A stretch of 64,000 nt of DNA. Source: Haliclystus octoradiatus. Its lineage: Eukaryota > Cnidaria > Staurozoa > Stauromedusae > Haliclystidae. A model generated the notes under the pieces. That model did no database searches. It saw only the letters and a list, made by a program, of their open reading frames with translations, and had not been told where the DNA came from. Below, piece after piece: positions 1 to 64,000 of the stretch; position 1 is the stretch's first letter, and each line of letters begins with the position of its first letter. Location of the stretch: assembly GCA_916610825.1 (NCBI GenBank), contig OU744448.1, positions 20,315,032 to 20,379,031 of the forward strand. The letters run 5' to 3'. A program made the position numbers and the translations under genes.

Positions 1-237
1 ATTCGGACGTATCTCAAACATTGATGGATCAGGTTGTTTTTCTACTGGTTCTGTTGTTCGAGATTGCTTTAAGAAATCCCTCATTAGTTTTGAATCAAAA
101 TCTCTTGGTGAAACGCCCAGCATCGTTTCATCAGCCGTTCCAAGTTTTATAAGTGTATCTGCTTCATCTTCATCCCAATCGAATGGATTTGACTTGCCTT
201 TTCTTTTTATACCTTCTTCATCTTCCGAAAAACTCAT
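1..237 (-). CDS. N-terminal exon of an unrecognised acidic protein (partial)
   Basis: Read on the minus strand, an ATG at 235-237 opens a frame of 79 codons that reaches the left edge of the window without a stop. The product starts MSFSEDEEGIKRKGKS and is rich in Asp and Glu (for example FDWDEDEAD), with a later segment SPRDFDSKLMRDFLKQ. It has no signal peptide or membrane segment, so a cytosolic or nuclear protein is likely (inference). I do not recognise the family. The acidic, low-hydrophobic composition and the open frame up to the edge make a real first coding exon likely, but the rest lies outside the window and no splice donor is visible. Confidence 0.5.
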   Translation of the reverse strand, partial: MSFSEDEEGIKRKGKSNPFDWDEDEADTLIKLGTADETMLGVSPRDFDSKLMRDFLKQSRTTEPVEKQPDPSMFEIRPN

Positions 238-885
238 CTTTACATTCAAAACTCTGGCTAAACATTTATAACTGGTGCTTCTTAACTTCTGTTTTTGTTG
301 TGTTGCAGCTTACTTATGTAAGTCTGGCCTGTCGCATCTGCTCCATCAGGAACATCGCATGGGCTTGGACGAGCTTGTTTGTTTATTATGCAGAAATCCA
401 GGCAAATAAAGCCTATAAGTTCAAATTTTCTTCTACAATCACAAAAACAGATACCATCGAAATCACTATTTCAATACAACCAAATCATGGCATTCGTACA
501 AAAAATTATCGCTTCAGCAGTTCATTTTAAACGTAATGTTTTAAAGTAGAAATTTCAAGGCCAATTTGTGCCAACGCGAACCATGGGACTAGAAGGGACT
601 GGGAAATAGGCCTACTTGACTGATCATTGGCAAGCTGAATGTTGTCATTTGAAATTTTGCGTTGTCTGTTCGTTGGTGGCTTTGGTATTTCGATAAGGAC
701 CGAGGGTTTGAAGGCCACAAACAGAGATTCAACTGTGAATATAGCCCAACAATTTTTCAAGGTGAGGGATAATGTAACGGTTGTTGCCTTCGTTTGCCAG
801 TTTTCTATTTTTCGATATAGTAAACTAAAGGCCAACATACAGTACATTAATTTTTAGTCATTCATGAATCATGATTAGGCCTATA
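238..885. other. no gene seen
   Basis: This stretch lies upstream of the left-edge gene and holds its presumed 5' region. The short open frames on both strands look like chance: they overlap each other and resemble no family I know. I see no repeat boundary here. Confidence 0.4.
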
Positions 886-3535
886 GTAGCCTACAGTCAT
901 TTTGAGCCAATATAAGCCTTAACCTCACACAAATTGCAACAGAAGCATTTTTCATCAATTCGAGGGTCAAATTTTTAAAGGGGCAAAATTGACCGGCGAC
1001 CGATGCGAGCTTAAGTTGAATTTATGCTTAGCGTAATTCAACCGTCTCGCTTTGAAACTATTGTTATACGCAGGCCTAATTTGTTGTAAATTCATGTCAA
1101 CAATGAACATTGTGTTATAAACAATAAACATGCACGTGATCCTAAGTGCCTAGCGCCTGCCGGTCATTTTTGCTCCTTTAACAACATATCCAAAATGTTC
1201 CGAAATCGGAGTAGGCAAAATGCCTCGATTTCGTAATTCGATTAATGGTATTCCCTGTAGAAACATGAAAGCGAGGCTGTCCAGTTTCAGTGAAATCATG
1301 TGATTTGATTTGAGGAAATACCATCAGATATAGTAGCCCTGCATCATTTAGCTCATATAATGTGCTTAAAATGTCTTTACTGTCACTATGTATCAAATTA
1401 CCAAAACGAGGCTATGTATGAAGATTGAACAAATCGACATAGAAAAACATATACACGGTAAGTAAAAAATGTTATTCATTATGTTTTAACATTCCACTAG
1501 CAGTATAGATCATGCAAGTACTTTATTTATCTTATTTAGAAAATACAACTAGGTAAGATATAGATTATGCACAATGAACAATTTCAGGCAAATGCCTAGG
1601 GATGTTCATGATCGCAGATATTTTTGACAGAAATTGACTATTACGATTTGATGATAAGCCTACAAAAAACAGCAGAAAAAGATATCTATTAGAAATGTTA
1701 AATTAAATTAAACTGAAGAACTAATACCTTGATTACTCCTCGACAGGAAATCAATGTAACTTCATATAGACTACAGTTACCCAGTCGTTCATGTTACTAA
1801 TTTAACCATGGAATAAAAATTGAACACAGTAACTTCGCCTAAAGGTTATGCCCAAAATGTTGAGTATATCCTATACACATATACAATCGAACCTGCTATA
1901 ACAGCCATCTCTATGACTCGACCACCTGTCTAAAGTGGTCATTCTTGCAATGTCTTGAAATAGTATTTTCTATTGAATCAAAGATTGATGAGCTTGGCTG
2001 CAGTTTTGGTGATTTACTGTATGAACGGTTCAAGAACGTTAGATGGCCCCAAGTTTTCATGGATTGTTCATGAACTGTCCGCGAATGTTCATAAATTTTT
2101 TATGAATAGTTCATGAACTGTCAATGAACTCCTGAACTGTTTTTCGCAGGGGATGTATCAAATCTGTTGTATAACAATCTTTCTCGGGAAAATAGTTCAT
2201 AAATATTAAATGGTCAAAGCTTCATGAACAATTTATGAGTTCATTAATTTATAACAATTTATTAATTTATAATTTGTCCAGTAGCTCATGAACAATTCAT
2301 GGACTATTCATAAGCAGTTCATAAACCTTCACGGAAAAGTGAAGGTTTTGAAAACTTGGGGTCAATTAACGTTCATGAACTCCTGAACTGTTTTTTGCAG
2401 GGATATTATGAAGAGCTGCCAAACATATCTTGTGAACCCTACAGTTTTACTCATTTGTATTCAAAGTTACAAATTATGTTGACGGTTATTAATTAATTAA
2501 TGGAATGATAATAGTTGGTGAATTTTGTAAATTTTAAAAGTGGCGCAAATTATTTTCTTCATACAAGTTTCCTTTGTCTGCTTAGACGAACCAAGAACTT
2601 GAAAAAGAGTAAATCACCAAAACTGCAGCCAAGCTCATCAATCTTTAATTCAATAGAAAATGCTATTTCAAGACATTGCAAGAATGACCACTTTAGACAG
2701 GTGGTCGAGTCATAGAGATGGCTGTTATAGCAGGTTCGATTGTATATGTGTATAGGATATACTCAACATTTTGGGCATAACCTTTAGATGAAGTTACTGT
2801 GTTCAATTTTCATTCCATGGTTAAATTAGTAACATGAATGACTGGGTAACTGTAGTCTATATGAAGTTACATTGATTTCCTGTCGAGGAGTAATTAAGGT
2901 ATTAGTTCTTCAGTTTAATTTAATTTAACATTTCTAATGGATATCTTTTTCTGCTGTTTTTTTGTAGGCTTATTATCAAATCGTAATAGTCAATTTCTGT
3001 CAAAAATATCTGCGATCATGAACATCCCTAGGCATTTGCCTGAAATTGTTCATTGTGTATAATCTATATCTTACCTAGTTGTATTTTCTAAATAAGATAA
3101 ATAAAGTATTTGCATGATCTATACTGCTAGTGGAATGTTAAAACACAATGAATAACATTTTTTACTTACCGTGTATATGTTTTTCTATGTCGATTTGTTC
3201 AATCTTCATACATAGCCTCGTTTTGGTAATTTGATACATAGTGACAGTAAAGACATTTTAAGCACATTATATGAGCTAAATGATGCAGGGCTACTATATC
3301 TGATGCTTCCTCAAATCAAATCACATGATTTCACTGAAACTAGACAGCCTCGCTTTCATGTTTCTACTGGGAATGCCATTAATCAAATTGCGAAATCGAG
3401 GCATTTTGCCTACTCCGATTTCTAAACGTTTTGGATATGTTGTTAAGCATAAAATTTGACCCTGGAATTGATGAAAAATGCTTCTGTTACCATTTGTGTG
3501 AGGTCATTTTTTATAATGACTGTACTACTACTATT
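886..3535. mobile_element. large foldback (inverted-repeat) element, about 2.6 kb
   Basis: The left arm (about 886-2018) reappears as its reverse complement in the right arm (about 2608-3535). Matching landmarks include CTGCAGCCAAGCTCATCAAT at the inner ends, the segment carrying AACATATCCAAAA, and the outer segment CCTCACACAAAT with AGAAGCATTTTTCATCAATT. The left arm carries about 190 extra bases near 978-1165. The arms differ by scattered substitutions and small indels. Both encode the same short frame outward (MIHSDSKDILSTLYELNDAG), which is simply the arm read twice. No transposase is visible. The structure fits a foldback-type DNA transposon or a palindromic duplication. I could not fix a target duplication. 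Confidence 0.8.
2046..2401. repeat. nested inverted and direct repeats in the foldback centre
   Basis: Within the spacer of the foldback element, CCCCAAGTTTTCA (2046) is mirrored by GAAAACTTGGGG near 2352-2363. A direct repeat, GAACTCCTGAACTGTTTTT followed by GCAGGG, sits at about 2125-2152 and 2375-2401. The palindromic word GTTCATGAAC and close variants recur many times. This looks like a smaller palindromic element inserted in, or forming the core of, the larger one. Confidence 0.6.
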
Positions 3536-3724
3536 GAATAGTCATGCAATGCAGGCTAGGCTAGGTTAGGCTCAGGAAGGGTTATTTGAAGTAATAATTT
3601 GATCAATATTGCTTTTGCTTTTTCTTTTTTTTTTATTCTAACACAAGATATATTTCAAATTTTTAAAACTTAAAAAGTAAAATATATCTGTATGTACATA
3701 TTTCAAACTAAAAATGAATAAATA

Positions 3725-4683
3725 TTAAATAAAAATTAAATAATAAACAAATAAAAATCCTAGTAATCCAAAGTTAAGCGTTTTGATTAAAATAAAAGAA
3801 TTCGTCAAGCGACCATTCTTCAAAGTTCCCATAATGCTAGTTGCATTCCCATGTTGTATGGCAATACTAATTCTTTGGATAAAAAATAATTGCGCTCTTT
3901 TCTCTCCAGTTGTCTTGATAAGCATGGATCTGAGTTCGCAGATGAAATGTTTCGCTTCATTACCGAAAGAACCTCAGTGACTCGGTTCCAATGGGTCGGA
4001 CATGGTATCTGTTTGACAGGCTTGTATATTTTTTGTTTTTTCGTTCCTCTGCTCTACTTGCGACTGAGTCTGCTTGTTGGTTGATAAAGTTTGATTTGAT
4101 ATTGATAGGGTGTCTACACACGTGAAGTCCCATACCAGACATTTTCCTTTCTTCCAAGGAATTTTGGTCAGACCATCTGGTTGTTTTCCATCTTCTCTTG
4201 ACAATCCTGCTGGCTCTTATGTGGATGGAATGTGAGCTGAAGACAATAATCGGTGGATAATCGGTTGACTTCGGAATGCCTTGACCATCGACCAGCTGAT
4301 CTTTTGCATGCTAGGCCATGATGTCCATATGTGAGCACTGGCATGCCACAACGACAAGTATGCTCTTTGCATATGTTCATGCCAAGTCGGATAGACAATG
4401 CTATTGTCAGCTGTTGGTTGTCTAGGAATAGACCAAGCGTCGGCGATAGTAGGGCATCAACCCAAGCATCACATTCTTTGCATTGGCAGGACAGCAAACT
4501 ACTTTGTCAGTTTTAGAGCAATCTGCAAGTACCGGTAGTTTTTCCACCTTTGAAACTGAAACTTTTTCATCCAATTCCATTCTGTGAACTTCCGTTCGTC
4601 ATGTTTTCCCATACTTTTATCGAGACTTCAAATCCTGGTACATTCTTGCTTTTCAAGGCAGTGTTGAGGAAAAAAGTCTATTG
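3725..4683 (-). pseudogene. decayed LINE, C-terminal part of the reverse transcriptase ORF
   Basis: Minus-strand frames give, in order and across frameshifts, a Cys/His-rich segment (CKEHTCRCGMPVLTYGHHGL then CKRSAGRWSRHSEVN), a segment with [10 protein letters not shown], then [15 protein letters not shown], and a tail with [12 protein letters not shown] and FLFQRIS-like residues. This order is the module I know from the C-terminus of non-LTR retrotransposon ORF2 proteins in marine invertebrates. At least two frameshifts and a stop show that it is dead. It continues at 7676-7850 beyond the inserted LTR element. Confidence 0.75.
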
Positions 4684-4862
4684 TGTTACGTACAGCTTAA
4701 CTGTATGTAACCTGAGTAAGTGTAACCTGATATGAGCGTGACTGCTATTATCGAATATGTATGTAACCTATGTTTTAGTTTATTCCCCTCGTGGCAACTG
4801 TACGAACATGTTGTATTGAAGTCTTAATTATATACTATCAATCTATCAGCTTGATTGTGACA
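4684..4862 (+). repeat. 5' LTR
   Basis: This 179-bp copy starts TG and ends CA. It is identical to the sequence at 7497-7675. Directly upstream is TATTG, the left copy of the target duplication. Confidence 0.95.
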
Positions 4863-4875
4863 TGGTGTCAGATGT
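4863..4875 (+). promoter_or_regulatory. primer-binding site of the LTR element
   Basis: The sequence TGGTGTCAGATG begins at the first base after the 5' LTR. A TGG start is expected for a site that pairs with a tRNA 3' CCA end. The tRNA species was not determined. Confidence 0.7.
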
Positions 4876-4957
4876 TAAATTTATTATATTACTACAAGTT
4901 ATTTTATATTTTCCATTATACTTTAATTACTAACTGTTAAAATCAGCGTTAGCCAAA

Positions 4958-7341
4958 ATGGCACAATATCAACAGCCAGCGAAATTTTCATTTAAACCGG
5001 CCGATTGGGAAGATTGGTTAGATGATTTTAACCGGTTCAGAAGAATTTCGTTTCTTGATAAACAAGTTGGTGAAAATCAACGAGATGCTTTAATTTACTG
5101 CATGGGTGGCAGAGAAGCTTCAAAGATTTTTAAAACGTTATCGTTGGATGCTAAAATAAAGCCAGATGACGCAGACGAATATTATAAAGAAATCAGTGAG
5201 AAATTTACAGGATATTTCATCCCTAAACGAAACATAATACATGAACGGGCGATTTTTAACGAAAGGAGACAAAACCAAGGGGAATCCGTTGAAGAATATA
5301 TTCGGTCATTACAAGAATTAGTTATTCATTGTTCGTATATCGACGCAGATGACCACGTGCGTGATCGTCTTGTTCTTGGTCTGAAAGACAAACAAGTCAA
5401 GCAAAAATTACAGCTTACCAGTGGATTAACTTTGGCCAAAGCTATTGATATCTCAAGACAAACAGAGATGATTAAAATGCAAATTAAACAACAATCGCGG
5501 ATGAATGAAGATGATGATAGCGTGTCGAGCGTGAATGAAGAGTTAAGTGTTCAAGAGTTGCGGTCAAACAAAGGTCGATATCAGAGGAATTGGTCGTCAA
5601 CAGCAACACGAACAACGCGTCAAAATCAAGATTGCAGCCAATGTGGATATCAACACGAGCAAGATCGATGTCCTGCAAAAGGAAAGAGTTGCAACAAATG
5701 TAAACGACCAGGACATTTTGCGAAAATGTGTCGTTCAAAGAATATCAGGGAAATAGTAGAAGTTGAGACAGACGAGGATAGCAATGATGAATTTTATTTG
5801 GATTCCATTACATACAGATACAACAAAGCCAATGCGGAACCATGGAATATAAACATGAAGATAAATATGAAAGATATAGAATTTAAATTGGATACTGGTG
5901 CAGACGTTACAGTTATTACAGAGAGCACTTGGAAAAGTTTATATCCGAAACCTGAACTTGCAGCCGTAAGTAAACACCTGTCATCGCCTGGCGGGGCAGT
6001 TCGTTGTGTTGGTAAGTTTACAACTAAGTTATGTCACGGTTCAACGTTTGAGAACTGTGAGATATATGTAATCCGTGGAACGAAAAACAATTTGTTAGGA
6101 CGAAATGAACTCATTACATTTAATCTAATTAAACGCATTGACAATATTGAAAATAATATATTTGCATCTTTTGGTAAAATGATTACAACACCAGTAAAAA
6201 TCACCCTTAAGGATGGTGCTACTCCTTCTTGCGTGACAGCTCCAAGTAGAGTACCGTTTCCTATTTTGCCTGAAGTTAAGAAAAAAGAACGTTGGAAAGA
6301 AAAACAACATAGAAATACAACACATAGTACAACAGGTGTTGCACCAGCTGTAGCGCTGATGGGACGAAATCTTCAGACGAAATTGCCAGTTCTACCATCA
6401 ACTCTCATACCAAAATCACCAGTGGATAGACAGATGAGGAAAAATGATATTCAACAAAAAGAAAGGTACAAGAAAAATTATGACTCTCGAAATGGAGCAC
6501 GAGATTTACCGGTATTAAAAGTAAATGATTACGTACGTACTCGTATTGGGAAGGATAACAAATGGAGTGAAAAAGGGAAAATTATTGCTGCTAATAAGTC
6601 AAGAAGATCATACTTAATTAAATTCAATGGAGCAATATACCGGAGGAATCGGCAACATCTAAAGTTAGTACCAAGTATTACTACTGATGAAGAAGATCAT
6701 GATCTAGAAGTAGCCGATGATACTAACGATAATGATGTATTGCAAAATAATGGGAGAAATGGTGATACAAATGGTGATACAGCNNNNNNNNNNNNNNNNN
6801 NNNNNNNNNNNNNNNNNNNNNNNNNNNNNNNNNNNNNNNNNNNNNNNNNNNNNNNNNNNNNNNNNNNNNNNNNNNNNNNNNNNNNNNNNNNNNNNNNNNN
6901 NNNNNNNNNNNNNNNNNNNNNNNNNNNNNNNNNNNNNNNNNNNNNNNNNNNNNNNNNNNNNNNNNNNNNNNNNNNNNNNNNNNNNNNNNNNNNNNNNNNN
7001 NNNNNNNNNNNNNNNNNNNNNNNNNNNNNNNNNNNNNNNNNNNNNNNNNNNNNNNNNNNNNNNNNNNNNNNNNNNNNNNNNNNNNNNNNNNNNNNNNNNN
7101 NNNNNNNNNNNNNNNNNNNNNNNNNNNNNNNNNNNNNNNNNNNNNNNNNNNNNNNNNNNNNNNNNNNNNNNNNNNNNNNNNNNNNNNNNNNNNNNNNNNN
7201 NNNNNNNNNNNNNNNNNNNNNNNNNNNNNNNNNNNNNNNNNNNNNNNNNNNNNNNNNNNNNNNNNNNNNNNNNNNNNNNNNNNAGCTACAAGAAAGAGCG
7301 GTAGAGTGGTTAGACCACCAAATAGATTTATTCCAGATTAA
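4958..7341 (+). CDS. Gag-protease polyprotein fused to the integrase C-terminal tail (deleted Pol)
   Basis: The frame starts at ATG 4958 with MAQYQQPAKFSFKP. Residues about 1-190 resemble a gypsy-type Gag capsid. A zinc knuckle (CNKCKRPGHFAKMC, CX2CX4HX4C) lies near residue 245, preceded by a second Cys/His cluster (CSQCGYQHEQDRC). An aspartic protease active site, FKLDTGADVTVI, is near residue 310. The frame then reaches the usual entry to reverse transcriptase (RVPFPILPEVKK) and passes directly, in frame, into an integrase C-terminal segment (NDYVRTRIG, then KWSEKGKI and RRNRQHLKLVPS). RT, RNase H and the integrase core, normally several hundred residues, are absent. A 500-base N gap follows. 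After it the frame giving GRVVRPPNRFIPD and a stop at 7339-7341 fits the usual Pol C-terminus, so the true gap is probably not exactly 500 bases. Confidence 0.88.
6784..7283. other. assembly gap (500 N)
   Basis: Exactly 500 undetermined bases lie inside the LTR element. The left edge is a short tandem repeat (GGTGATACAAATGGTGATAC), so a collapsed repeat array is a plausible cause. The round number suggests a placeholder length. Confidence 0.95.
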
Positions 7342-7483
7342 TTAGAAAATAAAATAACGTTAATTATTAACAATCAAACAATTGATCTCACAGTTTTATC
7401 ATAATCATAAATAATTACCAAGGACTTTAATAAGGAACTTTAATAATCAATTAATAGAATCTTACAGTTATTAATTATGTTTT

Positions 7484-7496
7484 AAGGGAAGGGAGA
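7484..7496 (+). promoter_or_regulatory. polypurine tract of the LTR element
   Basis: AAGGGAAGGGAGA lies directly before the 3' LTR, the expected place for the plus-strand priming site. Confidence 0.75.
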
Positions 7497-7675
7497 TGTT
7501 ACGTACAGCTTAACTGTATGTAACCTGAGTAAGTGTAACCTGATATGAGCGTGACTGCTATTATCGAATATGTATGTAACCTATGTTTTAGTTTATTCCC
7601 CTCGTGGCAACTGTACGAACATGTTGTATTGAAGTCTTAATTATATACTATCAATCTATCAGCTTGATTGTGACA
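7497..7675 (+). repeat. 3' LTR
   Basis: This copy is identical to the 5' LTR at 4684-4862. It is followed by TATTG, the right copy of the target duplication. Confidence 0.95.
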
Positions 7676-7850
7676 TATTGCAGATCTTATTCCTATTCCT
7701 CCATATGCTATCTGTAAAATTGACTATTTCCATTCATTTTCATCAAAATCTCTATTAAGTAACTCTTCTAGGGCATCTCTGCATCTTTGCTTAAATGAAA
7801 TTTTGACGATTGACATATCCTGATTCCTGACAGACGAAAATAAGGGGAAG
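7676..7850 (-). pseudogene. LINE ORF2 fragment, upstream half split by the LTR element
   Basis: The minus strand encodes QRCRDALEELLNRDFDENEW, a stop, then IAYGGIGIRSA. The last motif matches the conserved GGxGIRSA-type segment of non-LTR retrotransposon ORF2. The frame continues across the LTR insertion into the fragment at 3725-4683. Confidence 0.7.
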
Positions 7851-8080
7851 ATGCTACGGCGGTTTGCCTATCTCTGGGCATTGACAATCACAAGGCCTAT
7901 CTGCCTGTCTAGATATAGTATAGCTATCTGCCATAAAAACTGTTGAAATTGATTTGCAGTGTTGTGGCTGAGCTCAATAGAAAAGCATTTACAACCATTG
8001 CTCTTAGCGAAAAGAGCCGCTTGTCTAGAAATAAAAGATTGGTACAGGCATCTTCGGTGGGGCAATACCGTATCAATTGC
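7851..8080 (+). mobile_element. SINE copy, 5'-truncated
   Basis: This stretch matches the 3' two-thirds of the full SINE at 26474-26850, including TGTTGAAATTGAT, GCAGTGT followed by GGCTGAG, ATTGCTCT(T/C)AGCGAAAA and the end GGTACAGGCATCTTCGGT. About 20-30 extra bases lie near 7905-7930. The tRNA-like head is missing. Confidence 0.75.
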
Positions 8081-9049
8081 TTAATTGCATGTGTGACAGC
8101 ATTGCAGTCCTGTGTGAAATAATATCTCAACATCAAATTAGTAAGCATCGGGGTAGGCCTACTTCTTTCTAGGGTGTTTGCCAATAAATATGGGAGAATC
8201 AGCTATAGCCTACAATAAGCATATTAATATGCTAAATTAATATATATATAGTTCTTGATAGGAAAGCAAGGGCATGATGCTGCTGTAGCCGTGCCGTGGA
8301 CCTGCAAAATATCTGAAATTTCATATTTATACGAAAATATTAAATAAATTTGTGTAAAATTTTAAAAAGGTCTGTTAGAATACTATATACCGTTACTGCA
8401 TTAGTGCATGAGTACCAACAGGTCAATATGAAAATTGAGCTACTTACTCAATTGGTTTCTATAAAGCATTATTGACTGCTCCGTGTTAACTAACTGCTAT
8501 GGCAAAAATACGTGACAGGATTGGGATCAATATACCAACTTACCAACTTCACTGACTTGGCGGCTGGATGACTTATACAAGCATCAGCGGCTTCCACCAC
8601 TGGGGCACCCACAGACTTACAGGGGAGACTGTCAGAGTTTTCACTAACAAATTGTAACCCTTGGGTGAAGAGGATTATTCTACTTTGGTAGAAAACTGAT
8701 TTTAATGGAGTAACCTACCAACAGGATTTGTAATATTACTCAGCAGTTTCAATCAGTATATATAATGAAGGTTTTGATAGATTTAACTAAAGATACATTA
8801 TTTCGTGAGAGAGTTTCTTCGTATCAAATATCTTTGAGTACCATAATTAGGAGGAACGTGTACCATTTCACCATTAAACCATGAAAAATCATACACAAAC
8901 CTGTACCTGAATGATACGCGACCGATGTCTGCCATCGATCACAAAATATTTGACAGTTTTCCAAAAACATGTCGCGCTCAGCCTGTGCGCAGACGTTTTG
9001 TTGGGAGGCATAATGGGCGTTTTAGAAAGGGTTAATAATTTGCAACTTT
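8081..9049. other. no gene seen
   Basis: This is AT-rich sequence upstream of the UQCC3-like gene. I find no coding exon, tRNA or clear repeat boundary in it. Confidence 0.4.
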
Positions 9050-9175
9050 AAATGCAAATAAATTGATGTTCCGCCACCTCGATTTTTCTCGATTTTCAGT
9101 ATGTTGTTAAGCGTTAAATTCTGTTCTAGAATCTGTAAAAAAAGCTTGTGCTGCAATTTGTCCTGGGTTCCGTGT
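9050..9175 (+). repeat. possible diverged end of the foldback family
   Basis: TATGTTGTTAAGC followed by a TTAAATTCTGTT / GAATCTGTAAAAAAAGCTT stretch aligns loosely with the outer right arm of the foldback element (3436-3500). It is one partial, diverged match, so the call is tentative. Confidence 0.3.
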
Positions 9176-9199
9176 TTTCTCGATCTGGATTGATCTGGA

Positions 9200-9568
9200 C
9201 TAGTAGGAATCCTTGATTGGGCGTGTTTCTTCCACTTTGAAAAATAAATGCATCAAAGCTTTTCCTGCAATCAAAAAGTCCTGGACAGAAAATGCATTTC
9301 TTACAATTTTTCCCCAATCAGTTAATCTCCAACAGTTATTTTTGTAAACTGAAAGCATTGTATATTCTGCTCCCTGGCACAATTTATCTTTTAGATACAA
9401 TGAGCTGAGTAGAAAATTCTTATCTGAAAATGTAATTATAGTGTTTACTTTCATTCCATGTAAAATCAAACATGCAGGGCACTTTAAATAAAAGGAGCTA
9501 ACTATTTCTAATGTGTCTAAGGGCTTGCTAATCCCGGGTAGGCCTACTGATGGTAAATCGACTTTCAA
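9200..9568 (-). other. 122-codon open frame of unknown nature
   Basis: A minus-strand frame encodes a protein with LTDWGKIVRNAFSVQDFLIA and CPACLILHGMK. I do not recognise it. It lies just upstream of the UQCC3-like gene, next to a possible repeat end, so a transposon relic is as likely as a gene. Confidence 0.2.
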
Positions 9569-9782
9569 TTTACTAATCTAGCCAATGTCAGTTGTCAACA
9601 TTCCCAGCAATTACTTGACCGACTTATTTCATCTGTGATTGGAGTTGTGAAAATTAGGATCTGAGATAATCAAACATTATTGCAGCAATTGTTTAGAGTT
9701 GTAGGCTACTGTTGTTAGAATTTTCAATTATCCTGAGATACTATATCTGATATGCTGATATTTTTGTTTTAGATAATTTGCC

Positions 9783-11874
9783 ATGTCTTTCAATTATCAG
9801 CGTCTTGTCTATCCAACATTACTATGCTGTGGTTCACTTTTTGCTGGTTGGTTGTTGATGAAAACTACAGTACCACCCCACAGTGTCATAGAAAGTGTAA
9901 GTTATGGGTTTCAAATCTTAATTTTGTATTTGAATACTGTATTGTTTGTAAATCTGATCATATTATTTTTTGAGTTGCTGTTGATGCTATTATGAGGCCT
10001 CTTGTTCGCTTTGTTGCTGTGATTTTCCTTGGAACGGCCCAAATGAAAAAACCTTACAAAGACCAATAGCAACAATTACAAACCTTTGAAACAGCATTTT
10101 TGTATAGAAACAATTTTGTCGAACTGACTCATCTGATGTGTGCTTGCTAATTTTGAATATAGCAACTCCCCGAAGAGGAGACTATGTATAGAAAATATTT
10201 AAAATATTTGAGAACCCTGCTTGAAAAAATGACGAAAATTTCCCTGACTGTCAAAACGGTTTTCGTGGAGGATGCTAGTAGTAGTGGTAGTATAGACAGT
10301 CACATTATAGGAATGTGCCGTCCCTCATACGCCTTAGATATTTGCTACACAAAGAACGCCACAAAACACGGTCAGACATAGCTGACAAAGAAACTTGTAA
10401 ATAACACAATTCACGATACAAAACATTATGAAAAGATACTACTCTCCCATAACCCCGTCGAAGCATCTCCTTCGGTTGCCAGTGAAGGATGTCATGCAGC
10501 GGTTGAGGGGCAAACGTCTTTGATCTTTGGATGTGACCTAAAAAAGACATCTGACATTGGTGAGCAATATCAGAGGCAGAAGGGAATGTTTTCTAAGTTT
10601 AGCAGTAGACAGTAAGTTGGGCCAATGAATTCCTAAAGCATGCCGAAGCATGGCATCATAAGCTGAGTCAAGTCGGGTCAATAGTGAGGTTGATAGAACC
10701 CACGTTTTCAGATGCATATAATAGAACAGTTTCTATCGTGTGTCTGAACAGTCTTAACTTAACGTCAGTGTTGACATCGGACGCCCAGAATTTATTCAGA
10801 CCTCTAATGGCTGCCCAAGCCTGGCCTCTACGTTGTGTTAAATCATCTAAAGAAGATGGAAGTACAGAACCTAGGTACTTGAACGAATCTACACGTTCTA
10901 TGTCACCATTTGATGTAGCAAGGTGTGCCTGTTTTATGCCTAAAGCAATAAATTTTCGTCTTAGTCGTGTTAATTATCAAGCCTACCGTTTTACCAACCT
11001 TTTCAACTTCATCAAGAAGTTGTTGTGCACCCGATATGCTATTTATTAAGCTCTAGCAATATCATCAACGAATGAGAGGTCCGATACGCTGCGCTCTGAA
11101 TGACGTGAAGACCTACGACGATCAAGGGTAAAAAGCGGAAGAGTGAGGGCATTAAATACGAAAAACATAATCAATAACTAGAGTAAATAAAAAAGAGGAC
11201 AATGTGTCACCCTGCAGTACGTCACAAGCTGTCGGGAAATCGTCAGTATCACCATAGTGAGTTCTAACAAAAGCCGAAGTAGGATGCTGGTTATCACCAA
11301 ACTCAGTTAAATAGTTGGAGGTGGTGAAACGTTGTACATGCAAAATGGGGGATGACATTATTTAATTCTTGTTAAACATGATGTGCTCTAGAAATATATA
11401 AAAATGATGATAATGTATTTATTATAAGAAAACAACAGACAGATAATGACGAAAAAAGAACTGAGATGCAAATAATAAATATAAATGGTGGTTGTTGTGA
11501 ATTAATTTGTGTGAATAACATTTCGTATTTCACGAAATAAAACTTTCCTCTTCGAGATTAGTGGTTCGCATATGAATGAAACTACAATATCAATTAAAAA
11601 TACCTACAGAGCAATGTATTTGTAAAATGAACACTTTTTATGGATATGCCTTTTTGCATGTATGCTATTCCAAACGAAGTGTTTTCTGAAATGTTGGGTG
11701 TCATTTATCTATTTGTAGAACATGGCTGACGATTTAAAAAGTGAAAAAGTGAAAAACGCTGCCAGATCAAGAAATGCTCAATTGATGCAAGTGATGCAAG
11801 AAAATGCGAAATCAGGAAGACCTGCGTGGGATGTCAAAAGCCTTAAAGATCTTGACAAGGCAAATAAAAGATAA
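9783..11874 (+). CDS. UQCC3: UQCC3/CBP4-like mitochondrial complex III assembly factor (2 exons: 9783-9896, 11719-11874)
   Basis: Exon 1 encodes MSFNYQRLVYPTLLCCGSLF and on to TTVPPHSVIES, ending at a strong donor GTAAGT (9897). Exon 2 begins after TTTGTAG with NMADDLKSEK and ends RPAWDVKSL...ANKR, stop 11872-11874. Phases match (0/0) and the product is 89 residues, close to the roughly 93 of vertebrate UQCC3. It has an N-terminal hydrophobic segment (about residues 10-26), a TxP turn, then a charged helix with N-A-Q-L-M-Q-V-M-Q and a P-x-W motif, the plan I know for UQCC3 and fungal Cbp4. These are inner-membrane proteins needed for cytochrome b assembly into the bc1 complex (family knowledge). 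A TTTTGTTTTAG just before 9771 suggests a 5' UTR exon upstream. The intron holds a LINE fragment. Confidence 0.75.
10285..11360 (-). pseudogene. LINE-A copy, 5'-truncated RT C-terminal part, in the UQCC3-like intron
   Basis: Minus-strand frames include CDVLQGDTLSSFLFTLVIDY (the RT 'GVLQGD' region) and, further 3', MSFLGHIQRSKTFAPQPLHD. The nucleotide sequence is shared with 26441-27135 and 28905-29570. Frameshifts and stops interrupt it. The 3' end carries a short run of ACT/TAC repeats near 10270-10290. Confidence 0.85.
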
Positions 11875-14800
11875 GAATTTTACTATCCGATTACCCAAAA
11901 CTACTTCCAAGCATTGTATTGATCAATACAGTACGGTATTTCTGCCTCAAGTCACTCTCTAGTCAGGATACCTATCTCCTAGGAGATGTTTTTATTACCA
12001 ATAAAACCTTATGGTTACTCGAGCCTACATGTATATACTAAAGCTGATATCGGATAACCTAATACCCAACAGAGCATGATTTTTACCCGTTAAACGTGTA
12101 GCCTATAATGTATATGAAAATATGAATGAATTTGTCAAATGAAAATATATTTGCACATCGAGATGATATATTGATTTTGTCTTTGGAAAAATTGAATCGG
12201 AAAAGTTTACAAATACGTCCCCTTTGAGGGTGATAAAGGATATTTTCGGGAGTCGTTGGATGAATATTTTAATACCCGTTATTCCGTTAGGGCCAGGAAC
12301 TTAGGATTCTGTTAAGACCTATAATTTCAACGTGTTCCATGAAAACCATACTGCTCATGAGACGTTAGTAATCTTTCTGGACTCTCCAACCATATACCAC
12401 CATACTAATATTCGTTTTATGGTGCAACGCTTTCTGTGGAGCATTCCTTGCAAGTTTTCATTTTCTGAATAGCTATAGCCTACACGATCAAAATGTTTAT
12501 CTCGTGTAATTTGATTGGCATAGGCAAAGATAAGACATTGAAACGTCAGTGAAAAGGCATTTTAAGAGCCCGTGCATCGTGATTTGGGCAACTTCAAAAA
12601 CGAACTGTATGATTAAGACTCCCCCCTTTGACCACCCTGTTTTAACGGTCAATCGGGTCAGTGGTCATATATTGTCCATTTGCAATGTATTGCTGTCTCC
12701 TTAGCACGAAACACCTCATCTGAAAATTTGATGGTGAAGCTCCTCTAATATTTTGGTAAGATAAAATGTTTTTTATTTCATCGATCTCCTCTTCTAGCTT
12801 TATTTTCAATACTCCTTTCAGTGCTAACAAACCAATTTTTTCGTTTCACGTTCACCGATCGCCTTTTTGGGGTCATTTAAATCTTGTTCCGGTCGATGTT
12901 TGCATCTACACTTTTACGTTTTATAATGATTTAAACGAGTCATATAAATAAATGGCACTATAGCAAATATTTAGCAAAGCGATTTCTATCTATTCGAATG
13001 TAATTATACCTTATGTAACTGTATGAACGATTTTACGTGATGTACGATTTGCTCAACATTTGAAGCAGGTGACGCAATGTACATACAGTATACGCTAAGC
13101 CATTGTAGATAATTTATAGCTGCATGACGCTATAAACAATAATCATTTAGTGTTTTATAATAAAACGCAAGTAATTTCAACTGACCCTCGGTAAGGAAGC
13201 TACAAATCCTGGCTTCGTGAAAAGTCACTCAGCGAATATATGCGATCATTTTTCCCCGGAAATTTCCGATCTGTTTAATTTAATTCCTTAATTTCCCTTT
13301 GTATGTGAAAAAGCCGAAATAAATGTTGATTAATTAATTCACTTACATTTTATTGGGTATTTCGTTAACAGATCAGATTCAGATGAGTTCATATATAGTT
13401 TAGCTGTATAGTATTATGAGGTTTGAGGCGGGTCATGTAATATATACATTCTGAAACATTGTTACGCTAACTGACGATGTAGTTGTTTCTAGATTAAGAT
13501 GTTTAGAAATGTCACTGTTATATTCTACGAACATTGAACCGCCTATTAATTGATATAATCCCGCTAAACGAACACATTGATAAGAAGACAAAGTAGAATT
13601 CTAGTAGATCTTTTTCAACATTTTTTTATAACCCCCAATCTAAAATATCTCGCTGTGTTTTTTAATTCTTGTAAACTTGTTTCTTTGCGAGAGCCTATAT
13701 TTTCCAGCTAAATTTCATGCACTATTTTTGTATGTATTCACCGTATTCCAATTTCAATTTGAAAATTTCCACGTGTCGATACTGTTGATTATACATCATA
13801 TTCTATTGTTTAAGTAAACAATAGATGCTATACCACGTGGTCAATTCCCACGGCTACTATAGCAACCATTCCAATGCTTCAAAAACTTGTCGTTTGAAAG
13901 TTTCCTTGGTTATTTTTCATATATCATTATGGAATGTTCCAATTTAACTAGCAATCCTATACTGTTGAAATAGAAACAAAGACATGAAAATTGGATAACT
14001 GTGACAAGTAATTTAATGCAGGTGGTTTTTTAAAATGACCCACAGTGACAACTACGCGTTTTCACGATTGCAGTAAAGACAAGACTAAATGTCACTATGG
14101 AGTTTTTCATTTAATAAAAACATCAATTTGTTTCATTACAGATAATTATTTGATCTTATTATATTAATTAATATAGGTCCTTGATAGATGCCGTGAAAAT
14201 GTTGATTGCCATTAAGTGAATTATAGATGATAATGGAATGTTATTGACGCGATCGTATTGATTGGTCTTTGATCGGATCTTAATTGCATCGGCTAAATCA
14301 GCGAAGATTATAAGCTACGGCAACACGCTTTACTTCTATATTAGGCTATATTATCCTATATATATGTGTATTGATCTTATATACGTTAACCCTTTACTTG
14401 CTGATAAATAAAGACCTTGATAAAAGTTGTTGTTGCATCAAATTGACAGAAAGGTTGATATAGGATTAGTAATTGGGTCTATCTGTATATAAGGCCCGTT
14501 TATAGTATTTCATATTTTTCATATAATCGCTGATCATATAAGGAGTTTGTATTGTCTTTCAAGACGCTCAATATAAATAATGATGATAATGATTATGAAT
14601 GCAACGGATTTGTTTGTTACTCAGTATAATGCTCATAGGCCATTGCATAGCACGCTAGCACTCTCAGATGTTACGATAAACAAACTTTAAAGTTTGTTGA
14701 TGTATTGTTTGCAATTCTTAGAGTGGGGGGTATTTATCGGAATTGTAAATGTAAACCATGAAAAGACCATCAAAAGCGCACAGCAGAAAACGCACCTGTG

Positions 14801-16009
14801 TTAGAGCAACGAAGTCAAACAATAGATCTCATAACAAAGCCATGTTACAATCTATTGTCTACACTCAGGGGAGATGAGGATGTAGCCATTGTACAGTGTA
14901 GTGTGCTCTCGCCCCATGACGATAAACTCAATCTTTTACGGTTTTATTTTTGTTGCCATACATGTATATACATTTATATATATATACATGCATGTATATG
15001 ATTTCAAAATACACGTTGTTGAGTTTTATCTTTAAATAACATCAATTATGTTGTCTCTATAAATATTAAACTTTTATTGTTAGAAAAGATTTATTAAAAC
15101 GAGAGTATGTAATCAGTAGTATGTATCATTTTGAGCCTGTTTAGTCAATTAGGTTTAGATAGGGAAATTTCAACATGGGGCCTTTACATGTTTAATACGA
15201 TCAGAATTGATAGTTAGTATAAGCTTTGTTAGATTAGTATGATAGTTACTGTTGGCAACAGACATTCTTTGACTAGAAACTTCTCATCATTCTAGTAACA
15301 CAAATTCAAATAAAAAAAATAGTTTGATTTTCTTTTAATTTTCATGAAATTCCGCAGCTGATTATTGACTCTTAAAAAACGGTAGAAAAATAATATTTTT
15401 TAATTTATCATCGTATGATAATTTTTATTTTGCTCTAAAGACGTTCTCGAGTAAAAAAGTAAATTCAATTGAATTTTCAAATATTTATTAAAATACACAA
15501 TTTCTGAACACATAGATATATTGTATTGTATTACTAATTATTTATATTTATGTACAGCTCTGAGTAATAATTTCATTGATAAAGGATTTCATTATTATTA
15601 TTGTTTAAATTTGAAATAGCTTTACTTGTCATCTAAGCAAGCATCTATCGTGCCTTTGGCAATTTGAGGCGCGAGAAGAGTTTGTACAAAAACAGCTGCA
15701 AAAGCATATTTGCTTTAGTTCAATGACAGGACTTAATGCCGTCCCAATCTTCCATACGATTTTAAAAGAAAACTCAATTTTATATAATAGTAAATACAAA
15801 TGATCTATTTTAAATTAAAATTATATATAATATAAGTAATAAAATGCTACGGGTATTTTGTCAAACAAGGAAAAATATTGTTCACTTAAAATTCTTCCTT
15901 GAGATGAATTTTTTCAGATAAGCTGATTGAATAATATTGTATATTGAACATTTCATTCATTTTTACACTCCATCTTATCTTCTAGCAAGAAGCAATTGAA
16001 AGCATTTCA
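11875..16009. other. intergenic, no gene seen; contains 3' flanks of both neighbours
   Basis: The converging 3' regions of the UQCC3-like gene and the INSM gene share this space. TTTATT at 15484-15489, read as AATAAA on the minus strand, could serve as the INSM poly(A) signal. I find no RNA gene or clear transposon. One open frame at 12642-12830 is discussed among rejected items. Confidence 0.4.
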
Positions 16010-16286
16010 TTAATAATGTTTTGCATTCATACAAATTGACATATGCTGTCTTAGTTTCCCTTTGCTTTCGTATTCCATTTGACATGTATCACAACTATAC
16101 AATTGTGTCGTTAATGAGTCGATATCTATTTCAATGTTACTGCGTTCATTTTTCATCCCTGATGTTGTATCGTGTTGATTCAAATGAGTTTTATATGATT
16201 TTTCACGTCGGAATGTTTTCTCGCAAAATGGACAAATTAATACTCGATCTTTTTCTTCATCGTTGTCATCCTCATTGTTATTATTA

Positions 16287-16320
<34 letters not shown>

Positions 16321-17182
16321 AATCACGGTTAATAGTTTCATCTTCAATAATTGGTCTTTCGTTAAATTGAACGTGTTCTTCACTTTCAGTTCTTTCTGAT
16401 AAAATTTTGCGTTTCTTTTTACCTGCTCTTTCTATCTTACTTGGTGAATTCTCATCAACAAGGTTTCTCTTTTTCACATTTATATCTCCAGCAGCTCGAC
16501 GATGTGAGGTGATTTTTTTAGTATCTTTTTCCGTTCCACGATTCGTTAATTTTTTAGGTTTGTTAGTTGAAGGCGACCGTGGACGATGCCATCTTCGATG
16601 TGATGCAAGATTTGCAGGACAACTAAATACTTTATCACATTCAGGACAACGATGCTCAATATGTTTTATACCAGAACATTTATGCTGTGCTAATGAAAAC
16701 GCATCTGTATAGATTTCTTTGCAAAGTTGACAAATGAATTTTGATTGTGTCAATGGGCCATTTATAATTGGTGTTGTCGTTGTTGCTGCTGTAGGTGATT
16801 TATTCACCATTGTTTTTGTTCTTACATTAGATTCTTTAACATTATGTGACGATGTTCTTTTAGCCTTTTCTGTAGATTTCCACGGATCAAATGATGATGA
16901 TGATGATGATGATGATGCTGACGATACCATGGGTTTGTAATGAGTATAATGATTACCAATCAATAAATTAGTTGGTCGTGTTTTTGATCTGATGACACTT
17001 TCAACTTCGTATTGCTGGTGATGACGTTCAGTGGTACCAACCACAACGAAGGCACTTTTATGACTTTGAATAAGAGGTGATATACTCTCCACGTCATTAC
17101 TTTTTAATATTCTTTTTGATGCTGATAATGATTGTTGTGGATATTGCCACTTTTTATTCTTTACAAGGAATGATCTTGGCAT
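16010..17182 (-). CDS. INSM: INSM (insulinoma-associated) zinc-finger transcriptional repressor, single exon
   Basis: The protein has about 390 residues and opens with [11 protein letters not shown], a SNAG repressor motif (MPRxFLVK) as in INSM1, Snail and Gfi. Residues about 149-201 hold the INSM signature pair of fingers: [20 protein letters not shown] (C2HC) and [20 protein letters not shown] (C2H2). A third C2H2 finger, [20 protein letters not shown], lies near 317-338, and a last C2HC-type finger, [20 protein letters not shown], near 363-385. A basic KKKRK stretch (about 255-259) may be a nuclear localisation signal. Poly-Ser (about 88-97) and poly-Asn (about 289-304) tracts come from in-frame microsatellites. 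The single-exon structure matches vertebrate INSM1. The family (INSM1, nerfin-1, egl-46) drives neuronal and endocrine progenitors out of division by recruiting corepressors (family knowledge). The start is fixed by SNAG, which must be N-terminal. Confidence 0.93.
16270..16320. repeat. (TTA)n microsatellite coding for poly-Asn in INSM
   Basis: An imperfect TTATTATTA run, read on the minus strand as AAT codons with a few AAC, encodes about 16 consecutive Asn between finger 2 and finger 3, followed by an acidic EDDNDEEKD stretch. Confidence 0.9.
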
Positions 17183-20100
17183 CGTGTTCGTAATACACGC
17201 TTGCTATCTCTCTCCGTTGTTAAAAAATGCTCTTTTTCAGCGCTGGATGATTTTGCACTACAACCTGCTCCGCACTATCTACACACACAAACTCTTTTGG
17301 AATTTCACTTGATGTATTACAAATTGCTTCACTCGGCTTAAGCCTCTGAGCCGCGTTGCTCCTTTGTATGCCCAAATGACAAAGAGGTTGTATGACGTTA
17401 TCAATTCAATAAGGTATACACGTTCAACAGTACAGATAATACTGTGCACGGTATAGAAATGTCACTGGCTGTTAATCGTACTACTATCGAATTGATATTA
17501 TGCTTAATCTATATAGGGCATTGGCTGTAATATTTTTTAAGCAGTTGGGACATTCTCGCACTGTTGAACTTTCTCTATTTTACTTGTTGACGTTTCTATG
17601 AATAATTCATATTGACGCTGTCTATTTTGCTGCCAACATCTATCGCCGCTATGTGTATACGAGAGTAAACGCAGCTGTCTAAAGAAACCTATAGTGAAGT
17701 TTGTCCCCCTGATAAAGGCATAGGTCTTGCAAATGAGAAAGAGTGAAAGCACCCGCCGAAACAAGCCACACTAGATTTTCATTGTTTACATATTATTGTG
17801 TCAGTAATAGAAGGGTAACACGTGTTTTCCATTGTTTAAATACACGGCGTGCTTTTGTTTTAGCTTTACAAACTCTAGATATACTCTATATAGTTGAAAT
17901 GTTGTGTTTAGAGTTTACATATAATATGCAAATGACTATTTCACGATCAATATATGACGGTGGCAAAAGTTTGAAAAACGTCATTAATTTCCAATGATAT
18001 TTGTATTGCAGCCAATAAAATCCAGTCTTGTTTGATTTTGTTTCTTAAGAAGTAAATGGGATCCCTAACAAATAAGATTTGAGTACCCTTATCGTTGATA
18101 TGTCATCCAACCAACAGCTAATCAAAGTATTTAGAATATAAAAACATGCTGTTTCACTATCAATAATAACGATGAAAAACTCTTCATTTCAATCGGATAT
18201 AACGGCAGCTGAAAGTCTAATGAAAAAGTTTTCAAAAGTGTTACAGAATATGAAACTAGAACAGAATTAAAACATTTTACATTGTGTAGATCATCGAAGT
18301 GTGCTTGTATTCTACTGTATAAGACTGCGTCGCAATTATAATCACAATATATGTTCAGAAAAATAGCTTATACGCCGACAAAATTTCTTGTTCTAGAAAT
18401 TCTCATTTCGGCCTTCTCCATTACGTTTTGAATCATACTCAATTATCCTTCTCTATACTATGCTGCTGTTATTTAATCCTCAAGGAGGAGTTGATGTGTT
18501 TTGTGTGCACTAAGCCTGGACTGTTTACTATCTGGTTCTATGCATGTCAGTCTTGAATCTTTTGTTACTGGGCTTTAACAATTCAGAATGTAATTTGTAT
18601 AGGGTGGGGCCCATGGTTCTAAAATTTGAGCTTTACAAAAATGATTGGACATGGATTGTAGAAGTAATTATTCAATCGATAATTTTGATAAGCTTATAAA
18701 ATACTCAACTTGATTGGATAATGATGTATATACGGAATACGTATTTACGTTTTCTGTGACTTGCTTTTCGCATTGGCGCTACTCCATTTACAGGATACCC
18801 TCGCAATGCTGGTTTTTGTAGGACATCATCGTATATAAGGATGATAGTGAAAAAATGTCTATAGATTTACTTTATTATGATGTATTTATATATTGTCCTT
18901 AGTTTTCAATTAGTTAATCTATACGGTTAAGGAAGGTGTTGCTACTTTTGTTCAACTTGTATTCAATTTCAATTGAAATAAAATATGCAATAATGTTTTC
19001 TTTTTTAAATAAAAATTAACAAAATGCTTTCGAATCAGTTGCACCTGCTTGGAAATCTATAGGAAATTCTATTTTTGAAACGTATAAGGAAACAAATTTA
19101 AAATGTTATCTTGAAAACGACTATAGATGACCATAATAATAATAAACCGTTTCTGTTTTCACAAAATGTTGCTATATTTAGCAAACTTCAACTATGAATC
19201 TATTAATTATGAAACATTTTATGTCTATCTTTTTCCCCCAACTTTTTCAGATTAGCAGAAATAAACATTTTTCTCATTCAATAAAATAACGTAGTGATTA
19301 CATATTTAAACCTGTCTTTAAATACCAGATAAATTAACGCGATTTAATGGTATATAGATATGAATCAATTGTCAATCTAGAGTTCCAAAAGTAATCGTCT
19401 GCTACTATGCCAACTCTTTGTTCATCTGACTTTACGAAACGCTATATGACTTGCACGATAGCAAAACACAGTTTATCCATAGGGAAACAATAAAAGAACA
19501 TTCCTATCCTCATGTTCTGAATTCGATGGTTTCAAAGACATGTTTTTCAGCGCGTACATATATGTAATAAATACCATCAAAATCAATTTAGTTTCGTTGT
19601 ATTTAGCTATAAAACAAAGGCGAAATTTAAGTTTTAAACAGTGCGATGATAATGAACGCGTGCCTCTGTTTTCATGTGTAAACTATTGCAGCCTTGCGCA
19701 CGCCGATTCAATAATGATCACTTGATATATTTTAAAAGATAGGAGAGATAGCATCGGAGCTAGACAAAGAGACTATCCGTCCGTAAATGCGCTATATACT
19801 ATCAACATTCAGTCATATTTAATAGCCCGACGCTATTGATTAAATGGAAGAACTAAATTTCAAACCGATCATGCTCATTAATATGAAAGCAGCTTCACAA
19901 TCTTGTGCATTTTTGATGACCCGAATTACTTGTTTTTTCTTGTTAATAATATTATTCGAAAATATGAGGTTTTTTATTTTGTGTGAATAGTATCCTGCAC
20001 GTACTACTGGCCCGTTAATCCATTAGAGGTAGATGTTACCTTTGTATTTAACGGGAGGTGTGTGTCTATATGCACATGTTTCAGTCGTGTCATCGTCACC

Positions 20101-22440
20101 ACCATCATCATTTATACAGAAACCTGATAAACTGAAATGACTGACCTGACTCAAAACATTTGTTTGTATATAATGGAATGGGGAACTAGATATATCTCCT
20201 GAATGCGATGATGTACCTATATTTCCAACAGGAGCAGGAAGCTGAATCTGGATTGAATTCATATTTGAAATCATAACCTACACAATATAACTATATATAA
20301 TAACACGCATACGATATGTAAGTTAATTTAGGATTACTGTATGCCTGTGGGGATACCATTTGATGAGGAATGCTTACGAATTCATAATGTTCCTAAAAAA
20401 TCTCATAAATATGGACATCGATCTGTATATATTTCACATTTTATTAGACCATTTTCGGTTTATTCTTTTACATAGAGGGTTTCATTTCACGTTTTTTTTT
20501 TCGCAACATACAATACTGAAATCCAAACATCTCGCAATTACAGATCTTCAATTTCTTTAGTATAGGCTTATACATGACTAAAACTGTTCTACATATATAC
20601 ATATACATGCACATCAGGCGTATATTTATCATCCTTCTTCAGTTAAGGGCTAATTACACTACAATAATTCAGAGATTATTTTCTGAGGATTTCAAATCAA
20701 TTGAGTTTAAAATTACTAACATCGTGCATAACCGGGTCCGAGTAAATAAACCAAGTGGTAACTCCTGGAAAGTTCCGGTTTCATTATTAATTGAAGGCAA
20801 CGTCATTATTCTGACATCAAGATTTTCTTGAATTAAAAGCCAAAGCCTGCTGATCAAAGAACTCTTTTAAATACACAATCAAATATACCTTGGATTGTCA
20901 ACAAACATTTGAAATACTTTTACAATATATCCCATAAACATGTTTTTATGTTAAGCTGTATTGACCTTACTATTTTCTTTTTGTATAGACATGTATAAAT
21001 AGCTGATTTGATAAAAATGACCAACTAATTAAAAAACACTTGCGTTTATTTAATACTGAATATAAATGTCCAATTTAGCTATTTACACCCATTATTAATC
21101 AAATTATTTAAAATTTTAAATCGCTAATTAAAAACGCTTTCAAGAATTGTTATAAATTTTATATGGGATTTATTTCTTGAGTGTTCAAAGCGATAACTCA
21201 GGAGCGAGGCTATCTCATTTCTCCGCACTTCCATAAATTATTCTCAAACTTTTTGCGATTCATTGGTGGGAGATAAATGTGTAATGTATACTATTGTACT
21301 GTATTGTATGTAATTCCCAATGTGATCCCTTTTTCTGTTACGCTGTCGTCCGTGAATTGAGCTCTCATCTCAACGGCAAGGTTTTTTTCGTACGTTTAAT
21401 CGTGCTAGATTTTGTATAGTACCCAATCTCCTCAATCAACATGATTGTGGTCTTATCTATGAGCATCGAAGAACTCTGAAATCACATAGGAATATCATAG
21501 ATTGAAAGTTATGCCTACTGATTTCCACTACGCTCGCTTTTGTTATAATTAGTTTGATATGTACATAGCTACGCTAAAAAATCTGAATATCATTGCAAAT
21601 GCTCTTAGTAATACTATTCCTGTTTAGTAAAAATGATACATCATAATTATGACGGGATAATTATAACTTCAATTGTAAATTCCGATGGTCTTATCATTCA
21701 TTCCAACTCTCATTGTCATATTTCTGTTTTGACATCACTGAAGCGCGTGCCGTGATAATCCAGGTCATTGTTTTAACCACGTGCCGGTTTGACATCGATG
21801 ACGCCTTTTAGCATGCGTTATTGTAGACTCAGGGATGATCATCATCTTGGATCAAATGGCAAGCGTAATATTCCAACTAAACAAAATATGGTATTGTTAA
21901 GTTACATACGTATGATACGTTGTAAGCAAGAGTCAAGAGATATGTCTAAAGTTTGTCAAAAGCACCCAACCCTTTATTTAAATATTATGGGAATTCTGAT
22001 ACTTTCCGAATTTTTAGAAATTTACAATTACTTTATATTATACAGTAGCTTGAGATATATTGCAAGATAAATTATACCACGATTATACTCATTTCGTTCG
22101 ATTAGTTCTTGGTTAGCATTCCTGTATACTGCATAGTCTTCTTTATTTTATTCGGCTAGAACTTTGTCGTATAAAGCCTGACATTGTTATTTTCCACATA
22201 AAATTATACATGTTATGATGTTTAGCGCTTTCCATTATTTTTAATTCGTCTTCATACTGCCTCCAAAATCTACGCACTAAATTTACTTAGTGCTACGTAA
22301 ACATTGAGACACACATGCTTATTGTTTGTCAACACGTTTATAATCTCGTTGTTTCTGCGATGCAGACACATTTTTTTAAGTAGTATAGTATTCTTAGTAG
22401 TATACACATAGCCTACTATACGAAGAAAGTCTGTCTGAAA
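17183..22440. other. upstream intergenic region of INSM, no gene seen
   Basis: About 5 kb of AT-rich sequence lies 5' of the INSM gene. The open frames are short and match nothing I know. Regulatory elements for a tightly controlled neural gene would be expected here, but none can be named from one sequence. Confidence 0.4.
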
Positions 22441-22655
22441 CTAGAGATCTGCATCGGATCGGATTGGGCATTTTGAATAATCCGAATATTTGGCAGGCAA
22501 GACGAAAGTAGGAATCCTTCTACTTTTTCAATGTGGTGAAAAATTCATCACATGAAAACAACATCTGTGTTATCAAGGATATCAAAAATCCGATCCAACA
22601 ATAAATAATCCAATATGAATCCAAAAAGTCCAGTCGGATCGGGTCAGACCTCTAG
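22441..22655. mobile_element. short inverted-repeat element (MITE-like)
   Basis: The left end, CTAGAGATCTGCATCGGATC, mirrors the right end, whose reverse complement is CTAGAGGTCTGACCCGATCC. TCTGAA occurs beside both ends (GTCTGAAA left, TCTGAATG right), a possible target duplication with a one-base uncertainty. The inner sequence repeats CGATCC/GGATCGG words. No coding capacity. Confidence 0.6.
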
Positions 22656-23181
22656 TCTGAATGCAGACTACTACTGCAGTTGTAGCTATTTTTAATTAAA
22701 TTTTTGTAGATATTAGGTGTATTTTAGCATCTGAATCTACTTTGTTTAGCCTGTCATTTTTGACAAGATGAATGATATGAAATGAGAAATATTCTTCATC
22801 GCTTAAGAACTTTAATCTTCACTGTTCGCCTTTGTAATCGGATAATAACCAATGCCCGGAAAATCACCTTTCTTTATTCTCCATTCGTTGAAAACTGTAA
22901 TCTATTATACAATTACACATCCATGGACTATCAAGCTATGAGAAAGATATTCGAAGACATTATAAGCGGATGAGTTCTAGAACGAAAACTATGTGATATT
23001 GACGTTATCATCATCACAAAGGAGGTTATCATTAATTCGAATAATGGCATATTATTACATGGATGTACATTGTACAATGCTTAAGGTTATTAAACGGTTA
23101 TCTAGAAAAGAAATGTAGGACTTTATACCAATTAGCCGAATGATTTTAAACAGGCCCCCATGTCTGCCATGACAACAACGT
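22656..23181. other. no gene seen
   Basis: AT-rich sequence between two short inverted-repeat elements. The only open frame is short and unrecognised. Confidence 0.4.
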
Positions 23182-23189
23182 ACTCACGC

Positions 23190-23487
23190 CCCGGGGGTAA
23201 CTTCCATTGCACTTCGACGGGGTCGTTCAAATGGAACTTTGGCAGAATGACGATAAAAAATTTTCACATGATGAAAAAGATACCCCAAATATATTTTGAA
23301 ACAAATGAAAAAAACTTTATATAGGCAAATTTGTTTTGCACCATGAAAAACTTGCAAAGGCGTCAAAAGGATACCTCAAAAAAAAAATTCACTAAGCTTA
23401 CCTCAAAAGTTTTTTATGGATTTTGAAAAGGTACCCTCTAATATTTGAACGGCCCCCTATATCCAAGTATGGAAGTTAACCCCCGGG
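23190..23487. mobile_element. MITE with 8-bp target duplication
   Basis: A 298-bp element begins CCCGGGGGTAACTTCC and ends with its near reverse complement GGAAGTTAACCCCCGGG. It is flanked on both sides by ACTCACGC (23182-23189 and 23488-23495), an exact 8-bp target duplication. The termini also share the inner word CGTTCAAAT. The 8-bp duplication fits a hAT-type non-autonomous element; the superfamily is inferred. Confidence 0.8.
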
Positions 23488-23944
23488 ACTCACGCACTCA
23501 ATGTTTGCAATTTCACGCATAACGCAATGGAAATTTTGATTTTCACGCATCCCAACAGCTTTGAAATCGGTGTTTGGTTTTATATAACGCAGAAACCATT
23601 GATCACGCAATAACGCGATCAAAAATGCCTTTTCACGATTTCACGGACAAAATATAGGCCAATAACGCGTCACGTATAAATACGGGGCCATTAAAGAGTA
23701 CTGAGTAACGACCAGTAAGGAAGTGTATGATTCCACATCGCTTTTCGTAAAGAAACGGCTGAGATTTGGTCAGTTGTGTCAACCTTACGTCCACCGCTAT
23801 TATATTTTTCTCTGTATTTATGTACACTCAAAATTTAGGCTTCAACTACTCAATCAGCAATTTGAATCATATAATCCAGACTAGTAATAGGAAACGTATC
23901 GCTTCAGATTTGAAACAATGATTATTGCTTATTTAATGCTTTGA

Positions 23945-24370
23945 GCTCTATTTATTATTATTTATTTATTTGCAAAATTTATATTTGCAGACATACAAAG
24001 GTATTTATCAATTAAATAATAAATAATCAATACACTGAAATTTAACCTATTTACAATTTACAAAATCACTGTAAATTTACAGCGTCTAGACGCTGGTTCG
24101 AAGCATCAAATAATGGTGTTAAAACAACACTTTCATCAAGCGAGTTCCAGCGATTAATTACTCTACTGCAAACAAAATTAAGTGTTTGGTTATTTCTATT
24201 GACATGTTAAAGCTTAGAAATCCGACAACAAAACAATGCTATGTGATTGTAAATGTTTCCACGTTCACAATAAGTTGCAATTTATTACAAGTAGTATAAT
24301 GGAAACTGTTTTGACCCCCCTTGTGCCAGAAAATCTATTAAACAAAATGTACTTAATCGCCAAAGAAATT
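23945..24370 (-). pseudogene. LINE 3' end: C-terminus of a reverse transcriptase ORF
   Basis: The minus strand encodes VCSRVINRWNSLDESVVL and QRLDAVNLQ, the RVxNxWNSLP...RLD signature at the C-terminus of many jockey/CR1-type ORF2 proteins. Upstream frames give RGNIY and related pieces with stops. It ends in an A-rich tail (TTTATTATTATTTATTTATTT on the plus strand). Confidence 0.65.
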
Positions 24371-24563
24371 GTATACATATAAATGCAGGGTCTGTTGTAA
24401 TTGTAATTGTAATATCACGTGCCCCTTTTGCCATGTCATAGTATGGCAAGCACATCATCAACTGAGTGCAAGGCGAATGTACATTTTTTTATTGTGTCAT
24501 TATTTTTTGTTTATACATTGTAAAGTTTATTTAATAATCGTTCAATCTATTAGTTAAGTCATT

Positions 24564-25610
<1,047 letters not shown>

Positions 25611-25639
25611 TATTTTGATATTTTTTTATATAATACTGG

Positions 25640-26440
25640 ATATTTTTTTTAGTTAATGTTTCTCTAACTTCAATGCACGTTTTTAACCAGGAGTTTGCTT
25701 TTCGAAGGCCAAACAGTTCCGCCCTTTCAATGTCCTCGATTACTATAATGTGTTCATCACTAGCGTTGGTACCATTAATCTTTATCAAAAAGATAATTAA
25801 CCAATTATCTTTTTTATAACAGTGCATTTGATTATGTGTTCTATCGTTTCTAAATCTTCTTGACCAACAAATGGCACACCCTATTTTTCCCAAAATTGTT
25901 TCCTATATAATACATTTCCAATCGCAAGTGCAACAACTTATTTGCCTCGCTTACACCAACTGCTTTTAAACAATCTTGGATTTACTGTTGTTTCTTCTGG
26001 TGTCGTAATTTTTTCATCTTTGCCTCCATCTCTATACTAACTCTTGCCACATTTTCCTGGATCTTCTCCTTGACAACTCTTTTCCATTCTTGCTTATTCA
26101 TCTGACTTGGGCATGCTTCGTTTACTCCAATTTCTTTTGCTATTTATTTTGTTTCACCGTACCAACCACCCTCTCTATCTGCTTCAGTTTGTTCTTTCAG
26201 AATCTGTGTTCCTAGTCTTTCCTCGTCTGATGTTTGCAACATGTTGAATAATTTTAAACGTTGGTAAGTGATATATATGCATTTCAATTGGTCAATTGCT
26301 AATTTCTTTGAGAATGCCCCCCAATAAAATGTGCCTTCTTTTAGTGTTAAAATCCTTCTTAATGCTCTACCCTGCACCCTCTCCAGTCTCTTAATGTCAT
26401 ATTTTCTCAAATTACACACATCCAGACGTAGAAGTATAGA
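25640..26440 (-). pseudogene. LINE-C-like ORF2 C-terminal fragment
   Basis: The minus strand encodes MCNLRKYDIKRLERVQGRAL, then RRILTLKEGTFYWGAFSKK and QRLKLFNMLQTSDEERLGTQ. This is the K-x-L-E-R-V-Q-G-R-A-L-R-R-I type segment found after the RT domain of non-LTR elements. Further 3' it continues as degenerate frames toward 25680. Its 3' end lies against the giant (TTA)n array. Confidence 0.7.
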
Positions 26441-26473
26441 CTGTCACATTATAGGAGTGTGCTGTCCCTCTTA

Positions 26474-26850
26474 GGAGGATTAGCTCAAATGGCAGAGCAA
26501 CCGAACTTCAGATCGGATCATATCTGATCGACCGTGGTTCAAATCCCCCTAAGGTCAACTCAGCCTTGACTTTATCTGAAACATCAAATGAGTACCATCT
26601 GAGGATGGCGGATGGAATGGTCCAGAGGGAATTGCATTGTGAGTAGCTGCGGCGCATCGTTGCGCATTGACAATCGAGACCTATTTGCCAAGAAATCTGT
26701 TGAAATTGATCTGCAGTGTCGCGGCTGAGATCAACCAAGAGCGTTTAAAATCATTGCTCTCAGCGAAAAAAGCCACTCATCTAGAAATAGTTGAGTGGTA
26801 CCGGTGCCTTCGGTAGGGTGACACCGTCTACATTACATTTTTTATTTTAC
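26474..26850 (+). mobile_element. full-length tRNA-derived SINE with 10-bp target duplication
   Basis: The element starts GGAGGATTAGCTCAAATGG and is flanked by GTCCCTCTTA on both sides (26464-26473 and 26851-26860). A pol III A box (TAGCTCAAATGG, 26481-26492) and a perfect B box (GGTTCAAATCC, 26536-26546) lie in a tRNA-like head. The body carries AGCCTTGACTTTATCTGAAA, CTGCAGTGTCGCGGCTGAG and ATTGCTCTCAGCGAAAAAAG, and ends CGGTAGGGTGACACCGTC before a short T-rich tail. Three other copies lie in this window. Confidence 0.88.
26481..26546 (+). promoter_or_regulatory. pol III A and B boxes of the SINE
   Basis: TAGCTCAAATGG matches the A-box consensus, and GGTTCAAATCC, 44 bases further on, matches the B-box consensus exactly. 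Confidence 0.85.
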
Positions 26851-27135
26851 GTCCCTCTTACGTCTTACATAATTGCTACACAAAGAACGTCACAAATAAC
26901 AATCAGACATAGCTGACAAAGAAACTTGTAAATAACACAATTCACTATACAAATATTATGAAAAGATGATACTCTCCCATAGCCCCGTCGAAACATCTCC
27001 TTCGGTTGCCAGTGAAGGATGTCATGTAGTGGTCGAGGGGCATATGTCTTTGATCTTTCGATGTGACCTAAAAAAGACATCTGACGTTGATGAGCAATAG
27101 CAGAGGCAGAAGGGGAAAGTTTCCTAAGTTTAGCA

Positions 27136-28904
27136 GTATATAGAATTTTTATTTCACCCATTCAGGGTAGATTCAATTCGTACATGCTATTCATTTATAT
27201 ATAAAATGTTAATGTTAAAATGTTATATAGCTGATGTGATCTACAGATAGGAAGCTGGATTAAGTTTAATAAGAATATCATTAGTGTGATATATAGGCTA
27301 ACTAATACTGTCAATGTAGCTTATACGCAGTACTATAACGTTAAATCAAATTTAACTGAAACAATGAATTGTTAACTAATAGCTAAGAATAAATGGCGTT
27401 TAATGTATAATATCGATTAGTGATTATATGATGATTACATGATGATTATATGATTATTTTATTGTTGATAATACTAACTAAAAGCTAATTCCTTAAGAAT
27501 TATGTCATTCTTCAACCGCCTCTATCCACTTGACAAAATTTATGTAAGATGGAATTGCTTGGCAATTCAATATATGAAATACTGTGTTGGCATTAGAGCC
27601 ACACTCTTTGCAGCAGCAATCTTCAGATGGTGAATGGAAATTTTTATCTTTACATATATGGTGATGGAACCCATGCATTGAGCATCTAGCTAGGATTGAA
27701 TTATTTGGTTGATCGCTTTGACGCCACCATGAAGTATTTGCTATGGGGGCCTCAAGGTAACCATTAGAAATATGTTTCTGAGTTTTTCTTGACCAACTGC
27801 AAGAGGCTTTACATAGTTCATCCATTGAAATAGTGTAGCGTGTGTTTAAGCTTTGAGATAATGGTTTGGTTTGAGTAAGAAAGTAGACAAGGGAGTTTGA
27901 AATGGATATTGATAGATGAAGCATCTTCTTTATAAAATTGGCTAAAATTGTATCAAGTTGTAGTAGGTGTGAATCTTTAAGAAAAGGGGCTATTATTTGT
28001 AGTGCGTATGTGATAGATGAAAGAACTCTCATATCGAAGATAACCATAGATGCGTCAAACGAAATACGATTTAAATATCGAATTGTATTAATGGCTAGCA
28101 TTGCTTTCTGTTTTTTCTTTTCTATGTGATGAGTGAATACAAGGGACTGCTGTATGACCGCACCAAGATACTCGTAGGATTTCACAAACTCTAGACTAAC
28201 ATTATCAAACATAAACTTCTTGTCAGCTGCTGCTAGATGACCACCTTTTCTAAACTTTACAACTTTAGTTTTATTTTTGTTTACTTGCAAACAGTTTGTG
28301 GAGCACCATAAGGATATGGCATCAAGTACTTGTTGAATTGGTAAGCGTTGAATAGAATAAGTGACCAAGTCGTCAGCATAAAACAGATAAGAGAGATTAT
28401 CAATAGATGTTAGAGTTGAGGCTAGATCAGCTATATACATAATAAAAAGTGTAGCAGATAGGCTGTCTCCTTGTAAAACACCATGATGTTGAGTAATAAT
28501 TTTAGAATATTTTACTCCGTCATCGATTCTTATAAAATTATATTGGAGCAATGATTTGATTATATTTAAAATCTCTCCTCGAACACCAACTGATCATGTA
28601 ATTTGAAAATGAGCTTCGATCTACCAATAGAGTCAAAAGCTTTCTTAAAGTAAATAAAAGTGGCGTATGTATGACCTCTTTTTACTGCGAATGACTCCCT
28701 GATTTCATTAATAAGCATACTTAAAGGAATAGTTATATTTTTGCCACGTTGGAAACCAAATTGCAAATCGGGCAAGAGGTAAGCAACGTTATCAATTATT
28801 CTTTTATTTAATAACGACGTAAACACCTTCAACGGACAACATAACAAAGCGATACCACGATAATTACCTGGATCATCTGTAGCTCCTTTTCCTTCGAATA
28901 AAAT
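27136..28904 (-). mobile_element. LINE-B, 5'-truncated non-LTR retrotransposon
   Basis: The insertion splits LINE-A. AAGTTTAGCAGTA appears at both junctions (about 27122-27134 and 28908-28920), a 13-bp target duplication. From the 5' end (28904) the frame reads GATDDPGNYRGIALL, FGFQRGKNITIPLS and an RT palm motif region (LFYADDL, near 28373), with HHGVLQGDSLSATLF before it. It ends with WWRQSDQPNN, a Cys-rich segment (CCCKECGSNANTVFHILNCQ) and a stop at about 27505. A single frameshift near 28580-28600 breaks the ORF, otherwise nearly intact over 450 codons. The 3' tail is AAATAAAAATTC. Confidence 0.85.
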
Positions 28905-29879
28905 TAAGTTTAGCAGTAGACAGTGAATTGGGCCAATATATTCCTAAAGCATTCCGAAGCATGACATCATAAGCTGAGTCAAGTCGGGTCAATAGTGAGG
29001 TTGATAGAACCCACGTTTCAGGTGCGTAAACTAGAACAGGTTCTATCGTGTGTCTGAACAGTCGTAACTTAACGTCAGTGTAGACATCGGACGCCCAGAA
29101 TTTTTTTAAACCTCTAATGGCAGCCCAAGTCTGACCTCTGCGCTGAGTTAATCATCTGAAGAAGATGGAAGCACGAAACCTATAGGTACTTAAACGAATC
29201 TCCGCGTTCTATGTCACCACTCGATGTAGCAAGGTGTGCCTGTTTTATGCCTAAAGCAATAAATTTCGTCTTAGTCTTGTTAATTGTCAATTCAACCGGT
29301 TCAACTTCATCAAGAATCTGTTGTGCATCAGATATGCTATTTGTTAAGATAGCAATATCGTCAACGAATGAAAGGTCCGATACACTGCGCTCTGGATGAT
29401 GTGAAGTCCTACGACGATCAAGGGTAAAAGCGGAAGAGTGAGGGCATTAAATACGAAAAACATAATCAATAACTAGAGTAAATAAAAAAGAGGACAATGT
29501 GTCACCCTGCAGTACGTCACAAGCTGTCGGGAAATCGTTAGTATCACCACGATTGGGTTCTAACAAAAGTAGAAGAATAAAAGGACATAATAGCATCGAT
29601 AAGAATAATTTGTACATTATAGAAATCTAATATTTCTGGGATTCTGCTTCTTAGGACAGAGTCAAAGGCCTTTTTGAAGTAAAAAATGCAACAATGTATT
29701 TTTGATGTGTCCTACAGCCTTCTAACAATATCCTAGCTGATAGAATTTGGCTTGAAGTTGACCGGCTATTTCTGCCACCATTTTGATTGTATCTTAAATA
29801 TAGGTCAATTACTGACGCCAGCCTTTTATGTAGAATCTTATTATTAGCTTTCCCTGCAGTACAACGTAAAGTGATACCC

Positions 29880-30165
29880 CTCTGTTGGTCTACGGGCCCG
29901 GGTTGGGGTACTCAATACCCTTTTGTAAGGGGGTCTGCCATTTTAAAAATCCCGCTAGTACCCCAAAATTGCAGGGTTTGCACAGAACCATACCCCCAAA
30001 ATTACAAACTAATATGTCATTGCCTGGCATTATCCTGAAAAATGCCATTATGGCGCTGATACCTCAAAATTACCAGCATGGTGCCAAAATGATACCCCAA
30101 AATAATGGCACATTCCCATATATCGCCTATTTGGAAACACCCCCCCCGCTGGGGTCTAGGTCTCT
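29880..30165. repeat. GC-richer repeat with 'accccaaaat' phrases, inserted in LINE-A
   Basis: The segment contains repeated phrases such as TACCCCAAAAT, GATACCCCAAAAT and GGGGTACTC. It interrupts the LINE-A reading frame, which resumes on both sides. Similar GGGGGTACTC-type repeats are common in marine invertebrate genomes (general knowledge). The exact ends were not resolved. Confidence 0.5.
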
Positions 30166-30770
30166 AGAAGAGTTCTTGTTGACGGTGATGACAGCAGATC
30201 TTCACCACTGACCCGGTACTTGTTGTTGCCCTACAAAACGGCATTTATGAAGGCAAGTAGCTCATTTTGTACAAGACGTTCCGAAGTGCCAGGGTGGGGA
30301 CTATATCTGGTCCAGGAGACGCAAGGGGTTTCATAGAAATTAGAATAGAGCATAGTTCATCATTAGTAACAGGAGAAGTATTATAATTGGACATATCAGG
30401 AGGGGAGATATTAGGAGGTTGTGCTAAATTATTTTACGATAGTAGACAGAATGGGGATTATATAAATCATAAAAAAATTACGAATCATACTGTTTGCCTC
30501 GACAGAATCATACGCTTCAACTAATAAGGGCGTGTGGGATGGATTCTTAAGACGCCTTATCTATTTCCATGCTATACAATGCTTATTACTGTTACTAGCC
30601 GTTTTTATCTCTAAAATTATAGCGTTTAATTCATGCTCGATTAGGGCCTTATTTTTTTCATTTACAATAGATTGTAAAAGACTGATATTGTGTATAGCAA
30701 GAGAACAATCACGTAATTGCTTTTTAGTAAGTTTTAATTCATATCTTACCTGTGTGATCATTGCGTCACT

Positions 30771-31044
30771 GTCCCAAGAGACGCGTGATCATTGTCTTTT
30801 TCTCCGTGGCAAAGCAGTCTCGGCTGCTTTGATGATGCTAAGGAAAGAATGGAGAAATCACCTTTTGCGGGCAGTCCAACAAGAGAATTCTCAAGACAGT
30901 CGTTAAATGCTTGTGAAAACACTGAAAGACTTTCCAACAGAGGGATGACCCCACCTTTCCTTTGCAGTACCGGATGCATTGTTTCATGCAGGAGAAAACA
31001 AGACAATGATCAAATGGAATAGAAAATAGTGCTATAGTATCACA
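30771..31044 (+). other. unassigned segment with a short open frame
   Basis: This stretch between LINE-A and the Harbinger-like element contains repeats of GTGATCATTG near its left end and an open frame (MSFSPWQSSLGCFDDAKERM) of 76 codons. I recognise no family. It is probably part of a repeat. Confidence 0.25.
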
Positions 31045-31935
31045 ATCGTAAAGCCTCAGCCAAATGAAGCCAACATTTTGCCAACTTTTTCACAACATTT
31101 GACATATCGAATTTCAAGAAAGAAAACGTTTTACTCCGATTGGTCAATGATTACGTAATGATTATAGTTCAGCAGTTTGGCGCGAATTTCTAGCCATGCT
31201 TTCTCGGAAAACATTCTGATTTATCGTTTCACAGATAAATATAGGAATTTTTTCACAAGTGATCAAGTGATATATTGCTACCATGGAAGACCCAACAACG
31301 TCCCTTTTCAGTAACGAAGAAAGCAGCTGCGATTCTGCGTCAGATAGTGGATGTGAAAATGTATTACGACTGAAGTTGAAGCTTCACGAAGCAGAACTGA
31401 GAAGGAAAAACAAAAAGAATTTCTTGAAAGAATATTCGACCTAAATTGAACGACGATGATATTATAGAAGTGGAGAAGATCAAGCCCGTAAGGAGGCCTA
31501 GGAAGAAAAAGAGAAGGCAGGATGGTCGAAAGAACAGATAGACCTTCTGATAGACTTGTTAGAAGGTAATCCCTGCATGTGGGATACGTCTGTTGAAGCA
31601 TATGACGACAAAATTTTAAGAGAAAGAGCCACTGAAGAAATGACGGAAATACTTCATACATCAACATCAATGCCACGACTTACCGACTGTGTTAGCCATT
31701 TTGATCGAAAATGATGAGCAATCACGAGGTGCAATCTGAGTATGGGCTCTAAACCTAGTCACCAGTCTCTTAATATTTTCCAGGAAACCTTTTTTCCTCT
31801 ATCGATGTTGTGAAAATGTTGGCTTCATTTGGCCACCCCTAGCCAGCATTTTCACAACACTTGATAAAATTTCGCAGAAATGTTGTGAAAATGTTGGTTT
31901 CATTTGGCCACCCCAGCCAACATTTTCACAACAAC
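31045..31935 (+). mobile_element. Harbinger-like non-autonomous element with a MADF/SANT gene remnant
   Basis: The left end contains CAGCCAAATGAAGCCAACAT and TTTTCACAACATTTG. The right end carries the inverted form in two tandem copies (TGTTGTGAAAATGTTGG(C/T)TTCATTTGGCCACCCC), the last near 31882-31935. Between them is a broken coding region for a DNA-binding-type protein. Terminal inversion plus a MADF/Myb-like gene suggests the PIF/Harbinger superfamily (inference). I could not fix a 3-bp target duplication. Confidence 0.55.
31283..31690 (+). pseudogene. broken MADF/Myb-SANT-like gene
   Basis: The start ATG at 31283 gives MEDPTTSLFSNEESSCDSAS with an acidic, Ser-rich head, stopping near 31443. 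A shifted frame then gives KPVRRPRKKKRR, and another gives WSKEQIDLLIDLLEGNPCMW followed by DTSVEAYDDK. The last block resembles the LIxLxxxxPxLWD core of MADF/SANT proteins that accompany Harbinger transposases. At least two frameshifts make it a pseudogene. Confidence 0.55.
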
Positions 31936-31984
31936 GCGATCGATGTTGAATAAAGTAGATACTTTCCGAGACTTCTTTCGTTTT

Positions 31985-34900
31985 CTAATTCTTTTCAATT
32001 CTTATAATTAGTAAATAAAATAAAGTAATTCCATAAATACTGAATTCAATCTGTTCTATTTGCTTTTCTGGTGTTCCATTGCTAGTTAACCAATTACCAA
32101 GCCGCTTGTACTCAAGTAATCGACTTACTGTTCCTCTTGTTAATTGTATATCTGCATTTTCCTCTTTTTTCCTTCCCATTTTCACTATTGTGTACTTTTT
32201 TTTTATCAAAAGGTGAATTTCTTGTTTTTCTTCATTAATCGCAAATTCACTCCAACATTTTCTATCATTTGCTTTGTACCTGCAGCATCAATATCATCCA
32301 CATAGATTAGTGCATTGATTGAGAAACTAGGAGATACCATTGTACTGGAAGTAAGGCCGATACTTTTTATTCTACCAGTAATATCACAACACAGTTGTGG
32401 ACCATACACTGCCTTGTTTAATGATGTCCTGCACTTTTATGTTCGACGTTGGTCCGTGCGATGTGCGGATGATGATATTTGCTTCCCGATTGAGATTTAA
32501 TAGTAGTAACCTCTCTTGCCGCATACCAGCACCACGAAGGTCTACTAGGCAGTATTCCAGCCACAGCCTATCAAAACACTTTTCTGCATCTGCAAATACT
32601 ATATATGTATTCTTGTTCATTCTTTTGTTGTTATTTAGTATCATCATCTTATCATCATCCTAACCAATTATCTTTTATCGATCGATTTCTTCTTCCTCCG
32701 TTTTGATAACAGGTATCATAATCATATTTGATAACATCTTTTGTTTTTTCCATTATTAACTTTTTCGTATATCTTGCTTAGGATGCTTGTTAAAAACAAA
32801 CCTCTTCTATTTTTTATTTCTGATTTGGACCCTTTGTTCTTATGTATTGATTTTATTTCCATAGCATCCCATTGGGATGGTATAGTATTTTCCACTGATA
32901 ATTTATTAAATAATTTTGTTAATGAGATTATCATTTCTGGTCCACCTTGCATAACCATTTCATTTCAGCAACCTTCACTATCTGAAGATTTTTTACGTTT
33001 AAATCTATTTACAGTACTTCTTACTTCTTCTGTAGTATATATCAGTGGTATTTGTGCTTCGCCATTCGTTAATGTACTCGTCAGTTTTTCATTGATACTT
33101 TTTTCAGTGTTCAGCTCACTCCTCAATGTTGGTTGGTCTCTGCTAAACAAATTCTGGTAAAAACTCTGGTACTTGTAATATACATAATATGTCCCAGAAT
33201 TTTTCCTCCTTCAGTTCTCCCCCTCCACTTTTCAGCAAGTTCACTGTTTTATCAATCTTTGTGATTGAATCCTATGTTCTTCCGCATAAATAAGATTAGT
33301 TATTAGCGGGGCTATTAGTTGCTGTCATTTTTTTAGTAGTTCTGAGTTATACTGCTGCATTGTAACTTCAAGTTTCGTTTAGCAGCCATTAGCAATCGTC
33401 GTTGTTTTGTAGATACTTGCTTTTACTTTTTTTGCGGATTCACATTTTTCTTTTCTTATTTCCAAAACTTGTTTTGTCTATATTTTTCTTCATCAATTAA
33501 AATTGATTTTGATTTTCCATTTCTTGTTGGTCAATAAATACGTAATCTATAACACAGAATGAGATTCTCCTTCCACTCTTTTCCATAGTCCCTGGCATTT
33601 ACTCCAGCTGTTGGCTATTTTCATTCCAGTGTCTCTAATTAACTTTGTTAAGAGTTTTCCACCTTTTGTTATGTCTTTACGATTTCCATTAATTGTTTCA
33701 CCAACATTGCAATTAATTTCTCCCATCAGTATTACTTTTTCTACTTTGCTTTGTCCTCTAATCACCCCTCTCTCAGTACTTCATACATGGCCTTGATAGC
33801 TGCTTTCTTTATGGTATCTAACTTTGGAAAGTATGTTACTCCTATTTTATATGTTGTGATGGTACCAATTTTAATCCACAAACCTTCCATGTCGTTATTA
33901 GATCTAGGACTTCCATTTTGGTTTTCTTGTATTTTTCATTGATATTAACACTCCCTCCTTCTGTATTTCTGTCGTTTCTAAATATTCTGTATCCTTCTAT
34001 TGAAATTATGTCGTTTGCTCTTGTGTGAGTTTCTATTACTGCGGCAACATCAGAATTGATAACTTCTATTATCTCTATTGGACTTTCTAATTTAGACTTT
34101 AGTCCTCTTGTAATAACATATACTTTCATAATATTATTTAACATCTTTTCCATGGTTTTCTCTTCTTTTCTTTCTTTTTTTATAATATTCTGGTGATATT
34201 GTGGTTTTTGGTTTTTGGGTTTTGTCATTGATGTGGTGGTACTACTGTTCTGTACGTTGAGTAAATCGAACCTTGCCAACTGTTAGCACTATTAAGATTT
34301 TAGGGATGCCTGATCTCTGTTTTGAACGATTCCATTTCTAAACATATTTTCTCTTTCAGTTCCTGTATAAGCATCTCAGTTTGCATTTTTTATACCTTTG
34401 CTCCTGCATTGCTTCTCATACTTTCTGTCTGTTTTCAAATGGATGCTGAAATTTATCTTCTTGCACTTTTGTAATTGACTGTGACGTATCTGCCTCATGG
34501 ATGTTGTTTCTTATGTTGATTGTTCAAATATTGGTTTGACTTGACAGCGGTTCTTTGTTCCTGTTCCATGCTAGCATGTAATATATTTTCATTTCCTTGT
34601 TCGTCTCCTTTCTCTGTGGTTGTGTCCAGGCGGTGGATAAATCACCTATCTCCATATCTGCAGTCTCCTTTTTCCGTCCACTTGCATATCAATCTTTCAT
34701 AATGTACGAATCGGCATCTTGATTTGTTGCATTTACTTCTTGTAAGAAAATACCTGCAAATAACTGCGTGTCTGTACTTGCATCTATCAGCAAATCTGCA
34801 TGACAGATTCTTTAAAAGTATAGACATATTCTGTCATATGATGCATTTCTTTTTTGTAATTTATCTGATGTTTCTGGGAATTGTATTACTATTTGCTTCG

Positions 34901-35230
34901 GCTTTATTATGTCAATTTCTAGTTTTCTGTTTATATCAGCCATTTCTTACACTTTCTGTTTCATCGTATTGTTTTCCTCTGTAAGTGCTGATTTTCAAGT
35001 ATATTCTCTTCCACCAGATCTTGATACCGCTTTAATTCAGTTCCTATCTTTTCATTAGTCTTTTGATAATTCTTTTTATTTTCTTGCAATTTTTTAATTT
35101 TCGACACTGTTGTTTCTATTTCCTTTTCAAGGGGCGCTGGTTCAAAATCCCTTATGATTTTATCTTCATTGTCGTTGACTGCTTCATTTATTTTTCTCAT
35201 AAGTAAACAAATAAGATCAATACTTTCCAT
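31985..35230 (-). pseudogene. LINE-C, near-complete: ORF1 with coiled coil and CCCH fingers, ORF2 with endonuclease and RT
   Basis: Minus-strand order from 35230: MESIDLICLLMRKINEAVND and a Lys/Glu-rich coiled coil (IETTVSKIKKLQENKKN), then CCCH-type fingers (34827-34620: CRFADRCKYRH, CRYFLTRSKCNKSRCRFVH and CKWTEKGDCRYGDR), then an endonuclease N-terminus (GLKSKLESPIEIIEVINSDV, ETHTRANDIISIEGYRIF, 34279-33842) and a later endonuclease segment (KVEKVILMGEINCNVGET). A linker (RFKRKKSSDSEG) follows, then RT pieces (VFADAEKCFDRLWLEY, LIYVDDID near 32300) and a C-terminal part near 32000. Many frameshifts and stops. The 3' end is cut near 31985 by the neighbouring element. Confidence 0.75.
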
Positions 35231-36542
35231 ATCACTTCATGTTAATGTACTCTCTAAATCAAATCTATCACTATATCTTTAATTTATTCCAGTGGAAGTT
35301 TTCTTCTTCTCATTATAAGTCAACCATCTCAGACTGCTAAACTAGCTGTAAACAAAGCTCTACAATTAATGTTCCCGGAAAATATTAGAACTTTATTTAG
35401 GTAAATAAAACATTATCTTTCTCGTGGAAGTGTTTTCTGTTCAATATTTTAGCAAATCAATGGTTTACTTTTGATTCAAAGTCGTTGCTAAGGACGTTTG
35501 ATGAATGAAATGTACGACATTTCAGTATTCCAAGTGAAATCAAAGTTGTTTATCAAAAATGTAATTTATTCAAAATTTAAAAAAAATGTTATATCATGAA
35601 AGTTGAATCATAGATATTTAAGAAATATTTAATTAAAGTATCAGAAAACAAATACAACAACAAGTATTACCTCTACATTTATAAATTTAGTAATTTAGAT
35701 ATTATATTGGGTGGTGAACGCCTTATAAAAATTGTCTGTTGTTGTTTAATGTTTGCAAATTTGCAAAGCCGTGTAACATCAGATAGCGTTAAAAGTAAAT
35801 AGAAAAACCCTTACCGTTTGATTTTTATATGTCTTTTTCTATATATATATATTTTAAAATCGTATTAAAATCACAGCGTTGTAATATGGTGCCAAGGACT
35901 TCACAAAATTTATAAGTTGACTAAACTTTGTGCTGCATTTTCTCCATTGCATGAATTCAAAATTCTTCTGCACAACTAAATGTATTTTAGTAAATAAAAT
36001 GAGATATAGTCGTCAGATCAGAAAACGACTTGAAGATTTAAAAAGAGCATACAATGCTACGTTATTTTATCAAATAAAACAAAATTCGAAGATTTGTTGA
36101 ATTGTCGATTTTGACACGAACATATATAGTCTCCAAATAGACAGAATTATCTTGATAGCTTTCAAAAATGCTTGAAAAATACATATTTTAAGGTTTAAAG
36201 TAAGTCGCTAAATTATATAAATCGTAAAATATTTACGAAAAACTTTCATACAGCTGCCATCTTGCGCACCAAAACAGTTGAGGATGATAAGTCATAACCA
36301 ATAGACTTACATAGACTGCTGATTCCATTGCCAAACTTCACGGAAAACACATAGCGACCATGGGCATCCATAATGGCTGACACAAAGTACCAAAACAGGC
36401 TTGATAACCGCGAAATTTAAAGCCATTTTTTGAGCAATTTTTATTTCTAAATGAAACAAGAATTTTTTTATAAAATAGTTATTTATGATTACCAATTTCA
36501 AGTTGCATCGTACATGAGTTAAAATATCTATGTTTTAATAGA
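35231..36542. other. no gene seen
   Basis: AT-rich sequence upstream of LINE-C; part may be its 5' untranslated region. I find no exon, RNA gene or clear inverted repeat. Confidence 0.4.
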
Positions 36543-36725
36543 GGGTTACCACATACTTGCCATGTTTTTATTCATATTTACTAAACGAGAAAATGTTGGG
36601 AGACACGAGTGAAGCGCTAAAAAATCACGAGCTCCGAGCGAATGATTTTTAGCTTCCCGAGTGTCTCCCAACTTTTTCGAGTTTAGTAAATATGAATACA
36701 AACATTTGCAAGCATGTGGTAACCC
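36543..36725. mobile_element. hairpin MITE, 183 bp
   Basis: The two halves are reverse complements over most of their length. The left end is GGGTTACCACATACTTGC and the reverse complement of the right end is GGGTTACCACATGCTTGC. The arms share CATATTTACTAAAC and GTTGGGAGACAC. The loop carries AAAAAATCACGAGCTCCGAG. No coding capacity and no clear target duplication. Confidence 0.8.
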
Positions 36726-37690
36726 TTTTCTAAAATAAAACAAATGTCGGAATCTCATTCGACGGCGAATTTTCAATTCATGAATTCAAAATTTAAAATT
36801 CAATTTCAATTCATAAACCAAGCATAAAGAGAATCCCACAACAAGATAGATTTTGTCGAATAAAGAAAGACATATACAAGAACGTCTGTAATACAAGTGG
36901 TACAATAGTTCTTTAGCAAATTAATGCAGTAATTGTTATTTAAATTTTAGGTTTACCTTGAAACAGCGTAGCCTACAATTGTCTTTCGTTCTGTGTTTTT
37001 ATTTTGCATGCTACACGACCAATAACTCATTCACCACGCTTTTCAATAAGTAAAAACATCTTGAGCTAAATGTCGTTTTGTAAATCGTAGCCATTATTGA
37101 GATATTTATTGGATTGTTATCAAAAAGTTATAAATTCTGTATTTTATCACAGATCAAACTTTTTGAAGCTTGCGGTTTTTCCCGGTTTTCGGAGCCATGT
37201 TTTACCCTAGGATTTCATGCACGCTCTTTCGACCAATCAGATCGCAAAAAACCTTCGTGATATTTTAGAATGCTATTTCACATTAGATTTATCTATCGTC
37301 AGATTATATAAACTATGGTCAGATGTGATAATGCTCAATACCAATTAGACATTGACACAGCTGTAGTATATATATACTTTTAATGTTTCATTTGAGACGT
37401 CACAATTACCGATGGATTGACTATTAGCTGATATCATGCCCAATTCTAAAATACCTGGTACAAGCACAATTCACTCTATATATAATAGCCTTACATCAAA
37501 TGCTTGTCGACTCATTGAGCGTATTATTAAAGAAGCTACTGTATTGTCAATCATCTACGTGATAATGGATAAAATCGAGCTTATCATACGATAATATCTC
37601 ATAGTGCGCATGCGTATGGTGTCATTTACTGTCAGTCATATTTCTTTTTGAATAGCTATAAATAACTTTGATACATTGTGTCTTAACACG
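36726..37690. other. no gene seen
   Basis: AT-rich flank of the tRNA gene with no supported exon or repeat. Upstream tRNA elements, if any, cannot be told from background. Confidence 0.4.
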
Positions 37691-37763
37691 GGCCCGTTAG
37701 CTCAATCGGCAGAGCGTGGTGCTAATAACGCCAAGGTCATGGGTTCGATCCCCATATGGGCCA
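37691..37763 (+). tRNA. tRNA-Ile (anticodon AAT)
   Basis: The 73-nt sequence folds into a full cloverleaf. The acceptor stem GGCCCGT pairs with ATGGGCC (one G-U), followed by discriminator A. The D stem is GCTC/GAGC, the anticodon stem TGGTG/CGCCA with loop CTAATAA (anticodon AAT), and the T arm ATGGG-TTCGATC-CCCAT. A box (TTAGCTCAATCGG) and B box (GGTTCGATCCC) are internal. There is no intron. A CATTTTG run shortly downstream can act as pol III terminator. It reads Ile codons AUU, AUC and AUA after A34-to-inosine editing (general knowledge). Confidence 0.96.
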
Positions 37764-38094
37764 GTAAAATTCATTTTGTTTAACCGAAGTAGAAACAATT
37801 TTCTTCTCGTTTTGTGCTAGACGCTTTTTCACATCGCATTGAAGCTACTCTGAATTGATTTAAATCACGAAAATTTAAGAGAGGCTTCTTTATTGGCCAT
37901 TTTCCACTTCTGATGCTGAGACGTAAGCGATGTTAATCATAAGTACAGTATAACTTGACCTTTCTTTATTTATTATGCTTGACGGCCTTAACCCCATCCG
38001 TCCTTGTTGCTCAATTCACACCCACGTATTAGTTGACTGATCTATAAGTCCCGCTTTGATATACCGCAATTTGACAAGCGGTAAGCTTACCAAC
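37764..38094. other. no gene seen
   Basis: Short AT-rich stretch downstream of the tRNA gene; apart from the T run used as terminator I see nothing in it. Confidence 0.4.
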
Positions 38095-38228
38095 ATATCA
38101 AAATCGTCAAAGTAAAAGTGAGACTTGGGCAAGTCAAACGTATTAGCTGCAAACTGCATGGCCGCTCGAACATGACCGCATGACCCGCTCATGGGACCGT
38201 ATCTTGTTCTGGCTCCCGCAATCGGCAT
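38095..38228 (-). other. exon-like segment, unrecognised
   Basis: The minus-strand frame MPIAGARTRYGPMSGSCGHV, continuing to KSHFYFDDFDML, ends at a consensus donor GTAAGC (38094-38089). It could be one exon of an unknown gene. No partner exon was found, and a nearby stretch (38274-38501) holds an open frame with YFDDHYEYYRYY that may be a relative or chance. I do not recognise it. Confidence 0.25.
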
Positions 38229-38719
38229 ACTATCTCTGTATTGGCTTATATTGATAGTATTGTCTGTTTGTATTTATTTATATATTCTGTATTTGTATAT
38301 TTGTATATTTGTGGTCTTTCTGCGACTTCTATACGACTCACTGGCGAAATAATACCGATAATATTCATAATGATCGTCAAAGTAATGTTGAGAATTTTGG
38401 AACTCGATCACTAATGTAATCGACATTTGCACATCTAATTTTTTTCCCGTTAAAAGAAATCGTAAAATTAAACATTTATACCCAAGGCACTTTAGGAACA
38501 TAGCAAGACGAAAAAAGCAGCTTGAAAATTACCTCAATTGAATGATATACATAACTTTCATTATGTTCATTAAATTCCATATATTTACAAAGTATTAAAT
38601 AACCTTGTATAGATATCAATAAACTATTTACCTTCGATATAAATGCAAAAACGGTTGCTTTATCTTCAATCATGCGTGGGCATAGTCTAAAACTAATAAG
38701 AATGGACCTACCCATTCCT

Positions 38720-38880
38720 AACTGCTAACAGTACAGCATCAAGAACATTTTTTGTTCACTTGTCAAATCGTGGTGGAATGACCTACAGAACGAAGCTGTA
38801 ATTGCAACGACGTTGGCAACGTTTAAATAAAGATTAGATGCAATTGATTTATCAAAGCATTGTAAATGCTAATTTTTCAA
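38720..38880 (+). pseudogene. LINE RT C-terminal scrap
   Basis: The plus strand encodes, across frames, FFVHLSNR, NDLQNEAVIATTLATFK, a stop, then RLDAIDLSKH. This matches the W-N-x-L-P...F-K-x-R-L-D ending of jockey/CR1-type ORF2 proteins, with stops and a frameshift. Confidence 0.55.
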
Positions 38881-39429
38881 TGCTTTTAAATTTAATACCT
38901 GTGTATTTTAAACTTACTAATATGTATTTTACGGCTATATATGTAAGTGAAGGCTCATACATTCATCTATCTGCAAGTTAATATTGATATTTATTGACAA
39001 AAATATATCATATCATAATCATATCATTATGAAATTATTAGTCATCAATATAAGAAAGCTGTTCACAATTTTAATTTCGAACGTGAAAACCAATTATTGG
39101 CTGATCCTTCACTACATTCATGATACCCTCTTGTTTAGGTTGTTCATGAGGTTGAATACTAAAGATCAATTTCTGCAATTCTACATGATCAAGATGAGCT
39201 TAAAACTGACGATATAATCAAATCCACTTTATTTACCTGCTATTTTTTAATTGTATTTCACTACTGATAATCCATGGCATCACACCAGCTTTTCTCCCCA
39301 ATTAGAAGAATATACTTACTTTTGTCGAATTTCGTTACCTTGACGCTGTTAACCTTTCGAGAATGCTTCCTTCCAAGAAATCACATACACCTGATGGATA
39401 CTGTGCTTTATTTTCAAAATATATTGCAG
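38881..39429. other. no gene seen
   Basis: AT-rich sequence between two LINE scraps; the short open frames here are not recognisable. Part may be further LINE debris. Confidence 0.35.
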
Positions 39430-39960
39430 ATGAGATGTCAGTTCCTTTTTGTTTATTATTTGAGCTTTCTCTTCTAACGGGTGATCTTCCAAAAGTATAA
39501 GAAAGATTGCAATCATCAGCCCAATTTTCAAGGAAAGAAATGCTTCGACCAGAAAGAGCTTTAGATCATTATCTCTCGCCTGTATCGCTTGTAAAACGGT
39601 GGAATCCATCATCGCTAAAGCAATTATTTCCTGTCTTAAAAATAATAATTTAATATCTAAAGACCAACATGGATTCTAATGACGCAGATCAACCTGTACT
39701 CAATTGATTATTACACTTAATGAATGGTGCATTTTTAACAACAATCGTATGCGAATAGACTCTGTCTATATTGATTTTAGCAAAGCGTTTGCTACAGTGT
39801 CACACGAAAAACTTAAGCTTCTTTCAAAACTGGAAGCCTATGACACCAAATCGTTTCTATCTGACCAATCACAGCAGGTTTCAATTGGCAATGCTCTACC
39901 GTCGTCTTTCCCAGTCACAATTGGTGTTCCTCAAGGATTCTTCTAATGCTGCAAACTAAT
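39430..39960 (+). pseudogene. LINE RT fragment
   Basis: Plus-strand frames give LFELSLLTGDLPK, a segment ending KNNNLISKDQHG, and then SVYIDFSKAFATVSHEKLKL and SFPVTIGVPQG. These are the linker, the fingers and the palm (F-x-K-A-F-D and G-V-P-Q-G motifs) of a non-LTR reverse transcriptase. The Asp of the FDTV-like motif reads Ala. Frameshifts separate the parts. Confidence 0.75.
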
Positions 39961-40454
39961 AATCAACAGTGTAAATAATTCATACTTGAAATTACAGATC
40001 ACCATTATAAATTATTTTATTCTTACCTTTTGGAGGCAAGTCTGGATTATTACGCTTTTGTTTGGACACAAATGCACAAGATATAAATAAAAATTGAATC
40101 ATTTGCTCGATTTTGTGAGGAAATTCATTATTATAATTTTACTTTTTCCAATTCCGATAATGATACATGTTGATAACTTCCTAGTTAATATCCTCACTTG
40201 ATTACCATTTTGTAAAGGCTGGAACATGCCCGAAGAGTTAGATATCAAGGTTCACACATCTGGCCAAATAAGTTCTCAGATTCAAAGGAGAAACACAGTT
40301 CCTTGTAAATATAGATGTTTTATTTCAGCTTAATCTATAAATTTGTTGTTATATAATAATATAATAATAAGATAGTGAAAAAATAGGCTTTCATTCAATA
40401 CAATAAATAATATTTGCTACCTACTAATAGCTTCAAGCGATCATCAAGGTTTGA
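39961..40454. other. no gene seen
   Basis: AT-rich sequence following the LINE fragment; nothing further can be supported. Confidence 0.35.
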
Positions 40455-40575
40455 AACTATTAAACAATTAGACGACGAGCCCGAGTTGGCTACCGTCGAA
40501 TAATCATCGAGGTCTTCCGAGAAAAATATTCAGAACGGTAGACAACAAGGGCGAATTGTCTAATTGTTTTAGTAG
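40455..40575. repeat. hairpin inverted repeat (MITE-like)
   Basis: ACTATTAAACAATTAGACGA on the left mirrors the right end, whose reverse complement is CTACTAAAACAATTAGACAA. The inner words CTACCGT and GAACGGTAG also pair. About 120 bp, no coding capacity. Confidence 0.6.
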
Positions 40576-41589
40576 AAACCAACTAGTGGTACAAGCAAAA
40601 CATGCCAAAAGAAATAATTCAAACTATGTATCTGCTCCTTGCATAATTAATTCAAAATTTCACCGTCAATCAAAGGCATCCATGACGACTGCAGCGTCGT
40701 GATTTGGAGGATGAATTTTAATTCGACTTGATTTAGATTTGATTTTTAAAACAAAATAGTTGGATATAAGTATCTAAAAATATATAAATGCTTGCAGTTT
40801 GTAACGTAAAAGTTAAAAGTTTGTTGTTTATAATCTTTAGCTGTCTAGCGAACTAATCTGCAATAAACTAGCGACGATTAATTGTGAGAAGATTGTTAAA
40901 TAAGATTAAAATTGTGTATGCATATATATAGCCTAGCTACCATTACAACTTCATCTCATATTTTTTGGTTGATTTGTTTTCTCGGGCACGAAATTTATAA
41001 ACATTTGTATAAAATTGATTCAAAAACTAATCGCTTGTTTACTTTTTGAAATTTGCGAGGGAACTTGCCAGCGTTCACTATGAGAAAATAGTGAACGATT
41101 GAGCAACCAATCAGAATGCAGATCATCGAATAGTACCCTAATCAGTATTGACTAATGGTTAATATTACTTCATTACTGTATTAATAGATCTGTATTTATG
41201 CATGATTTATGGCATCGAGCCCGTTAATACAGGAAAGACAACATCAGTATGTTCGTGTTAGACGCATTACTTGGATTAATACAGTGTTCTCAATTAGTTT
41301 ATTTCTTAAAGTATAACCAGCATATAGACGATACAGTAATTACAGCAGGCGGATTAAGCATTTATATTACCTATAACTGCTGCTATGAGAAATGGGGTAC
41401 GATGGCTATTGTACAGTGCCTGAATAAGGTTATTGTCTTATTAACTTTTAAGATTCAACATTCGATTGGCGGATCTGCACGGACGTGTTCCCAACGTGCT
41501 TCAATTCAATTCAATTAAATTCAATAACTTTATGTGAGTGTCAATGTCTTTAGCTTTACAAACTAATTGGGGACACTATAATATTTAAA
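40576..41589. other. no gene seen; one small hairpin
   Basis: The segment contains a short perfect hairpin GTTCACTATgagaaaATAGTGAAC near 41075-41098. Open frames are short and unrecognised. Confidence 0.35.
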
Positions 41590-42190
41590 GTAACAAATTT
41601 TTATGCATATAAATATATATAAAAATAAATAAATAAATAAATGGAAAAAAAAAATAGAAAATAAAATAAAAATAAATAAATTGAGTAATAACAATAATAA
41701 CTTAAATTGATTAACAACTATAACATTCATAGTAAAAACTTGCAAAGATTATATTTATTACAATATATAATTTTTTTTTTTTTTTCAACTAGTTGACATG
41801 TCTGTAATTGACATAAACTACAGCAATTTGTGTTATTATCAAAGAGGCTTGAAATGTTTGTTTTTCTTACATTCATCTTGAAGCATTTTAAACTTTGTCC
41901 TTTCTTCAAATCTGGACTAAGTTTAGACCAGATGTATGGGCTTTGATATCTGATTGAATGTTTGCCATATTGGACTGTATTATAAACAGGTATTTTAAAG
42001 TCATTATTTCGAAGGCTGTAATCTACATTTTTTGAACAAAATAACTCATTTATGAAATTTGATTCTAACATCTTGTTTTTAATTTTGAACATAAGTATTG
42101 CAATATCTTGTAATCTGCGATTAAGTAATGTTGGTAGATTCGATTTTAAAAGAAGCTTTTCATATGATTCAGAAGTAGATAAGTAGATTA
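41590..42190 (-). pseudogene. LINE ORF2 C-terminal fragment with 3' tail
   Basis: The minus strand carries LPNLLNRRLQDIA-like residues, then MFKIKNKMLESNFINELF, VQYGKHSIRYQSPYIWSKL and PDLKKGQSLKCFKMNVRK, the R-x-x-S-x-R-Y-x-x-P-x-x-W-x-x-L-P ending typical of a non-LTR ORF2. The 3' side (lower coordinates) ends in TAAATAAATAAATAAAT-type tail sequence near 41615-41680. Confidence 0.7.
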
Positions 42191-42974
42191 TTACAACGGA
42201 GTACTGTTCCTCATTCCTCTCTTCTCAATCAAGATGTTCATCTTTGAAAGTTTGGAAGATAGCTTATGATTTGCTACAGTATATGCTGGCTAACGTTCTG
42301 ATGAAGTATGAAAAGTATTACATTTACAAGAATATGCGAACTCAAGTGGCGTAATCATAAAATTGTAGAACAATTGAAAACATACACAGTATACTGCATA
42401 TGTTGCTATGCTTTTGAATTTATAATATTTGTATATAGATATATAAATATTTATTGAGATGTAATTTAAAAATCGATATATCGATGACATATAAGGGTTA
42501 ATAAAATCTATATACATGTTATCAGAACATTTGGTATATGGCACGGAATTTTTAACTTTACTACACCAGTGCAGCAAAGATATTAATATTAATTGTGTGT
42601 TTATAATTCATCTATACTTCATCACACCAGTGTCATGAACAAGTTATATAATTATATGGATAATGAAGTTAATTTCTTATACATTTGAAAGATTTGTGCT
42701 TCGTGATTGTGCAAAGTGCAAAGACATTGTCTTTATGGATAAGCAAAGCCTTTGTTAGAAGATCCCAAACTATTTTTATCGATTGATGATGGTGTCACTG
42801 GGGATTGTCGACTTGAACCTGTGAACGAAAAGCAATCCACATTATTGTATATGCAAAGACAAAAATTATTAGTTCTACAATTCTACACACGGAATAGTGT
42901 CACAAGTAAACAATTTTATATGTCTAATATTTTTTATTTAACAAATAGAAAACTGTGCTCAATTTTATGCACTC
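42191..42974. other. no gene seen
   Basis: This is downstream of the membrane peroxidase gene. Open frames here do not carry on its reading frame and show no recognisable domain. Confidence 0.35.
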
Positions 42975-43095
42975 TGATACGAACACGCTGGGTGCGTAGA
43001 CATGAAATAGGCTTAAAAAATCACGAACTGCTAGACGAGTGATTTTGGTATCTTGTATGTCTCATAGCACTCAAAGAGTTCGTATTGTTTTATAA
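42975..43095. repeat. imperfect hairpin, related to the MITE at 36543
   Basis: ATACGAAC and GTAGACAT on the left pair with ATGTCT and GTTCGTAT on the right. The loop TAAAAAATCACGAACT resembles the loop of the 36543-36725 element (AAAAAATCACGAGCT), which suggests the same superfamily. Confidence 0.5.
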
Positions 43096-43105
43096 AAGTG
43101 GACTG

Positions 43106-43111
43106 TTTATT
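43106..43111 (-). terminator. candidate poly(A) signal for the membrane peroxidase gene
   Basis: TTTATT on the plus strand reads AATAAA on the minus strand, about 490 bases past the stop codon. Other AT-rich hexamers are nearby, so use is uncertain. Confidence 0.3.
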
Positions 43112-43597
43112 TCGACAGTAAAAAGCTCAAAATAATGATTCCATGTAACTTCTCCTAACATGACGTCATCGTAGAGATAATACAATAACCTCAGCCAATC
43201 AGTGTCTTTATATGATTTTCCTCATACGTGAAAATCGTGAAACTTATTCACTCGCAGAGCCTTGCTCGTTCTTTTTATGATATGTCACACTCGATAGCAA
43301 ACTCCCTACGACGCGGTTCCCATGGAGTAAACTCTAATAATTTCCCTAATTCACAACACTCAATATTGGTGCTAATTCACACAGTTGATCAGAATTTTGG
43401 ATCATTTTCTTTGAGTTTAGTAAAGGGGGAACAATTTCTCATTTCCCCATAATTTGGTAGAAAATAATTACTGTTGGTTGCTGATTCACTCTGGTAAATA
43501 AAAGGTCACCCGTATCCGACATCAACAACAACCATCTATAGATATATGACTATTGAAAATCAACCAGGTTGATCATTCAGATCTAAATAATCGTTTT

Positions 43598-43999
43598 TTA
43601 AGTATTACCTGAAAAGCCTTTTCCTTCTTTTCCTTTGTTATTCATTGCCTTAATGCTAATTCCAAGTATCATAAGTATGCACACGACAAGTAAGAAAGCA
43701 GCGAATACCCCCAAGCCAATACTTAGTGATTGCATGTCAGTTTTATCATCATCGGCATCAACATAATCTTGTCTTGCTTTATGGAAATTTGCATTCATCA
43801 TTACATTGGATAACTTCAAATCATTGTTTTCAGTGATAAGTTCATCAATTGATTTATAGTTTTTCTTTTTTACACATTGAAAATCAACGACTTCGTCACA
43901 ACCATTGATAGCAAAGAAACTGGACGATGGTAAGTTCTTAACACCTGTGTTCGCTTCTATGATTCTTGTGAGGGTCATTGATTCAACTTGTTTGATTTC
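43598..43999 (-). CDS. part 4: last exon with peroxidase C-terminus, membrane helix and short tail
   Basis: The exon begins EIKQVESMTLTRIIEANTGV, continues through the family's C-terminal Cys region (FFAINGCDEVVDFQC), a polar stalk, then SIGLGVFAAFLLVVCILMIL and a 19-residue tail, SIKAMNNKGKEGKGFSGNT, before TAA (43598-43600). One hydrophobic helix followed by Lys gives a type I orientation, with the enzyme outside. The codons GGC TTT TCA GGT AAT contain CAG|GTAATA, a usable splice donor, so a longer cytoplasmic end in another transcript is possible. No NADPH oxidase part, as in DUOX, is seen downstream. Confidence 0.85.
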   Translation of the reverse strand, partial: EIKQVESMTLTRIIEANTGVKNLPSSSFFAINGCDEVVDFQCVKKKNYKSIDELITENNDLKLSNVMMNANFHKARQDYVDADDDKTDMQSLSIGLGVFAAFLLVVCILMILGISIKAMNNKGKEGKGFSGNT

Positions 44000-46900
44000 C
44001 TGAAATGACAAAAACCCATGAAAATGACTGAAGTCATTAGAACATCATGGTTCTGATTGATGTCATTGATTTGATCTATTAATTTATAAGCAGTGTCTTT
44101 ACATCCGCTATATGATCTGCGGTGAATGGTGCGTTTTACTCACAATGCCCTTCCGTCCAATAAAGATATCTTAAGAGACTTAAAAACAGTTGCTATATTG
44201 CGGGCTTTGTAAAACATGTTGATTTATGATACAACTGAACGATTTACTAAGAATTTTAGAGATGGAGTAAAAGCATGTAAGGGTATTATATGGAGAGATT
44301 CTCAGAGCAATGAATAATTTTTCCTTTCTTACCTCGGGTGTCATGATGTTTTCATACCAAAATCTATCACCATCTCTCACTCTTAAGAATGTCTCTAATA
44401 ATATCACACGGAATGTTTCTCCCATTTCTGAACCATCCTCATGATCTTCAGATAGACCACCAACCCATAAATCAATGTTATTCACGTTGCCATACAATTG
44501 TTTCAATTTCTTAGCAACTTCAACATTTTCCGTTATATCAGAAAAGTCCACTTTTTCTAGAAATTAAATGGAGACAGAAATATAAAGAAGAATCAAGTAA
44601 CGATCAAGTTCGACGTAGCAATTCCATTTTCCGTTTGGTAGTACAGAAGTATGAGTACAATGGCACTGAGTAAACACTTTGATAAAATACATCTGCTATA
44701 CACTACCTAGTATAGAGGTAGGCGTTAAGAACGCAACTAAAACTCTGTATAGCAACGATGCCAGGCAACGAAGAAGTCAAAGATGAATATAAATAATCAA
44801 CAACAGATAAGCCGTTCATATGACAATGAAAGTAATTTTTACTAGAAAACTTACTAATGCTGGATCGAGGGATGCATTTTCAGGCATGATAATTAGTCCC
44901 ATTGTAACTCGATATAGCGTATTTCCGCTTGTGATAATACAACTATTGACATGAAAGGCTTCAGCTATAGAGATGAAAGGCTTGTGCCAGGGAATAATTG
45001 TAACTGGATCAATAAATATACCCCCTGTAAGTTATCAAAGTCGAAATGATATAAAACATATTTAGGGTAGAAGAAGAAAGAGGGCTATCTCCTTCAAACA
45101 GTTACCTTTTAATCCCAGAAGTCTTCTAAATGAATTGTAGTCCGGTAAGCCATGCGATCTGCCTCGTTGGATGTTTATTGCCGCCAAGTCGAGACCGCTG
45201 TCCGGGCTTTTGGCAAAAAGTACGTTCCTCATTTCATCGACCATTAAAGGATCGATTTCCTGTGCAGGAAAATACATCATACCACGGATGAGCGGATCAA
45301 GACCGCCTTCATCTGAAAGCCTTTCTGGGGCAAAGTAGCATTCACGAAGTAATGCGTGTCCATATTCACTAGTTTCATAATTATCATCAAGGCGAAACAG
45401 GCGAGTGTTGACTTGACTATGACCAAAGCTGAAATAAATATGCATTGCATGGATATTGAAATTGAATAGCTTCAACATTGAAAAATGGAAAAAAAAATAA
45501 AAGTGAAAGTAGTAAACGTAAACCCAAGAAATTCTGATTTGGTTTCGAGAAGTCAGAAACGACGTACAGTACTAAAAAAAGCAGGATTCTCAAACTATCG
45601 TTCATTAGTATTTTCATGGTTTTTAACAATTTTTGTGATCGGTTGATTGCTGGTAACGTGACGTAAATTGAATCGATTACTTCCCTTTGAGATCGGGAAA
45701 TAAGTTGGTATTTTCCGTCGCTGGTAACAACGCGAAATACGTCATTGCAACTATGACAAATCAACAAAGTACATACAGATTTTCCAATCTTTCAGAGTGC
45801 AACAAAGTTTGCATTTAGCTTTCTCATAGCGCTTATAGAGGAAATGTAATGTAAGTAGCAAACTCTTATACAGTATTCAAAGAGGCTAACTGAGTGCAAA
45901 CAGAGAGAAATGTCGTATAGTCTTTAAAAATAATTACTTCTTGTTGAACTACTGCTCCTCTGAATTAACTCAGGGGATTTTACCGAAGAAAACGTAGCAA
46001 TAAGCATAGATCAAGCAAATAAAATAATGCTTTTCACTGAAATACTTTCACGTTTAAAGCAAGTTAAAAATGTTTCAAGTTTTTCTCAATCCTTCTATGC
46101 GTTATTGTTATTGTTGCGTTTTGCAGTACTGTAAGATTAATAATTCAAACTGCAACTTAATTGTCTAGTTAAAAAGCATGAATATACAAAGCACTGAATG
46201 TATGACTGCCCCAGGAAATAGTGAGTTCCTCGGACCCGCGGGGAATTAAAACTCATTACTTCCCTTATGTAAATCACTAGGCGCCATATACATAATACTA
46301 TACCCGATGTGAATTCGTACAACTCTAAAATCTAATACATATAAAAGTAGGACCTATAAAGACATTAAAGTTTGAAACAAGACATATTTGGCATAACCAT
46401 TTTAGATTGTTCATTAACATAAGGGTATTTTCATAATGCTGTAATGGAGGATAGTGATACATGATGGTAGGCTACACCTAAGTTAGTTAATGAAAGAGTT
46501 TGTCAAAAGAAAATTTGCTATAAATCATAGTGCATCTGCTAACCCAACAATCAGTTGTTATAAAGAATCGAAAACATTGATCCATATGAATTATAATCAG
46601 TGCTAATTCACTTACCGAAATGCTGCTGTTCCGAAGGCATTGGTTATCGATGGATCTACGTTTTGTTTGTATTGTCCATAGGCTGGAATATTGTGTTTGC
46701 CACCAAGTAGGGATGGTAAGTATTCATTAAACGCAATTGATTGAATCTCAGCTATTACGATACCTCGTGCATATTGAAATATCATTTCATCACTGGCCTA
46801 AAATCAGATAAATATGTCAAAACAAATATCTGAAGCAATACTAAATTTAAAAGACTTAAAGAAAAAACTGAATTTGGATGAAAAAATTACGTGTCATACA

Positions 46901-49900
46901 ATTTTTCAGAAACTGTGCTAGATTTGCCAAATAATTTTCTTCCACGATGGCTGACCTCGAAAATCATACCAGGACTCTAAATTACATTAAAAACCACTCC
47001 GCCAACGAGAGCTAACATTCAATATACGCTCATTAAAAGTATTGGAATATCGGGAGTACGAAAGTTTACGAGTTCAGATTTAAAATGGCGTCTACTTTCA
47101 AGTTCTCAAGCAACCTTAATAGAGTTAATAAGCAATCGAATGACGAGAATTGATAATTGACCCGGCATATTCTGTTGATCGATTAATAATGATCGGCTAT
47201 TGCTGTCGCACTGTATAAACATAAATAGAAATAGAAAAATAAACATCTGTTTTATGAAGCGCCATTGAATTATACAGTTAAAAAGGAATGGCGCTAAAAA
47301 TCTACTATTATTATTATCACTATAATTGACTTACGGTTGGGTTGCTTTGTTTGTAGTCGTTACAAATCCTGTTGTGTTCTCTTACAAATAAGGAATGCAT
47401 AGCCATTAGCCCTGGTTGAACATTTGCACGCGTATCTCCTGTTATATAAAGTTGTGCGGGTTCACGACCAACCTGATTGCTGTTGTCAAAACTATTTACA
47501 TTTTTCTGAAATGAAAAATAAAATGAGTTGGAGTCATTTACACAATTAAACAACAGTAATAATGGCATGGTAGTCCAATCTTTTAGTTCCACTTAAAATT
47601 TTTTCCTTTTGAATGTTTTTGGTCTGAACAGGATACAGAATTGTTTGGTCTACATTATTAGTCAATCCAGATAGAAAAATATTAACACCGTCACACTGGA
47701 ATTAGTGTCAGGCCCTTTTCGTCAGAATAATACAGGTCATCTTGGAAATTGCTTAGCATAATACATCTTAGTTTGCTTATTCTGCTGATTATATTCAAAA
47801 ACGATATTATAGTAAAACTTCAATATTAAAATTATTATTCTGGCATTAAGAGACTACCATGCTGGCATTGACAATGAAAAATCGAAGGGGTATTGAATCA
47901 AGACTGTTCGATAGATTATTCATGAGGATCCACGCGTAATGCATATAAGTATAATTCTGTTTATATAGACTATAGTATTGCGTATAACGCAAGGTCCATT
48001 GCGGTCTCAGTATCTTCTTCCTTCATGTATGCCTAATGCTTAAAAACATTGCAAGTAATATCAATGTCATGCGAACAACAAGTATGATATTTGTATAGTT
48101 ATGTACTTGACCAGGCAAACTTGGGGTCTGTGGATTTGAAAAGTAACAATGTGAAATGTTTAATGTAATGAGATTCATTGTGAAAAATTATGCGAAAATT
48201 TTTAACGAAATTATGTATGATTACCGGTAGAATTCCATCTGTGCCTTGCTTCATTTTACCATCTTTTAACGTCCTTAGTTCTTTATTTAGCTTAAGTGTT
48301 GTACCATAGACCATACTACCATCCATGTATGCAGAAATAAAATTAATCTGCTGTTTAGGTGAACCATTAGGATATATAGCCGTGCATCTAAAATCACATG
48401 AAGTAATATCACATGATTACACAAAATTATTTATACTTGAAAAACTGAAATATTTTCACCGCCGTCATTCCTAGTCATGTAAAGTGGTTGCTTCTTGTTT
48501 TTGTGTATTATGGCTTTTCGGAACTCATTAAAGTGACTCAGGTTGGAAATCGCTCACGTGCATTAATGTATCATTACACGACCAATACTTTACTTGGCCT
48601 TCAATCCAGGCACCTCTAACTTGAATCACTTGTTTGTCAATTTATGATATTAATATAACTATATTCCTTCTGCTCAGTAAATTCGCAAGCAAAGACATTA
48701 ATAAATTGAAGCAAATTATCCGAGACAAGATTACAAGATTCCATAGAAGTGTTACTTGTTAGGACCAGGGATGCTCTTGATGGCTTGTGAAAAAATTCTG
48801 CGGCGTCTGTGACACTCCATCTTGCAACCGTGCATAACCAGGGGCGGATCCAGCTGAAAATCTGACTGGTGCTGAAAGGGGACAATAAAGGGGCGAAGCC
48901 CCGTCATCTAGGGGGGTCCGGGGGCATGCCCCCCCGGGAAAATTTTGGTATTCAAAAGCTAATGAAGGGCTGTAACACCACTTTCGTAACTCCATCAGCA
49001 ATATTTCAACGTAATTATAAAGCTTAGATGATCAAATTTTACACCATCAAATAAATAAACACAATAAAAACAAAGAAAAAATTAAAAATGTATTTTATTG
49101 AAAATAAAAACATCTTGTGCTTAATTAGATCTGCATGCACTCAGACAGGCTATACAGCATACATTATGAATAAAACGTTTCAAATGCGAAATAATTAACA
49201 ACTACTTAAATTCAAATAAGCTGTTTAGACATCATCATCATTAGTAATAATTGTAAAACAAAAAGTTATATAAATCTTCTGATGTTTAAAATTGTAATTA
49301 TTACATCCAGTTGTAAAAGGTTTTGAATGCATGTACACAAATGAATTATAGGGGCAATCCATCAACATCTGAATAGACGTTCTACAAAAAAGGAATGGAA
49401 AACAGATGTATTTTCCCTGTCACTAGACATCAGCAAAACAGCAAGCCTACCCTGGGCTGGGTCTACCAACAGGCGACAGCGGCGCAAATGGAAGGGTTTG
49501 CAGCCAATCATTATTCATTCAGGCTGGAATTATGTCAATGTGTTATCGTAAGATCATCTGAATATGTGTGCTGAAACTAAACGGACATAATGATACAATA
49601 ATTTATTAGGCCTGTAAAAGTAGGCCTATTTATCAGGCCTTAAGGACCTTTGCTGGAAACGAGAAGAGGATCCACAACCAAAATATGTAAATACAGATCT
49701 CAAACATACGGTACTCGGCTACAATAAAATATTGAAACCAGTGAATTTAAAGCCAAAATAAAGACTACTAACTTTTAATCTACTAACCTCTTGTGATAAT
49801 GCATGCAATAGCGCTTCCAATTTTTGATAGGAAAATGAGTTCTTCTTGCAATTCTGCGAATTTTATTTACATTCTCAAACTTCTTGTTTCCTTGTGCTGA

Positions 49901-52900
49901 TTTTTTACATTGAAAGGTTGATAATAAGTCTTGAATCAGCTAGCTTTTGTCGACTGGAACTTTCTTCTTTAAATTACATGTTAAATTGTCAATATAGAGC
50001 AGATTCTGTAATAGCGCAGCAAGATAATGTTAAGCTTTCCTAGACGCCATGCTTGCAAAGGTGGAAGGCATAAACAACTTGACTTGATTAGACTTGATAA
50101 GTTAACACGAAGTTGAGAACAACACAGTCGGACTTTGTATTGTACTTGATTACTTGACGTCATTCTAATTCTAGCACTAAAAAAAGCAATAAAGGTGCTC
50201 ACTGGTGCTCACTGGTGCTCAAATTCCTGAGATTCCTAATTTAGAGAATATGATTGGTTGAAACGATTGGGCGAAAGCGAGAATGGAATGTTGATTGTTC
50301 TGACTGGTGCTCAAAGACGACATACGATTGGCTTTTAGATTTCCAGGGGTGCTCAGCCCTTGTTGCTGATTGGAAGATTGCTTTGAATCATTGATCCAAT
50401 GAAATGGTTCACTGAGAGAGTTCGGGACTGCTATCAGCAGTAAAATATGGCAAATGCAAAAATAACTGAAATCCTTCCGTTTCTATGGCAATATCAAATT
50501 ACGTCATTGCGGTAACATCACAGCTTTGAAAATCTGACTGGTGCTCAAGCACCTTTTGCCCCCCCTTGGATCCGCGCCTGTGCATAACTACAATAAATTA
50601 TTTGCCACCCCGGCATGTTCACGAGTGGGTTGGGTTTGTGACGCAGGCTATTCCCGATGCTTTCATATCTCAATGGGAAACAGGTATGACAGGGATACAA
50701 GAGCATATGTTCTGAATTTGCATCAAAGTGCGAGAGATTAAATTGTATAATGCGCTACACATGCAATCCTTAAGTCTTATATATCTATGTACCTATTCCA
50801 TACTGATCTAAGGAATGGCAGTGTCTTCTTTCCAGTATGCAATGGATCAAAATGAACGTCACCCTATAACAGCAAAAAAGGTTGATCTTAAAATACAATC
50901 AAACCATCCTCATCTTATGATCGCAGGAGAGTATAAAATCTCACTGGCAGAAGCTTGATACAAGCAATCGTTACCTTTGGTATAGGAATAGGTAGCCATA
51001 CTTCATTGATAGTTTTTTGATAGAGAAAGTGAGGTACTTCCAACGTATGATCCAAATCATGACTAAGAAACTATAACAGAGAAATAAAAAAAGATTTTTG
51101 AAAAATAAATAAAATCAACTAAATCATGCAATACAATAGTTATTGCAAATCATATAGTGACAGTTTCGCTGGGCTGGCAAAAGAGGAGAGGCAGAGGGTT
51201 CCAGCTCCCCGTTGGAGATACTCAGTCCCCTCGTCCGGGAAGAAAGTTTCAATTATCGGCAAAATTTTTGATACTTTTTCAACCATTTTTTCAAATATTT
51301 TCTACAAATAGCCCCCTCGTCGGGGGAGATGGCCCCATTGTCGCGGAAAATCCTAGTACCACTGTTGTTCTCAGTGATTTTGCTGTGGCAGAAGCGATCA
51401 AAATGTCTGGAAATGATTGATATTGTGTCAACAAACATAGATTTTTCAGGATCTTATTGATGTCAGACGAAGATGCTGATTTTAAATTCGAATTATTCAA
51501 TACTTGAGAATGTTAAATACATTTTATTTGGTTGATTTTCACAGAGGAAAGATAATATTATGGCCTATTTAAAATTCAACTATCCTTGATAAAAACGAGA
51601 TGTAAATGGCTGTCATAAAAGGAAAAGCACAACAGAAAGAATAGGAATAAAGAAAGTTCTGCCAGGAAGACCACACATGTCTTAATTTTCAAGTAGACAT
51701 TGAAATTAAAAGTGTCGACCTTGATAACCATTTTCCGGAAAACATTGATAACCTTGGTAGTGTATTTGGAAAGACCGTGCCCCTGGGATGTATTATTAAG
51801 AAATACCAATATGCGCCATGTGAAAAAGTCATATAGACGTCGTGCTTGCGTGCATTTTTATTTTAGATCGTGTCCATAATGACCGAATTGTCCTTGTTTG
51901 CCATGATGCTCCCATCTAGCTGCGAATCTCCCGGCTTTCAGGTGTGCATAAAGTATACTTCCTGCTGTAATGTGACAAGGCCTCTGCTGTGAGGTGCGCA
52001 AGTTGCATTTTAAATGTTTAAATTGAGTAAATAAATAATAAAGTTTTTATAAATTTCTGGCCATCATTTCCATCAAAACCTGCAAACTTAGGGTGCTAGC
52101 AAGATTCTCGAATATATAGAAAATATCGCAAAATATTATGTGGTGTTCTAATCGCTGATCACCATGATGAAGCTAAATTCAAATATTACATATTCAACAA
52201 AATAATTACAAAGTAGGTGATAATTCTGAGTAATGGTTTACTGTTTCTTTGAATAAAGGTAGGAAATAATAAAGGTAATATTGGTAGAAAAGTTTAAATT
52301 AATTATGAACCGCGTATAGAGAAGAGAATAGAGATAATGGTAGGACTAGGGATTTAGATAGATACTCACACACACCCCACTCTGTTTCATAATTTCTATC
52401 GAATTAGTTATGGATCTGAAATGTGATTGTCCTGAATTGCATTAGAAAATGCTTAACTATATAATCGCATACTTGTCCGAAATGCATCGTTAAGTCATTC
52501 ATCCTTCTAGAGCTGTGGACGTCTTGTTTCTGTGAATTAAGCGAAACAGAATTAGCAACACTATAGAGAAAGTGTACTGTTTTATAATTTACTATCAAAA
52601 TACACTTAGCCTAGCAATTTGATGCAGTAGCATACCTGAGCCATCAGAACATTGCTGATTGTTCTTGGCGATGGTCGTTCTGAGCCGTATCCACTCAAAT
52701 GTGTTGCATATGGACATTTACCAGCCATCACTTTCGTTCGACCGCATCCTGCAGCCGGCATAGCAATCCCATCACTATAATCACTATGTACCAGTCGCTT
52801 AAGATCTTCACCTATTCCACCCCAGCGTATATTCTCTTTATTATTGTGAAATCCATCGTAACGCCTAAAACTATAGATTAAGTCATTTGCTAGTAACTTA

Positions 52901-55900
52901 TAGGCCAAAGTGCTAATGTGATCAGGCTATACATACTGATAAAGGGATTCTGTTGTAATCACTCTTATAGTGGCATATATTACTACGGTAAACATTTCTC
53001 AACGACCATCATCATCAAGTTCTGATTTTCTTCCGTGCTATTTTCTTGTTGTTAAAACTTTGTCATATGCAGTATATATCGTGATGATATGGACGCTTAT
53101 TAATCAATAAAAAATACGGATTCTTACTTGATTGCGGGCGGGCTTGATTGTTTAGCTCAGATGATAGAGCAATCGAACTTTATCTGATCGACTGTGGTGC
53201 AATTCCCCGAAGGTCAATTTTAGCCTTGACTTTATTTAAAACATCAAATGAGTACCATCTAATGATGGAGGATGGAAAATCATTCAGAGGGATTTGCATT
53301 GTGAGTATAGCTGCACACTGACAACAAGGCATATCTGCCATGAAATCTGTTGAAATTTATCTGCAGTGTCTTACTCATTGCTTGATTGTTGGGCTCCAGT
53401 AATCATCGAAATACACATTATCTCGATATCACTATATCTCACAAATTCCATATATCATTAATCTCATACCATTATATTTTGTCAGTATATACATGTATGT
53501 ATATAATTACCTTTCATTTGCAGGTTTGATTTTAGGCTTGGTGAATCGTGCAAGCAATGGACACAAATCTCTAAATGCTTCAGGGTGAAGTTTAAGGTTG
53601 ACAACAGCGGAAATGTTGTAAGTCTGAGGAGAAGCATTTTGTGGTGGAACGAGTTTTATAGAATAGGCAAGGTCCTTCACTCCAATATTGAAAATCTGAG
53701 TATCTTTTGCCACAACTAATGATATCGATTTCTTGTCAGGACTAATGTTTGCCAATAATCCGTCTGGCTAAAAAACAGAAAGGAAAATTTATTAACTATT
53801 ATTTTCTAATAAGTGATAAATAATAAGTAATTTAAACGGTATCACCCTATCGAAGGCACCCATACCACTCTTCTGTTTCTAGAGGAGTGGCTCTTTTCGC
53901 TAAGAGCAGTGATTGTAAATACTCTTTACTGATCTCAATTCTCAGCCGCGACACTGCAGAGCAATTTCAACGGATTTCATGACATACACGCATCGACTGT
54001 CAATGTGCAACGATGCGCCAAAGCAACTCCCTCTGGACCATTCAATCCGCCCTCAGAAGATGGTAAGCAATTGATGTTCTAGATAAAGTCAAGGCTGAAT
54101 TGACCTTCGTGATTGGAGTGATTCAGATTATAGCTATATTGGAAAATGTAGTATAATCTAATGTACCTGTTTGGTGATTGTATCTAACTCCCACGTTGGA
54201 CATTGCTGAAGTTCAGCATATGTTATTTTATGTGATCTACACAAAAGAAAAACAGTACTAAACCGTTAAGCGGGTAATCAGATAATCAAGTTGATTATAT
54301 AATCATTTTAAAAATTAATTTTGAACATATTGAGCCACAACTTTATGTTGCGAAGTGTTCACGAAAACGGCTCAAACACCTAATGTATTAGCTTATCAGA
54401 ATGATAATACAATTTGCATCAATCAACCAGGTATTAGAAAGTGAATGATAAACTGTTACTGTTAATGATAAATTTGAAGGCATTGCTGATTCACAGCGAC
54501 ATCACACATTTCACGAAAATATTGCGAGTCACCCTATTGCTCAAACACTTAGTCGTCAGTCGATCGTATTACCTAGAGAGTATTTACAGGCTACGGTTCA
54601 AATCCATTACTTGAGATACTTTTTATTATTTGATTATCGGAAATGCTTATATCATTATGTATCATTGTCGTATGATTGTATATATCATTATATGGATTGA
54701 TAATGCAAAATCAATAAACAGAAGCTCAAAGGTCTGACTTGAGCAATTAATAGAGTAAATATTGAATGCAGGCTGAGACTCACGCCTCCCACGTTGGGAT
54801 TTAATAAAAATATTCCATCGTCTCTTCATAATACACCACCCGGGTTATCGATGTTTTCTTGAAGTAATTCTCGAGTGACTCTTTGGGAGCCTGTGAAAAA
54901 TATCTATTGGTCAACAAAGATGTTCCCGGGGTGTACGGATGCCACTGAATGACCTCTTCCGCCGTATAGCATGTAAATTTGGATCGCGCAATTTCCCAAG
55001 CTATATGTAGGGAAAGGTTGAAGGATGATCTGCAGTAAAAAGTACTTTACATCAAAGTATCGTATCATGTATCCACTGTTACACTCTGAAACATATCTTT
55101 CAAACCCATTCAATCACAGATGGTCAGTATTATGGCTATCGCATCATTGGTTTTATCTATTTCATTTATAGAATACAACGGTGTTACACACACTTACGTC
55201 GGTGGTCGTACAATTCGAAGAATAGTATTTGATGGTATATTCAGCACATGTAAAGTGATCTGCTTGGCTGGCCACTTAATCAATATTGTTATATTAGTAG
55301 TAAAGTTACCCAGACCAAAATGGGCTGTCCGTTCACTTTGACCAAGGAAATGAGAACTGGAACCAATCTCTTGCAGCTGCAATCACAAATGATAAGACGA
55401 ACGGATTTCATAGAATGTATTTATATTCGCATCCTTTGAAGATAGGAATTAAACAGCCATGTGAGAATAGGTCACAGTAGCAAGCAATCACAATGCAGTC
55501 ATTTTTAGTATTGCATGATTTAGTATTCATCGGTTAATTATGTGAGATGGAAGTTAATTCTTACCTGATTTCTCCCATCCGGTGTCATTACTTGTACTAA
55601 TGCACCATAACTGTCACATAGCTTCGTTTCGTCTCCCAAACATCTATGAATAAAAATACCAATGATAGCTAGGGTAATGTTTCTATCAATTCCTAGCCGA
55701 AGGTGTTTTCTTAGATGATGCTGTTTACTTGTTCATGACGATTATCTTAATCCAATTAGCTTTGTTTCCTCCGTCATTTCGAAAGATTTTAGCAGGACCA
55801 TAGTTAGCTGCAACAACAACATCTTCATCGCCATCATCTAAAATTTATAAACAATAGATTAATTAATCAATATCAAAGTGAATGAGGTAAATAACTATAC

Positions 55901-58900
55901 ATAATCACAGCTTATGGAGCGAGATACTTACTATCAAGATCAGCTTTTAGCAAACCTCTACCTTGGCCTGAGAACTTTAAGTTGTATTGTTCTGCAACCT
56001 ACATTATATAAGAAATCGTCTACATCGAACTATATTAATCTTTCACTCATTAGAAGCTCGTCCTAATTTAAAATTTTCATCCATTTTGTGATGAACATAT
56101 CTGCAGACAGTATCAATTGACATTTATTTGACAATGCTGAAATAGCCGAGTTCTAAATGGTGTGTCTGCTAATGGATTGAAGAATGGCTTATAATAATCT
56201 TGCTGATTAATTTCCAAGTACATGCATTGGCTATATTGTGTTACAAACAACTGTATTGATTGTTGGGGCTATCGAGGAATAAAAAGTGCTAAATTTATAT
56301 GTTAGCAGGATTTTGCGAATATAACTGCTCCATGGTTTGATTTGGCAAAGGCACAGACAAAGACAAACAACATTTTTAATTAAATTCCAAAACCACAGTC
56401 TATTTATATTTCTTTTGAACTAATAAGTGAGGAAATTGAAGCATTTATTCGAGAATTGGAATTCCATTAGGGAAAAACACGAACCCATCTTAGTTGGAAA
56501 GGCTTCATTTTGATTTTTTATTTAGCCACAAATGATCTTAATGATGGTCAATAGATTAGCATTTTGATACACTGCACTATGTTCAGTAATTTACTTGTGA
56601 AAATGCAGAGATCGTGGAATATATGTATTCTCATCCTAATGAAAAGATCGATCAATTTTAATATTTCTGACATACCTCTTTCATTTTGTAGACATTCCCA
56701 GGCTGTGTAGCTTCTCTTGTATTTTCAAAGAGTATCATGTTTTCAATAGCAAATATATCTTCAATCGTCGTACTTGGAAGATCAAAACCTAAATGGTAGT
56801 GGTAATTATATTATTTATTTTAAGTTTTTGTTTATATTTACTTTTCTATAATATTACCATTGTAGTTGCACCACTAGAAGTAAACTATTGTTTTACACGT
56901 ATTAACACCTGGAAGAATAAGGAATTGCTTTCGTAGGTCACAAGGAGACTGGGGGCTCTTTCAAATATTTGTTCCAAATTTGGGGAATTCTCCTCTGAGC
57001 TGATTGCTTACGTTTTCATCCAGTTGTTTGTTTGAGCTGTGTATCATATCGCTTAGTCTACATTTATGTTAATAATCAACATTAATACTGGCATGATACA
57101 TGATGGCATAAATGAATGATTTCAATAAAAGTGCTGTTATCTTATATATTTGAAAGAATCCCTTAAGCTATTTCTAAGACGTTTACTTCCTACCCGCTTC
57201 CTAATTTGCATCAAACTATTCGTTGGAAACATCTTACCATTCGTGTGGACAATATCAAGGTATCCATCATTGTTGAAATCAATTGGCGCGGCACCCCATG
57301 CCCATCCACCATTGGTAACACCAGCCTAAATGAATATAAAAATGGTTTGTACTTGCCCACGAAACACACTCTATAATCAACCTCAGTCAAATGTACTTCG
57401 ACGCTCTCGTAGTCTAGTGCAAAAGAATGGATCAACATTATTCATGCTTTGTATATATGTATATATATATGTATATATATAGCTTCTGATTCATTTTCAA
57501 ATGCTCCTTTCAGAAATGTCTTTCGTTGAATAGAAGTGAAGGCGTGGAGGATGGGCACAATCTTTACCAAATTCTGAACCTCGTGCATATTGCTCCCTGA
57601 ACTACTCTTTACCTGACATACATGCAACATCCTCTTGCCTTTCTTTATCTTGTATCGTAAGTGATTCTGGTCACTTAACTATAAGTTATAATCAACACGA
57701 GACATCATTGATATTGCAGCAGTATAGTGTGATCGAATTCAGAAGCTGTTATAAATGTTTTTTATGGTGATCTGAAGTGTACTATCCATACGATGTACAG
57801 TAAAATTTGCTTTATATCCTCTCTGGTGTATGCAAGAAAAGAGGGATATTTAAGTGAATGATAATGGGAAATTATGAGAAGTAGAATCTTAGATTTCGTA
57901 TGGAGATTGGAGACTAGAAATTTGTTTCAATTATGCTGGTATATTAAACAATGTGAGACAATAAGAATTATGGAGATGAGAATTAAGAATTAATTAAGCA
58001 TGTCCATCTGTAGTGTCCTCCGATATTCATCCTAGATGAGAAAGAAGAGTGTTATGAGGATCAATTCTTACTCACCCTCGACGTCATTTGTGTAAAAGTT
58101 TTATTTCCATCACTCATAAACAACTGGTTACTGCCTCCGAACAAACATCCCAACACACTGTGGCAATCATTCCTGTCTAAATAAATGCCAGCCGTAAACC
58201 AATCGAGATTACCATCATTATTCCAATCACCTATACTGTGCCCCATTGAATTAGAGAACACGGCGAGGCCACATTGTCTTGTACATTCTGTAAATGTACC
58301 ATTCTTATTATTCCAGAACATTTTACTTTGATGGTAATCAGCTGTCACTAATAATTCAGGGTAACCATCCATGTTAAAATCCTAATAAATGTAATTAGCA
58401 AATCGTATTTTTATACAATATTCCAACTACAATCACAGTTCCTATTCGATATGCAGGCTACGGACTTACCGTGAACGATGAACCGAAAGTATGTGTACCA
58501 GCGCTTTGATTAACTCCTGATCTTAACCAAAATGAATCCATGTTGACACCAGCAAAATCGGTGGTATCTTCAAAATATCTAAATGATCAAAAGTAATGAT
58601 GAAATATAATATATACTGCATTATATAATTTGTCAGTAGCTTTCAATATCGTAATAAATATTACGTTACTAGAGGATTGAATCTTATAATAAACGAATAC
58701 AATTAATTAATCTACCCAATATGTAATTCCCGAGTATATGCCCTTGTTTGTTTGTTTGTTTGTTTGGACTTATTATCAATTATTATACCGCTTCACTTGA
58801 TAGATACAGGTGTGTGGTGGGTATTACTTTACATATTATGTTGATATATATATATAATGTATTATTCTTTCTTGTATGAATATAAAATGGTCAGAGAGAC

Positions 58901-60397
58901 CTATTTGTATTGCTTTACTTTTTCATTAATTTTACTGTCTTATGTGAATATTGATTGGGGATGGACATGAGGTTGAGGAGATGTCAAAGGTACTTAACTA
59001 ATCAAATGAATGAATCACACATCATACTTACCCAGGTTTAGTTGCTCCTAAATTTCTCAGCAGACGTGAGACAGATGGCTAGAAAAAGACAAAGTTATTA
59101 CATGACAAGCTTGAAAATTGTTTGGTTATCATTCCAGACTAGTGGCAGATTTGAATTGTTTGAACGTAGTTTCACATATTCCCGGTCGGAGCACATCGCA
59201 TGTATCTTATAGACAAAAATAGTCTACTTATAGGATTACAACTACACTTTTGTCAATCAACTAGTCAAAATCGCTTCAAGTGCAAGCTCCACCTTTTTCT
59301 TCAGTAGCAAATTCAATTAGATCAAATGTGGTTCTAGTTCTACAATAAAGTTATAAAGAATCAACTTTGAAATAAATAATATTTGTACAAACCTTTCCAC
59401 TGTTATGAAAAATCCATTCAGTTGTATAAATGTCGAGGTAGCCATCATTGTCATAATCACCAAAGCTTGGCGTCATGCCAGCTAACTTCCTTTTTGTCGG
59501 TGATTCCATGGAAACATTTCTTTCTACTGCTTCTTCTTCAAAATGCCCACCATAGTTTACATACAGGTAATGCCGTGTATCACCGACTGTTGTCACATAA
59601 AGATCTAAATCCCCATCTTGATCAATATCAATAAAGCCTGCTCCATTGCCAAACAGATTAGGACCAACTCCTGTCTCAGCTGTAACATTCGTAAACGTTC
59701 CATTTCCTGATGCATGCAATTACGCAAATGTGTCACATGGTTAGAATGATAATAATGATAGCTTATTTATTAATAGAGTGCATTTTTCAAATTGTCTTCA
59801 AGGCGCAAAAAAAAGTGATTAACATTCTAAATAAGTAATATAGTCTTTAGCAAATTATAACAATTTAAAAAAAATTATATTGGTTCGAAGAATGAATAAT
59901 AAGATACAAAGATGAGGCAAAAGCCTTTTTCCGTATTTTTCCATCTTTGTCTCCTATTATATAATGCTCTGTTTTGCCCAACATTGAGCACTTTCATATT
60001 CATATGTGTATCTGAGTTTACACTATCGTTATAATTAGTTTTTTTTAATTATTAATATTTGAAGAATGAATAAATAAATAATAGAAAGAAAGAAAGAATA
60101 GTTAAAATGAGATGATGGACAAAACATTCTGAAGACCTATCAAAAATTAAGATAAATTTACTTACCATTATTCCTGTAAAGTATACTCCTGCCTCCGTGA
60201 ACAGTGAAAAACAAGTCAATCAACCCATCATTGTTATAATCTCCAGCTGCAACGCCACCGGAAGTATGATCGACTTGGCAAATTTGACCTGTTATAGTTT
60301 GAAACCGAGATGAGTCGAACGTTGGTAAGATTAAATCAATTGAGCAATGGGGTCGAAGAGCCATCTCCTCTCGATGATGATGCGTTATTCCGAGGTT
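43598..60397 (-). CDS. FG-GAP/ASPIC-UnbV plus haem peroxidase fusion, type I membrane protein (22 exons, 5' end missing)
   Basis: Exons in transcript order: 60397-60166, 59706-59393, 59078-59032, 58578-58470, 58381-58076, 57325-57238, 56788-56676, 55998-55932, 55837-55729, 55643-55565, 55376-55198, 54236-54167, 53767-53511, 52864-52636, 51070-50975, 50863-50793, 48387-48225, 47505-47335, 46797-46616, 45428-45106, 44556-44333, 43999-43598. All junctions are GT-AG and all phases agree across 3831 bases (1276 codons plus stop) with no internal stop. Residues about 1-465 form an FG-GAP/VCBS propeller, 470-548 ASPIC/UnbV, 549-656 a linker, 657-1200 an animal haem peroxidase, and about 1240-1262 a membrane helix. 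The first exon found starts in phase 0 after an acceptor with NLGITHHHREEMAL, so a signal-peptide exon should lie upstream. An ectodomain that oxidises substrates with H2O2 at the cell surface is inferred. Confidence 0.88.
44333..52864 (-). CDS. part 3: animal haem peroxidase domain (exons 14-21)
   Basis: The domain opens RRYDGFHNNKENIRWGG, the usual YDGxxNN start. Exon 14 ends SNVLMAQ and exon 15 gives FLSHDLDHT, with distal His (about residue 737) and calcium Asp. Exon 17 has QQINFISAYMDGSMVYGTT, the calcium loop. Exon 18 has TGDTRANVQPGLMAMHSLFV and REHNRI, with the catalytic Arg (about 869). Exons 19-20 give FRFGHSQVNTRLFRLDD with the proximal His (about 964), then AINIQRGRSHGLPDYN. Exon 21 gives NNIDLWVGGLSEDHE and RVRDGDRFWYEN with the Asn that bonds the proximal His. 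The two haem-ester residues of myeloperoxidase-type enzymes are replaced: Ser before the distal His (usually Asp) and Val three residues after the catalytic Arg (usually Glu). Length and order are complete for the family. Confidence 0.93.
48839..50580. mobile_element. hAT-like non-autonomous element in intron 16
   Basis: The ends are CAGGGGCGGATCCA and, on the other side, the reverse complement CAGGCGCGGATCCA (13 of 14 match). An exact 8-bp target duplication TGCATAAC flanks the element (48831-48838 and 50581-50588). Inside both ends is GAAAATCTGACTGGTGCT. The word CTGGTGCTCA recurs at 50200-50220 and 50305, as subterminal motifs do in hAT elements. The 1742-bp body has no transposase. It lies between exon 17 and exon 16 of the peroxidase gene. 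Confidence 0.9.
53146..53378 (+). mobile_element. SINE copy, 3'-truncated, in intron 13
   Basis: The copy has the tRNA-like head (GATTGTTTAGCTCAGATGATA), a decayed B box (GGTGCAATTCC), and the body words TTTAGCCTTGACTTTAT, AACATCAAATGAGTACCATC and CTGCAGTGTC, where it stops. Its orientation is opposite to the gene. Confidence 0.82.
53511..54236 (-). CDS. part 2: linker exons 12-13 joining the propeller to the peroxidase
   Basis: Exon 12 (54236-54167) encodes SHKITYAELQQCPTWELDTI and on to TKQ. Exon 13 (53767-53511) encodes PDGLLANISPDKKSISLVVA through PPQNASPQTYNISAVVNLKL to PKIKPANE. Exon 11 ends in phase 2 with AC, exon 12 supplies A to complete Thr; exon 13 ends in phase 2 with AG, exon 14 supplies G to complete Arg. 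These two junctions carry the fusion claim. The linker has no family I recognise, two NxS/T sites, and a beta-rich look. A conserved Cys (CPTW) and another near FRDLCPLLARF could pair. Confidence 0.85.
53838..54133 (-). mobile_element. SINE copy in intron 12, same strand as the gene
   Basis: Read on the minus strand, it has AGGTCAATTCAGCCTTGACT, GGTCCAGAGGGAGTTGC, CTGCAGTGTCGCGGCTGAG, ACTGCTCTTAGCGAAAAGAG and the end GGTGCCTTCGATAGGGTGAT. The tRNA-like head is mostly lost. It is inverted relative to the copy at 53146-53378. Confidence 0.82.
55198..60397 (-). CDS. part 1: seven FG-GAP/VCBS repeats and ASPIC/UnbV domain (exons 1-11)
   Basis: Seven calcium-type DxxxDGxxD motifs occur in order: DYNNDGLIDLF, DIDQDGDLDLY, DYDNDGYLDIY, DFNMDGYPELL, DWNNDGNLDWF, DFNNDGYLDIV and DLDNDGDEDVV. 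Seven is the count expected for a closed seven-bladed propeller. The last motif is split between exons 8 and 9. Exons 9-11 give NYGPAKIFRNDGGN, then IGSSSHFLGQSERTAHFGLG and the Trp-Pro turn IKWPAK, the ASPIC/UnbV signature (family pattern: GSGYLSQ...LHFGLG...WPSG). This order is that of CRTAC1 (cartilage acidic protein 1), a secreted glycoprotein. Many NxT/NxS sites, such as NGTFTNVT and NKTFT, fit an extracellular position. Taken alone this half would be called CRTAC1-like. Confidence 0.92.
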
Positions 60398-61413
60398 CTG
60401 TTATAAATAAATTAAGCTATAAATAGTCAAAAGCTATATATTTTCATACTGCTTGATACATTTTGATAACTCTTTTGTCTCGATTATTGTATTATTCTTT
60501 ATTCATTCGACAAGTTTTAATGTTCATAATATTACTGTAAAGTTGTTCAAGGTAATTGTTAACTGTGCAACTTTAATAAAGTCTTTAAACAAGAAGACTA
60601 AAATGGGGGTTTCTTATGAAAAAGCCACTTTCAATTGAATTATTGATTCTTAAAAGTAAATCAGCTAAAACATTTGATTTTTCCAAGTTTGAAGTCGATA
60701 CGATAAGAAATGACAGATATATCGATGGTTTAATACGTTTATTCTGCCACGCGTTTATTTTTTGAAAACGCCATGACGTTTTGGAAACTGCAGTTCGCGC
60801 GAAAGGAAAGCCACGTTCTGTTCGCTCATTTGTTTGTTTACCTTACACAACTCAAAATTTGTCCTTTGTTATTTCGTCTTGTTTCTGAGATGAAGAATAA
60901 AACATGTATTTTTTAAAACTAGACCTTGGATTTGTTAATGATACTTCAAATAATATTACTAACTCCGAGTTCATCTCTTCAATCACTCTCTAATACAAGC
61001 AAATACAAGCATGGACAACTTTGTATAATAGTTTACAGCCATAATAATGGAGCAGTATTAATAATAATAATACGCAAACCGTGTCGGTGATCAAATCACC
61101 ATTGTTTCATTATTGTTAAACTCCTTTTCCGCAGAGCACTTTCCAAACTTTTTATACGCTTCTGGGTTATCTATAGGCCTTTGGCTATCCGACGTTTTGT
61201 TTTTACAGCTTAAAATGCTATAAATTGCTCATAAATTGCGATTAAAATTTCCAAAATCGTGATATTTCGACGGAAGTTATGTGAAAATAAACTGCTTTCC
61301 TTGGTGTATCCCGTCATGCCTAGCAACATCACGAATTTTAGAGCACGCTTTATTTTAATGGCTGCCAATATTTCGTAGCAGTGTTACATCATATTTTGCA
61401 AAAATATTCCAAT
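60398..61413. other. region between two divergent gene starts
   Basis: This holds the intron upstream of the first peroxidase-fusion exon I could find, and the 5' flank of a candidate plus-strand exon. Around 60750-60850 the sequence is unusually CG-bearing for the window (CCACGCG, TTCGCGCGAAAGG), which could mark a promoter. I could not find the missing signal-peptide exon. Confidence 0.3.
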
Positions 61414-61480
61414 ATGCCTAGAAGGATAAGTGGTCCAACAATACTCCATTTTACATCACAAACAGAAGACACAATTCTCG
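61414..61480 (+). CDS. candidate first coding exon of an unrecognised gene
   Basis: ATG at 61414 opens MPRRISGPTILHFTSQTEDT, then IL and one base, ending at a consensus donor GTAAGT (61481). The 22 codons are polar and without a signal peptide. No second exon was found before the window ends, so the gene would continue to the right. I do not recognise the start. Confidence 0.35.
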
Positions 61481-64000
61481 GTAAGTCTTTTACAACTTAA
61501 ATGTTTAAATGCTTCATGTAAAGTCTGTCGAAGTCACTCATACCGTGGTTTTTACCCTGTTGCATGAGGGCTTACAGGACTCTGATGGCAATTGTTACTT
61601 TTAGTTTTCTTTTAAGTATCATAATCCCAAATAGCCTACTTTGTTATCAAGTCATCGTTGGCAGAAGAGATTACTGTGTCACTGTATCGCCAATATTAGC
61701 TTGATTTGTTATGAACTGTTCTCCGTTGGAAGAAAGGATTTACTGTGTCACCGTTTTATGTCAGCAGTTCTGTTTTGTTATCCACTGCACACACAGAGAT
61801 TTGACCCATAACAAATAAACAAATTCAGAGAATTGGTGTGGTACTTTTCAGTCGTCAAGCAGTTGTAAGTTGTACAAATACAAAATTGGAGTTGTAATTT
61901 AGAATTTTAGCTGCCTTCTATCCTTTTGTCGAAATGTACATTTATAATGTGCCATACATTGACAACGTCCACTGTGTCCACACATTGTTTACTTTAATCA
62001 TTATTATATGAGGTATGTGAATGGTGACCATTATGGACATGTGTAATCTCTGTGAGAAGTTGGCTAAAGTTAATAAAATGTTAGAGTTTGGGTCTCTCAT
62101 TTATGTAATTTACTGTATCAAATTTCAGAATCACCTGTTGTTATTACCAATGTCACTCAATGACTCATGCTGAGATTCACTCAACCGACACAGCAATAAT
62201 ATTTACATACCAATGCCTTTCATTGTGAAAACAAGTTCATTAACTGCAATACGTAACATACAATCCATATTTATTTCATTTGAACTATGTAGTCAACATA
62301 AAATGTACTTATGGATAACCCATATTTACAAATATATTTGATTTGAAATATGTAGTACAATGGAGTATCAATTATCTCCTTTTCACTATGCTTTACATGT
62401 ATGTAACGATTAATTATCAAAACTGAAATGAATTATCAGTGTTGTTCTGCATTTTTAATTCCTTCTCATGACTATTTTATTTCATTGACATTCTCTTTGA
62501 CAAGACATACTGCAGGCTACTAACGGGAGCGAAGCGACCTCTTTGAGGAAGCCGAAGGCTGACTGGCCCCGGGCGCAGGCCGCAAGCTTGAAGCAATTTG
62601 AAGGCTTGTTATTAATAAATCGACTACAATAAAATCAACGTCGGTTGATGATAGAAATTAGTGAGTCCTTGTTGATATTCTTTATAAATGGAAAGCATAA
62701 TACCTGGCGGAAACTCATTGTCTGTGTGAAAGAGCTGATGATTTATTTAAGACAAAGAAGGAGATGATTGGTAATTTGAGGAAATTGGCATCGATCAATT
62801 TGTCGTCATGGCAGAATTGACTTGTCTCTAATCATAGTCAGTAGAAAAGAAAATTTAAATTTTCTATTCTATTGACTATGCTCTAATACAATTCAATTAT
62901 ATAAGGCTTTATGGACTACTTTCTAATATTAAAGAAATAACGAAAACTGGATTTTTAACAAGGACCGACTTTTCGAAAAAGCTATACATGCTAAATCCGC
63001 CCATAAATCCATCAAACAGTGTAATAATAATAATAACGATAATAATATAATAATATTAATAGTGTGATTGTTCCACACCAATTCTTGGTATAGTGCTCAA
63101 TGAAATTAATCAGAGCATTTATAGGTTGAAATAGATCGCCTGATGATCACCTTCTTGTGTAAAACTTGAAGTAGCTTAATTATAGAAAGTTCAATTTTTG
63201 ACTCTCATTCTAAATGTACAAGATATATATACATAATTCAAATCTTTAAGATGCTTCATTGTCATACAACTTTATACAGTTTATCATTAGCTTGATGTAT
63301 GGCTAAGATAAGCTAAAAATTACATATTTTACGGCAACATTTTCGGAATAGCACGCCCATTAATCCAGTCATATCAAAACAACAAGAAAAGCGACTTCAT
63401 CAATAATAAATATGTAGAATAGCCTCCCAATCGACATAGCGACTGCGCTAATCGGAGAAACTATACAAAGGGGGTCTGCAAATCGTTGGGTGCTATATTC
63501 TACGCATATGTTAGCAAATAATTTTCATTAATTGACGATTTTGAAGAAAACAATGATTTTGAAGAAAACAATGTGTTGTTTGAAAAGTACGAAAAGTTTG
63601 CAGCCGGTTTAAACGTATTCAAGCAGACGAAGCGCAGCAGACGAGCAATATTTGTCCAATGCGTCTAGACAAAATTGTATATACTTTTCCTTGCATCTCA
63701 CAGACGCCAGAAATTTGATGTAAAAAGACATACGGTGTCACAGACGTTATTATTATGATTCTTTATTTATGGCTTATGAAAATAGTACATGATATTCCAC
63801 GTGGTTTCTTAATTAATCCCACTGCTCAGACTGAACGGAGCAACTTTAAAACAAGGACAATCAAGATATATTAAAATTATACTACATAGAGTAACTTCAT
63901 AGATCTAATGAATGCAAAGCTGCAAACAGTGAAAAGCAAGATTTTGTAAATATCATGCTCATCTGCTCTTCTCCGTTCCCTTTGCTCTAATTTATATTAT
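61481..64000. other. no gene seen; minor repeats
   Basis: This would be the first intron of the candidate plus-strand gene or plain intergenic DNA. A GC-richer patch at about 62520-62615 with GCGAAGCGACC and GCCGAAGGC words looks like a repeat fragment. A 17-bp unit (TTTTGAAGAAAACAATG) is duplicated near 63540-63572. Nothing else can be supported. Confidence 0.35.

Follow-up and report, generated by a model that had tools for sequence, protein, structure and literature searches.

The gene on the minus strand at 60397-43598 of the window (the whole stretch of 64,000 nucleotides of Haliclystus octoradiatus DNA that was analysed) is confirmed as a genuine single gene, in which a propeller is fused to a haem peroxidase. 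Its product is composed, in order, of a propeller with seven calcium motifs, an ASPIC domain, a linker, the haem peroxidase and one C-terminal membrane helix. Judged by sequence, this fused architecture is that of a family with further members in sponges as well as in hydra, corals and anemones.

Within the window, 23 coding exons are joined in one frame, giving 1295 amino acids and a stop, with GT-AG at all splice junctions used in this model (Table 1). The exon starting at 60397 is internal and is the second coding exon of the gene, as the first one lies 90-353 bases beyond the window (64353-64090 counted past the window end; C4:20379384-20379121) and encodes 88 amino acids with a signal peptide-like start; both this start and the C-terminal helix were called by hydrophobicity only. 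The complete gene, including this exon, has 24 coding exons and encodes 1383 amino acids, and no convincing upstream first exon was found within 60400-64000 with N-termini of homologues as queries. Initially, the first-pass annotation had read 22 exons in one frame and had placed the gene start at 60397; the single frame stands, the count rises to 23 in the window and 24 in the gene, and the start is moved to the signal-peptide exon outside the window. Two pseudo-exons with good splice signals were dropped: 45024-44855, which breaks the downstream frame and has no peroxidase likeness by eye (the frame runs to the end of the gene without it), and 48127-48107, which is in frame, but optional and not needed.

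Table 1. Coding exons of the propeller-peroxidase gene, in coordinates of the window
Exon	Position	Strand	Content
Coding exon before E1	64090..64353, past window end	-	88 aa, signal peptide-like start
E1	60166..60397	-	Propeller region start; second exon of the gene
E2	59393..59706	-	Propeller
E3	59032..59078	-	Propeller
E4	58470..58578	-	Propeller
E5	58076..58381	-	Propeller
E6	57238..57325	-	Propeller
E7	56676..56788	-	Propeller
E8	55932..55998	-	Propeller; last calcium motif begins here
E9	55729..55837	-	Last propeller calcium motif (begun in E8)
E10	55565..55643	-	ASPIC/UnbV
E11	55198..55376	-	ASPIC/UnbV; TAA directly past donor
E12	54167..54236	-	Linker
E13	53511..53767	-	Linker, possibly degenerate Big_9 domain
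E14	52636..52864	-	Haem peroxidase start
E15	52473..52529	-	Distal Gln (FGQ) at its end
E16	50975..51070	-	Distal His; haem-ester Asp replaced by Ser
E17	50793..50863	-	Peroxidase; KGD across E16/E17 junction
E18	48225..48387	-	Peroxidase
E19	47335..47505	-	Distal Arg; haem-ester Glu replaced by Val
E20	46616..46797	-	Peroxidase
E21	45106..45428	-	Proximal His and Asn
22nd coding exon in window	44333..44556	-	Peroxidase
Last coding exon	43598..43999	-	Peroxidase end, stalk, membrane helix, tail of ~17 residues, stop

One may ask if two adjacent genes, one for a secreted propeller/ASPIC protein and one for a membrane peroxidase, have been wrongly joined across their boundary. Since reading through the donor of E11 leads to a stop at once, a short propeller-only isoform could exist, as such a boundary would allow. 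However, phase is kept at both junctions that tie the linker to its neighbours (55198/54236 and 53511/52864), as had been claimed at first, and linker exons 12-13 keep the frame, conserved cysteines and a low dN/dS against a paralogue. This paralogue is placed head-to-head on the same contig (C4:20427919-20448488) and has the identical set of 24 exons and phases, with exon lengths that are identical in 20/24 and differ by multiples of three in the remaining four. The dN/dS between the two genes is 0.16 overall and 0.19 in the linker, and all 20 of the 20 DNA matches between them overlap an exon, exons 12 and 13 included; a third copy of the gene is located on a different contig. As single proteins in this order also account for 26 of the 120 listed homologues, wrong joining is regarded as highly improbable. 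The joined frame, the paralogue with the same exons and the joined relatives thus bear out the initial proposal of one gene encoding one fused protein, and the possibility it had raised, of halves that always stay apart, is at odds with the single joined proteins of relatives; in this animal the joining is predicted from the gene sequences.

In this one protein, Pfam recognises FG-GAP_3, FG-GAP and UnbV_ASPIC together with An_peroxidase (PF03098; E 9.4e-155), the last of these at residues 657-1185 of 1295 and over positions 2-525 of the 530 in its profile, i.e., as a full-length domain; an LRR or Ig domain and an NADPH oxidase part were not found by Pfam in the window protein. The calcium motifs of the propeller are of the Dx[DN]xDG type, all seven of them. 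The C-terminal helix, predicted already at first reading, is the strongest hydrophobic stretch among the 1295 residues, and 18 of the 19 cysteines lie outside it. The linker is possibly a degenerate Big_9 domain, which is suggested by hhalign against the linkers of P0015 and P0016 (probability 74.6 local, 25.5 global); Pfam did not find Big_9 in the window protein, nor in P0001, P0008, P0010 and P0017 (E up to 1). Thirteen glycosylation sequons are present, as motifs only. A KGD, likewise a motif whose binding is putative, stands at residue 872; it is found at the same place in 14 of 26 scored fusions and elsewhere in 2 more.

UnbV_ASPIC and An_peroxidase occur together in 27 of the 120 listed homologues, as revealed by the kind of protein search that the first-pass annotation had recommended, and 26 of these 27 have the domain order described here, hence the architecture is not unique, as it had seemed to be. 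Same-order proteins that already stand in public databases include those of Hydra vulgaris (V9GVG1, P0008), Porites lutea (P0009), Corticium candelabrum (P0010) and Sycon ciliatum (P0011), which are 45-47% identical to the window protein, and an incomplete sequence from Actinia. The four named relatives share with the window protein the domain order, the linker cysteines and the loss of the ester Asp, and three of them the C-terminal helix, which is absent from the listed isoform of Corticium candelabrum; a strong helix of this kind is present in 14/16 animal-type rows. Sycon ciliatum has a long additional stalk, and the Porites (and Orbicella) relatives, unlike the window protein, kept the Glu. 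The single protein with reversed order, P0044, likewise contains FG-GAP, ASPIC, peroxidase and C-terminal helix, but the peroxidase comes first. Its peroxidase clusters (100/99) with the archaeal loci L037 and L040, which were considered as reversed fusions of the same type and ruled out, since they have tandem, unfused peroxidase frames (L037 has a separate propeller frame on the opposite strand); P0044 is thus an independent fusion.

The peroxidase assigned at first reading has its catalytic residues intact. The motifs GQFLSHD, GDTR, FRFGHS and NIQRGR provide distal Gln, His and Arg and the proximal His-Asn pair, all of which the window protein shares with its two paralogues, and the distal Gln, His and Arg and the proximal His are kept in 24/24 aligned fusions. 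The underlying alignment kept 155 of 165 matches, with P0012, P0025, P0032 and P0035 outside the set, and the 132 other sequences in it are not independent, since some loci contribute more than one frame and some sequences are closely related. It could be argued that the domain is catalytically dead and serves as an adhesion scaffold, as was proposed for DUOX, and in the diverged, unnamed fusions P0025, P0032 and P0035 neither the distal nor the proximal His motif is matched; yet with the catalytic set preserved in all three genes of H. octoradiatus, this is considered very unlikely here.

The residues that bind haem covalently present another picture. According to the accessible portion of PMC4420034, families 1-3 (MPO/LPO, peroxidasin and peroxinectin) carry the ester residues in GQxxDHD and RxxE, and families 4 (cyclooxygenases) and 7 (DUOX) are the exceptions. 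Neither GQxxDHD with the ester Asp nor RxxE with the ester Glu is found in the window protein. Ser replaces the Asp in all three genes of H. octoradiatus, and the Asp is present in 0/26 scored fusions, while the Glu, which is Val in the window protein, is present in 2/26 (P0009 and P0013); P0021, unfused and adjoining the animal-type fusions, has the Asp. Replacement of both carboxylates points to a haem that would be held non-covalently and be less oxidising, and such a haem may be better suited to cross-linking tyrosines or removing peroxide than to chlorination. Available passages of PMC5787809 state that the myeloperoxidase-type members studied have one or two haem ester bonds and a redox potential that is higher with more of them, and that DdPoxA of Dictyostelium, with one bond, rapidly oxidises iodide and thiocyanate, but not chloride. 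The halogenation that had been suggested initially is not supported, as both carboxylates are missing here and in most relatives and fewer esters go with a lower potential. A defensive surface enzyme, halogenating or pseudohalogenating, would still profit from the distal Gln, universally kept in the aligned fusions and linked to halide binding in the portion of PMC4420034 at hand, and the speed of single-ester DdPoxA with iodide and thiocyanate means that pseudohalide chemistry may be within reach of the fused enzyme. Nevertheless, with both ester residues lost the predicted potential falls below the -0.276 V (Fe(III)/Fe(II)) of DdPoxA, already unable to oxidise chloride, and we consider this role a minority prospect, perhaps one in a handful.

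The nearest solved structure is that of a bacterial member of the peroxidase-cyclooxygenase superfamily, the Cyanobacterium TDX16 peroxidase (8s6c, molecule name Lactoperoxidase), which gave the best match by sequence (E 1e-113, with prostaglandin synthases at E 1e-20 to 1e-17) and the best fold match to the peroxidase part of a predicted model of a relative (TM 0.86 by target length). This 528-residue chain is devoid of propeller, ASPIC and membrane helix and, unlike the window protein, has both ester-bond Asp and Glu in the alignment. DdPoxA (6erc), the second best solved structure, has Ile instead of the ester Asp, and is described in the consulted part of PMC5787809 as a secreted protein without propeller that kept the Glu ester. 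Peroxidasin, peroxinectin and DUOX (families 2, 3 and 7) share PF03098 and the extracellular setting, as far as the text obtained from PMC4420034 goes. DUOX is membrane bound too, but has a C-terminal NADPH oxidase part and lost the proximal His that is kept here, peroxidasin has N-terminal LRR and Ig domains, and peroxinectin has no propeller, although its integrin-binding KGD may be compared with the motif found here. The Hydra foot peroxidases named in the portion of PMC5080974 at our disposal are of PF00141 and PPOD1 types, and were set aside as candidates for the same gene, whereas the coral matrix peroxidase CR_92 and coral peroxinectins may or may not belong here.

An ordinary animal peroxidase of peroxinectin or peroxidasin type might have gained a propeller, as UniRef lists the Hydra relative under the name Peroxinectin and KGD is present. 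In a tree of 81 rows picked by hand (P0023, P0027, P0104 and P0107 are not in the set, and verified members of the peroxinectins, chordate peroxidases, DUOX and cyclooxygenases are absent from it), animal-type and unnamed fusions group together at 100/100, while the 9 other animal peroxidases, of which two belong to H. octoradiatus, make up a second clade (100/99); the peroxidasin-type rows likewise fall outside the fused clade. The phylogeny that had been called for thus separates the two groups, though forcing animal-type fusions and the 9 animal peroxidases together is not rejected (p-AU 0.057). Considering the separate clades and the missing LRR and Ig domains, such an origin is improbable.

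The propeller half resembles CRTAC1 and bacterial FG-GAP/ASPIC proteins, in which the FG-GAP propeller is likewise followed by ASPIC/UnbV, but which contain no peroxidase. The initial label 'CRTAC1-like' is not sustained: among the 120 listed of 7963 propeller matches no animal CRTAC1 is named (most rows are without organism name), all organisms that are named are bacteria, and the nearest rows are 37-44% identical. In the propeller tree, from which P0022 was left out as under the coverage limit, a 97/93 branch separates 33 bacterial-type propellers from all fused ones. A scan of 84,980 species genomes with two peptide patterns, both from the peroxidase part, revealed 46 loci, and among their open frames of 250 aa or more none joins the two halves; absence of a bacterial fused form is not established by this, because some fusions (e.g., P0017) lack the two patterns. 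In viral contigs there were 32 pattern matches, with no relative among them. We tentatively propose, with confidence slightly short of even, an ancient and so far unrecognised eukaryotic peroxidase-cyclooxygenase lineage that was built once from bacterial-type parts, keeping all catalytic residues of halide-oxidising peroxidases and losing both esters, to which animals would have added the helix to make a surface oxidant, and which bilaterians may have lost.

It seems an even bet that the product acts as a type I surface protein, encoded by a fused gene that would have been born once, from bacterial-type parts, before sponges and cnidarians split. The calcium-stabilised propeller would bind matrix or a cell-surface partner, and the C-terminal helix would hold the enzyme at the membrane. 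Hydrogen peroxide would convert the non-covalently held haem to compound I, which may oxidise tyrosine or phenol groups one electron at a time and thereby cross-link matrix or mucus; alternatively, the enzyme could dispose of peroxide, and hypochlorite would not be its product.

No description of the propeller/ASPIC-peroxidase fusion, no paper naming both UnbV and An_peroxidase, and none naming UnbV, peroxidase and cnidaria together was found in the literature searched (most subscription journals lie outside this search), in accordance with the unfamiliarity of the architecture noted at first; the terms 'ASPIC' and 'animal haem peroxidase' both occur in one paper, which by its abstract deals with human splice variants (PMC2573899). 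The fused family is thus little noticed, its sequences being in public databases and its description in no paper found. A putative surface oxidant would, on the sequence evidence, be added to the tool kit of sponges and cnidarians; PMC9578555 connects heat stress with coral genes labelled peroxinectin-like, which may or may not be members of this family. Cyclooxygenases and DUOX also do without the ester motif, yet they are separate families and carry out different reactions (PMC4420034). A family with the same catalytic residues and presumably zero esters would extend the ester-number series and test the purpose of these bonds directly.

The exons of the window gene, a minus-strand gene read and spliced by hand, number 23 within the window (the first-pass annotation had counted 22) and encode 1295 residues without an internal stop, with GT-AG at all junctions used and with phases in agreement. 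By Pfam, this single protein carries five FG-GAP_3 stretches, UnbV_ASPIC and An_peroxidase, and the doubted joins from ASPIC to peroxidase, i.e., exon 11 (phase 2) to 12, 12 to 13 and 13 to the first peroxidase exon, were borne out. The extent that had been given to the gene was too short. In 10 of 11 aligned relatives the N-terminus exceeds that of the window protein by about 90-115 residues (the surplus of homologue P0003, whose front seems cut, is only about 41), thus exon 1 is internal. A search of the whole source genome (262 million bases, 33 contigs) located the first coding exon 90 to 353 bases beyond the window end, and two lines agree on it: homologue N-termini and the DNA upstream of a paralogue. 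It opens with a signal-peptide-like stretch, has an in-frame stop before the start and brings the totals to 24 exons and 1383 residues; intron lengths run from 85 to 3692 bases.

Features of the window and starts of the neighbouring gene copies (C4, contig of the window)
Feature	Position	Strand	Remark
Fusion gene, exons within the window	60397-43598	-	
First coding exon of fusion gene	64353-64090	-	past window end
Start of window gene	C4:20379384		
Start of same-contig paralogue	C4:20427919		
Dispersed repeat	61094-61906		813 bases; intron 1 of window gene
INSM-type (insulinoma-associated) zinc-finger gene	16010-17203	-	intronless
Retroelement frame	4934-7345	+	gag/aspartyl protease
Retroelement frame	27505-28943	-	reverse transcriptase; two overlapping pieces
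ATT triplet tract	24561-25614		~1 kb, 97% matches
tRNA-Ile gene	37691-37763	+	

The genome holds at least three ASPIC loci, with two further copies of the fusion gene, one on the same contig and one on another contig (C11). The same-contig paralogue runs the opposite way, with about 48.5 kb between its first exon and that of the window gene, and has all 24 exons with equal phases and, in 20 of 24, identical lengths. Each of the 20 DNA matches between these two copies overlaps exonic sequence; exons 15 and 17, which gave no DNA match, were recovered by protein comparison. The C11 copy was traced over exons 0-11 and 13-24, while its exon 12 was not located. By a simple counting method, dN/dS between the two neighbouring copies is 0.16 overall (first exon 0.29, propeller 0.13, ASPIC 0.19, linker 0.19, peroxidase 0.12, last exon 0.28), ratios that are rough, that of the linker most of all, since dS is near saturation at about 1.2 and reaches 3.4 in exon 13. 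Despite this, at the level of sequence the linker is conserved as in-frame protein between both domains. Divergence is patchy: exons 10-12 and the final exon show dS of 0.38-0.60, the propeller and peroxidase exons about 1.2, and some matches extend into introns, which suggests gene conversion. The dispersed repeat of intron 1 has a diverged copy upstream of the same-contig paralogue and at least 39 further genome copies at 95-97% identity (40 scored of 554 first-look candidates), and seems to belong to a young family of mobile elements. For the zinc-finger frame, the best-ranked organism-naming matches were the cnidarians Nematostella, Acropora, Clytia and Xenia.

The architecture had been thought unprecedented; the combination is already in databases, uncharacterised or under other peroxidase names. 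Protein search found UnbV_ASPIC and An_peroxidase together in one sequence in 27 of 120 matches listed (total 1106), and 26 of these 27 have the forward order, propeller first. Among the 26 are sequences of Hydra, Porites, Corticium and Sycon, a truncated one of Actinia, and those of Orbicella and Actinostola, which lack the front; no bilaterian was named with the fusion among the 120 matches listed. Homologues P0001-P0007 (47-50% identity) branch among named cnidarians and sponges and are grouped with them as animal-type; P0002-P0007 are full-length, uninterrupted frames on contigs of 4.4-5.3 kb, the sources of which look like transcripts. The window protein and P0001-P0011 align from end to end, linker included. 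Twelve further forward-order proteins, at 28-36% identity, are probably from protists; one comes from EukProt, hence from a eukaryote. The exception in order, P0044, with peroxidase first and propeller/ASPIC last, is an independent fusion. Its peroxidase groups with the archaeal loci L037 and L040, which have tandem peroxidase frames; in L037 the opposite strand additionally carries a separate propeller frame. The planctomycete loci L004 and L023 have two tandem peroxidase frames each.

In a tree of 81 peroxidase domains, which included no chordate peroxidase, verified peroxinectin, DUOX or cyclooxygenase, 16 animal-type fusions are monophyletic (100/93) and form one clade with nine other fusions and the EukProt protein P0021 (100/100). 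Pfam reports no ASPIC in P0021; to the eye, its N-terminal part looks like an eroded ASPIC domain. A separate clade (100/99) is made up of nine animal peroxidases, of which two come from the H. octoradiatus genome, and the neighbours of the fused clade (89/83) are four peroxidases of bacterial type, among them three from Pseudomonadota (Hellea twice, Paraglaciecola once). Placing the animal-type fusions and P0021 with the animal peroxidases was 26 log units worse and was not rejected (p-AU 0.057). The propeller tree (60 domains) places 15 animal-type fusions in a single clade (100/100), and a 97/93 branch parts 33 bacterial-type propellers from all 27 fused ones, long-branched P0044 included; among the 120 propeller relatives listed of 7963 (candidates capped), the minority that carry an organism name are bacterial. 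If the root lies among bacterial propellers, both trees would be compatible with a single forward fusion.

The linker of homologue P0015 is a Big_9 domain by Pfam, and animal-type linkers matched it with hhalign at a local probability of 74.6 (E 2.7e-5, valid for this single comparison), which fell to only 25.5 in global mode. Since Pfam also found no Big_9 in the window protein, P0001, P0008, P0010 or P0017, the animal-type linker may at most be a degenerate Big_9 domain. Of 16 animal-type proteins (window gene, same-contig paralogue, P0001-P0014), 14 carry a strong hydrophobic helix at the C-terminus; the exceptions are P0010, an entry labelled isoform X2, and the truncated P0012. None of the 12 other forward-order fusions has such a helix, so the membrane anchor was apparently added in animals.

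In an alignment of 24 fused domains (P0044 included) with 132 other peroxidase domains, distal Gln, His and Arg, calcium Asp and proximal His are present in all 24, and proximal Asn in all except P0044. The Asp that forms a haem ester is found in none of the 24, versus 121 of 132 others, and the ester Glu is missing from 21 (kept in P0009, P0013 and P0044), versus 128 of 132 others with Glu. An alignment-free motif count over 26 proteins (window gene, two paralogues, P0001-P0020, P0022, P0024, P0026) agrees: ester Asp 0/26, ester Glu 2/26. A counter-example is the unfused P0021, beside the animal-type fusions, which carries the ester Asp. Three diverged fusions, P0025, P0032 and P0035, also depart from the pattern: neither the distal nor the proximal His motif was matched in them, and they are possibly pseudoenzymes. 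Ester bonds are described for eosinophil peroxidase and myeloperoxidase in a section of PMC10679500; the haem of the fused family is predicted to have none. Within the superfamily, a passage of PMC5787809 associates fewer ester bonds with lower redox potential, and reports that DdPoxA, a Dictyostelium peroxidase with one ester, oxidises iodide and thiocyanate fast and chloride not at all. The part of PMC4420034 that treats peroxidase family signatures gives the ester motif as missing also in families 4 and 7, thus its loss by itself is not new; judging from the aligned residues, the unusual point is its loss while the catalytic site is fully retained. The literature searched gave no description of the ASPIC-peroxidase fusion and no report of family-wide ester-residue loss; the single domains are known.

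The model of P0013, the Orbicella relative, reached pLDDT 75.4 and pTM 0.56 with the propeller front missing, and its best fold match is the cyanobacterial peroxidase 8s6c (TM 0.86 by target length, 0.45 by query length). The sequence supports an ectodomain that binds calcium, bears cysteines, contains a complete peroxidase centre and is carried by a membrane helix. That the peroxidase is active and sits at the surface is very probable, and its most likely role would be to use peroxide for one-electron oxidation there, either to cross-link matrix or mucus through tyrosines or to remove peroxide; that cross-linking is the main job of the fused peroxidase is a tentative proposal, somewhat short of an even chance.
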